Source: an uncultured Bacteroidales bacterium (GTDB taxonomy: Bacteria; Bacteroidota; Bacteroidia; Bacteroidales; UBA932). From it: a DNA stretch of 40,727 bases. Position 1 is the stretch's first letter, and each line of letters starts with the position of its first letter. The DNA is taken from contig CALVDI010000019.1 of the NCBI GenBank assembly GCA_944326225.1, positions 1 through 40,727 of the forward strand, in the 5' to 3' direction. Both the position numbers and the translations under genes were made by a program. Of this stretch, positions 1 to 40,727 are shown one piece after another. The notes beneath the pieces were generated by a model. It had not been told where the DNA came from, ran no database searches, and saw only the letters and a list, made by a program, of their open reading frames with translations.

Positions 1-11
1 TAAGCTGTTAA

Positions 12-1703
12 ATGAGTACTGTATTTCAGATCCTGACACTGCTCGGAGCACTGGGCATGTTCCTGTACGGAATGACCATGATGAGCGAGGGACTACAGAA
101 AGTCGCCGGAAGCCGTCTGCGTTCCATTCTCTCGGCCATGACCGCCAATTCATTCACCAGAATCCTGACAGGTACTCTTATAACGGCAATCATTCAGTCT
201 TCCAGCGCGACGACGGTGATGATCGTCAGTTTCGTCAATGCCGGACTTCTCAGCCTTACGCAGGCGGTAGGTGTCATCATGGGCGCCAATATAGGCACGA
301 CCGTCACATCGTGGCTCATATCTTTGCTCGGCTTCACAGCCGATATATCGACTCTCTCCATTCCCCTGATAGGCATAGGCTTTGCCTTCATGATGTTCAA
401 GTCGCAGAAGCGCAAGAATATCGGAGAGATGATCATCGGTTTCGCCATGCTCTTCCTCGGACTGAGTTTTCTCAAAGACTCTGTCCCTGACCTGAGCTCC
501 AATCCCGAGGCCATAGCGTTTATCCAGAAGTGGACAGACTGGGGATTTTTCTCCGTACTGATATTCGTGCTGGTCGGTACGGTCATGACTATTGTCCTGC
601 AGTCTTCCAGTGCCACCGTCGCATTGACCTTGGTTATGGCCAGCCAAGGCTGGATTCCGTTCGAGATGGCCGCCGCGATGGTGCTCGGCGAGAACATCGG
701 CACCACCATCACCGCCAACATAGCTGCTTCCGTCGGCAATATTTCCGCGAAGCGGGCGGCATTGGCCCATACGGTTTTCAACGTCTTCGGAGTCATCTGG
801 GTACTGGCGTTGTACAAGCCGTTCCTGTGGCTGGTATCCAAGATCGTCGTAGGTCTGGGCGGCGAGGACCCGTTTGTATCGTCCGCGTCGCTGCTCTATG
901 CCATATCCACTGTGCACACTTTGTTCAATGTGCTCAACACCTGTATTCTCGTATGGTTTACACCGCAGATAGTCAGGTTCGTCACATGGGCGCTCAAGGG
1001 ACACAAGGACGAGGAGGAGGTCTTCCGTCTCCGTTATATTCAGGGCGGTATGATGAGCACGGCCGAGCTTTCTCTGGAACAGGCCGAGCAGGAAGTCGTG
1101 CATTTCTCCGAGATAGTCAAGAAGCAGTACCGGTATGCCCGTCAGGCAGTCAACGAGTCCGATGATGAGAACCGCTTTGACGAGCTTTTTAAGAAACTGG
1201 AGCATTACGAGCAGATAACAGACCGGATAGAGTTCGAGATAGCCAAGTATCTCAGCAATATAAGAGAAAGTGACCTGAGTCAGGAGGGCACCAACAAGCT
1301 TCAGGCCATGTATAAGATTATCAGCGAACTGGAAAGTATGGGCGACTCCGGCTTCAATGTCGGCCGTATCCTGCAGCGCAAGAATCTTCACAGTCAGAAG
1401 TTCGATGAGACCACTGTGCGTAAGCTCAACCACATGCTGGATCTGGTGGATGTGGCCATAGACTGCATGATCGCCAATCTCAAGGAGGGATTCCATCATG
1501 TAATCAACATCTCCAATGCCCAGGACGCCGAGCATGACATCAACGAATACCGTGACAATCTGAAGGAGGAACATCTGCGCAATATCGAGTCCGAGGAGAG
1601 CAGCTATCTCCGTGGAGTCTACTACATGGACCTTGTATCTGAGTGTGAGAGGGTCGGGGACTTCATCATCAATGTCTCCGAGGCTCTCGTGGAGCTTAAT
1701 TGA
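12..1703 (+). CDS. Na+/phosphate symporter with C-terminal PhoU-like domain
   Basis: A 563-aa inner-membrane protein of the Na/Pi cotransporter (PNaS/NptA) family, expected to import inorganic phosphate with sodium. The family's internal duplication is visible: QSSSATT at residues 62-68 and QSSSAT at 197-202, each followed by a glycine-rich GANIGTT (91-97) or GENIGTT (226-232). About eight hydrophobic segments fill residues 1-330. From about 345 to the end the protein is charged and helical, as in PhoU-like domains, which probably gate or sense phosphate. An in-frame TAA immediately precedes the ATG, so the start cannot lie further upstream. The next gene begins 10 bp after the stop. Family assignment is firm; substrate is inferred from the family. 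Confidence 0.93.
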   Translation: MSTVFQILTLLGALGMFLYGMTMMSEGLQKVAGSRLRSILSAMTANSFTRILTGTLITAIIQSSSATTVMIVSFVNAGLLSLTQAVGVIMGANIGTTVTSWLISLLGFTADISTLSIPLIGIGFAFMMFKSQKRKNIGEMIIGFAMLFLGLSFLKDSVPDLSSNPEAIAFIQKWTDWGFFSVLIFVLVGTVMTIVLQSSSATVALTLVMASQGWIPFEMAAAMVLGENIGTTITANIAASVGNISAKRAALAHTVFNVFGVIWVLALYKPFLWLVSKIVVGLGGEDPFVSSASLLYAISTVHTLFNVLNTCILVWFTPQIVRFVTWALKGHKDEEEVFRLRYIQGGMMSTAELSLEQAEQEVVHFSEIVKKQYRYARQAVNESDDENRFDELFKKLEHYEQITDRIEFEIAKYLSNIRESDLSQEGTNKLQAMYKIISELESMGDSGFNVGRILQRKNLHSQKFDETTVRKLNHMLDLVDVAIDCMIANLKEGFHHVINISNAQDAEHDINEYRDNLKEEHLRNIESEESSYLRGVYYMDLVSECERVGDFIINVSEALVELN

Positions 1704-1713
1704 TTGCAATATC

Positions 1714-2178
1714 ATGATACGGCGTTACATCAACTCTGTCCTGAATATAGTCGCTGCGGTGGCGGTGCTTACAGCCTTCGCGCCCATGCTGTCATGGTCG
1801 CGGCTGGAGGGAGTGCCGGTGCCGAACCACTTCGACATCCACGGAGTGGTGGACGGAGTCGGAGACAGGGGCATCCTGCGGGTTGTCGCCCTTGTAGGAC
1901 TTGGAGTCTACATACTGACGCTTCTGGCCCAGATCTTCCCCAATATCGTCAACCTTCCCGTCCCTGCCCGGAAAGCTGGAATTGCAAATGACGCCAAGCG
2001 GGACCTGGCCGCGCAGCTGGGTCTGCTGTTGTCCCTGCTGTTCTCTTTCTGCGCCAACTCCACGCTCTCGGTGGCTGCAGGCAAGACGCAGACGCTGAAT
2101 ATGTGGTTCATCTGGGGGATGATAGCACTGGCTCTTGTTTGCATCGGTGCCGCCCTCTTCCGCATATACCGCCGATAA
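1714..2178 (+). CDS. DUF1648-like small membrane protein
   Basis: A 154-aa protein with about four hydrophobic segments. Near residues 35-50 it has a P-N-H-F-D-x-H-G-V-x-D-G pattern like the DUF1648 signature (P-x-H-x-x-x-x-G-x-x-D) found in SdpI-type immunity and other small membrane proteins. The reading frame is open further upstream to 1612, inside the transporter gene, but the ATG at 1714 gives a positively charged start (M-I-R-R-Y) leading into the first membrane helix and sits just after the transporter stop, so I use it. It is probably co-transcribed with the transporter. Its function is unknown; DUF1648 is a weak family match by eye. Confidence 0.72.
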   Translation: MIRRYINSVLNIVAAVAVLTAFAPMLSWSRLEGVPVPNHFDIHGVVDGVGDRGILRVVALVGLGVYILTLLAQIFPNIVNLPVPARKAGIANDAKRDLAAQLGLLLSLLFSFCANSTLSVAAGKTQTLNMWFIWGMIALALVCIGAALFRIYRR

Positions 2179-2189
2179 CAAAAAATCAC

Positions 2190-2197
2190 TACCTTTG
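2190..2197 (+). promoter_or_regulatory. Bacteroidota -7 promoter element upstream of tyrS
   Basis: TACCTTTG matches the Bacteroidota sigma-ABfr consensus TAnnTTTG exactly and lies 38 bp before the tyrS ATG. No clear TTTG lies at the -33 position, so strength is uncertain. Confidence 0.6.
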
Positions 2198-2235
2198 CGT
2201 GGATTTACCACAGCAAAGCAGTTATTTCTCATACG

Positions 2236-3525
2236 ATGAAGAATTTTATCGAAGACCTCAAATGGAGAGGCATGATCCAGGACATCATGCCGGGGACAGA
2301 AGAATTGTTGAACAAGGAACAGTGTACGGCATACGTGGGCATAGACCCGACGGCCGATTCACTTCATATAGGGCATCTGGTCAGTGTCATGATGCTCAAG
2401 CATTTTCAGGATGCGGGACACCGGCCTGTGTCGCTCATCGGCGGAGCCACCGGCATGATCGGCGACCCTTCGATGAAGTCCCAGGAGCGCAACCTGCTCG
2501 ACGAGGCAACCCTGCGTCACAACCAGGAGTGCATCAAGGCCCAGCTTTCCCAGTTCATCGATTTTGAGAGCAAGGCTCCCAACGCCGCCATACTGGTCAA
2601 CAACTACGACTGGATGAAGGACTATAAGTTCCTGGATTTCTCCCGCGATATCGGCAAGCTCATCACCGTCAACTATATGATGGCCAAGGATTCGGTCAAG
2701 AAGAGACTCAGCGGGGAGGGACGCGAGGGCATGTCCTTCACGGAGTTCACCTACCAGCTTCTTCAGGGCTACGACTTCCTGTATCTTTATCAGCACTACG
2801 GCTGCAGACTCCAGATGGGCGGCAGCGACCAGTGGGGCAACATCACCACCGGTACCGAGCTCATCCGCCGCAAGCTGGGCGGAGAGGCCTACGGACTGAC
2901 CTGGCCCCTGATGACCAAGTCCGACGGCGGCAAGTTCGGCAAGACCGAGAAGGGCAATATCTGGCTCTCCCCTGAATACACCACTCCTTACGCCTTCTAC
3001 CAGTTCTGGCTCAACGTCAGCGACGAGGACGCGGCCAGATACATCAAGATATTCACCACCCTCAGCCGCGAGGAGATTGAGGCCGCCGTGGCTGAGCACG
3101 CCAAGGCACCCCACCTGCGCGAGCTCCAGAAACTGCTCGCCCGTGAGATCACCGTCATGGTACACGGGCAGGATGAGTACAGCAAGGCCATGGACGCTTC
3201 CCAGATACTTTTCGGCAAGTCCACCTCGGAGACTCTCCGCTCGCTGGATGAAAGGACATTCCTGTCGGTCTTCGACGGTGTGCCCCAGTACAGTCTGAGC
3301 AAGGACGCGCTGCCTCAGAACGTCATAGACCTGCTGGCAGTGACCACCGACGTATTCCCCTCCAAGGGCGAGTGCCGCAAGATGATTCAGGGCGGCGGCC
3401 TGTCGCTCAACAAGGACCGCTGCGACTCGGCCGACCGCACCGTCAGCGCGGAGGACCTGATCGACGGCAAGTACATCCTCGCCCAGAAAGGCAAGAAGAA
3501 CTATTATATCCTCAAATTCGAATAG
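2236..3525 (+). CDS. tyrS: Tyrosyl-tRNA synthetase
   Basis: A 429-aa class I aminoacyl-tRNA synthetase that charges tRNA-Tyr. The HIGH motif is present exactly (residues 44-47), and the KMSKS loop appears as KFGKT at 233-237, the usual TyrRS variant. The GSDQWGN tyrosine/ATP-pocket signature is at about 196-202. The C-terminal 75 residues fit an S4 RNA-binding domain. Length matches bacterial TyrRS. It has its own -7 element at 2190-2197, and rbfA follows after 12 bp, so a tyrS-rbfA-permease transcript is likely. Confidence 0.97.
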
Positions 3526-3537
3526 GAGGCCGCAGAT

Positions 3538-3882
3538 ATGGAAGGAGAAAGTACCAGACAGCTCAAGGTGGCCAGGGAGATTCAGAGACATCTGGCCGAG
3601 ATTATCCGCTCCAAAGGCATGGCGGCCTTTGACGGTGCCCTCGTGTCAGTCAGTGGAGTGACCATCAGCCCGGACCTTGCTGTGGCCAAGGTCTACGTCA
3701 GCATATTCCCCTCGGCCAAGCAGGGGAAGGTGTTCGGGATGATTCAGGACTCGGTCAGGGCCTTGCGCGGAGAACTGGGCCGGCAGATGGCCAAGCAGCT
3801 GCGCATAGTGCCCGAGCTGGTCTTCTATCTGGATGACTCGCTGGATTACGTGGAGCACATAGACGAGCTTCTCGCCAAGTAG
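3538..3882 (+). CDS. rbfA: Ribosome-binding factor A
   Basis: A 114-aa protein of the RbfA family, which binds the 30S subunit and assists 16S rRNA 5'-end maturation. Family features are the N-terminal helix with R-Q-L-K-V-A-R-E-I, the central V-T-I-S-P-D-L-x-x-A-K-V-Y-V-S stretch at about residues 40-55, and the C-terminal L-x-F-x-x-D-x-S-x-x-Y-x-x-H-I-D-x-L-L end typical of RbfA. It lies 12 bp downstream of tyrS and 73 bp upstream of a LolC/E-type permease, an arrangement I recall as common in Bacteroidales. Confidence 0.95.
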   Translation: MEGESTRQLKVAREIQRHLAEIIRSKGMAAFDGALVSVSGVTISPDLAVAKVYVSIFPSAKQGKVFGMIQDSVRALRGELGRQMAKQLRIVPELVFYLDDSLDYVEHIDELLAK

Positions 3883-3955
3883 CTGGTCCCGCAGCCATCC
3901 TTTAGTCCATCCCGGCCGTCGCAGACCAAGCATCACACTCAGTCAGAAAGCCATT

Positions 3956-5167
3956 ATGCATCTGTCATACTTCATAGCCAGACGTTACCTCTTCGCCAAA
4001 AAGTCGCACAATGTCATCAATATCATCTCGCTTATAAGCGCGATAGGCATTGCGGTGGGCAGTTGCGCGCTGATCATAGTCCTCTCTATCTACAACGGAT
4101 TCGAGGAGGTGGTGCGGAGCATGTATGACAGAGCCATGCCAGATATCGCCGTGACCTCCGTTTCGTCCAAGTATTTCCGCACCGATACCCCGGCCTTCGA
4201 TGCTGTCCGCTCGATGCCGTCCGTGGCTCTTTATTCTGAAAGCATAGAGGAGACCGTGTTTCTGACCTATGACCGCGAGGAGGGTACGGCAGTGCTGAAG
4301 GGGGTGGAGCAGGCCTACACCGAGGATCCTGAACTGCAGTCCTGCATCGTGGACGGAGAGTTCACCCTCATGCACGGAGAGGTGGCCCAGGCTGTGACCG
4401 GCAGGGGCCTGGCCGTAGAGATGGGCATAAGACCGCGTTTCCTGGATCCGATAGAAGTGTACTTTCCGGCCAGGGACAGGGAGATATCCCTTGTCAATCC
4501 CGCCGCGTCGCTCAACAAAGAGACGTTTTATCCCATAGGGATGTTTTTCTCGGGCGGAGAGAGCTATGCCAATACGCTTTTCGTGCCGATAGAGCGGGCC
4601 AGGAGACTAGTAGGGGTGCCCGACAACGAGGCGGGTGTCGTGGAGCTGCGTCTTGTGCCGGGGGCGGATGTCCATGACGCGGTGCGTCAGGTCCGGGAGA
4701 CTCTCGGGCCGGAGTATGCGGTCAAGGACAAATATATGCAGAACGAGACCGTCTACCGCATGATGCGTATCGAAAAGGTGGTCATCTTCATGATACTGCT
4801 CTTTATCATCATCGTGGTCTCATGCAATGTATTCGGCTCCTTGACCATGCTCATCATCGAGAAGCGGGACGATATCGCCACGCTTCAGTATCTGGGTGCC
4901 AGGCCAGGGCTTATACGCCGTATCTTCTTTGACGAGGGCTGGATGATAGTGCTTTTGGGTGCCGTCGTCGGTCTGGCCGTCGGTATCATCCTCTGTCTCA
5001 TCCAGCAGCATGTCGGTGTCATCCGCATGCCCGGCAATTTCGTAGTGAAGTATTATCCTGTCGTCATCAAGCCTCTGGACATTCTGATTACCCTTGCCGG
5101 TATCGCCCTCATCGGCCTGTTCATCACTGCCCTCCCCACACGCCGCACCCTCTCCCGCATCCTCTGA
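3956..5167 (+). CDS. LolC/LolE-family lipoprotein-releasing ABC permease
   Basis: A 403-aa inner-membrane permease of the FtsX/LolCE/MacB superfamily. In the Lol system such proteins pair with an ATPase and detach lipoproteins from the inner membrane for delivery to the outer membrane. One hydrophobic helix lies near residues 20-48, then a periplasmic MacB-type core (about 50-268), then three helices (about 270-296, 325-350, 373-395). This four-helix layout and the N-terminal F-I-A-R-R-Y-L-F pattern define the family. No ATPase gene adjoins it. The protein could be LolC- or LolE-like, so I give no symbol. It matters here because the window encodes several outer-membrane lipoproteins. Confidence 0.88.
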   Translation: MHLSYFIARRYLFAKKSHNVINIISLISAIGIAVGSCALIIVLSIYNGFEEVVRSMYDRAMPDIAVTSVSSKYFRTDTPAFDAVRSMPSVALYSESIEETVFLTYDREEGTAVLKGVEQAYTEDPELQSCIVDGEFTLMHGEVAQAVTGRGLAVEMGIRPRFLDPIEVYFPARDREISLVNPAASLNKETFYPIGMFFSGGESYANTLFVPIERARRLVGVPDNEAGVVELRLVPGADVHDAVRQVRETLGPEYAVKDKYMQNETVYRMMRIEKVVIFMILLFIIIVVSCNVFGSLTMLIIEKRDDIATLQYLGARPGLIRRIFFDEGWMIVLLGAVVGLAVGIILCLIQQHVGVIRMPGNFVVKYYPVVIKPLDILITLAGIALIGLFITALPTRRTLSRIL

Positions 5168-5202
5168 CCTTCTTCAGGTAACAACACTTTCCCAATACGC
5201 AA

Positions 5203-5520
5203 TTACAGACCGAAATAGAGTGAGAGTACGCAGACTGCCAGCATTATGACAGCGGTAGAAACGAGCCGTATGACTTCGGCAGTGCTCTTCTTTTCCGAAC
5301 TGGAGCGGGGAGACAGCCACAATACAAGCGAGGTGACAGCGGCTATCAGCGCACAGGCGGCGCAGAACCAGCTTACGCCCCGGATATAGCCGGCCTGCAT
5401 ACCCATAGAGTCTCCCCAGACTGAGAAGATAAACAGGACCATGGCGACATCCCTCGTGGAGCAGGCGGTGACAGTCCTCCGCAGTTCTGTCCTGGTCATG
5501 TTGATGTGAACTTTATTCAT
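5203..5520 (-). CDS. Small hypothetical membrane protein
   Basis: A 105-aa protein with about three hydrophobic segments (roughly residues 24-36, 45-69 and 86-105) and a basic N-terminus. I recognise no family. It is convergent with the permease gene and has an exact -7 element (5550-5557) upstream. A second ATG at codon 8 could be the real start. The promoter and membrane pattern favour a real gene, but function is unknown. Confidence 0.6.
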   Translation of the reverse strand: MNKVHINMTRTELRRTVTACSTRDVAMVLFIFSVWGDSMGMQAGYIRGVSWFCAACALIAAVTSLVLWLSPRSSSEKKSTAEVIRLVSTAVIMLAVCVLSLYFGL

Positions 5521-5549
5521 GGCATTCAGTCTTTTAAGTATAATTTCTC

Positions 5550-5557
5550 CAAAGTTA
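5550..5557 (-). promoter_or_regulatory. Bacteroidota -7 element for the small membrane protein
   Basis: On the minus strand this reads TAACTTTG, an exact TAnnTTTG match, ending 29 bp before the ATG at 5520. No -33 TTTG at the right distance. Confidence 0.5.
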
Positions 5558-5598
5558 GCAAATTATTAATGAATGATTAAATGATTATCCGCAAAAAT

Positions 5599-5807
5599 AC
5601 TCCTTACAGCCTTCACGTTGCTTTTTAGTTGAGTTGCATACGCTTGAATATAAACACTTTATCTGTCAGCCGATATTTTAAGTGGGGCGGATTCCACTCA
5701 GAATGAGCCTTTTTGCCGTCACTTAACTTTTTACGCAAAATGCAATGCCCGGCCAATCAGGCAGTTGCAATACAACTAAAAAGCAACGTGAGGATGCCGG
5801 AAGGATA
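5599..5807. repeat. Small inverted-repeat element in the intergenic gap (MITE-like or structured RNA)
   Basis: CACGTTGCTTTTTAGTTG at 5614-5631 recurs as its exact reverse complement at 5773-5790 (18/18). Inward, after two mismatches, the match resumes with TTGCA. Outward, both arms carry a TCCTT block at slightly different spacing, so the arms extend to about 35-40 bp. The 141 bp between the 18-mers has no convincing ORF but includes a short hairpin (AGTGG/CCACT) near 5685. An 11-bp piece of the arm, CCTTCACGTTG, recurs at 5873-5883. No target-site duplication is evident. Confidence 0.55.
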
Positions 5808-6042
5808 GGACCTGAAGAATAGGGCAGAGAGATGGGTCGGGCGATCGTTCTTGGCTGCTGTGTGGGACTACTCCTTCACGTTGATTGCAGTTCTGACAAT
5901 AAGGGGCTTTTACAGACCGGGAAAAGGCCGAAAAGAAAAATTTTTGAAAATTTTTTGATTTTCATGCAACGAAATGCAACAAACCTGCATCTATGTAATA
6001 GGTTTAGGTTTTAGTACACAAGGAAGGGGTACCTGTTGTAGC

Positions 6043-6062
6043 AGAGGGGTGCCTCTTTTTTT
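6043..6062 (+). terminator. Short intrinsic-terminator-like hairpin, possible end of a small RNA
   Basis: AGAGG-GGTG-CCTCT (5-bp stem, tetraloop) is followed directly by a long T-run. No plus-strand protein gene ends nearby, so it may end a small transcript starting near 5960-5990. No consensus promoter was found for that transcript. Confidence 0.45.
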
Positions 6063-6428
6063 ATTTTGTCAGATCAGACTGATGCTGCATTTCTTGACCG
6101 CTAATTCCTGCCCGTTACTTCCGCTCACATTCTCAGCTGCCTTCCTAAGGAGATACGAATGATGCGGCAATGGTAAGCAGAGGAGCACCTCGTAAATGCA
6201 ATATACTGAATATGTGAAAGTTGTGATTTCGACGAGAGATTTTAGTCGCTATCCAAGGACGCGGCAGGAACATCGGTTTCCTGCAAATCATTGATTATAG
6301 GCTAGTTGCGCCATAGTGCTGCTCCCGTAGTTACCATTGTGCCCGTCATTTCAGGGAAGAGGCTGAGCTGACCGTCCGGAACGACACACGTTTTTGCAGG
6401 TGCGCCGGTATCTGTCGTAATAAATGTG

Positions 6429-6436
6429 TATATTTG
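6429..6436 (+). promoter_or_regulatory. Bacteroidota -7 element upstream of the aldolase
   Basis: TATATTTG, an exact TAnnTTTG match, ends 28 bp before the ATG at 6465. No TTTG is found at 19-21 bp upstream. Confidence 0.6.
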
Positions 6437-6464
6437 TAGCTAGAATTTAAAAACAATCCGAATA

Positions 6465-7121
6465 ATGAAATTCTTTCTCGACACAGCTAATCTGGACCAG
6501 ATCCGCGAGGCATACGCCATGGGCGTGCTCGACGGTGTCACTACCAACCCTTCCCTGATGGCCAAAGAGGGCATCAAAGGCAAGGAGAATCAGTACAAGC
6601 ACTATATCGACATCTGCAACATCGTAGGCGGAGATGTGAGTGCTGAGGTGATCGCCACCGACTATGAAGGCATGGTACGCGAGGGCGAGGAGCTTGCAGC
6701 CCTCAACGAGCACATCGTCATCAAGCTTCCCTGCACGGAGGCGGGCATCAAGGCCGTGAAGTATTTCGCCGGCAAGGGCATCAAGACCAACTGCACTCTC
6801 GTATTCTCTCTCGGTCAGGCTCTTCTGGCCGCCAAAGCAGGAGCTACATACGTATCGCCTTTCGTAGGCCGTCTGGACGATATCTCCGAGGACGGTGTCG
6901 GTCTCATCGAGGACATCGTGGAGATGTACAATTACTACGGTTTCGGCACCATGGTGCTTGCGGCCTCCATCCGTCACACCCGTCACATCATCGACTGCCT
7001 CAAGGCCGGTGCGGATGTGGCCACCTGTCCTCTTCCGGCCATCAAGGGTCTGCTCAAGCACCCTCTGACCGACTCAGGTCTGGCCAAGTTCCTCGAGGAC
7101 TACCACAAGGTCAACGGCTGA
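6465..7121 (+). CDS. fsa: Fructose-6-phosphate aldolase / transaldolase-like protein (FSA/TalC type)
   Basis: A 218-aa class I aldolase of the short transaldolase subfamily. Start (M-K-F-F-L-D-T-A-N), the T-T-N-P-S motif at 26-30, the Schiff-base lysine in I-K-L-P at K87, and the Y-V-S-P-F-V-G-R-L-D-D block are all family hallmarks. Members either cleave fructose 6-phosphate or act as transaldolase in the pentose phosphate pathway; sequence alone does not decide, although in many Bacteroidales this is annotated as the only transaldolase. It is a single-gene unit with its own -7 element and downstream hairpins. Confidence 0.93.
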   Translation: MKFFLDTANLDQIREAYAMGVLDGVTTNPSLMAKEGIKGKENQYKHYIDICNIVGGDVSAEVIATDYEGMVREGEELAALNEHIVIKLPCTEAGIKAVKYFAGKGIKTNCTLVFSLGQALLAAKAGATYVSPFVGRLDDISEDGVGLIEDIVEMYNYYGFGTMVLAASIRHTRHIIDCLKAGADVATCPLPAIKGLLKHPLTDSGLAKFLEDYHKVNG

Positions 7122-7198
7122 TGCCTTATCTGATTTTTGAACTGATGGTGCATCGTGGATGATGATGTTGTTGAGCATCAGTGAATAGCATTTCTACG

Positions 7199-7239
7199 CT
7201 GCACATTTGACCTGCTTTGAATGTGGCCAAATGTGCAGT
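7199..7239 (+). terminator. Hairpin downstream of the aldolase
   Basis: CTGCACATTTG (7199-7209) and its perfect reverse complement (7229-7239) form an 11-bp stem with an 19-nt loop 78 bp after the stop. The T-run is weak, so termination is likely but not certain. Confidence 0.5.
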
Positions 7240-7301
7240 ATGTTTTGTAAATCGTTGTTAATCAGGGAAGCTTTTTCAGCAACTGCACCATCGCAAAAAA
7301 T

Positions 7302-7343
7302 AAAAGCCGATCCGCACAAAAAGATTGCGGGCCGGCTTTTGTT
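7302..7343. terminator. Bidirectional intrinsic terminator
   Basis: AAAAGCCG (7302-7309) pairs with CGGCTTTT (7333-7340), with an inner CCGCA/TGCGG stem. The A-run on one side and T-run on the other suit termination from both strands. It separates the convergent aldolase and membrane-protein genes. Confidence 0.8.
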
Positions 7344-7358
7344 ATTGTACTTCAAGAC

Positions 7359-8051
7359 TTATTCCTGAGGCTGATTTTCAGGCTGTTGAGGCTGTGGCTG
7401 TGACTGAGACCCGGGCTCAGGTGCTGTGCCTGTATCTTCAGGGGCTCCCTGGCCGATCTGCTTCCATCCGCGCAGGATGGTGAAGAATACCACGAGGGTG
7501 ATGACGGCATCCAGGAAACCGCCGACGAACGGGATGATGCTTAAGACAGCACCAACCAGTATCCAGATGGTGGACTTGTACAGGATATCAGCTCCGTTTT
7601 TGGCACACGGGGTCATGTTTGCGGAGTCGCGGAGGGCCTTGAATCCAGACAGCAGCTTGACATATCCTATGATTACCAGCACAAGCCATGCGATGCCGCC
7701 TATGACGGGGATGAAGCGTACCACGACACCTATAATCAGGAGCATGTACGCGATGTAGATGTTCTTTGCGGCAGCGCGGTCAGCATCAGTAGGCTGGACA
7801 TCCACAAATTTCTTGATGTTGAGGAAGAACAGCACGTATCCGGCGATAACTGCTATCTGGCAGATGGTGTCCAGTACGCCGAAAGCTCCGGTCGGGCCTT
7901 CTTCGCCTGACATGGCGGCCATGAAACTTACAGGGTTGAGGATGCCGTCAATGGCTCCGAAGATTGCGCCCAGAATACCGGCGATAGTGTAGATCCAGAT
8001 GGACTTGATGATCATGTCCACGCTCTGTTCCCATAATTGTTTATTTACCAT
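7359..8051 (-). CDS. Multi-pass membrane protein with Pro/Gln-rich tail, function unknown
   Basis: A 230-aa protein from the ATG at 8051 (M-V-N-K-Q-L-W-E-Q-S). The frame opens 13 codons earlier, but that part overlaps the promoter region. About five hydrophobic segments cover residues 15-205. The last 25 or so residues are a hydrophilic tail rich in Pro, Gln and Glu, probably cytoplasmic and disordered. The glycine-rich helices resemble small DUF-type four/five-helix proteins, but I cannot name a family. It is transcribed divergently from the sigma-factor operon with only about 100 bp between starts, so the two may share control. Confidence 0.75.
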   Translation of the reverse strand: MVNKQLWEQSVDMIIKSIWIYTIAGILGAIFGAIDGILNPVSFMAAMSGEEGPTGAFGVLDTICQIAVIAGYVLFFLNIKKFVDVQPTDADRAAAKNIYIAYMLLIIGVVVRFIPVIGGIAWLVLVIIGYVKLLSGFKALRDSANMTPCAKNGADILYKSTIWILVGAVLSIIPFVGGFLDAVITLVVFFTILRGWKQIGQGAPEDTGTAPEPGSQSQPQPQQPENQPQE

Positions 8052-8087
8052 AAGTACACAAATTAGTAGGTTAACAAATAATACTCT

Positions 8088-8118
8088 CAAATTTACGATT
8101 TGCTTTTTTACTTTTCAA
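8088..8118 (-). promoter_or_regulatory. Promoter of the membrane-protein gene
   Basis: On the minus strand TTG (8116-8118) is followed after 20 bp by TAAATTTG (8088-8095), an exact -7 match. Its end is 36 bp before the ATG at 8051. Confidence 0.6.
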
Positions 8119-8129
8119 GTCGTAAGACG

Positions 8130-8137
8130 TATATTTG
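8130..8137 (+). promoter_or_regulatory. Bacteroidota -7 element of the ECF sigma operon
   Basis: TATATTTG, an exact TAnnTTTG match, ends 16 bp before the sigma-factor ATG, predicting a very short leader. Confidence 0.6.
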
Positions 8138-8153
8138 GTAAAAATGGCGGAAA

Positions 8154-8693
8154 ATGATGATACCGGAAACGATAGATGCTGCAAGGAACGGAGATGCCGG
8201 GGCATTTGCCCTGATAGTGGAACGGTACCGGCAGAGTGTGTTCCGCATCTGCGTCAGGATACTGGGGGACGGCGACGAGGCTGAGGATGCGGTGCAGGAG
8301 ACATTTGTCCGGGCATGGCAGTCGCTGCAGGGATATGATCCGCGCTACAGCATTGCCACATGGCTGAGGACCATTGCGTGCCGTCTGTGCTATGACGTGC
8401 TGCGCAGACGTACCAGACGGCGGCAATACGAGCAGGATGCCTGCCGGCAGGGGAGCGGGGACGGAAGCGGAGACCCGGAAAGTCTGCGGATGAGCCGGGA
8501 ACTGGAAAACCTGTTCCGCAAAGCCGCCTCGGGGCTGTCTCCGATGCAGAGGACGGTGTTTGTACTGGCTGAGATTGAGCAGCTTCCGTCTGACGAAGTA
8601 CACCGTATCACCGGATGGAGCGCGGTGCAGATAAAGAGCAACCTCTATATCGCCAGAAAGAAGGTACGCAAAGCTATTGAGAAAGAATTGTAA
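8154..8693 (+). CDS. ECF-type RNA polymerase sigma factor
   Basis: A 179-aa sigma-70 family protein of the extracytoplasmic-function class. Region 2 spans about residues 18-85 with G-D-G-D-E-A-E-D-A-V-Q-E-T-F-V-R-A-W and the following helix; region 4 spans about 120-172 with M-Q-R-T-V-F-V-L-A-E-I-E and a helix-turn-helix ending in K-S-N-L-Y-I-A-R-K-K-V-R-K. Regions 1 and 3 are absent, as expected for ECF factors. The next gene starts 11 bp downstream and probably encodes its inhibitor. An adjacent ATG three bases later is an equally possible start. Confidence 0.93.
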   Translation: MMIPETIDAARNGDAGAFALIVERYRQSVFRICVRILGDGDEAEDAVQETFVRAWQSLQGYDPRYSIATWLRTIACRLCYDVLRRRTRRRQYEQDACRQGSGDGSGDPESLRMSRELENLFRKAASGLSPMQRTVFVLAEIEQLPSDEVHRITGWSAVQIKSNLYIARKKVRKAIEKEL

Positions 8694-8704
8694 ACAAAAA
8701 GAAA

Positions 8705-9127
8705 ATGACAGTTATGGACAGATACACTGATTTTATAGAAAATATGCGCGGCTCACATCCGCAGATGCCTCATCCGGAGGAGGTCACCGGGCGGATACTG
8801 GAGCGCATACAGACTCTGCCGCAAAATGACTGCAAGACCGTTACAGCACTTCAGAAGACACCCGGAATCCGGCTGAGAAGAGCTATCCCGGCTCTTGCGG
8901 GCATAGCGGCGGCAGCGGTGATGGTATGCGCCCCGATGACCGCCCGTCTGAAAGCGGACACTGCTGTCCGCACGGATATCAGCTGTCTGAATATGCGCAC
9001 ATATGCCGCAATGAGCCGGCCGGACGCGCAACTGGAACATTATCGTAGAATCAAGGCCCTGAAGCAGTCCGTCACCGATCTGGAAGACAGGGCCGCAAAA
9101 TCTCAAGGTCATGAAAACAGACATTAG
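8705..9127 (+). CDS. Probable single-pass membrane anti-sigma partner
   Basis: A 140-aa protein with a cytoplasmic N-terminal part of about 60 residues, a single hydrophobic helix near 62-80 (A-L-A-G-I-A-A-A-A-V-M-V), and a short outer part. This topology and its place directly after an ECF sigma factor suggest an anti-sigma factor. I see no zinc-binding HxxxCxxC motif, so it is not a classic ZAS protein, and the assignment is from context. Its last 17 bp overlap the next gene. Confidence 0.7.
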   Translation: MTVMDRYTDFIENMRGSHPQMPHPEEVTGRILERIQTLPQNDCKTVTALQKTPGIRLRRAIPALAGIAAAAVMVCAPMTARLKADTAVRTDISCLNMRTYAAMSRPDAQLEHYRRIKALKQSVTDLEDRAAKSQGHENRH

Positions 9128-10244
9128 AAATTTCCGTATGATAGTCAGAATGACTCTGACAATGCTTGCTGTAGTGGCGATATTCCCTTCCTGTGTCACC
9201 TATTATACCGTCGTGCCCGAAGTACACCCCGACGGGAGCATGACCCGGACCGTCTACGCCGAAGCCGACTCGGCCTGCCTGGCCGGAGACCTGTCCTCGC
9301 AGCCCTTCCTCTTTGAACTCGGATCAGGGTGGGAGACCGGCCGGATGGCAGAACCGAGGACATGGTGGTTCCTGGATGACTCCGCCACCATGAATTTCTA
9401 CGCCAGCCGGACATTACTGCCTTCCGACACCTCGTACCGGGAGATTCCGGCCTCGGAAGAATATGCGGGACTGCCCTACATCAAGGCCCGGGAGCGGTGG
9501 GATCGGAAAAGGGGCTTGCTGTTCAACACCTACAGCTATTCCTGCGCATTTCCGGGCATAGCGGAACGGATGCCCGTGCCGCCGGACAGCCTCATGACCC
9601 TTGACGAACTGGACAGATGGTTCCGGAGTGCAGGCAATTACGCCGGGATGAACGGAGCGGAGGCATATTCCTGCCTGGCAGACCTCTATGACAAATACGC
9701 CGGTTGGATCAACGCCTGTTATCGTGAGCAGATATACCGCGTCATCTGCTCTGCTGTCGGAGAGGAACTTACAGACAGCCTGAAAAGGGAGTTGATGCAG
9801 TGGATGAAGAAGCATTACGACTTCTATGAGGATATGCTTTCCGCTTTTGACGGCAGTGACGGTTCCGTACTGACTGATATCGCCGGACAGATGAGCCGGC
9901 TGAGCGGCAGTCCGGTCTACGCTGATACGGCCGCAGTTCGTGCCACGGCCTGGGAAGAGGAATTATCCGCTCTCGAGGAAAAACTTACAGTTCCTTTCTG
10001 TTATGAAATGCTGTACCAGGTCCGGATGCCAGGACGGCTGACATCGGCCAACACTGAACTTATGGATGACGGTACTCCGGTGTGGAAAGTGAACGGCTTC
10101 CGCCTTCTTGCCGGTGACATTACCATCAAGGCTACATCCCGTCGTGCCAATCCCCTCGGCTTCATCCTCCTCGGCCTTGTCGTTCTGGCCAGTGCCGTCA
10201 TCTTCTTCCGTCCCCGTCGCAGTAGTAACTCAAGAAGCAATTAA
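9111..10244 (+). CDS. Hypothetical lipoprotein with C-terminal membrane helix
   Basis: A 377-aa protein. A basic N-terminus, a hydrophobic stretch and a lipobox ending F-P-S-C near residues 25-28 point to a lipoprotein. The following 310 residues are soluble and acidic with no motif I recognise. A second hydrophobic helix near 350-368 is followed by R-P-R-R-S, so the C-terminus may be cytoplasmic. Being the third gene of the sigma operon, overlapping the anti-sigma-like gene, it may be the envelope sensor or the main output of that regulon. Function unknown. Confidence 0.75.
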   Translation: MKTDIRNFRMIVRMTLTMLAVVAIFPSCVTYYTVVPEVHPDGSMTRTVYAEADSACLAGDLSSQPFLFELGSGWETGRMAEPRTWWFLDDSATMNFYASRTLLPSDTSYREIPASEEYAGLPYIKARERWDRKRGLLFNTYSYSCAFPGIAERMPVPPDSLMTLDELDRWFRSAGNYAGMNGAEAYSCLADLYDKYAGWINACYREQIYRVICSAVGEELTDSLKRELMQWMKKHYDFYEDMLSAFDGSDGSVLTDIAGQMSRLSGSPVYADTAAVRATAWEEELSALEEKLTVPFCYEMLYQVRMPGRLTSANTELMDDGTPVWKVNGFRLLAGDITIKATSRRANPLGFILLGLVVLASAVIFFRPRRSSNSRSN

Positions 10245-10249
10245 CGAGC

Positions 10250-10284
10250 GATGCCGGCATTGGAGAATTTCCGTGGCCGGCATC
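10250..10284. terminator. Hairpin between the lipoprotein and ompA-like copy 1 (convergent)
   Basis: GATGCCGGC (10250-10258) and GCCGGCATC (10276-10284) form a perfect 9-bp stem. A homologous hairpin with the same arms lies after the second ompA-like gene (27384-27415), so it belongs to the duplicated unit. Confidence 0.75.
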
Positions 10285-10321
10285 AATTCACTATGTGTCG
10301 TTAAGGTCAGCAGTTTCCTGT

Positions 10322-11446
10322 CTAATCAAGAGCGTCTACGATGCAGATTGCGACGCGGTTCTCCTCCGGTACTGGCGAGACGTTCTCGGTGTCTCCCTTG
10401 TAGGCCACGGTGATCCTGTCGGCCTCGATGCCTGCGGCGATCAGGGCCTCAGCGACGTTCTCCGCCCTGTTCCTGGAGAGTTCCATGTTGCGCTCGGCAG
10501 TGCCTGTCTCCCTGTCGGCGTGTCCCGTGACGGTCACGCGCGTGCCGGGATTGGACACCAGCAGGGATGCTACGACAGAGATCTTTCCCCTTGCCTCATC
10601 GCTCAGCTCGCTGCTGCCGATAGCGAAGTATACGCTGCTCTCCACGGGAGCGAAGTCGAGCGTCCCTGTCTCCTGCACCGGTCCTGCCTCCGCCACGGCC
10701 ACCGCAGCGGGCACGGGCTCCGGAGCGGGCTGCGGCTCCTCAGCTGCCACGGGGACCACCTCCACGGGTTCGGGCTCCGCGGGACTCTCCTTGCGGAGCT
10801 TGCCTATCCTGAACGTAAGTCCCGCCAGGGCGCCGAGCTGCCAGTCCACGTAGCTGCCCTTCTTGGAGTTGAAGGCGTCTCCGAGGACGTTGGCGTTGAC
10901 CTCGAGGTTGAAGTGCAGCCAGTCCGTGATGCGCACTCCCATTCCCACGCCGAAGCGTCCTGCCGGGAAGACCTTGCTTCCGCCCCAGAGCAGGTTGTCA
11001 TCGGGAAGGCGCGGTCCGAGGTTCTGCGCGTCGGAGTTGTTGAAGGCTCCGTTCACGCCCACACCGGCGAACAGGTAGGGGCTCACTGCCCGGCTCACGC
11101 GGTATCCTGCTATGCCGCACAGGTCGACGAGGACGTCAATGTTGCCCTGAAGGTAGTTGAACTTGTATACGCTCGTGCGTGCGTCCACCACGGCGCCCAT
11201 GGCCTGCCATCCGCTCAGGCCGGCGCGGAGGCCCCACACCGGGGTGAACTGGTACCCGAAGTACAGGGACGCCGCGGGAGAGATCAGGTCGCCGAGGCTC
11301 GTCTCCCCGACCGTCTGGCCTATTCCGCCCTGGACAGTGATCAGCCAGTGGCCGCTGAACTCGTCGTAACTCTTCTCTTTCTCCTGCCCGAGCATCGCGC
11401 CGGACGCGAGCAGAAGCACTGCGATTGCTAGTAATGTCTTCTTCAT
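10322..11446 (-). CDS. OmpA-family outer-membrane protein, copy 1
   Basis: A 374-aa protein with a signal peptide (cleavage near A-M-L-G-Q at 18-20), a glycine/aromatic-rich beta-barrel to about residue 215, a Pro/Glu/Ala linker (about 220-262), and a C-terminal OmpA domain. The latter has T-V-T-G-H-A-D-R-E and the N-M-E-L-S-x-x-R-A-E-N-V peptidoglycan-binding pattern. It follows the giant coiled-coil lipoprotein gene on the same strand, with a hairpin between them. A close paralogue sits at 26207-27352 after the second coiled-coil gene. Many stretches are nearly identical (for example around V-R-I-T-D-W-L-H-F-N-L-E-V-N), while linkers and signal peptides differ. Pairing suggests it anchors or exports the stalk protein; that role is inference. 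Confidence 0.9.
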   Translation of the reverse strand: MKKTLLAIAVLLLASGAMLGQEKEKSYDEFSGHWLITVQGGIGQTVGETSLGDLISPAASLYFGYQFTPVWGLRAGLSGWQAMGAVVDARTSVYKFNYLQGNIDVLVDLCGIAGYRVSRAVSPYLFAGVGVNGAFNNSDAQNLGPRLPDDNLLWGGSKVFPAGRFGVGMGVRITDWLHFNLEVNANVLGDAFNSKKGSYVDWQLGALAGLTFRIGKLRKESPAEPEPVEVVPVAAEEPQPAPEPVPAAVAVAEAGPVQETGTLDFAPVESSVYFAIGSSELSDEARGKISVVASLLVSNPGTRVTVTGHADRETGTAERNMELSRNRAENVAEALIAAGIEADRITVAYKGDTENVSPVPEENRVAICIVDALD

Positions 11447-11495
11447 AAGTCTTCAGTTTGCTTGTTCTGCCTTTGTTTTATTGCCTTATAATAAA

Positions 11496-11526
11496 TGAGG
11501 GCGGCCTTGCTTACCGACCGCCCTCA
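11496..11526 (-). terminator. Intercistronic hairpin between coiled-coil gene 1 and ompA-like copy 1
   Basis: On the minus strand, TGAGGGCGG pairs with CCGCCCTCA (9 bp) followed by ATTTATT. The same hairpin occurs in the second unit with a compensating C-G to T-A pair change. It probably attenuates transcription into ompA or protects mRNA ends. Confidence 0.75.
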
Positions 11527-11554
11527 CCTCTTCTAATGCATCAAGTCCTTATGG

Positions 11555-14500
11555 CTATCTCTCGGCCTTGATGGTGAACTTGATCTCAATGTTCTTGTTG
11601 TTGCCTTCATGAGCCTTGTCAGTAGCAACTACTCCGTTGTAGTCGAGCTGGTAGTCGATGGAGGCCTTGATGGTTACCTGCAGGTTGTTCTGCAGCATGA
11701 GGTTGTCTCCGTCGAAGGTGAAGATTCCGGTAACGGGATCGAAGTCCCATATTCCGGTGTATGTTCCACCGTCCTGAACCTCAACGACTACCTCAGACTT
11801 GTCACAGAAACTGAGGACTGCATCGTAGGCTTTCATGTAGTAGGACTCGCTCAGACCGGTAGGACCGTCGAACGTGTAGTACTCATGCTCTCTCTCTCCG
11901 CCTGTCTCAACCTCGGCGATGTTCCTCCATACCCTGTTGTCCGGGTTGAGGTTGTCCTGAACGAGGGCCATGATGTCGACATACTGCCATGCCTTCACCT
12001 CGAGGTCCGTACCGTACTCCCTGTCAAAGCCGTTGGCCATGTGCTCGTCCTCGCCGTCGAAGAGAAGCTCGATGGGATCCGTGGCCGTGATGGTCACCTT
12101 CTTGGGTGTGAACTCAACCTTGGAGCCTCCCTCGATGGTTACATAGAGGATGGCGTTGAAGTCGTAGTCACGTCCCGTGAAGCCGTTCCAGTCAAGGTCG
12201 CTCATATCGAGGGATCCGTCGGGATTGACCTTCACGTCAGGTGCGGTGGGAGTGGGAACATTGACATATCCTGTGAGGGCGTTCTCCTTGGTGATGGGCT
12301 CGAATCTCACGCGGAGGTTGTCCTGGCCGTCATAGTTCTCTACATGGAAGTACTCGTTGAGGCGTACTATAGGGAAGGAGTACTTGCCTGCATGAGCACC
12401 GCTGTTGGGTATCTGGCCTCCGAGGTATGCGTGTCCTGTGAACTCGCCTGTCGAAACCACCACGCCTTCGTCGAACTCAAGCGAGTATACGGGATTGTCA
12501 ATGGTGGCGGTTGCGTTGAACTCGTATGTCACGCCGTACCATGTCTCCACAGTCGTGGTGAAATTGAACTCATCACCGAACTTATCGATATCCTTGGACG
12601 AAATCCTGATGTAAGCGGGGTTGGGCTCATCAGTCTCATTGGGATGGTTCTCCTTCAGGATGCCCAGGAATGTCCAGAGATCATCGTAAGGGATGTTGCT
12701 GCCCCTTCCGAGAGCCTCCTGATAAGGATAGTTGTCGAGGACTCTCCATGCGAGAGTGGTGTAGTCGTAATCAGTTGCACCGTATGCGTTGCCGTTGTCG
12801 GCGAGGGAAGCGATGAATGCGTTCTTGTCCTCGAAGAACTCGTCACCGGGGTATGCGTTGTCAAAAGGCACACTGCCAAGATCCTTAAAGTACTTGGACG
12901 AGCCGATGAAAGGTATGGACTGATTTCCGAGATCTATCGCGTTTCTGTTGGCCTTGGTGCGGTCCACGGGCATCTCGCCGAGGGTGTATGTCAGGTTGAT
13001 GACCACCTCGCTGTGCGCGTTGTCATCGGTGTATACCTTCTGGATGTCGTAGCGCACGTCGCGGCCTTTCTCGAACTGATAGCCGTCGATGGTCACGTCG
13101 ACTACCTGAGCGGCAAGACGGGACGATACCTCTATCACCACATTGCCCTCACCGACGATGTCGCTGGCGTCGGGGGCTCCAGTTCTCAGCAGGTCCTCGG
13201 CCTGTCCGCCCTCTACGGTACGGTCAAACTTCTCGAATCTGGGCGTTCCGTTCTTAAGAAGCTCCTCGATGTTCTCGGCGGCTCCGTCCTTTCCTGCGTA
13301 GTCTGTCTCCCAGTTCAGGATAGCGGCCTCGTCAAGGAAGAGAGGCTCCTGGGTACCGTTGTAGAGTATCTTGTGCTCCACGGCGCGCTCGTATGTCCAG
13401 GGGATCCTCTGCTCGTCACCCCATGCCATCAGCTGCAGGTTGAGGGTGTACCTTACATTGGTGATCTCGTAAGTGGTCTCTCCGCTGACCTCTCCCACTG
13501 TGTTGTATGAGCTGTTGTAGTAGAAGGTGTTGTATACGGTGATCTTGTCGCCCACGTTGTTGACGGGGTTCTCCTTCATGGAAGCGACCGCTCCGTAGCC
13601 TTTCTCCTCGTCCCTGGCCACATTGATTCCGAGGTAGCCGTAGGGATCGCTGGTGCTGAATGTGTATTCAAGCGCCAGGGAGCCCTCGGGGAGGAAGAGA
13701 GCCTTCTCGGCCTCGCTGATCTCCACGTACTCACCGCCGTAGTTGAACTTCAGGTCGTAGCCCTCATAGAAGGCCACCTCACCGGGATACTCGCTCCACT
13801 GTCTCTCAAAGTGGGCTGTGGTGTAATCGTAGACGGTCCTGTTGTCCTCTGCATTTACGAGTGCGTAGTTGCCGTCAAGAGAGGTGTTCTGTCTTTCCAC
13901 CTCCACGTACTCGCTGGTCACGTGGCTGCCCTCGGGCTTGTCCTTGTCGCATACGGTGAGGGCGATGTAGAAGTTCTGCATGTTCCTGGGAACAAGCGCC
14001 TCGATCTCCACGCGGCCGGGGAACTCTCCGAGCTCGACCTTGATGTCCTCACCGCTGATGTCCGTGGACTCTCCGGCTGCCGTGCGGTTGATGACGGGCA
14101 CCGCGCTGAGTGTGACGTTGCCCTCCTTTGCTGCCGCCACGATGTCAGCCGCAAGCTCGTTGGGCTTTACCTGGAATGTGGCGATGACGTTCTGGGTCTC
14201 GGAAACGGCCTGTCCGGCCACGGTGTAGGCGTATGACGACGCCATGCCGTCCTTGTACTCGGGAACGAATACGAGGCTCTGTATTCTGTTGATGAGCTCG
14301 CTGATGGTCAGGTCGTTGGCCTCTGTCCAGTCATCGACCTTGTTGCCGATGTTGTCCACGTCGTTCTTCAGGTCCTCAAAGTTCTCCTCGAGGGTCTTGA
14401 GTCTCTCGTCGATCTCGTCGATTCTCTTGTTGATCTCAGCGACGTTCTGCTCGAGCTTCTGTGTCAGATCTGCCAGGCCCTTGGCCATTTCCTCGCGGAG

Positions 14501-16168
14501 CTGGCCCTCCGTCTCCTCGAGCTGGGCTCCGAGGTCCCTCATGTAGGCCTCGAACTCGCTTCTGTCGAGCTTGTTCTTCTCGAGCTGGTCGATGGCGCCC
14601 CTGAGCTCTTCTGCGAGCTCATTGATGCTGAGCTGGAGACCGCTTATCTCCTCCGCAACGGAGGTCGCGAGGTCGTCTATCTTGCCGTTGAACTCCTCCT
14701 GGAGCCTCTTCTCGAGGTCGAGCATCTTCTGCTTGAGGGTCTCGTCCATGGTCTCGAGCTGGCCGATCTTGTCCTCAAGACCGCCCTTTGCGTAGATTCC
14801 GAGAGCCTTCACCAGGTTGTCGAGCTCACCGGCGACGGTCGTGAGCTTATCGTTCACTTCCTTGGCATATGCCATGGCCTCGTCAGCCGCGTTATGTGCT
14901 GCGTTGATCTTATCCTCAAGGCCGGGGATTACGATGGTCTCGAGATTCTCGATGTAGTCGTCGAACTTGCCGCTGAGGCCGGCGTAGTCGCTCTCGAGTT
15001 GTTTGAGGCGTTCGGCTATGTTCAGGTCCTCAAGCGCCTTGAGACCGGTCTCGACGGAGCTCATCCTGTTCTGCAGGGCGAGGATGTCACCGAAGATCTG
15101 CGAGAAGGTGACCTCGGCCGAGTCAACGGTAAGGTAGTCGTTCTTTATGGAGTCGACGGCGGCCTGGAGGTCAGCGATGTCCTCGCCGTGAAGTTTCTGG
15201 AGAGCCTCCACGGCAGCCTCGATGGCGGCCACGTTCTCGGTCAGGCCGGCCAGGAGCTCCATCTGATACTGGAGCTGCTCGTCAAGCTCGTTGATCCTGC
15301 CGTTGATCTCCTCGATGTCGGCGGCCACTTCCGCGAACTCGCCCCTGAACTCGTCGAGCACGCCGTTGATGCCGTCAATCTTCACGTTGAACTCGGACTC
15401 GATTGCGGAGAGGCTGGACTTCAGGGAGTCGATCCTGAGGTCGACCCTGCCTATGTGGTTGACGAGTGTGTTGTAGTTGTCATCTATCCTCTTCGAGAGC
15501 TCGTTAATCTTGGCAAGGTTGGCCTCGTCTCCCTTGGCGATCAGGTCCTGGAGCTCCACCTTGTCGTTCTTGATCTGGTCGGCCAGGGCGTCGATGCGGA
15601 CGCGGTTGGCCTCGTCACCGTTCTGGATCACGCTGTTGAGGTTGTTCACCTGGTTGGTGAGGTCGGCGATCTTCTCGTTGATCCTTGCGATGCTCTCCTC
15701 AACGTCCACGCTGCCGGAGTTGATGGCGTCATTGAGCTCCTTCTTGAGCTGCTCGATGGCAGCGAGAAGCTCCTTCTCCACATCGGCGATCTGGTCGACA
15801 GCGTCGTCGATGCGTCCGTTGAGCCTGTTCTCCTGCTCGGAGAGCTTGGTGTTGATCTCGGCGATGTTGCCCTCTACGGTCTCGATGTTGTCGTTGATCA
15901 GGTCGATCTGCTTCTGGAGACCCTCGTCCATATCCTGCAGGTCGCCCACGTTTCCGTTCAGAATGTCGATCAGGTCGTTGGCGTCGCTGATCGCTTCATT
16001 CATGTTCTTTAGCTGTTCTTCCAGGCTCGCCAACTGACCTGTCTCGAGGTTGTCAAGGCGGTCGTTGATCGCGTTGATGTCCTCCTCGTAGTCAGTACAG
16101 CCTGAAAACGCGAACACTCCGCACACCAGCGCGAGTGCCGCAATCACATTGAAAAAGTGTTTTTTCAT
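11555..16168 (-). CDS. Giant coiled-coil surface lipoprotein, copy 1
   Basis: A 1537-aa protein from the ATG at 16168; an ATG eight codons upstream is open but the conserved copy begins here. The signal peptide ends in lipobox F-S-G-C (Cys24), followed by T-D-Y-E-E-D, an acidic run like the surface-export signal of Bacteroidota lipoproteins. Residues about 25-626 are nearly continuous heptad-like coiled coil rich in Leu, Ile, Glu, Lys and Asn. At the boundary is R-I-Q-S-L-V-F-V-P-E-Y, a junction I know from Bacteroidales coil-plus-beta proteins. The remaining 900 residues look like beta-sandwich repeats rich in Tyr, Asp and Asn. The product is plausibly a long outer-membrane stalk or adhesin. 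A strong promoter lies upstream. Its 5' end is almost identical to copy 2, while the rest is diverged and higher in GC. Confidence 0.88.
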   Translation of the reverse strand: MKKHFFNVIAALALVCGVFAFSGCTDYEEDINAINDRLDNLETGQLASLEEQLKNMNEAISDANDLIDILNGNVGDLQDMDEGLQKQIDLINDNIETVEGNIAEINTKLSEQENRLNGRIDDAVDQIADVEKELLAAIEQLKKELNDAINSGSVDVEESIARINEKIADLTNQVNNLNSVIQNGDEANRVRIDALADQIKNDKVELQDLIAKGDEANLAKINELSKRIDDNYNTLVNHIGRVDLRIDSLKSSLSAIESEFNVKIDGINGVLDEFRGEFAEVAADIEEINGRINELDEQLQYQMELLAGLTENVAAIEAAVEALQKLHGEDIADLQAAVDSIKNDYLTVDSAEVTFSQIFGDILALQNRMSSVETGLKALEDLNIAERLKQLESDYAGLSGKFDDYIENLETIVIPGLEDKINAAHNAADEAMAYAKEVNDKLTTVAGELDNLVKALGIYAKGGLEDKIGQLETMDETLKQKMLDLEKRLQEEFNGKIDDLATSVAEEISGLQLSINELAEELRGAIDQLEKNKLDRSEFEAYMRDLGAQLEETEGQLREEMAKGLADLTQKLEQNVAEINKRIDEIDERLKTLEENFEDLKNDVDNIGNKVDDWTEANDLTISELINRIQSLVFVPEYKDGMASSYAYTVAGQAVSETQNVIATFQVKPNELAADIVAAAKEGNVTLSAVPVINRTAAGESTDISGEDIKVELGEFPGRVEIEALVPRNMQNFYIALTVCDKDKPEGSHVTSEYVEVERQNTSLDGNYALVNAEDNRTVYDYTTAHFERQWSEYPGEVAFYEGYDLKFNYGGEYVEISEAEKALFLPEGSLALEYTFSTSDPYGYLGINVARDEEKGYGAVASMKENPVNNVGDKITVYNTFYYNSSYNTVGEVSGETTYEITNVRYTLNLQLMAWGDEQRIPWTYERAVEHKILYNGTQEPLFLDEAAILNWETDYAGKDGAAENIEELLKNGTPRFEKFDRTVEGGQAEDLLRTGAPDASDIVGEGNVVIEVSSRLAAQVVDVTIDGYQFEKGRDVRYDIQKVYTDDNAHSEVVINLTYTLGEMPVDRTKANRNAIDLGNQSIPFIGSSKYFKDLGSVPFDNAYPGDEFFEDKNAFIASLADNGNAYGATDYDYTTLAWRVLDNYPYQEALGRGSNIPYDDLWTFLGILKENHPNETDEPNPAYIRISSKDIDKFGDEFNFTTTVETWYGVTYEFNATATIDNPVYSLEFDEGVVVSTGEFTGHAYLGGQIPNSGAHAGKYSFPIVRLNEYFHVENYDGQDNLRVRFEPITKENALTGYVNVPTPTAPDVKVNPDGSLDMSDLDWNGFTGRDYDFNAILYVTIEGGSKVEFTPKKVTITATDPIELLFDGEDEHMANGFDREYGTDLEVKAWQYVDIMALVQDNLNPDNRVWRNIAEVETGGEREHEYYTFDGPTGLSESYYMKAYDAVLSFCDKSEVVVEVQDGGTYTGIWDFDPVTGIFTFDGDNLMLQNNLQVTIKASIDYQLDYNGVVATDKAHEGNNKNIEIKFTIKAER

Positions 16169-16198
16169 AACTGTAATTAGTTTGTTACACATAGTAAT
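16013..16198 (-). repeat. Left arm of long inverted repeat shared by the two coiled-coil genes
   Basis: Positions 16013-16176 match 21897-22060 in reverse complement over 164 bp with one mismatch (16103 versus 21970, a silent Ser22 change). After a 4-nt length difference, 16182-16198 matches 21879-21895 exactly (17 bp, read ATTACTATGTGTAACAA). The block covers the leader, start codon, signal peptide and codons to about 52. Similarity drops abruptly beyond it on both sides. Confidence 0.95.
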
Positions 16199-16265
16199 TA
16201 TAATTAAAAAAAATTAAGTTTTCCATTGAAACTACCCCAACTATATGAGCAGCCAAAAACTCGCA

Positions 16266-16297
16266 CAAATATATTCAGTTTATATTTTCAAAACAAA
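16266..16297 (-). promoter_or_regulatory. Consensus promoter of coiled-coil gene 1
   Basis: On the minus strand TTTG (16294-16297), 20 bp, then TATATTTG (16266-16273): both elements of the Bacteroidota consensus at standard spacing. The predicted leader is about 90 nt. The -33 box sits in a nearly perfect AT-rich palindrome (16292-16316). The promoter is inside the segment bracketed by the inverted repeat. Confidence 0.8.
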
Positions 16298-16336
16298 TTT
16301 TTTTAAAAAAATTGTTAATAACTTATGTTTTGCCAC

Positions 16337-16804
16337 TTATCCAAGTCCGGTAAACCTGTCTCCGAACATATAAAACAGCGCGAGCCAGAAGAAAAAACGG
16401 GTGCCTTTGCCGATGAGCATGAAGAGGGCGCAGCGGCCGAAATGCAGCTTGTAGAAGCCCAGGCCTATGGCGAAGACATCGCCCACGAACGGCAGCCATG
16501 TCAGGAAGGCCAGCAGGGAACCGTACCTGTCTATCTTCGACTTCTGTTTCAGCAGGGTCTCCTCCTTGACGTGGAACCACTTCTCTATCCATTCCCATTT
16601 GCCGATACGGCCTATCCAGTAGGAGGTCAGACCTCCCAGCCAGTTGCCGGCAGTAGCGCAGAGCCACGATACCACCGGGTCTCCTCCGGCCAGAAGTATA
16701 CCTATTATAAGAAAGTCCGACGAAAAAGGGACGATGGTGGCGGCCACGAAAGCTCCGATGAAAAGGCCGATGTAGCCGAGGTCGAGCAGAAAGTTCAGGT
16801 CCAT
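16337..16804 (-). CDS. DedA/YqaA-like membrane protein (VTT domain)
   Basis: A 155-aa inner-membrane protein of the DedA/SNARE-associated superfamily, now linked to lipid scrambling or flipping. The N-terminal I-G-A-F-V-A-A-T-I-V-P-F-S-S-D-F, the G-N-W-L-G-G-L-T-S-Y-W-I-G-R block near 55-68, and F-L-T-W-L-P-F-V-G-D near 98-107 are typical of the short YqaA subgroup. It lies 3 bp after tadA, forming a fic-tadA-dedA operon on the minus strand. Coiled-coil gene 1 follows, but that gene has its own promoter. Confidence 0.88.
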   Translation of the reverse strand: MDLNFLLDLGYIGLFIGAFVAATIVPFSSDFLIIGILLAGGDPVVSWLCATAGNWLGGLTSYWIGRIGKWEWIEKWFHVKEETLLKQKSKIDRYGSLLAFLTWLPFVGDVFAIGLGFYKLHFGRCALFMLIGKGTRFFFWLALFYMFGDRFTGLG

Positions 16805-16807
16805 CGC

Positions 16808-17248
16808 CTATCTCCGTATCTTTTTGAAAAATTCTGTCATGACAGTGCCGCACTCCTCCGCCATGATTCCTTTTATGACTTTTGTCCTTGGATGCAGCAG
16901 GGACGGGGAGAACAGGGTGTAGCCACGCTTGGGGTCATCGGCTCCGTAGACTACCGCTCCGACCTGGGTCCAGGCCATCGCGGCGGCGCACATCGGACAC
17001 GGCTCGACTGTGACGTACAGGGTACATTCTGGAAGATACTTGCCTCCTATGTAACTTGTGGCTGCCGTCATGGCCAGCATCTCGGCATGGGCCGTGGGGT
17101 CGTACAGGGTCTCGGTCTGGTTGTGCGCCCGGGCGATGATCCGCCCCTCGCACACCACCACCGCTCCGATGGGGATCTCCCCTTCGGACTCAGCCCTCCG
17201 CGCCTCCTTCAGGGCCTCCCGCATATACTTCTCGTGATCAGTATTCAT
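16808..17248 (-). CDS. tadA: tRNA adenosine-34 deaminase (nucleoside deaminase family)
   Basis: A 146-aa zinc-dependent deaminase that converts A34 to inosine in tRNA-Arg(ACG). Zinc and catalytic residues are visible: H54-A-E56 and P-C-P-M-C (Cys84, Cys87). Length and the N-terminal M-R-E-A-L-K-E-A-R-R-A pattern match bacterial TadA. Guanine or cytosine deaminases share these motifs, so a small doubt remains. Its start overlaps the end of fic by 11 bp, implying translational coupling. Confidence 0.88.
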   Translation of the reverse strand: MNTDHEKYMREALKEARRAESEGEIPIGAVVVCEGRIIARAHNQTETLYDPTAHAEMLAMTAATSYIGGKYLPECTLYVTVEPCPMCAAAMAWTQVGAVVYGADDPKRGYTLFSPSLLHPRTKVIKGIMAEECGTVMTEFFKKIRR

Positions 17249-18338
17249 TGCCGTTCAATATTTTCCAGTAGCCGTTCTTCTTTGCGCCTGCTCTTTCTAT
17301 GATGCCTTTCTCCCTGAGCCGGTCAATTGCCCGCTTTATCGTGCTCCTCGACTTTTTAGTATTGGCTGCCATCTCTTCAATCTTGACAGATGGATTCTCC
17401 GCTATAAGTTGTAGGACAGCTATTTCTGTCAAGGATGCCTTTCCGGTCAGATTGTTTAAAGGTTCATTTTGAGCCTTTAAATTGGGCTTTAAAGGTTCAT
17501 TCCGGACCTTTAATCCGTCCGCTTTTATATGCAGGGTCCTGTTCCGCAAGTCGGCCCCTTCGTTCAGAAGGAGATGGCGCAAAAATCTTTCCAGCGGCTC
17601 TGTGGTGGCTGTTATGCCTTTTTTCAGGTCATTGTAATTGGCCCTGACAAGGGCATTTCGGAAAAACCACGAGTGTCTCTCGAAAGTATCGTTTCCTACA
17701 TTGAATCCGAAACTGCGGAGATATTTTATCAGGAATACCGCAGTTGTGCGGGTGTTGCCTTCTCCGAAGGGGTGAATCTGCCAAAGATTGGATATGAATC
17801 TTGCAATATGCCGCACAGCCTCATCGGCTGTCAGTCCCTCGTATGAAAAATCCCTTTCAGTAGAGATGTCGTGTTCCAGGGTCTCGGTTATCAGTCCGGC
17901 ACCGGCATATATTACTGTACCTCCGTCCAATACCCATTCTTTTTTGGTGATGTTATAGTCCCGGATGCGGCCGGCGAATTTGTAAATGCCTGTGAAAAGA
18001 TACCGATGGATACGGATGAGTTCAGCCGGAGTCATGGAGAATGCCTGTTCTGCGAGAAGTTCGGTGATTCTGTAAGAGACTGTGTCAGCCTCCTTTGTCC
18101 GCTCATCACTGCCGGTGTCTTCCCTTGCTGTGCGGCTTTCATAGTAGGACTCAATGCGCTGCCGTACTTCCCGAAGCGAGATGTCTCCCTCGATATGCTC
18201 GCGGGCGGTATCTATAAGGTACGCCGAGGGCTTCAGTCCGTCCACGTCCTGAAGTCCGATGGCCGTGCGCCATGCCTGCGCCCGCTCCGCCCTCGACGGC
18301 TCTCCCTGCCTTATATATTCCTCAAAATCCGTTATCAT
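17238..18338 (-). CDS. Fic-family AMP transferase with VbhA-like N-terminus and winged-helix C-terminus
   Basis: A 366-aa protein. The Fic core has H-P-F-G-E-G-N-T-R at 189-197, including the catalytic His, with the GNTR variant instead of GNGR. The first 70 residues (A-I-G-L-Q-D-V-D-G-L then I-E-G-D-I-S) resemble antitoxin-type VbhA domains fused to Fic proteins; I do not see a canonical S/TxxxEG inhibitory motif. The last 65 residues fit a winged helix-turn-helix, suggesting autoregulation. Between them an 11-aa unit (L-K-x-x-N-E-P-L) occurs twice, from a 33-bp tandem repeat at 17455-17501. The frame opens 33 codons upstream, but a promoter overlaps that part, so I start at 18338. It probably AMPylates a cellular protein; target unknown. 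Confidence 0.88.
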   Translation of the reverse strand: MITDFEEYIRQGEPSRAERAQAWRTAIGLQDVDGLKPSAYLIDTAREHIEGDISLREVRQRIESYYESRTAREDTGSDERTKEADTVSYRITELLAEQAFSMTPAELIRIHRYLFTGIYKFAGRIRDYNITKKEWVLDGGTVIYAGAGLITETLEHDISTERDFSYEGLTADEAVRHIARFISNLWQIHPFGEGNTRTTAVFLIKYLRSFGFNVGNDTFERHSWFFRNALVRANYNDLKKGITATTEPLERFLRHLLLNEGADLRNRTLHIKADGLKVRNEPLKPNLKAQNEPLNNLTGKASLTEIAVLQLIAENPSVKIEEMAANTKKSRSTIKRAIDRLREKGIIERAGAKKNGYWKILNGNEY

Positions 18339-18348
18339 AATAGCAGAG

Positions 18349-18379
18349 CAAAGATACGCAAAGTCGTCCACATGGCAAA
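18349..18379 (-). promoter_or_regulatory. Promoter of the fic operon
   Basis: On the minus strand TTTG (18376-18379), 19 bp, TATCTTTG (18349-18356). The -7 box ends 10 bp before the ATG at 18338, so the mRNA would have almost no leader. This also rules against the longer open frame as the start. Confidence 0.75.
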
Positions 18380-18419
18380 GTGACATTTTGGCAGAGTGTG
18401 CGGAGTGGCACTTAATTTG
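18375..18419 (+). promoter_or_regulatory. groESL control region with three octamer repeats
   Basis: Three similar octamers, GCAAAGTG (18375), GCAGAGTG (18391) and GCGGAGTG (18400), precede a near-consensus promoter, TTTG at 18387-18390 and TTAATTTG at 18412-18419 (21-bp spacing). No CIRCE/HrcA inverted repeat is present. The octamers overlap the fic -33 box and could couple both promoters. Confidence 0.45.
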
Positions 18420-18464
18420 TTTAACAAGTCTGTGCAAGTTGAAAACAACTAAAATTTAAAAGAT

Positions 18465-18734
18465 ATGAACATTAGACCTTTAGCAGACAGAGTGCTCGTA
18501 GAGCCCAAAGAAGCTGAGACCAAGACAGCAAGCGGAATCTATATTCCTGAGACAGCAAAAGAGAAACCCCAGCAGGGTAAGGTAATCGCTGTAGGCAGCG
18601 GCAAGAAGGATGAGCCCATGGAACTGAAAGTGGGCGACACCGTTCTCTACGGAAAATATTCCGGAACCGAGATTACCGTTGACGGCAAGGACTATCTGAT
18701 GATGCGTCAGTCCGACGTGCTCGCAGTTCTTTAA
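18465..18734 (+). CDS. groES: Co-chaperonin GroES
   Basis: An 89-aa GroES that caps the GroEL ring. The N-terminus ([11 protein letters not shown]), the mobile loop around residues 17-35 ([13 protein letters not shown]) and the C-terminal [11 protein letters not shown] and [11 protein letters not shown] blocks are diagnostic. groEL follows after 34 bp. The operon lies between the two inverted-repeat arms, so its orientation would change if the segment inverts. Confidence 0.97.
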
Positions 18735-18756
18735 TTCTGTTTTGTTTAACTTTTAA

Positions 18757-20397
<1,641 letters not shown>

Positions 20398-20431
20398 TAG
20401 GCTGACGGTACTCCCATATTTTGAGACAATG

Positions 20432-20469
20432 CTGCCGCAACCGTCTAGGATGACGATTGCGGCAGTTTT
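20432..20469 (+). terminator. Intrinsic terminator of groESL
   Basis: CTGCCGCAA (20432-20440) pairs perfectly with TTGCGGCAG (20457-20465), with an inner CGTC/GACG stem, followed by TTTT. It lies 35 bp after the groEL stop and isolates the recombinase gene. Confidence 0.85.
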
Positions 20470-20490
20470 CGTATTCTTTTCTGCGGCCGC

Positions 20491-20508
20491 TTGCATACAA
20501 TTTGCATA
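20491..20508 (+). repeat. Left 18-bp inverted repeat flanking the recombinase gene
   Basis: TTGCATACAATTTGCATA, itself holding two TTGCATA direct half-units. Its near reverse complement lies 4 bp after the recombinase stop, at 21777-21794 (16/18 identical). It may be a recombinase-binding or crossover site. Confidence 0.7.
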
Positions 20509-20512
20509 AAAC

Positions 20513-20548
20513 AACTAACTTATTCTCATACCACTAAATAAATTAGTT
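20513..20548. repeat. AT-rich inverted repeat just before the recombinase start
   Basis: AACTAACTTATT (20513-20524) pairs with AAATAAATTAGTT (20536-20548), 11 of 12 positions, with an 11-nt loop. It ends 4 bp before the ATG. A role as operator, leader hairpin masking the start, or recombinase-binding site is possible. Confidence 0.55.
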
Positions 20549-20552
20549 AATT

Positions 20553-21773
20553 ATGTTGAGATTTTCAAGAAAAGGAATCTCTGTGACCGTTGTACTGGAC
20601 AGGCGCAGAGCAAAAATGAGCGGATTGTATCCCGTGAAAATTGAAGTAGTCTGGCAGGGAAAGCAGAAATATTTCCCGACTGGTGTGGACATGTCTGCTG
20701 AGAACTGGAATAAAATGCGTATAAGACACAAGATAAGTGAGGAGACAATAGAGATTGAGAAATGTTTCAGCAGAATAAGGAACGAAGTTGCCGAAATGCT
20801 GGAGAAAGACAGTCTATCACTCAGGACGCTTGAGATACGGTGTGGACGATCATCGTGCTACAATGTCAACAAAGCCCTGCGCACAATGATGGAGGAGTGT
20901 GCGAGGGAAGGCAAGACCAACTCATATTACAGATACCGCTCAACTCTTGTCAATATTGAGAAATTTGCAGGGAGCAACGTACCGTTCTCATCGGTGACTG
21001 TGGACTGGCTGAAAAAGTGTGAGGATTTATGGATGCGTGAAGGCAAAAGCACGACAACAGTCTGCATCTACATGAAGACTCTCAAAAGTGTTATGTACAA
21101 GGCTATGGATGAAGGATATATAAGGCATTCGTCATTTCCTTTCGGAAGAGGAGGGTATGCTGTTCCCAAAGGAGCAGTACGCAAGATGGCCTTGAGCAAA
21201 AGCCAGATTAAGCGGATAGTAGAATACCGGGGGCCGTCAGATCTGGAGATGTACCGTGACTTGTGGCTGTTCTCCTATCTGTGCAACGGTATCAATTTCA
21301 AAGACATGCTCTTCCTTAAACACAAAGATATAGTAGACGGTGAGATTCATTTTATCCGCTCGAAGACCAGATATGCCTACGGCACGAGGAAAGTTATCCA
21401 TGCTAATATAAATCCTAAAATGCAGGAGATTTTGGACAAGTGGGGCAATCCGGCCATACGTCCTGACACTTGCCTCTTCAAATATGCTAAAGGTAATGAG
21501 GATGGTTTCAAGGCCGATATGCTTGTCCGCAAGATAGTCCGCAAATGCAACGCAGCTTTGAAAATAATTGCACAGGAACTGGATATTCCAGTATTTACCA
21601 CATATTCGGCCAGGCATTCATTTGCTACTGTTATGCAAAGAAGCGGAGCCGGGATATCATTTATTTCCGAATGTCTGGGACATTCCAGTCTCGTAGTGAC
21701 TGAAAATTATCTTGCTGGATTCGGAAGGGAAGAGAGGGTGCGGAATTCCGCACTTTTGACCGATTTTGACTGA
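20553..21773 (+). CDS. Tyrosine recombinase/integrase
   Basis: A 406-aa Bacteroidota-type tyrosine recombinase: an arm-binding-like N-terminus (1-95), SAM-like core-binding domain (about 105-195) and catalytic domain (about 212-395). Catalytic positions are K271, R354 (in Y351-S-A-R354), H377 (L-G-H-S-S) and nucleophile Y386 (T-E-N-Y-L). The first arginine position holds N245 in C-N-G-I-N, and the usual box-II His is Tyr; I recall similar variants in Bacteroidota integrases, so activity is not excluded. No phage or conjugation genes are near, so it is more likely a local DNA-rearranging enzyme than an element integrase. It sits 131 bp before coiled-coil gene 2, between the inverted-repeat arms, and is flanked by 18-bp inverted repeats. 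Confidence 0.9.
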   Translation: MLRFSRKGISVTVVLDRRRAKMSGLYPVKIEVVWQGKQKYFPTGVDMSAENWNKMRIRHKISEETIEIEKCFSRIRNEVAEMLEKDSLSLRTLEIRCGRSSCYNVNKALRTMMEECAREGKTNSYYRYRSTLVNIEKFAGSNVPFSSVTVDWLKKCEDLWMREGKSTTTVCIYMKTLKSVMYKAMDEGYIRHSSFPFGRGGYAVPKGAVRKMALSKSQIKRIVEYRGPSDLEMYRDLWLFSYLCNGINFKDMLFLKHKDIVDGEIHFIRSKTRYAYGTRKVIHANINPKMQEILDKWGNPAIRPDTCLFKYAKGNEDGFKADMLVRKIVRKCNAALKIIAQELDIPVFTTYSARHSFATVMQRSGAGISFISECLGHSSLVVTENYLAGFGREERVRNSALLTDFD

Positions 21774-21776
21774 AAA

Positions 21777-21794
21777 TACGCAAACTGTATGCAA
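21777..21794 (-). repeat. Right 18-bp inverted repeat flanking the recombinase gene
   Basis: On the minus strand TTGCATACAGTTTGCGTA, matching the left copy at 20491-20508 at 16 of 18 positions. It begins 3 bp after the recombinase stop codon. Confidence 0.7.
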
Positions 21795-21878
21795 ACCGGA
21801 AATACAATTGCCCATAGATTATCATTACTGTTGTGAGAATCACAGCTTATCCGCCGAGTGACACGCCATCACATTGTT

Positions 21879-22060
21879 ATTACTATGTGTAACAATTTAC
21901 AGTTATGAAAAAACACTTTTTCAATGTGATTGCGGCACTCGCGCTGGTGTGCGGAGTGTTCGCGTTTTCGGGCTGTACTGACTACGAGGAGGACATCAAC
22001 GCGATCAACGACCGCCTTGACAACCTCGAGACAGGTCAGTTGGCGAGCCTGGAAGAACAG
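21879..22060 (+). repeat. Right arm of long inverted repeat shared by the two coiled-coil genes
   Basis: Reverse complement of 16013-16198 as described for the left arm: 17 identical bp (21879-21895) and 164 bp with one mismatch (21897-22060). In this copy the 17-mer is part of a TTGTTA-N10-TAACAA palindrome that the left copy lacks. Confidence 0.95.
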
Positions 22061-25000
22061 ATTGAGGCCATCAGCGGTGCTTTGGAAGACGCCAATGGCT
22101 TGATCGATGTACTGCAGGGCAATGTAGGAGACCTTAAGGCCGCTGACGAGACCCTCGGTAAGCAGATTGATGCCATCAATGGTGAGATTGAAACCGTAAA
22201 AGGGGAGATTACCGATCTTGGCAAACAGATCTCGTCTCTTGAAGACGACTTGAACCGCAGAATAGACAGCGTTGTGGACGAACTCAAAGAAGCCGATTCC
22301 ACAAATGCCAAGAGAATCAGTGATCTTGCCGACAAACTGGAGGCAGCACAAGCTGAACTGGAGAAACTTATATCCGACGGTGACGCAGCCAATCTCGCCA
22401 AGATTAATGAGCTTTCAGAAAGGATAGATAACCTTTATGACGAGCTGATCAAGGCGATTAAAGACGGTGATCAGGCAAATGCAGAAGAGATCGGTGCTGT
22501 TGCAGATGACCTCAAGGCTCTCCGAGATGAATTCGATACTAAGGTTGAAGAACTGGCGGATCTGGTTTCTGCCGTCGCGCAGCTTAAGTCAGATCTCGAG
22601 AATCTTCAGGAACTGACATCAGGTCTTCCGGCGCTCGAAGAGCTGGTAAATGAGATAGCCGAAAGTTACCTCTCGATAGATGAGGCAAGTAAGACATATG
22701 CAACCATCAAGATGCTTGAGGACTCTATCGGAAAAGTCAATGGAAGGCTTGACCTGCTTGAGAGCCTTAACATAGGTGAGCGGCTTGGAAAGATAGAAGA
22801 TGTACTTATTCCCGGACTTCAAACACAGATAGACGACGTAAGGGCAACAGCTTCTGAGGCCAAGAGGATTGCAGAAACTGCGCTGAGCAAAGCAGAAGAT
22901 GCTCTTGGACAGATTGAAGTCCTGCAGGAGGCCCTGGGCTCATATGCGACATCCGGAGAACTTGAGGCCCACATGGAGTATCTGCTCAACATGGTTGAGA
23001 CTCTAAGCAAAAAGGACCTCGAGCTGGAAGGTCTCATAAAAGATCTGGAATCATCTGTGGCATTGAAGATTCTTGATGTCCAAAATAGTATTGATTCTCT
23101 CGATGACAAGCTTGATAAAGCCATAGAGGACATCAAGAATACTATGGCGACCAAAGAGGAACTCGATGCCAGGATCCAGGAGGTCATGAACATGATCGAT
23201 GAGACTGCCGACAAGATCAGCGAAGAAATGCTCAGGGAGATCAATGAGGCGACACAGAACCTGCAAAACCAGATCAATACCATCAACGGCCAGATTGAGG
23301 ACATCAACGAGGCCCTTGATTCCCTCGATGAAAGAGTAACCGAAATCGAAGGATGGAAAGATGATATTCAGGACCTTGAGAATAGAATCCAGAGTCTGGT
23401 ATTCGTCCCCGAGTACAATGACGGAAAAGCTACAGTACTGTCATACACCATCAACTCTGTTCCTGTATCCGACAGTATGGTGGTGACAGCAACTTTCCAG
23501 GTCACACCCGCCGCTCTTGCTGAGAATGTCATCAACCAGTATGACAATGTATTTGTCAACGTAATTCCCGTGCTGACAAGATCTGCTTCCGATGCTGCTT
23601 TCATAGCTTCAGCACAAGACAGAACTCTTCGTCTCAGTAAAGGTAAGGGAGCCGGCTATATCGATATGGAAGTGACAGTTCCTGTTACGACAGAAGACGA
23701 TATAGAACTTACTCCCGGGGCATTTGCCATCTCATTCTACGTAGCTTCAAAAGAAGAAGTTGAAGCAATCATAAATGACGACATGGCTATCGCGGATATG
23801 GATGCCGGCACCTACATTGCCAGCGATTATGTCCAGACTGCAGGCAAGGCGACAGCCATTGACGATACTTATGTTCTTTACAATGAAGTAGTTGGAAAAG
23901 AATATCCTTCGATGGATGAAGTTGTGGATGAGGTGAACTCTTACGAAAGGGCATGGTCGGTACTTAACAGAGAGGTGTCATTCTATGGAGACAACAACTA
24001 TGATGAAAAAGACGACGGTACTTACACCCTTCACATCAAGCTGGACGATGAGTACTATACTCTTGAAGAGGCCGCAGCTATGTTCAGAGCCAATGTGGCG
24101 GACATAACACCTGATTACAGCTACATCATCCAATACTACGACAGGCTGGATAATGCAGTTTCTTCCATTGCGGAATACTTCGATGTAACGGAAGAGGAAC
24201 CATACGGTCTTAAAATAGACATGGCCAAAGCGAGTGAGATGACAGATATTATCGGCTCGTACGTCTTTGCCAAGAACATGTTCACTTTCGGTGAAGACAG
24301 CAGGTACGGCGGTGGTCTTACCGTTGTCGAGAATACCGGCAAGTACAAAGTAATCAATCTGCCTATCAATATCAACATAGATGCCGCAAGGATTGACTGG
24401 ACCTATGACTTTGCTCTTGCGCATGCCAACGACAGTGAGAACCCTGCAGTGCCGAACATCCAGCCTATTGACAGTACTCTGTCATATATGGCCGAGAATC
24501 TCGGTGAAACCAGTCTTGCAGACATCCTCACACTCGAGCCCAAATTAACTGAAGTCCGCCTTGGTGATTCAGAGACTCCGATGGCTGCTCAGGATGCACC
24601 CGTCATAGCCTTCAGCAATGTCAACAAGCTGGATGACACTACCGGTTCGATTGACATATCAGTCATCAAGTATGACTTCTCTGCAGAGACAGAAAACGTA
24701 TACCACTTCACCAATACCTACTATCTTGAGGATTATATGGTTAACTGCACTGTCAACTTCACGCTTACCCTGGGTCAGATGCCCGGTGATATTTTCGTGA
24801 ACTACGAGCAGTTGCCCAGAGATATCAAATTCATGCTGCCTGGATCCGGCGATTTCGACACTATCGGTATTGATAACGGCTATACTAAGGCATTCAAGAT
24901 TCTCAATACCCAGAATCCCACATGGTTCACAGACGAGGCTCAGCTTACAAGCTCAATGCAGGTCAACGATATGACAAGATTCACGACTTACAGAGACGGT

Positions 25001-26107
25001 GAGATACTTAACGGTTATGAGTCCGTAGAGAACACTTCACAGAATCCAGTCTACACAAGGCTCTCGGTAGAACCTGATGCTGAGTATCCCAGCGGTTCTT
25101 ACGTAAGGGTAAGCTCATCGCAGATAACAGCTGTAGGCAATGTATTTGACTTCATCACTGAGATCAATACATGGTATGGTGTAACTTACACATACACAAA
25201 TAGCGGAAAGGTAAGCGGGCCTGAATTTGCACTCGACTACATACATACGCACGTTTATGGCTATGACGGACCCAATCCCTATGTTCAGCTCGACTACCAT
25301 CTCAACGGCAACGGTGTATATGTCATCGATGAGGCCAATCTCAAGAACTACTTCGAGGTAACCGGTCTGCCGGAAGGATTCGAGGGTGAGCTTACAGTCA
25401 GATTCGAGACTCTCACACAGGAGAATCCCGCAGAGGGCTATAAGAATGTACCTTCTATTCCTGTCCTCAATGTAAACAACGAGACCGGCTCATTGGGCGA
25501 GTACACCATTGACTGGGCACAGTATACTGCCCGTGACCTGAATATCAGGGCAACTCTTGTCGCCTCGGCCAACGAGACTACGACTGAGGAGATTGAGCTC
25601 AACAGCCTTGACCTTACAGTTCAGGTATATCCTCTGGTTGAAAGCGCGTCGATGAAGACTTCCGAGGATCTCGACTACTATGGCAACAACTACGTAATGG
25701 ACGGTGATTACATCATCCTGAACAGAGAGGCCAACGAGACAGTGACCATCAGGCTCTGGGAGTATGTCAATGCATTTGCCAGGTTCAGCGACGGCAAGAA
25801 CTTCGTTCCTTACGAGAATGCCGGCGGAGATCGTCATGAGAACCTTATTTATGTAAACCAGAACAGCGCGATGACAATCTATGGTGCAACACTGGTATTT
25901 GACGACAACTATGATGCCATCTCAGGTGACCAGAGAAGACTGCTCGACTACGATGCAGCAGCCGGTACTGTAATATACCACGCTGAGGATGGAGAGATCG
26001 CAAACCCGATCTACATCACTGTCGAGGGAGATATGCTCTACTACCTGGACTACAACCATGTGGAAGCATATCCTGTGACTATAAAGATCAAACTTCAGGA
26101 CATGTAG
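21905..26107 (+). CDS. Giant coiled-coil surface lipoprotein, copy 2
   Basis: A 1400-aa paralogue of the minus-strand giant. The first 52 codons, including lipobox Cys24 and the acidic T-D-Y-E-E-D, are the same protein sequence. Residues about 53-492 are heptad-like coiled coil, roughly 130 residues shorter than in copy 1. The R-I-Q-S-L-V-F-V-P-E-Y junction follows, then about 900 residues of beta-rich, Tyr/Asp/Asn-rich domains that are only distantly similar to copy 1. Base composition is more AT-rich and codon choice less biased than in copy 1, suggesting lower or rarer expression. No consensus promoter is found in the 131 bp upstream. A paired ompA-like gene follows after a hairpin. Likely surface stalk; function unknown. 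Confidence 0.88.
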   Translation: MKKHFFNVIAALALVCGVFAFSGCTDYEEDINAINDRLDNLETGQLASLEEQIEAISGALEDANGLIDVLQGNVGDLKAADETLGKQIDAINGEIETVKGEITDLGKQISSLEDDLNRRIDSVVDELKEADSTNAKRISDLADKLEAAQAELEKLISDGDAANLAKINELSERIDNLYDELIKAIKDGDQANAEEIGAVADDLKALRDEFDTKVEELADLVSAVAQLKSDLENLQELTSGLPALEELVNEIAESYLSIDEASKTYATIKMLEDSIGKVNGRLDLLESLNIGERLGKIEDVLIPGLQTQIDDVRATASEAKRIAETALSKAEDALGQIEVLQEALGSYATSGELEAHMEYLLNMVETLSKKDLELEGLIKDLESSVALKILDVQNSIDSLDDKLDKAIEDIKNTMATKEELDARIQEVMNMIDETADKISEEMLREINEATQNLQNQINTINGQIEDINEALDSLDERVTEIEGWKDDIQDLENRIQSLVFVPEYNDGKATVLSYTINSVPVSDSMVVTATFQVTPAALAENVINQYDNVFVNVIPVLTRSASDAAFIASAQDRTLRLSKGKGAGYIDMEVTVPVTTEDDIELTPGAFAISFYVASKEEVEAIINDDMAIADMDAGTYIASDYVQTAGKATAIDDTYVLYNEVVGKEYPSMDEVVDEVNSYERAWSVLNREVSFYGDNNYDEKDDGTYTLHIKLDDEYYTLEEAAAMFRANVADITPDYSYIIQYYDRLDNAVSSIAEYFDVTEEEPYGLKIDMAKASEMTDIIGSYVFAKNMFTFGEDSRYGGGLTVVENTGKYKVINLPININIDAARIDWTYDFALAHANDSENPAVPNIQPIDSTLSYMAENLGETSLADILTLEPKLTEVRLGDSETPMAAQDAPVIAFSNVNKLDDTTGSIDISVIKYDFSAETENVYHFTNTYYLEDYMVNCTVNFTLTLGQMPGDIFVNYEQLPRDIKFMLPGSGDFDTIGIDNGYTKAFKILNTQNPTWFTDEAQLTSSMQVNDMTRFTTYRDGEILNGYESVENTSQNPVYTRLSVEPDAEYPSGSYVRVSSSQITAVGNVFDFITEINTWYGVTYTYTNSGKVSGPEFALDYIHTHVYGYDGPNPYVQLDYHLNGNGVYVIDEANLKNYFEVTGLPEGFEGELTVRFETLTQENPAEGYKNVPSIPVLNVNNETGSLGEYTIDWAQYTARDLNIRATLVASANETTTEEIELNSLDLTVQVYPLVESASMKTSEDLDYYGNNYVMDGDYIILNREANETVTIRLWEYVNAFARFSDGKNFVPYENAGGDRHENLIYVNQNSAMTIYGATLVFDDNYDAISGDQRRLLDYDAAAGTVIYHAEDGEIANPIYITVEGDMLYYLDYNHVEAYPVTIKIKLQDM

Positions 26108-26139
26108 AGTGATTTTCTGGATTTGAATTATATTTCAGG

Positions 26140-26168
26140 TGAGGGTGGTCGGCTAAAGGCCACCCTCA
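26140..26168 (+). terminator. Intercistronic hairpin between coiled-coil gene 2 and ompA-like copy 2
   Basis: TGAGGGTGG (26140-26148) pairs with CCACCCTCA (26160-26168), followed by TTTATT. It is the counterpart of 11496-11526, with a covarying base pair and a shorter loop. Confidence 0.75.
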
Positions 26169-26206
26169 TTTATTAAAAGCCAATATTAACCCAAGACATA
26201 AAAGCA

Positions 26207-27352
26207 ATGAAAAGAATACTGACAATTACGATACTGTTTCTCACAGCGGGAGTTCTGTGGGGACAGCAGAAAGATAGGTCATACGATGAGTTCAGCGGCC
26301 ACTGGCTGATTACCGTCCAGGGCGGAATAGGTCAGACAATAGGCGAGACGTCTTTCGGAAGTCTTATATCTCCTGCCGCCTCTTTGTCTTTCGGATACCA
26401 GTTTACTCCCGTGTGGGGCCTGCGTGCCGGTGTGAGCGGCTGGCAGGCTAAGGGTGCCGTGGTGGACGCTACCACGAGCGTGTACCGCTACAACTACATA
26501 CAGGGCAACATTGATGTCCTCGTCGACCTGTGCGGTATAGCCGGCTACCGTGTGAGCCGGGCAGTGAGCCCCTACCTGTTCGCGGGTATCGGTGTGAACA
26601 GTGCATTCAACAATAAGGAGGCCCAGGATCTTGGTCCGCGCCTTCCCGATGGCAACCTGCTTTGGGGAGGAAGCAAGATTCTCCCGGCCGGACGCTTCGG
26701 CGTGGGCATGGGCGTGCGCATCACGGACTGGCTGCACTTCAACCTCGAGGTCAACGCCAACGTTCTCGGAGACGCCTTCAATTCCAAGAAAGGCAGCGCG
26801 GTGGATTGGCAGCTCGGCGCGCTGGCGGGCTTCACGTTCAGGATAGGCCTGAAGAAAGACAAGCCGGAGGATGAGATCCTTGTGGTGGAATCTGCTCCCG
26901 TAGCTGAGCCAGAGTCGGTTGCGGAGCCTGAACCCGTGGCCGAGCCTGTACCCGAGCCAGCCGTAGCTGCCACGGCTGCTGCTGAGTCGTCCCTCGAGGG
27001 GGGCGAGTACACCGCTCCCGCCTTTGAGGCCGTGGAGAAGAACATCTTCTTCCTCATCGGTCAGAGTTCGATCAGGGAGAGCGAAACCTCAAAGGTGGAC
27101 GAGGTGGTGTCCCTGCTCAGAGAGAACCCTCAGACGAGTGTGACCGTGACTGGCCACGCTGACAGGGAGACCGGCACTGCCGAGCGCAACATGGACCTCT
27201 CCAAAGAGAGAGCCGAGAACGTCGCCGCGGCCCTGATTGCCGCCGGCATCGAGGCCGACAGGATCACCGTTGCCTACAAGGGCGACACCGAGAACGTCTC
27301 TCCCGTCGCGGAGGAGAACCGCGTGGCCGTCTGCGTGGTCGCTGCCGAGTAG
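26207..27352 (+). CDS. OmpA-family outer-membrane protein, copy 2
   Basis: A 381-aa paralogue of copy 1 with the same plan: signal peptide ending near L-W-G-Q, beta-barrel to about 216, a V-A-E-P-repeat linker (about 225-260), and an OmpA peptidoglycan-binding domain with T-V-T-G-H-A-D-R-E and N-M-D-L-S-x-x-R-A-E-N-V. The barrel is largely conserved with copy 1, while signal peptide and linker differ. Conserved pairing of an ompA-like gene with each coiled-coil gene implies a functional two-protein unit, for example stalk plus cell-wall-anchored outer-membrane base. Confidence 0.9.
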   Translation: MKRILTITILFLTAGVLWGQQKDRSYDEFSGHWLITVQGGIGQTIGETSFGSLISPAASLSFGYQFTPVWGLRAGVSGWQAKGAVVDATTSVYRYNYIQGNIDVLVDLCGIAGYRVSRAVSPYLFAGIGVNSAFNNKEAQDLGPRLPDGNLLWGGSKILPAGRFGVGMGVRITDWLHFNLEVNANVLGDAFNSKKGSAVDWQLGALAGFTFRIGLKKDKPEDEILVVESAPVAEPESVAEPEPVAEPVPEPAVAATAAAESSLEGGEYTAPAFEAVEKNIFFLIGQSSIRESETSKVDEVVSLLRENPQTSVTVTGHADRETGTAERNMDLSKERAENVAAALIAAGIEADRITVAYKGDTENVSPVAEENRVAVCVVAAE

Positions 27353-27383
27353 AGTCCCGCTTTACGGAACAATCAACAGCACT

Positions 27384-27415
27384 GATGCCGGTCTGGAAAA
27401 TCTCCAGCCGGCATC
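27384..27415 (+). terminator. Terminator hairpin after ompA-like copy 2
   Basis: GATGCCGG (27384-27391) pairs with CCGGCATC (27408-27415), with inner CTGGA/TCCAG. The arms and parts of the loop match the hairpin after copy 1, marking the outer edge of the duplicated unit. Confidence 0.75.
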
Positions 27416-27453
27416 ATTCGTAATAATGATTATTGCGGGTGTACTATCTTAGT

Positions 27454-27712
27454 TTAGTCCACGACTATGTCCGCCTCACCCGAGACACTGCCTCCCGGTA
27501 CCCAGTCGATGACCTGCGAGGTCACGCTGATCTCGTCCCTGGTAAGCGTGATGTGGTACTGATAGCAGTAGCCGCTTTCAAAGGATGTATCCTGTTTGAG
27601 AGTGTAGGCCAGCCTGGTACCGTCAGACACATAGGAACAAGTCTGATGCCTTCAAAGTTCTTGTCACTCCGGCTAAAATCCAATGCAGTTATGGTGCTTC
27701 AAAAACAGTAAT
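27454..27712 (-). pseudogene. C-terminal remnant of a fimbrillin-like protein
   Basis: Read on the minus strand, about 65 codons to the TAA at 27454-27456 translate as an ending with Y-H-I-T-L-T-R-D-E-I-S-V then I-D-W-V-P-G-G, the pattern that closes Bacteroidales fimbrillin/Mfa-type pilins (a V-x-x-x-I-x-D-W-x-x-G tail). Upstream the reading continues only after frame changes: another frame gives L-D-F-S-R-S-D-K-N-F-E-G-I-R-L-V-P, and stops interrupt before it. No N-terminus or signal peptide remains. It is a decayed 3' fragment beside the mirror locus; plus-strand open frames here are shadows. Confidence 0.65.
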
Positions 27713-27767
27713 CCGGCCCGGGCTTGCCTCAAGCAGCGGGAGGGCCCGCGCCAATCAGATGGGTAAT

Positions 27768-27801
27768 TTTGCAGATAATCTAAATAATTTTACTAAGTTT
27801 G
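27768..27801 (+). promoter_or_regulatory. Promoter of the TM2 gene cluster
   Basis: TAAGTTTG (27794-27801) is an exact -7 match, with TTTG at 27768-27771 (22-bp spacing, slightly long). A second TAATTTTG at 27764-27771 also fits a -7 box. Confidence 0.5.
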
Positions 27802-27821
27802 TAGGAAATAAACTTTTTTCT

Positions 27822-28238
27822 ATGGCACTCATTAACTGTAAAGAATGTGGACAGTCCGTATCTGACTCTGCATCAGTATGTCCTCATTGCGGCGCTCCTG
27901 TCGTGAAAGATGTGTTCTGCACCAACTGCGGAGTGAAAATGCCGCAGGATATGAAATACTGTCCCCAGTGCGGCGCTCCGAATCCGGGTTATCGGAACAA
28001 GTATCCCAAAGACAGGCTTACTGCGGGTCTTCTCGCCATATTTCTGGGAGGTCTGGGCATCCACTATTTTTATATGGACAAGTCGACGGCCGGTCTCCTC
28101 TCGATACTCCTGTCGCTGTGTACCTGCGGAATATGGCAGATTGTCATGCTGATTCAGGGTATTATCATACTCACCATGACCGATGGGGATTTTAACGAAA
28201 AATATTACTATACTGACAAGAAGTTCCCCCTTTTCTAA
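27822..28238 (+). CDS. Zinc-ribbon TM2-domain membrane protein
   Basis: A 138-aa protein with two zinc-ribbon knuckle pairs (Cys6/9 with 20/23, Cys33/36 with 47/50) and a TM2 domain: two hydrophobic helices at about 67-83 and 90-120 with G-G-L-G-I-H-Y-F-Y between. The frame is open from 27759, but the ATG at 27822 starts the recognisable ribbon and lies 20 bp after the -7 box. TM2 proteins are small membrane proteins of unknown job. Next gene starts 19 bp downstream. Confidence 0.88.
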   Translation: MALINCKECGQSVSDSASVCPHCGAPVVKDVFCTNCGVKMPQDMKYCPQCGAPNPGYRNKYPKDRLTAGLLAIFLGGLGIHYFYMDKSTAGLLSILLSLCTCGIWQIVMLIQGIIILTMTDGDFNEKYYYTDKKFPLF

Positions 28239-28257
28239 TTTAAAGAATAGAAGTTAT

Positions 28258-28653
28258 ATGTACTGTAAAAATTGCGGAGCACAATTACCTGACGGAACAA
28301 AGTTCTGCCCCAACTGCGGGCAGAGCCTGTCAGAGGGCGGGCCGGGAATGTCATATCCCAGGATGGAGAAGCCGTCCACCTATCTTGTCCTGTCCATTCT
28401 GGTGACGATATTCTGCTGTCTTCCGTTCGGAATTGTCGGTATAGTCTATGCCTCAAAGGTGGATTCATGCTGGTATGCCGGCCATGTGGAAGAGGCCTGT
28501 GCGTATTCCCGCAAAGCCAGAAATTGGTCTTTGGCCGGAATCCTGCTGAATGTCGTTCTGTGGATAGTCTATGTGATACTTATCTTGATCGGTGTGTCAT
28601 GGGTCACATGGTGGGATGACAGCATCTACTATACGACGGCATGTCTGCTCTGA
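28258..28653 (+). CDS. Zinc-ribbon CD225/dispanin-like membrane protein
   Basis: A 131-aa protein with an N-terminal zinc ribbon (Cys3/6 and 17/20) and a CD225 (dispanin) domain from about residue 40: Y-L-V-L-S-I-L-V-T-I-F-C-C-L-P-F-G-I-V-G with the following K-V-D and a second helix near 82-105. CD225 proteins are related to eukaryotic interferon-induced transmembrane proteins; bacterial roles are unclear. The upstream extension to 28183 overlaps the TM2 gene and lacks homology, so I start at 28258. It overlaps the next gene by 13 bp. Confidence 0.87.
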   Translation: MYCKNCGAQLPDGTKFCPNCGQSLSEGGPGMSYPRMEKPSTYLVLSILVTIFCCLPFGIVGIVYASKVDSCWYAGHVEEACAYSRKARNWSLAGILLNVVLWIVYVILILIGVSWVTWWDDSIYYTTACLL

Positions 28654-29036
28654 AAAGCCGTCGGCTTTATGCAGTGCTGATTGCAGCGGCAGCCGTGTGC
28701 GCTGTGCTGGTTGTAGTATGGATATACCGGGTGGATCCCGAGGATTCGGCATATTCTCCCAAATGCATTTTTTATATGCTGACAGGTCTGAAATGTCCAG
28801 GATGCGGTTCTCAGCGTGCCATTCACGCTCTGCTGCATCTGCGAGTAGGGGAGGCGTTCAGGTACAATGCTCTTTTAGTGCTTTCAATTCCGTTCCTGCT
28901 GCTTCTATGCTTTTCGTGGGCAATGAGAAAACGCCTTCCGGTGCTGTATGCTGGGCTCAATGGTCGGGTGGTGATATGGACAGTGTTCGCGGTTATAATC
29001 GCCTGGTGGATTATCAGAAACATTTTTCAATTTTAA
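28641..29036 (+). CDS. DUF2752 membrane protein
   Basis: A 131-aa membrane protein with the DUF2752 signature C-P-G-C-G-S-Q-R-A near residues 52-60, preceded and followed by hydrophobic helices (about 11-30, 76-93, 108-125). Third gene of the TM2-CD225-DUF2752 cluster, a neighbourhood I recall from other Bacteroidota. Molecular role unknown. Confidence 0.87.
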   Translation: MSALKSRRLYAVLIAAAAVCAVLVVVWIYRVDPEDSAYSPKCIFYMLTGLKCPGCGSQRAIHALLHLRVGEAFRYNALLVLSIPFLLLLCFSWAMRKRLPVLYAGLNGRVVIWTVFAVIIAWWIIRNIFQF

Positions 29037-29048
29037 AAATAAAAATAC

Positions 29049-29056
29049 TACCTTTG
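29049..29056 (+). promoter_or_regulatory. Promoter -7 element of tRNA-Gln
   Basis: TACCTTTG, an exact TAnnTTTG match, ends 11 bp before the mature tRNA 5' end. Confidence 0.65.
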
Positions 29057-29067
29057 CACCACGGTAT

Positions 29068-29138
29068 TGACCTATGGTGTAATGGTAGCACTACAGATTT
29101 TGGTTCTGTCTGTAGAGGTTCGAATCCTCTTAGGTCAA
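29068..29138 (+). tRNA. tRNA-Gln (anticodon UUG)
   Basis: A 71-nt cloverleaf. The acceptor stem TGACCTA pairs with TAGGTCA (7 bp), the anticodon stem ACAGA pairs with TCTGT around the loop TTTTGGT giving anticodon TTG, and the T-arm has AGAGG-TTCGAAT-CCTCT. The discriminator is A; CCA is not encoded. A long open frame running through it from 29067 is spurious at its start. Confidence 0.95.
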
Positions 29139-29147
29139 CAGAAACAC

Positions 29148-30116
29148 ATGAACAAATCTTTTTTCATAACTTTACTTTTTTTGATGATTACACCCGTTCT
29201 TATCAGCGGGTGTAATTTTCATAATACGACAGGCCGCCAGCCTAGTCCACAGCCTTTTCCCTCCGTAACTGTCCCCGTCATGCTTACAGGTCAGGAAGCG
29301 GCTGAGTATGCTGCATCGCATTACTGGAACAGATATTTTGATTCCACGCAGGTGTGGAACGGCATATCCGACACTCTTATCGGAGGGGTGACGGAGGACG
29401 CTATGACTCAGGCAGTAAGGGACTATATCATGGCTCTTTGGTCCATACCCTATGATAAGGCCATGGAGGCCCAGCATCATCTGATGTCGCTGGCCGAGGC
29501 ATCTACTGTAACCGATACATCAGGACATATATACGACTTTATCGTGAATGTCATGGAGTCAGCCCTCTGGAACCCTCTTTCGGAGCTGCGCAACGAGGGA
29601 TTTTATATCCCGGTAGTGGAAAGTGTTCTCAGCACCAGACGTACCGGTGAGCATTACAGCAGTTATTACCAGCAGCAACTGACCACATGCAGGAACAATG
29701 CGCCTGGAGCGTATGCGGCTGATTTTACATACACCGATGCCAAGGGCCGTCTGCACAGCCTCTACGAGACCCAAAGCGAATACACTCTCCTGCTGTTCTC
29801 CAACCCCGGATGCCCGGCCTGCCGTGAGATTATCGGTATGTTGAAAAGCAGTCCTCTGATCAGTTCCATGGTACAGGATGGCCGAATGGGACTGCTCAGC
29901 ATCTATATCGACGAAGACCTGGCTGAATGGTTCAAGGACCTGTCCGACTATCCGGAGGAATGGATTACCGGTTACAACCAGGATCTGACCATCCGCGACA
30001 ACCTCGTCTACGATGTCCGCGCCATTCCCTCCCTTTATCTGCTGGACCGTGACAAGAAAGTCATTTTCAAGGATATCTCCACCGGAATGCTGATGCTTCA
30101 GCTCGAAAGACTCTAA
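29148..30116 (+). CDS. DUF5106-type lipoprotein with thioredoxin-like domain
   Basis: A 322-aa lipoprotein: lipobox I-S-G-C with Cys22. The N-terminal half (about 40-185) fits DUF5106, and the C-terminal half is a thioredoxin-like fold with redox motif C222-P-A-C225 after L-L-L-F-S-N-P-G, and the cis-proline region A-I-P-S-L-Y-L-L-D near 298-306. Probably a periplasmic or outer-membrane-facing thiol-disulfide protein. I start at 29148 because the upstream open frame runs through the tRNA gene. Its stop overlaps the stop of the convergent acyltransferase by 4 bp. Confidence 0.87.
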   Translation: MNKSFFITLLFLMITPVLISGCNFHNTTGRQPSPQPFPSVTVPVMLTGQEAAEYAASHYWNRYFDSTQVWNGISDTLIGGVTEDAMTQAVRDYIMALWSIPYDKAMEAQHHLMSLAEASTVTDTSGHIYDFIVNVMESALWNPLSELRNEGFYIPVVESVLSTRRTGEHYSSYYQQQLTTCRNNAPGAYAADFTYTDAKGRLHSLYETQSEYTLLLFSNPGCPACREIIGMLKSSPLISSMVQDGRMGLLSIYIDEDLAEWFKDLSDYPEEWITGYNQDLTIRDNLVYDVRAIPSLYLLDRDKKVIFKDISTGMLMLQLERL

Positions 30117-31318
30117 AGGTACTCCCGGCCGGAGAGACCGCGCCAGAGGGCGTAGTATTTCAGGGTGGAGACAGGTTTTGTGGCGATGAGCTGATATCGG
30201 ACGGACGGGCCGCAGTTGAAATACATGGAACGCGACAGGAAAGTGCCGTAGCCGGTTATTTCACCGATACTGTAGACTATCTTCTGATCGCCGTAGAATA
30301 TCTCCAGCCGGTCGCCGTACATGGCCACAGAGGCATTGTCCGACAAGTGGGTGAAGACTCCGTCCTTTTTCAATGTGAGTTTGAAGCAGTCATTGTCGCA
30401 GACTATCGGCTCCTCCGTATGCTGCCGTAGAGTCCCGCAGTTCTCGTGTACCCAGCGCTTCTGGAAGCGGTTCCACTGGGAGAAATTATCAAAGGGCATA
30501 TTCTCACCCTTCTCAAACCATCCGGTCTCAAGCAAACGGCTGGAAAGTCCGCAGTCGCAGCTGATATTGTCTCCCGAGGTCTGTACCGTACCGAAGCGCA
30601 GGCAGTGCGGGCAGAGATAGGCAGCATATTGCAGTCCCTCCGCCAGGGCCTTCCCGCGGTACAATGCTCCACTGGCGGCCTGAGTCTCGTAGGCATTGAC
30701 ATAGAGGTCGCGGCAGATAGCCGCATAGACCTCGTCAACGGTCATCCCTCTGAGCTCCTCGGGGGTATACTCATGTACAAGCTCTCCGAACATCGGACCT
30801 TTGCGCTTGTGCTCGGCCCATCGCGGGCGCAGCAGGTAGCCTCCTGTCAGACGGTAGGTCAGCAGGGCCACGCCCGTATCCTTGACCAGGGCGGCGGTAC
30901 GGGGCGAGATGAACTCGGTCTCGCCGTCCCAGCTGCGGTTGCCCTCGGGAAACATTCCGACGGATACGCCAGCCCGGAGATTGGCTTCTATCAAGGCAAT
31001 GGCGGCATCTCCCTTGGCGCCTTTCTCTCTGGGAATTATACCGAACAACGGGTTGAGGAAGAATCCGGCTATGCCCCTGGTCAGGGAGGCGTTGGCAACG
31101 AAACGCATGTGCCTCCGTGTGCCGATGACCATCAGGGCGGGGTCGAGGTTCTGGGTATGGTTGCCCAGGCACAGGAATGTCCGGCTGCGCACCTTGCACG
31201 GTTTATACCTGATGTGCAGGATGATATTGACGAAAGGGCCCACGAATGTACGGCAAAAGGCGTAGACTCCGCGCTGGAAGCCCACGCCTTTTGTAATCTT
31301 TGAACTGCCTGACTTCAT
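30113..31318 (-). CDS. PlsC-type acyltransferase with C-terminal zinc-ribbon extension
   Basis: A 401-aa protein. Residues 30-215 are a 1-acylglycerol-3-phosphate-type acyltransferase domain with catalytic H54-x4-D59 and F-P-E-G-N-R-S at 123-129. The C-terminal half is unusual: a C-P-H-C ... C-D-C-G zinc-ribbon-like pair near 235-260, then a beta-rich region. It starts 5 bp after the acyl-CoA ligase stop, so an activated fatty acid is probably passed to a lipid acceptor. The exact acceptor is unknown. Confidence 0.85.
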   Translation of the reverse strand: MKSGSSKITKGVGFQRGVYAFCRTFVGPFVNIILHIRYKPCKVRSRTFLCLGNHTQNLDPALMVIGTRRHMRFVANASLTRGIAGFFLNPLFGIIPREKGAKGDAAIALIEANLRAGVSVGMFPEGNRSWDGETEFISPRTAALVKDTGVALLTYRLTGGYLLRPRWAEHKRKGPMFGELVHEYTPEELRGMTVDEVYAAICRDLYVNAYETQAASGALYRGKALAEGLQYAAYLCPHCLRFGTVQTSGDNISCDCGLSSRLLETGWFEKGENMPFDNFSQWNRFQKRWVHENCGTLRQHTEEPIVCDNDCFKLTLKKDGVFTHLSDNASVAMYGDRLEIFYGDQKIVYSIGEITGYGTFLSRSMYFNCGPSVRYQLIATKPVSTLKYYALWRGLSGREYL

Positions 31319-31323
31319 TCAGT

Positions 31324-33051
31324 TTACTTTTTGTCAGCAGCCTGAGTTTTCCTTGCCTCCTCCTCTTCGAGTACGCGGTAGGCTACCTTGCCGACAAGGG
31401 TCTTAGGCAGCTCGTTGCGGAATTCGATGTCATAGGGCATGGCGTACTTGGCAATGTACTTGCGGCAGTAGGCCAGCAGCTCGTCCTTGGTCTCCTGTGT
31501 GGGTTCATAACCGGGACGGAGCATGACGAAGGCCTTTACCTTCTGCATCTTGTAGGGGTCGGGTACGCCGATGATGCAGCTCATCTGCACCTTCTCGTGG
31601 GCATCGAGGATGTTCTCGAGCTGAGCCGGATAGACGTTGTAGCCTGAAGTGACGATCATTCTCTTGATACGGCCCCGGAAGTAGACGAAGCCCTGGTCGT
31701 CCATGCAGCCCAGGTCACCGGTGTAGAGCCAGGTCAGTCCATCGGCATGTCTGCGCAGGGTCTTGGCGGTCTCCTCAGGCTTGTTGTAGTAGCCGAGCAT
31801 TACTGTGGGGCCGGAGAGCACGATCTCGCCTTCCTCTCCATAAGGCAGTTCCTCATCGGTGTCCGGCTTGACAATCTTGAAATACGTGTCGGGGAATGGA
31901 ATGCCGATGCTGCCCTCTTTCTGCAATGTGACAGGGGTAAGACAGCAGGCGGTCACGCATTCGGTGGTGCCGTAGCCCTCGCGGACCTTGATGGTAGCCT
32001 TATGGTCGGCGAGGAACTTGTCCATCTTCTTCTTCAGCTCTATGGACAGGGAGTCTCCTCCGGAGAACACACCTTTCAGGTGGGAGAAATCGGCGTTCTC
32101 CATATTAGGCAGGCGCAGCATGGCCTCGTAGAGAGTGGGCACACCGGCGATGAAGTTGCATCTGTTCTTGGTAATCAGCTTGGAATAGCTCTTGGGGGTA
32201 AAACGGGGCACGAGGACGCATCTTCCGCCCTTTGCCAGCATCGTATGTATGCAGACGCCGAGTCCGAAGCCGTGGAAGACAGGCATGGCGGCCAGCATCT
32301 TGTCGCCGGGCTTGAACATCGGATTGGTGGCTATTACCTGCTCGGCCAGCGCGTTGAAGTTGCGGTTGGTGAGCATGATGCCTTTGGTAGTGCCGGTGGT
32401 GCCTCCGGAGTAGAGGATTACGGCGGGGTCGTTGTCGTCCCTTTCTATCTTATAGTTGTAGAAGCAGCATTTGGAGAGCTTCATGAAGTCTTTCCAGCGG
32501 ATAACCGGGGCGTCATCGGGTATCTTGGCGATCTTGTAGCCCTCGGTAATCATGTAACCTGTCTTCAGCGGCTGGGCCAGCTCGTCCTTGATACGGGCGA
32601 GGATGACGTTGACGATGCCGGTGTTCTTGCGTATCGCCTCTATCTTGCCGTAGAACTGATCGAGAGTGATGACCGTGATACTGTTGGACTCGTTGAGGTA
32701 GAACTCGATCTCCTTCTCGCTCGAAAGCGGGTGAACCATGCTTGCGATGCCGCCGATGAGGTTGATGGCGTAGAACATGTAGATGGCCTGAGGGCAGTTG
32801 GGCATGGCGATGGTCACGCAGTCTCCTTTGCGGATGCCTATGGTCTTCAATGCCTGGGCACACTGTTCTATCTTCTTGATCATCTTTGCGTAGGTCGTGG
32901 ACTTGCCCATGAAGTCAAACGCTACGTAGTTGGGGTATCTGGCTGCCACAGAAGCCACCATGTCGAACATGGAGCCTTTGAAGTACTCCAGATGAACGGG
33001 GACTCCTTCGGTATAAGGATACCATGGAGTCTTAACAGTATTCTCTGCCAT
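31324..33051 (-). CDS. Long-chain fatty acyl-CoA (or acyl-ACP) ligase
   Basis: A 575-aa AMP-forming ligase of the ANL superfamily. The phosphate-binding loop Y-S-G-G-T-T-G-T-T-K-G is near 214-224; G-Y-G-T-T-E-C near 358-364; Y-T-G-D-L-G near 440-445; and the hinge/lysine region R-G-R-I-K-R-M-I near 456-463. The C-terminal A10 lysine lies in L-P-K-T-L-V-G-K-V. Full-length. Forms an operon with the acyltransferase downstream. Substrate chain length cannot be read from sequence. Confidence 0.9.
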   Translation of the reverse strand: MAENTVKTPWYPYTEGVPVHLEYFKGSMFDMVASVAARYPNYVAFDFMGKSTTYAKMIKKIEQCAQALKTIGIRKGDCVTIAMPNCPQAIYMFYAINLIGGIASMVHPLSSEKEIEFYLNESNSITVITLDQFYGKIEAIRKNTGIVNVILARIKDELAQPLKTGYMITEGYKIAKIPDDAPVIRWKDFMKLSKCCFYNYKIERDDNDPAVILYSGGTTGTTKGIMLTNRNFNALAEQVIATNPMFKPGDKMLAAMPVFHGFGLGVCIHTMLAKGGRCVLVPRFTPKSYSKLITKNRCNFIAGVPTLYEAMLRLPNMENADFSHLKGVFSGGDSLSIELKKKMDKFLADHKATIKVREGYGTTECVTACCLTPVTLQKEGSIGIPFPDTYFKIVKPDTDEELPYGEEGEIVLSGPTVMLGYYNKPEETAKTLRRHADGLTWLYTGDLGCMDDQGFVYFRGRIKRMIVTSGYNVYPAQLENILDAHEKVQMSCIIGVPDPYKMQKVKAFVMLRPGYEPTQETKDELLAYCRKYIAKYAMPYDIEFRNELPKTLVGKVAYRVLEEEEARKTQAADKK

Positions 33052-33410
33052 AAATTCGATAATATGGGTTAATCCTGCGAATATACAAAATAACTCCCAG
33101 AAACGAACTGTCGCAGTGATTTTTCAGCCGTATATCTCAGCAATGTGCAGGAGAGGCACCTGCCCGATGAAGAACACTGCCTGCCGACAATCCGGGCGGC
33201 GGATACAATATGTTTACCGTGATGTCTAGGGAACGTGTAACTTGATAAAAGTGCTTATATCCAGGATGTTGCGAAATAAAAAGGTGCCCTGTTGACGTTT
33301 GAAAGACCGACAGGGCACCTTTTTATGGTGTTAAGTCTTTGGTTGTCAGTGATAACGGTGCTTTGAAGTTGTCCCTTGCTGCAGCTTCGTGTGCAGTCAG
33401 GAGCAGTATC
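33052..33410. other. Intergenic region with one strong hairpin
   Basis: No coding region is visible. Apart from the terminator at 33278-33324, the stretch upstream of the ligase (33052-33277) shows no exact TAnnTTTG element; a TATTTTG-like sequence at about 33086-33092 (minus strand) is the best promoter candidate. Confidence 0.4.
33278..33324. terminator. Strong bidirectional terminator
   Basis: AAAAAGGTGCCCTGT (33278-33292) and its perfect reverse complement (33310-33324) form a 15-bp stem with a 17-nt loop, with A- and T-runs. It ends transcription of the minus-strand lipoprotein gene at 33411. Confidence 0.85.
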
Positions 33411-34139
33411 CTACTGCTCCGGGAAAGTGAACGGAACGGAGTAGGTGAGTACGCTGCCCTCTGAGTCAGTCATCGTGATGGTGAACGTGTGGCTCTTTAT
33501 CTCGGGAATGTCAGTGAATCTGAGCGAGGAGCCGGGATATCCCACCCATAGTAAGAACAGGTCGTCCTGGGTCAGTTCAGAGAGTGGCTTGACCACTGGA
33601 TGGAAGCAGTTGCGTTGAAACTCGGGGTACCATTCGTATCCCGGCCCGTCGTATCCGTCCATCATGCCCATGCCGATCATGAACTCATCCAGTATCATCT
33701 CCGACCAGAAACCGCCTACGGTGTACAGACTTTCAATGTAGGGCATGGCCGTTGCGCTGCGGAAGATGATGTAGGGTGCGATGGATTCCCCTGCCGGGAT
33801 GTCCAGAAACTGCTCCGAACTGGTGATGTCAACGGATGTGAAACGGTTGACGAATACAGCGGTGAGCGGCACCTGAGCAACGTACCTGTTATAGGCCGTA
33901 TCTCCAATCTCTGCATAGAAGTCATCAGCTGTTTCCTTGCCTAGGCCTGTTCCGGTGAGGTTGAGGTATATTACCCCCTCGTCCTCTACGGTACGGCATT
34001 CCAGTGCATCGGCAAAAGTCACTCCTTGTATGAAGTGCGTGGTATAGATTCCTTCACCCAAAGGCCTTTCCTCCTCGCAGGAGACGGTCCCGACTGCTGC
34101 AGCAAGTCCGCAGATTAAAAAAAGATGTGCCTTTTTCAT
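33411..34139 (-). CDS. Hypothetical lipoprotein
   Basis: A 242-aa protein from the ATG at 34139; a TTG three codons upstream is the alternative. The N-terminus has K-K, a hydrophobic segment and lipobox V-S-C (about residue 18), then acidic E-E-E, fitting a surface or periplasmic lipoprotein. The rest is beta-rich with many aromatic residues and a Met/Gly run near 150. I recognise no family. It may form a unit with the small exported protein upstream (395 bp between starts). Confidence 0.7.
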   Translation of the reverse strand: MKKAHLFLICGLAAAVGTVSCEEERPLGEGIYTTHFIQGVTFADALECRTVEDEGVIYLNLTGTGLGKETADDFYAEIGDTAYNRYVAQVPLTAVFVNRFTSVDITSSEQFLDIPAGESIAPYIIFRSATAMPYIESLYTVGGFWSEMILDEFMIGMGMMDGYDGPGYEWYPEFQRNCFHPVVKPLSELTQDDLFLLWVGYPGSSLRFTDIPEIKSHTFTITMTDSEGSVLTYSVPFTFPEQ

Positions 34140-34186
34140 ATTGCTCAATATTTATTGGTTAAATTAATCAGCTCTTTGCATTGAAA

Positions 34187-34534
34187 TTAATGGATTGAAA
34201 AGTAGCCCTCGTATTCGCCGGAGGAGCCGGAGAGGACGAGGCGGAAGAGTCCTTCTCCGATGCCGGAGAGGTCGTAGTCGTACTCCATGCCGTTTGCGGG
34301 CAGGGCGGAGGAGTAAACGGTGACACCGAAGCTGTCCTCTATGTAGAGGGAGTACATGCCCGAGCCGTCGAAGGAGACGGTGAGAATGTCGTTGCTGATG
34401 GATGCTTCGGGAGCGTCCGTAAGGCTTCGGGTGTGGATGTGTTTCCCTGTAAGGTCAATTTCAATATAATTTTGGCATATTCCCATGAAACATGACGCAG
34501 ACAGAGTAATAATAACTGATAAGAGTTTTTTCAT
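34187..34534 (-). CDS. Small secreted DUF3244-like protein
   Basis: A 115-aa protein from the ATG at 34534 (M-K-K-L-L-S-V). A signal peptide to about residue 22 (F-M-G-I-C-Q) precedes a single beta-sandwich-like domain with a G-L-F-R-L-V-L-S-G-S-S-G-E-Y-E-G-Y-F-S-I ending, resembling DUF3244 secreted proteins of Bacteroides. The longer frame to 34591 runs into the promoter. Function unknown; possible Por-independent exported beta-domain. Confidence 0.7.
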   Translation of the reverse strand: MKKLLSVIITLSASCFMGICQNYIEIDLTGKHIHTRSLTDAPEASISNDILTVSFDGSGMYSLYIEDSFGVTVYSSALPANGMEYDYDLSGIGEGLFRLVLSGSSGEYEGYFSIH

Positions 34535-34560
34535 CTGTTTTAATTTATTTGTGACGGCAA

Positions 34561-34592
34561 CAAAGTTATGTCGGTTGTAGGGAATCTCCAAA
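34561..34592 (-). promoter_or_regulatory. Consensus promoter of the DUF3244-like gene
   Basis: On the minus strand TTTG (34589-34592), 20 bp, TAACTTTG (34561-34568). Both elements match. The -7 box ends 26 bp before the ATG at 34534. Confidence 0.75.
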
Positions 34593-34709
34593 AAAACAGA
34601 CTTTACATAGATTTTGTAACGTGCTTGTGATCAGATGTTTCAAGATGCTAATGTCTTAACATCTGTGCGTTTGGTTTCAGAAGATTGCAATGGAGGTATA
34701 ATCAATCAG

Positions 34710-36485
34710 TTATTGAGGCAGGTGTGCCTGTCCTTGTCTGTGATGATAAGTCTCAATGTATCCTGCGATGTAGGAAGTAAGGCCTGTTGTCAATCCGAGC
34801 TTTTTGGCGATGCGTGTCTTTGTGACGTAGAGGGTATTCTCGCTGCATCTTAGCAGAGCGCAGATGGCACCTGTGGAGAATCCGCAGGCGATGAGTGCTA
34901 CGAGATATAAATTCTTGTCTGTTAATGAGGTATGTTCCGCACTGAAAGAATCCATGAATCCCGGATATGAGAGGTTCAGAAAGGTATTTATCTTTTCATA
35001 TGTCTGTTTTTCAGGGAAATGGCTGTCGATAATATCCTTTATTCTGGCAGCAAGTGTGCTTGTCGAGCCGTAGCGGTAGTATGTGTCAAGGATGAGATTC
35101 TCCATGTTGAGGAGGCTGTCGTGCATGTCCGTCCATCCGGCTTTTAAAGAAGCGTATTTGTCCAGATGCCTTTTAAGTTCCTCTGAGAGCTCGGACTCTT
35201 TCTTCCTGCTGTTCTCCTCCAGAAGCCGGATAAGCTCAAGACTCTGTTCAAGGCGGCTGCGTGTTTTTTTGACGGTACCGTATGCGGCTAGTCCCAGGAT
35301 AGCAGCTGACAGTATGACTATGATTATTACGAGGACATCAATTGTATGTCTGCGCTTTGTATTTTCCAGCTGTATTCTGAGCAGTGCGTTCTCACTTGAT
35401 TTCTCCAGAAGCTGCAAGTCCTCCTGGTAGCCTGATATTTTTTCGCTGTAGTAGAGACTGTCCGCTGCCATTTTATATTTCAGTGCGTTGACGGAGTCTC
35501 TTTTTTGGCTGGCAATCAGGCCTTTTATGGATAGCCTGAGTATTGCCGTCCGTCTGTCCCCACCGCTTATCTTGTTGAGGTAGTATGCAGCGGAGTCAGT
35601 ATGCCCTGTCATGGCATAGGATTTCGCAATGAGATTAAAAAGTCTGTTGCTGAATGTGGTTCTGATGTAGTCATTATCGGATACATCGATTATGCGGACG
35701 GCTGACAGAGCTGTACGTCGGCATTTCAGGTAGTCGGCACGGTCTCCGTGAAAATAATAGCCGGCCAGGGAAAGGCGGCCGTCCAGTATGGACAGGGTAT
35801 CTCCTGATAGTTCTGCGGTCTCCAGTCCCTTTATAAGGAAGTTGTATGCCGTTTCGGAAGAGTCAGCCATCATGTATAGATTTGCCAGGGAAAGCATTGC
35901 AGTGGTGGCTCTGGTGTCGTCATGTGCCTTTTGAAAGCAGGACAGTGCTGACTTCAGTCTTGATATGCTTTCGGGTATATTGACCATGGTATACTGGTAG
36001 AGTTCGGCTATGCGGGTGTGGAGGAGGCCGAGCTGTTCGAGGTCACCGGAGCGCTCGAGCAGGGGCTCAGCCTCCTTGTAGGCGAGCATGGCACTTTCGG
36101 CATCGCCGCGTTCGGAGAGGACGGCACCCTGCATGACGAGTGCCCTTGCCAGCCTGTCTTCCGGGCCTTTTCGGCGGTAGTAGTCCGCAGCCTCGGCTAT
36201 GGCGGTATTTTCGGCCACAGGCAGCCAGCATTTGTACTCTGCTTCAGTACGCAGCAGGGTGTAGAAAGCCTTGTCGGCACGCGGCAGTTTCTCGGCATCG
36301 GAGCTGTCGATGGTCATCAGGGTATCCAGCGCGGCCTGCGGCTCAGTTGACATCAGTGAGTCGGCTGCGGCCAGAGCCTGAGGCACCTGCGTGTCCCTTC
36401 TGCCGGAGCAGGAGAGTGCTGTCACCAGTATGGTCAGCATTACGGCTGTAAGTATTGTCAGACGGTATATGCCATGTGAAGTCAT
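34710..36485 (-). CDS. Membrane-bound TPR regulator with LuxR-like helix-turn-helix
   Basis: A 591-aa protein. The N-terminus has a signal/anchor with A-L-S-C (about residue 26), a possible lipobox. Residues about 35-345 are helical TPR-like repeats. A transmembrane helix lies near 381-403 (I-D-V-L-V-I-I-I-V-I-L), then a coiled coil (about 408-450) and a C-terminal LuxR/GerE-like helix-turn-helix (about 525-580, G-F-S-T-G-A-I-C-A-L-L-R-C-S-E-N-T-L-Y-V). This architecture is common in Bacteroidales: a periplasmic TPR sensor joined to a cytoplasmic DNA-binding domain. Targets unknown; the neighbouring secreted genes at 33411-34534 are candidates. Confidence 0.85.
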   Translation of the reverse strand: MTSHGIYRLTILTAVMLTILVTALSCSGRRDTQVPQALAAADSLMSTEPQAALDTLMTIDSSDAEKLPRADKAFYTLLRTEAEYKCWLPVAENTAIAEAADYYRRKGPEDRLARALVMQGAVLSERGDAESAMLAYKEAEPLLERSGDLEQLGLLHTRIAELYQYTMVNIPESISRLKSALSCFQKAHDDTRATTAMLSLANLYMMADSSETAYNFLIKGLETAELSGDTLSILDGRLSLAGYYFHGDRADYLKCRRTALSAVRIIDVSDNDYIRTTFSNRLFNLIAKSYAMTGHTDSAAYYLNKISGGDRRTAILRLSIKGLIASQKRDSVNALKYKMAADSLYYSEKISGYQEDLQLLEKSSENALLRIQLENTKRRHTIDVLVIIIVILSAAILGLAAYGTVKKTRSRLEQSLELIRLLEENSRKKESELSEELKRHLDKYASLKAGWTDMHDSLLNMENLILDTYYRYGSTSTLAARIKDIIDSHFPEKQTYEKINTFLNLSYPGFMDSFSAEHTSLTDKNLYLVALIACGFSTGAICALLRCSENTLYVTKTRIAKKLGLTTGLTSYIAGYIETYHHRQGQAHLPQ

Positions 36486-36489
36486 ACGG

Positions 36490-36497
36490 CAAACTTA
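36490..36497 (-). promoter_or_regulatory. -7 element directly before the TPR-regulator start
   Basis: On the minus strand TAAGTTTG, an exact match, ending only 4 bp before the ATG. This predicts a leaderless mRNA, or a start further in (the next ATG is codon 16, but it would remove the basic residue ahead of the anchor). Confidence 0.5.
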
Positions 36498-36536
36498 CAA
36501 AAAAACTGAAAATACAGGGCTGTCGCTGATAAAGAC

Positions 36537-37175
36537 CTAACCTACCAGCCAGACCATGACGTGACCGTCGAAGACCTCGTAGTTGAGTTCGAAAGTTTCT
36601 TCCTCTCCGTCTTTATGGATGAAGGTAGCCTCCAGCTCTCCCTCGTCATGTGGAGTGAAACGCTCCACCTCTATTTGCCGGGCGAAGTCAACGCCGTTGC
36701 GTGACATCCTTTTGTAGATGGCCTCCTTGGCGCACCAGTAGATGGCCAGCTGCTGGTTGGTGTTGTGGTCGGACAGGTCGTCTTTCTCGTCTTCGGACAG
36801 GGCCTTGCGCTCCACCGCCGAGAAATCCCGGTCCAGACTCTCGATGTCGATGCCGACACTTTCTTCGGGATGGGCGATGATGGCTACAAAACGGGCGCAG
36901 TGCGAGATGCTTATCTCTACGGCACAGTTCTGGAGATAGGGCTTGCCGTTGTCGTGGTGGCCCAGATACAGCTTTTCAGGGAACATCACGTTGAGCAATG
37001 CCCTTACAGCAAGTTTTTCCTTACGCCGTACCGGGCTGCTGGTTATCTGAAGATCTTCAAGCTCATCGCTGGGGATAGGGGCGCACAAGCGGCGCAACTC
37101 GTCTTCGTCCTCGGAGATTTCCCAGACGCATATCTCCGCTCCGTTTTCTAAATTCTCTCGTTTATATAGACCCAT
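36537..37175 (-). CDS. 4'-phosphopantetheinyl transferase superfamily protein
   Basis: A 212-aa Sfp/AcpT-like enzyme, moving phosphopantetheine from CoA to a carrier-protein serine. The magnesium-binding G-I-D-I-E motif is at 108-112 and W-C-A-K-E-A-I-Y-K at 147-155; I-S-H-C-A lies near 90-94. Length fits the two-half Sfp class. No polyketide or peptide synthetase is nearby, so the likely substrate is acyl carrier protein. 40 bp separate it from the DUF2156 gene upstream. Confidence 0.92.
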   Translation of the reverse strand: MGLYKRENLENGAEICVWEISEDEDELRRLCAPIPSDELEDLQITSSPVRRKEKLAVRALLNVMFPEKLYLGHHDNGKPYLQNCAVEISISHCARFVAIIAHPEESVGIDIESLDRDFSAVERKALSEDEKDDLSDHNTNQQLAIYWCAKEAIYKRMSRNGVDFARQIEVERFTPHDEGELEATFIHKDGEEETFELNYEVFDGHVMVWLVG

Positions 37176-37215
37176 TTCGGATAAATCGGATAAAACAGGT
37201 TACAAAGAAAAGCAC

Positions 37216-38136
37216 TTATCTGCGAACTGCCAAATATTTTTCCAACATCAGTACCGGATTGTAGGACAGCTTGGCCTTGCGCAGTCCCTCGTCCCCGGCG
37301 TCATCCTCCCTGTTGACGTACCTCAGGCCTGAAGCCTCGTGAGCCAGGAAGCACTGGTTGATCATCGGGTATGCCCCGGTGACGTCGGAGAAGGCCTTCT
37401 CCACATGCACGATGAAGGTGTCCGAGTTGAGCCGCTCGCCGATGGTGTATGCCACGATGCGTCCGCCAGAGCGCAGGATACCGCCTTTGAGCCCGAGCGC
37501 AACGAAGTCCCGCAGGGCTATGCGTACGGCGCAGGCCTCCATCTGCATTGACTCGTTGTGTAAGCAGCCGTTCAAGGCGCACCACTCGTCCGTCATTGCG
37601 AGGCATTCTTTCAGCTGGCTGGAGCATTCTGACGGATTGTCGGACAGTATCCGCTCGTAGGACCAGTCCGGATTCTGAGTCTTGAAGCGGGAGATGAAGT
37701 TGCGTTTGGGCTGGTATTTCTTTCCGGTGAGGGATATCATCCGGTCGGTCTCGTAGATATAGTCGAAGGACTTGCGCACCGGTGTCAGCTCGTACTGCCC
37801 GGGGAAAGCCTTCTCTATGAGTTCCTTGGTGCCGGCTGTTGCCCAGAAGACGGGCTTTCTGCCTATGGCATCGGCATCTTCCTCCAGTATCCGCAGGACC
37901 TCCTGCACATCTCCGCTGCCGGCGGGGAAGATGTAGTTGGCGCAGCCCTCCTCTCCGTCGGAACGTATCAGCAGCCAGTCCTTCCACCGGGCGATGCGTG
38001 TGCCGAACATGCCGGCCCAGATGTACAGCGAGGTGAAGCAGTATTCGGTGGCCCGGTAGTCGGAAACAGCAAGGAGCGGGTCGGCCCACTCCTTGTCGCT
38101 TAACTCTACGTCCTTGAACTGCGGCAGATTACTCAT
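37216..38136 (-). CDS. DUF2156 (phosphatidylglycerol lysyltransferase C-terminal-like) protein
   Basis: A 306-aa GNAT-fold protein of the DUF2156 family, related to the catalytic half of MprF and FemX-type transferases. Matches are the N-terminal S-D-Y-R-A-T-E-Y-C-F-T-S-L-Y-I-W block (25-40), K-Y-Q-P-K-R-N-F-I-S-R-F near 137-148 and the C-terminal N-R-E-D-D-A-G-D-E-G-L-R-K-A-K-L-S-Y-x-P. Substrate unknown. Its start overlaps the peptidase stop by 8 bp, indicating coupling. Confidence 0.88.
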   Translation of the reverse strand: MSNLPQFKDVELSDKEWADPLLAVSDYRATEYCFTSLYIWAGMFGTRIARWKDWLLIRSDGEEGCANYIFPAGSGDVQEVLRILEEDADAIGRKPVFWATAGTKELIEKAFPGQYELTPVRKSFDYIYETDRMISLTGKKYQPKRNFISRFKTQNPDWSYERILSDNPSECSSQLKECLAMTDEWCALNGCLHNESMQMEACAVRIALRDFVALGLKGGILRSGGRIVAYTIGERLNSDTFIVHVEKAFSDVTGAYPMINQCFLAHEASGLRYVNREDDAGDEGLRKAKLSYNPVLMLEKYLAVRR

Positions 38137-39448
38137 ACAGCCATTGGCTCAGGATGGACTTTATCTCTTTCTGGGTAGCTTCGTCAAATGTGGCGATGCG
38201 GGCTCTGTGGCTGCCTCCGGGCTGGATATAGAACTTGATGTTGTCCTTGTGCGGGTCGGAGGGCATCACTGCCGACCAGGGGTCAAACTGTCCGTAGATG
38301 AAGAGCATCCTGGCATCGGTGGACAGCAGGAACGCCGATATCTTGGCATATAGGTAGTCGCTGAACTCCAGGTCCACTCCCTGGGGCAGCATCAGTTTCT
38401 GCAGGTAATTCTTGGTGTTCTTGATGCTGAAATACTTCCTGTACTCCTTGAAAGGCTTCATGTCGTAGCCGTAGTATCCCAGCTCTTTGGCGGCCTGTAC
38501 GAAGAAAGGCGATGTAGGACTCCAGGTCACAAAGTACTCGGGAGAGCAGATGGCCATCATATAGTCGAACACTTCCTTGTCGGAGGCATCCTTCCCGGGT
38601 ATCTGCTCCACGGGATAGCCCCACTGCCAAAAAGCGAAGGAGAACTCCAGTACTCCGAAGTCGTAGACCTCGTCTGTCGGGACATTGAACTTATAGTCAT
38701 TGGCTATGCAGACCGAGTCAAATGCCGGCATCAGGCGGTCCTTGCGCAGCAGCAGCTCTATCTGGAAGTCCTTTATGGCCTCCCTGTCCTCGGGAGTTCC
38801 GGCGTAGGTCTCGATGAAGGGCTCGTGCCTGCCGTCGTAGAGGGCACGGCAGAGAGGTCCTACATAGGGTACGGAGAAGTCTACGTCATCAGGGTAGTAT
38901 GTCCTGTATATCATGGTGTTCTGGCCGCCTTTGCTGATACCTGTCGAAATCCATTTCCCGTCGAGAATACTCTTGAGAGCGGTCACTACCTCGTGCATGT
39001 CGGCGGCGGCGTTGGGAGCGTTCATGTAGTCCCAGTTGACATCTTCGGGAGCCTCTCCGGGGTAGGGCGTGGACTCCAGGAAGTAGCGGTGCTCGACGAC
39101 TATGTTGTTGGTGTTGAAGATAGTGGATATCTCGTCACGATAGGATGGGACGAAAGCGTACTGTGCTCCGTAGCCCTCGGTGACTACGACGGTCGCGCTG
39201 TCCGGGTGTACTATGCCCACCACGACTCTCTGAGTGAAGGTGCCCTTTGCGGGATCCTCATGGTCGATGGGCTGCTCGAAGATGACCAGATATTTTTCGG
39301 GGAATTTGGTGCTTTCCAGCTCCTGCACGTCCTTGACTGCAGGCAGCGCGGCGATTCGGTCCGCCACTGACTCCTGTGCCCGGAGCGCGTATGCCCCGAA
39401 AGCGGACAGGACCAGTGCCAGAGTGGCAAATAATGTAATTCTGCGCAT
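38129..39448 (-). CDS. Secreted serine peptidase, S37/PS-10 family
   Basis: A 439-aa exported alpha/beta-hydrolase peptidase. The signal peptide ends near A-Y-A-L-R-A-Q (about 24). The nucleophile is S172 in G-I-S-K-G-G (170-175). The acid is likely the Asp in Y-G-Q-F-D-P-W-S, near residue 390, and the His is in G-G-S-H-R-A-R-I, near 417. Length and motif spacing match the Streptomyces PS-10/S37 tripeptidyl-aminopeptidase family, common in gut Bacteroidales. It probably trims peptides in the periplasm. Confidence 0.9.
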   Translation of the reverse strand: MRRITLFATLALVLSAFGAYALRAQESVADRIAALPAVKDVQELESTKFPEKYLVIFEQPIDHEDPAKGTFTQRVVVGIVHPDSATVVVTEGYGAQYAFVPSYRDEISTIFNTNNIVVEHRYFLESTPYPGEAPEDVNWDYMNAPNAAADMHEVVTALKSILDGKWISTGISKGGQNTMIYRTYYPDDVDFSVPYVGPLCRALYDGRHEPFIETYAGTPEDREAIKDFQIELLLRKDRLMPAFDSVCIANDYKFNVPTDEVYDFGVLEFSFAFWQWGYPVEQIPGKDASDKEVFDYMMAICSPEYFVTWSPTSPFFVQAAKELGYYGYDMKPFKEYRKYFSIKNTKNYLQKLMLPQGVDLEFSDYLYAKISAFLLSTDARMLFIYGQFDPWSAVMPSDPHKDNIKFYIQPGGSHRARIATFDEATQKEIKSILSQWLYE

Positions 39449-39473
39449 AATTATTCAAATGATTATATTGTTG

Positions 39474-39481
39474 CAAAGATA
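39474..39481 (-). promoter_or_regulatory. -7 element of the peptidase operon
   Basis: On the minus strand TATCTTTG, an exact TAnnTTTG match, ending 25 bp before the ATG at 39448. No -33 TTTG at standard spacing. Confidence 0.55.
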
Positions 39482-39502
39482 TGCATAATCCGTCAGAATA
39501 GG

Positions 39503-40294
39503 TCATCCCTTTCGGAAAATGCCGTAGAGGGCGGAGCCGCTGCCGCTCATGGAAGCGTAGACCGCGCCCTCGTCGTAGAGGGACTGCTTGATGCGGGCCA
39601 GTTCGGGGTATCTGGCGAAGACGGGACGCTCGAAGTCATTGACGATACGGTCCTTCCAATCTTCAACGGGAAGGGTGTCGAGGAGGTCGCTCAGGCCGCA
39701 ACCCGAAGGGTCGGGGGTGAGGGATGCGTATGCTTCGGCGGTGGAGACATGGATGCCGGGGGCTACGACTTTTATGCGGTATCTCTCCTGAAGCTGTGCT
39801 ATGGCGGGAGATGTGCAGGGAGTCAGTATCTCTCCCCGGCCGCTGCCGTACATGGGCCTGCCGTATATGAAGAATGGGCAGTCGCTGCCCAGGCGTGCGG
39901 CATATTCTGCAAGGCGCTCATCGCTCAACCCGAGGTTGAAGAGTCCGTTCAGTCCGCGCAGAGTCCACGCGGCATCGGACGAGCCTCCGCCCATACCTGC
40001 GCCTACCGGGATATTCTTGTGGAGGTATATTCCTACCGGAGGAAGTCCGAAATCTTTCTGCAGCAGCCTGTATGCCCTGATGCAAAGTTCTTTTTCAATA
40101 TCTCCCCCGGGCAGATCATAGGCTGTCCCGAAATGAATCATCGAGACGGAGTCCGCCTCGATGATTTCCAGGATATCCATATGTGTAACTACAGGGTAGA
40201 AAAGTGTCTCAATGTCGTGATAGCCGTCGCTTCTGCGGGCTGTCACCCTCAGTCCGATATTGATCTTAGGCTGCGGATAGAGGACGATGTTCAT
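39503..40294 (-). CDS. ispE: 4-diphosphocytidyl-2-C-methyl-D-erythritol kinase
   Basis: A 263-aa GHMP kinase acting in the MEP pathway of isoprenoid synthesis. The P-K-I-N-I-G-L start, the R-x-D-G-Y-H-D-I-E-T block (21-30) and the ATP-binding P-V-G-A-G-M-G-G-G-S-S-D at 96-107 are diagnostic for IspE, as is the C-terminal M-S-G-S-G-S-A-L-Y-G-I-F. It starts 4 bp after the stop of the reductase gene. Confidence 0.95.
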   Translation of the reverse strand: MNIVLYPQPKINIGLRVTARRSDGYHDIETLFYPVVTHMDILEIIEADSVSMIHFGTAYDLPGGDIEKELCIRAYRLLQKDFGLPPVGIYLHKNIPVGAGMGGGSSDAAWTLRGLNGLFNLGLSDERLAEYAARLGSDCPFFIYGRPMYGSGRGEILTPCTSPAIAQLQERYRIKVVAPGIHVSTAEAYASLTPDPSGCGLSDLLDTLPVEDWKDRIVNDFERPVFARYPELARIKQSLYDEGAVYASMSGSGSALYGIFRKG

Positions 40295-40298
40295 GGCA

Positions 40299-40727
40299 TC
40301 AACCGCATTTTCCGTGACCGCAGTCCTGGCAGATCAGACAGCCTTCCTGGTAGATGAGGTTGGTGGAGCCGCATTTCTCGCACTTCTGTCCGGTCTCGTC
40401 CTTCGTGCCGTTGGGGATGTACTGCTTCAGGGCGCGCTCCACGCCGTTCTTCCAGGTGTTGATGTTCTCGTCGTCGAGGTTGAGGCCCTTGACCAGGTTG
40501 AGGATGTCCACGATGGGCATACCGTTGCGGATGACGCCTGAGATGAGCTTGGCATAGTTCCAGAACTCCTGGCAGAACATGTGGGAGATACCTCCGAGCA
40601 CTCCGGGATAGCCGTAGCGGTCTGTATAGTGGAAGTCGTAACGGCTGGTCCCGTCCTCGAATTTCTCCTTGACGATGCGTCCGGTGGTGATGGCGGCGGG
40701 CAGGTTGCGGGAGTCGTCCACCATACC
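40299..40727 (-). CDS. Class II (adenosylcobalamin-dependent) ribonucleotide reductase, C-terminal part
   Basis: About 143 codons of a gene whose 5' part lies beyond the window; the in-frame ATG at 40724 is internal. The visible part has Y-D-F-H-Y-T-D-R-Y-G-Y-P-G-V, G-M-P-I-V-D-I-L-N-L-V-K-G-L and a C-terminal zinc ribbon C-E-K-C ... C-L-I-C-Q-D-C-G, which match the end of NrdJ-type reductases of Bacteroidales from memory. Assignment rests on this C-terminal part only. Confidence 0.75.
   Translation of the reverse strand, partial: GMVDDSRNLPAAITTGRIVKEKFEDGTSRYDFHYTDRYGYPGVLGGISHMFCQEFWNYAKLISGVIRNGMPIVDILNLVKGLNLDDENINTWKNGVERALKQYIPNGTKDETGQKCEKCGSTNLIYQEGCLICQDCGHGKCG

Follow-up and report, generated by a model that had tools for sequence, protein, structure and literature searches.

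A predicted recombinase-driven invertible segment with one promoter motif and chaperonin cargo between two surface-lipoprotein operons of an uncultured Bacteroidales bacterium

The window, i.e., the whole stretch of 40,727 nucleotides that was analyzed, harbors two operons that are parallel in content and run outward, each composed of a large lipoprotein-like gene followed by an OmpA-family gene (Table 1). At the 5' ends of these divergent operons are the two arms of an inverted repeat, and between the arms are found dedA, tadA and a Fic-domain gene on the minus strand, followed by groES, groEL and a recombinase gene (rec) on the plus strand. Relatives of groEL were found in 18 of the 19 genus genomes. 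Modeling of 910 residues of LipoB gave a poor structure (pLDDT 54), while a C-terminal model of 340 residues reached a pLDDT of 83.8; the matches listed for the latter were mostly cadherin-type tandem sandwiches, with TM-scores up to 0.32. A profile of the lipoprotein C-terminus had no match beyond the organism's own genome in a sample of 295 genomes from the order.

Table 1. Positions of the genes, repeat arms and predicted switch elements in the window
Feature	Position	Strand	Basis or remark
OmpA-family gene of operon A	10322..11446	-	translation, domain search
lipoA: 1537-aa lipoprotein-like protein, coiled-coil-like stalk	11555..16168	-	translation, domain search
Homogenised arm A (lipoA leader with 5' end)	16013..16176	-	exact shared runs
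Recombination core CTATGTG, arm A	16188..16194	-	inside shared 17 bp 16182-16198
Invertible segment (predicted), 5,688 bp from core to core	16195..21882		core positions; inverted relative to eight rec-free relatives
Predicted promoter TTTG-N20-TATATTTG facing lipoA	16266..16297	-	Bacteroidales consensus match; longer reading TTTG-N20-TATATTTGT, 16297-16265
Cargo dedA/VTT	16337-16804	-	translation, domain match
Cargo tadA-like deaminase	16808-17248	-	translation, domain match
Cargo Fic-domain gene	17238-18437	-	translation, domain match
Cargo groES	18465-18734	+	translation; name from recognised sequence
Cargo groEL	18769-20397	+	translation; name from recognised sequence
TTGCATACAATTTGCATAA, putative arm-type sites of the recombinase, upstream of rec	20491..20509		sequence; role inferred
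rec: tyrosine recombinase, 406 aa	20553..21773	+	Arm-DNA-bind_5, Phage_int_SAM_5, Phage_integrase
ACGCAAACTGTATGCAAACC, putative arm-type sites of the recombinase, downstream of rec	21778..21797		sequence; role inferred
Recombination core CTATGTG, arm B	21883..21889	+	inside shared 17 bp 21879-21895
Homogenised arm B (lipoB leader with 5' end)	21897..22060	+	exact shared runs
lipoB: paralogue of lipoA, 1400 aa, with coiled-coil-like stalk and, in the model, a tandem beta-sandwich at the C-terminus	21905..26107	+	translation, domain search, structure model
OmpA-family gene of operon B	26207..27352	+	translation, domain search

The near-perfect inverted repeat that a preliminary description had reported at this locus is real. 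The arms share exact runs of 90 bp (16013-16102 and 21971-22060) and 73 bp (16104-16176 and 21897-21969), which together form a 164-bp part with a single, silent mismatch (TCA/TCG), as well as 17 identical base pairs upstream, separated from the 164-bp part by 5 bp on one side and 1 bp on the other. The abrupt drop in similarity past the arms was also found, i.e., without gaps lipoA and lipoB match at 91 of 150 sites at nt 156-306 (61%) and at 61 of 150 sites at nt 306-456 (41%). Upon BLAST search of positions 15900-16400 against the organism's own assembly, a 1.99-Mb MAG that is 83% complete, two matches only were obtained, which are the two arms. A contig of a MAG may be misjoined through a repeat, and contigs of the relatives G009, G319 and G365 do end in arms. 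However, the longest exact repeat is only 90 bp, a length that is resolvable by the usual assembly word sizes, and the assemblies of G009, G365 and G310 display this layout as well. Furthermore, a misjoin would merely swap the two orientations. We consider an assembly artefact extremely unlikely.

Over the first 96 nt, lipoprotein genes of one genome share 96.9-100% identity (five pairs in three genomes), compared to 75-94% for pairs from different genomes, the exception being the identical pair G013/G015. This difference agrees with the earlier proposal that identity at silent sites is a sign of conversion or recombination between the arms. Sequence constraint as the cause of the arm identity was rejected, because these 96 nt, which are 97-100% alike within genomes, diverge by 6-25% between them. 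There is one counter-result, i.e., the lipoprotein gene copy on contig C50 of G005 is 85-86% identical to its two sister copies over 156 nt; for the second arm of G009, the sequence covers 98 nt. The 5' ends, near-identical within genomes and diverged between them, evolve in concert, for which gene conversion between the arms is the best explanation, and the 164-bp identity is probably a secondary consequence of such conversion. A possible route would be branch migration that starts at the recombination junction and enters the homologous side.

The 17-bp element is located upstream of the coding identity and contains the sequence CTATGTG followed by TAACAA. Both CTATGTGTAACAAA (at most one mismatch) and the 11-mer TATGTGTAACA (exact) occur twice in the organism's own assembly, exactly at the two arms, and because they are found solely there the 17-bp identity is beyond chance. 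Seven of the 19 genus genomes contain the CTATGTGTAACAAA site, and these are exactly the genomes with a strong match to the lipoprotein leader. In total, the genus genomes hold 11 sites for 11 leaders, one site per leader, where leaders are defined as matches at E 6.5e-14 or better, which excludes a weak match in G008 and a second place in G006 (E 7e-5 and 1e-3). The segment is flanked by inverted copies of this element, which on the best reading of the sequence would be the crossover site, rather than the 164-bp homology.

A recombinase is encoded within the segment and its reading frame is intact, with arm-binding, SAM-like and catalytic domains. Residues R354, H377 and Y386 align with XerA, while Y351 stands at the position of the XerA HxxR histidine in the alignment, and the sequence NGINF is found at the usual location of Arg I. 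We assume that the protein would be catalytically active. Its matches to the XerC and XerD models are far below the model cut-offs. A switch based on a serine invertase (Hin/Mpi-type) was considered and rejected because rec encodes a Phage_integrase protein, i.e., a tyrosine recombinase. Close relatives of rec were found in five genus genomes, in 5/5 directly upstream of a lipoprotein gene, and 30 of 398 family genomes, including the organism's own, have a match with an E-value of 1e-70 or lower. The word ATGCAAA is found in the 150 bp that precede rec at 6 of 10 loci, and TATGCAA in the 150 bp that follow it, likewise at 6 of 10; ATGCAAA-like words of this kind, present at 5 or 6 of 10 loci on either side of rec, may be arm-type binding sites.

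The promoter consensus of Bacteroidales is described as TTTG at -33 and TANNTTTGY at -7 (PMC8748976). A match to this consensus is located in the dedA-side intergenic region, at the end of the segment and facing outward, while a motif scan of the rec-side region before lipoB revealed no such motif. Because random sequence of the same composition contained the motif in 3.7% of trials, the motif taken alone says little, and it is the distribution in relatives that counts. We scanned 23 loci with 27 lipoprotein 5' ends in 18 genomes selected for holding a site, seven from the organism's own genus and 11 from the sister genus. Among 15 sister-genus genomes, 13 match the site pattern at two mismatches or fewer, nine of them exactly; the scan included these nine as well as G326 and G355, in which a two-mismatch site precedes the lipoprotein leader beside rec, and left out G380 and G344 (two-mismatch matches on other contigs) as well as G379 and G330 (no match). 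Most of the genomes compared are fragmented MAGs.

In nine of the 18 genomes, a promoter motif was found forward at one 5' end, and in six it was found only reversed, upstream, between local inverted sites; no promoter was found in the remaining three (G018, G015 and G355). Here, the promoter of G245 was counted with one mismatch in the -33 box. At the motif level and among the 5' ends scanned, none of the 18 genomes has two promoter cassettes, and the eight genomes that have two or three arms each have at most one. A strict promoter within 700 bp after rec is absent in 13 of 20 recombinase neighborhoods, four of which belong to the scanned set, i.e., those of G195 and G310 (cassette on another contig), G245 (one-mismatch promoter) and G355 (none found). 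Transcription reading through from rec could reach lipoB, which follows it on the same strand.

The half-site just before the core reads ATAAC at 8/9 promoter-facing ends, compared to 0/18 of the other ends (Fisher p 4e-6, ignoring relatedness). The window itself does not display this contrast because both of its half-sites, including that of the promoter arm, read ATTAC. Each of the six genomes with a reversed promoter has another, oppositely oriented site farther upstream, and it is this distal site that holds the promoter-side half (ATAAC in five genomes, ATTAC in G326). An additional core-like 7-mer is found between the two sites of G326. In other words, the sequence to the left of the core moves with the promoter while that to the right stays with the gene, which fits the prediction of a site-specific crossover inside the core.

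These data also bear on a model where RecA-type homologous recombination via the 164-bp arms flips the segment, while the recombinase is a bystander or inverts only local promoters elsewhere. The exact runs of 73 and 90 bp could serve as a substrate for such recombination, and the lipoprotein 5' ends are homogenised within genomes, yet the promoter-linked sequence changes at the core of 7 bp, which precedes the coding homology. In addition, the invariable placement of rec relatives directly before a lipoprotein gene in the genus, and the two-gene layout of G310, where the signal peptides are diverged, argue against this model, which we regard as unlikely. The claim that the arms recombine with each other is supported, but the 164-bp homology was rejected as the driver of inversion since the promoter-linked change occurs at the core.

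In relatives that lack rec, the gene order is plsC, g29067, dedA-tadA-fic-groES-groEL, g9111, sigma, g7359 and tal (the g-names refer to ORF starts in the window). This order is found in its entirety in G012, and the orientation of the block is the same, relative to whichever flanks are present, in G017, G016, G014, G010, G007, G003 and G002. In G016, g7359 has been relocated beside groEL. Relative to these eight genomes, the dedA-groEL block of the window is reversed and located between the two lipoprotein operons, while the common flanks are kept. The more distant G008, also rec-free, displays a mixed order, i.e., a short tRNA-Gln-like stretch of g29067 is found beside dedA as elsewhere, while tal and lolC are also on the dedA side. 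Genomes G001 and G011 gave no information in this comparison and the groEL contig of G004 was left out.

A second case is found in the sister species G005 and G009, in which the sequence from rec to the lipoprotein gene is nearly the same. Past residue 35, the rec-side lipoprotein of G009 is 68.6% identical to the product of the dedA-side gene of G005 (over 156 aa), compared to 30.7% for that of the rec-side gene (over 163 aa), and because of this resemblance the two species are seen to differ in arrangement. The arms of G005 were located on separate contigs. A further lipoprotein gene of G005 is found on another contig. A comparison of relatives for both arrangements thus reveals them between species only, G005 and G009 being opposite and the window being opposite to the eight rec-free relatives (G008 mixed). 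Of the earlier proposal that exchange between the arms flips the interval, the inversion stands, as a past event, while the role given to the 164-bp homology does not.

The same comparison is relevant to the possibility that the locus is a relic, where gene conversion or a recent duplication of the 5' ends made the arms alike and no flipping occurs now. The 97-100% identity within genomes over the first 96 nt does demonstrate homogenisation. On the other hand, the reversal of the block relative to the eight rec-free relatives, the swap between G005 and G009 and the intact frame of the 406-residue recombinase all speak against a relic, which appears quite improbable.

From the sites, the recombinase gene, the promoter motif at one arm only, the past inversion seen by comparison and the exchange of half-sites in relatives, it becomes likely that the segment is inverted by the recombinase and, with the sole promoter, acts as a switch for alternate expression of the two surface operons. 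The recombinase would cut and rejoin the DNA at the CTATGTG cores of both arms, such that the 5.69-kb segment flips, taking the groESL, dedA, tadA and fic cargo along. The sole recognizable lipoprotein-operon promoter is at the dedA end of the segment; in the assembled orientation it would drive lipoA-ompA, and in the inverted orientation lipoB-ompA. With a promoter motif at a single arm, inversion would change the operon that is transcribed, such that a cell would express the two surface lipoprotein/OmpA operons one at a time. Gene conversion between the paired arms would in addition keep the leader and signal peptide nearly the same. What we infer from these elements is activity at the present day, transcription, mutual exclusion and the route of conversion.

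Two outward arms on one contig with a promoter at a single end are found not only in the window (5.69 kb) but also in G009, where they define a 9.2-kb segment that also contains groESL. In G365, the sites are 19.5 kb apart with the recombinase inside, and the arms are identical over 130/130 bp up to the contig end. A promoter segment of about 0.2 kb is found in G310 between two divergent lipoprotein genes, and because their signal peptides are diverged, a long coding identity is unnecessary for the layout. Small promoter switches beside the recombinase are found in G006, G225, G326, G304 and G245, among others. A tentative extension of the proposed switch, which we consider possible but somewhat doubtful, is that the one-promoter rule applies genome-wide. 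The recombinase would then move a single cassette among all surface-lipoprotein operons, including those far apart, by flipping segments of approximately 0.2 to 19.5 kb or larger, such that essential chaperonin and metabolic genes are carried along and part of the core chromosome is phase-variable. The origin would be a local promoter switch, as still found in the sister genus and in one species of the organism's own genus, that captured extra target operons.

In the sap S-layer system of Campylobacter fetus, the only promoter is located on a segment of ~6 kb that inverts between opposed surface-protein genes with identical 5' ends; this inversion is largely RecA-dependent and secretion genes are carried as cargo. 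Compared to the sap system, the window has a dedicated tyrosine recombinase and chaperonin cargo. Another system is that of Mycoplasma agalactiae, which belongs to a distant phylum. The vpma/Xer1 system is described as having one promoter, several promoterless lipoprotein genes and an adjacent tyrosine recombinase gene, with recombination sites that are proposed to lie in the 5' untranslated region, which is conserved together with the signal peptide, and DNA inversion changes expression (PMC2268961, PMC5634654). The title of an entry in the reference list of PMC5634654 indicates that sap inversion also occurs without RecA function. As in the vpma/Xer1 descriptions, one promoter here serves at least two promoterless targets (at the motif level), and the site and signal-peptide region are common to the targets, except that the signal peptides of G310 are diverged. 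Unlike the vpma genes, which are described as clustered, the two lipoprotein-OmpA operons of the window flank a segment of groESL and other unrelated genes. The switch logic is best read as resembling that of Vpma/Xer1 and that of C. fetus sap, i.e., as a variant of single-promoter inversion systems.

Within Bacteroidales, the nearest system is Bacteroides fragilis IVp-I/IVp-II with BF2766/tsr19, where, according to the description, a tyrosine recombinase inverts promoters and IVp-II has groES/EL on one side and a cluster that encodes an outer-membrane protein on the other (PMC4747536). The likeness, by description, is in the order, the tyrosine recombinase, the promoter inversion and the adjacency to groES/EL; in contrast to the window, the IVp segments are described as switching one downstream cluster each, with groES/EL outside the segment. 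In Bacteroides thetaiotaomicron, the BT1927 S-layer surface-protein gene is under a promoter flanked by inverted repeats (PMC12548429), which, as described, is an ON/OFF switch of one gene without the two-target segment or housekeeping cargo found here. Our searches of open-license papers did not turn up a two-target segment that carries chaperonin genes.

Taken as a comparative series in one family, these loci would extend from an ON/OFF promoter switch of ~200 bp to segments of 5-20 kb that choose between two surface operons with housekeeping cargo (groESL), and would show a route from simple phase variation to antigenic choice. They also suggest that, in some of these MAGs, the gene order and the contig breaks near groEL reflect programmed inversion, not slow rearrangement. 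If the half-site rule is true, the state of the switch would be readable from metagenome sequence.

The two OmpA-family genes of the window, each located 3' of a large lipoprotein-like surface gene, are unevenly alike, with an identity of 47-95% per 60-nt block, and have a 50-bp exact run in common. This patchy likeness, together with the exact run, suggests that gene conversion may act on the OmpA genes in addition to the lipoprotein 5' ends. A pair of small genes with zinc-ribbon-like sequence separates the right OmpA gene from the conserved flank, where a tRNA gene occupies the start of a called ORF, the start codon of which is therefore probably mis-set.

Features of the window
Feature	Position	Remark
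OmpA-family gene	10322-11446	
OmpA-family gene, right	26207-27352	
Two small genes, zinc-ribbon-like sequence	27759-28653	first of pair with TM2 domain
tRNA-Gln (ttg)	29068-29139	at start of ORF called at 29067

Among related genomes, the recombination site preceding the lipoprotein gene of G355 (L125) is GTTACACATTGTAACAAAC, with its core in the opposite orientation; no promoter was found near this site. The promoterless lipoprotein gene adjoining the tyrosine recombinase gene in G195 (L124) is preceded immediately by two tandem direct copies of ACAATGTGTAAC. In a distant relative (L101), the recombinase gene is flanked by an 18-nt perfect inverted repeat (locus positions 4153-4170 and 5673-5690), perhaps a different switch layout.

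Two groEL copies are found in the G015 MAG (L071, L072; contamination 6%). After one of them come an ATPase-like gene and a lipoprotein 5' end that lacks a promoter, and the terminator-like stretch of groEL is present twice there. G005 harbors a third lipoprotein 5' end, promoterless but with the site, on a separate contig (C132; L073, 1-1114) where unrelated genes adjoin; it is possibly a distant target of the switch.
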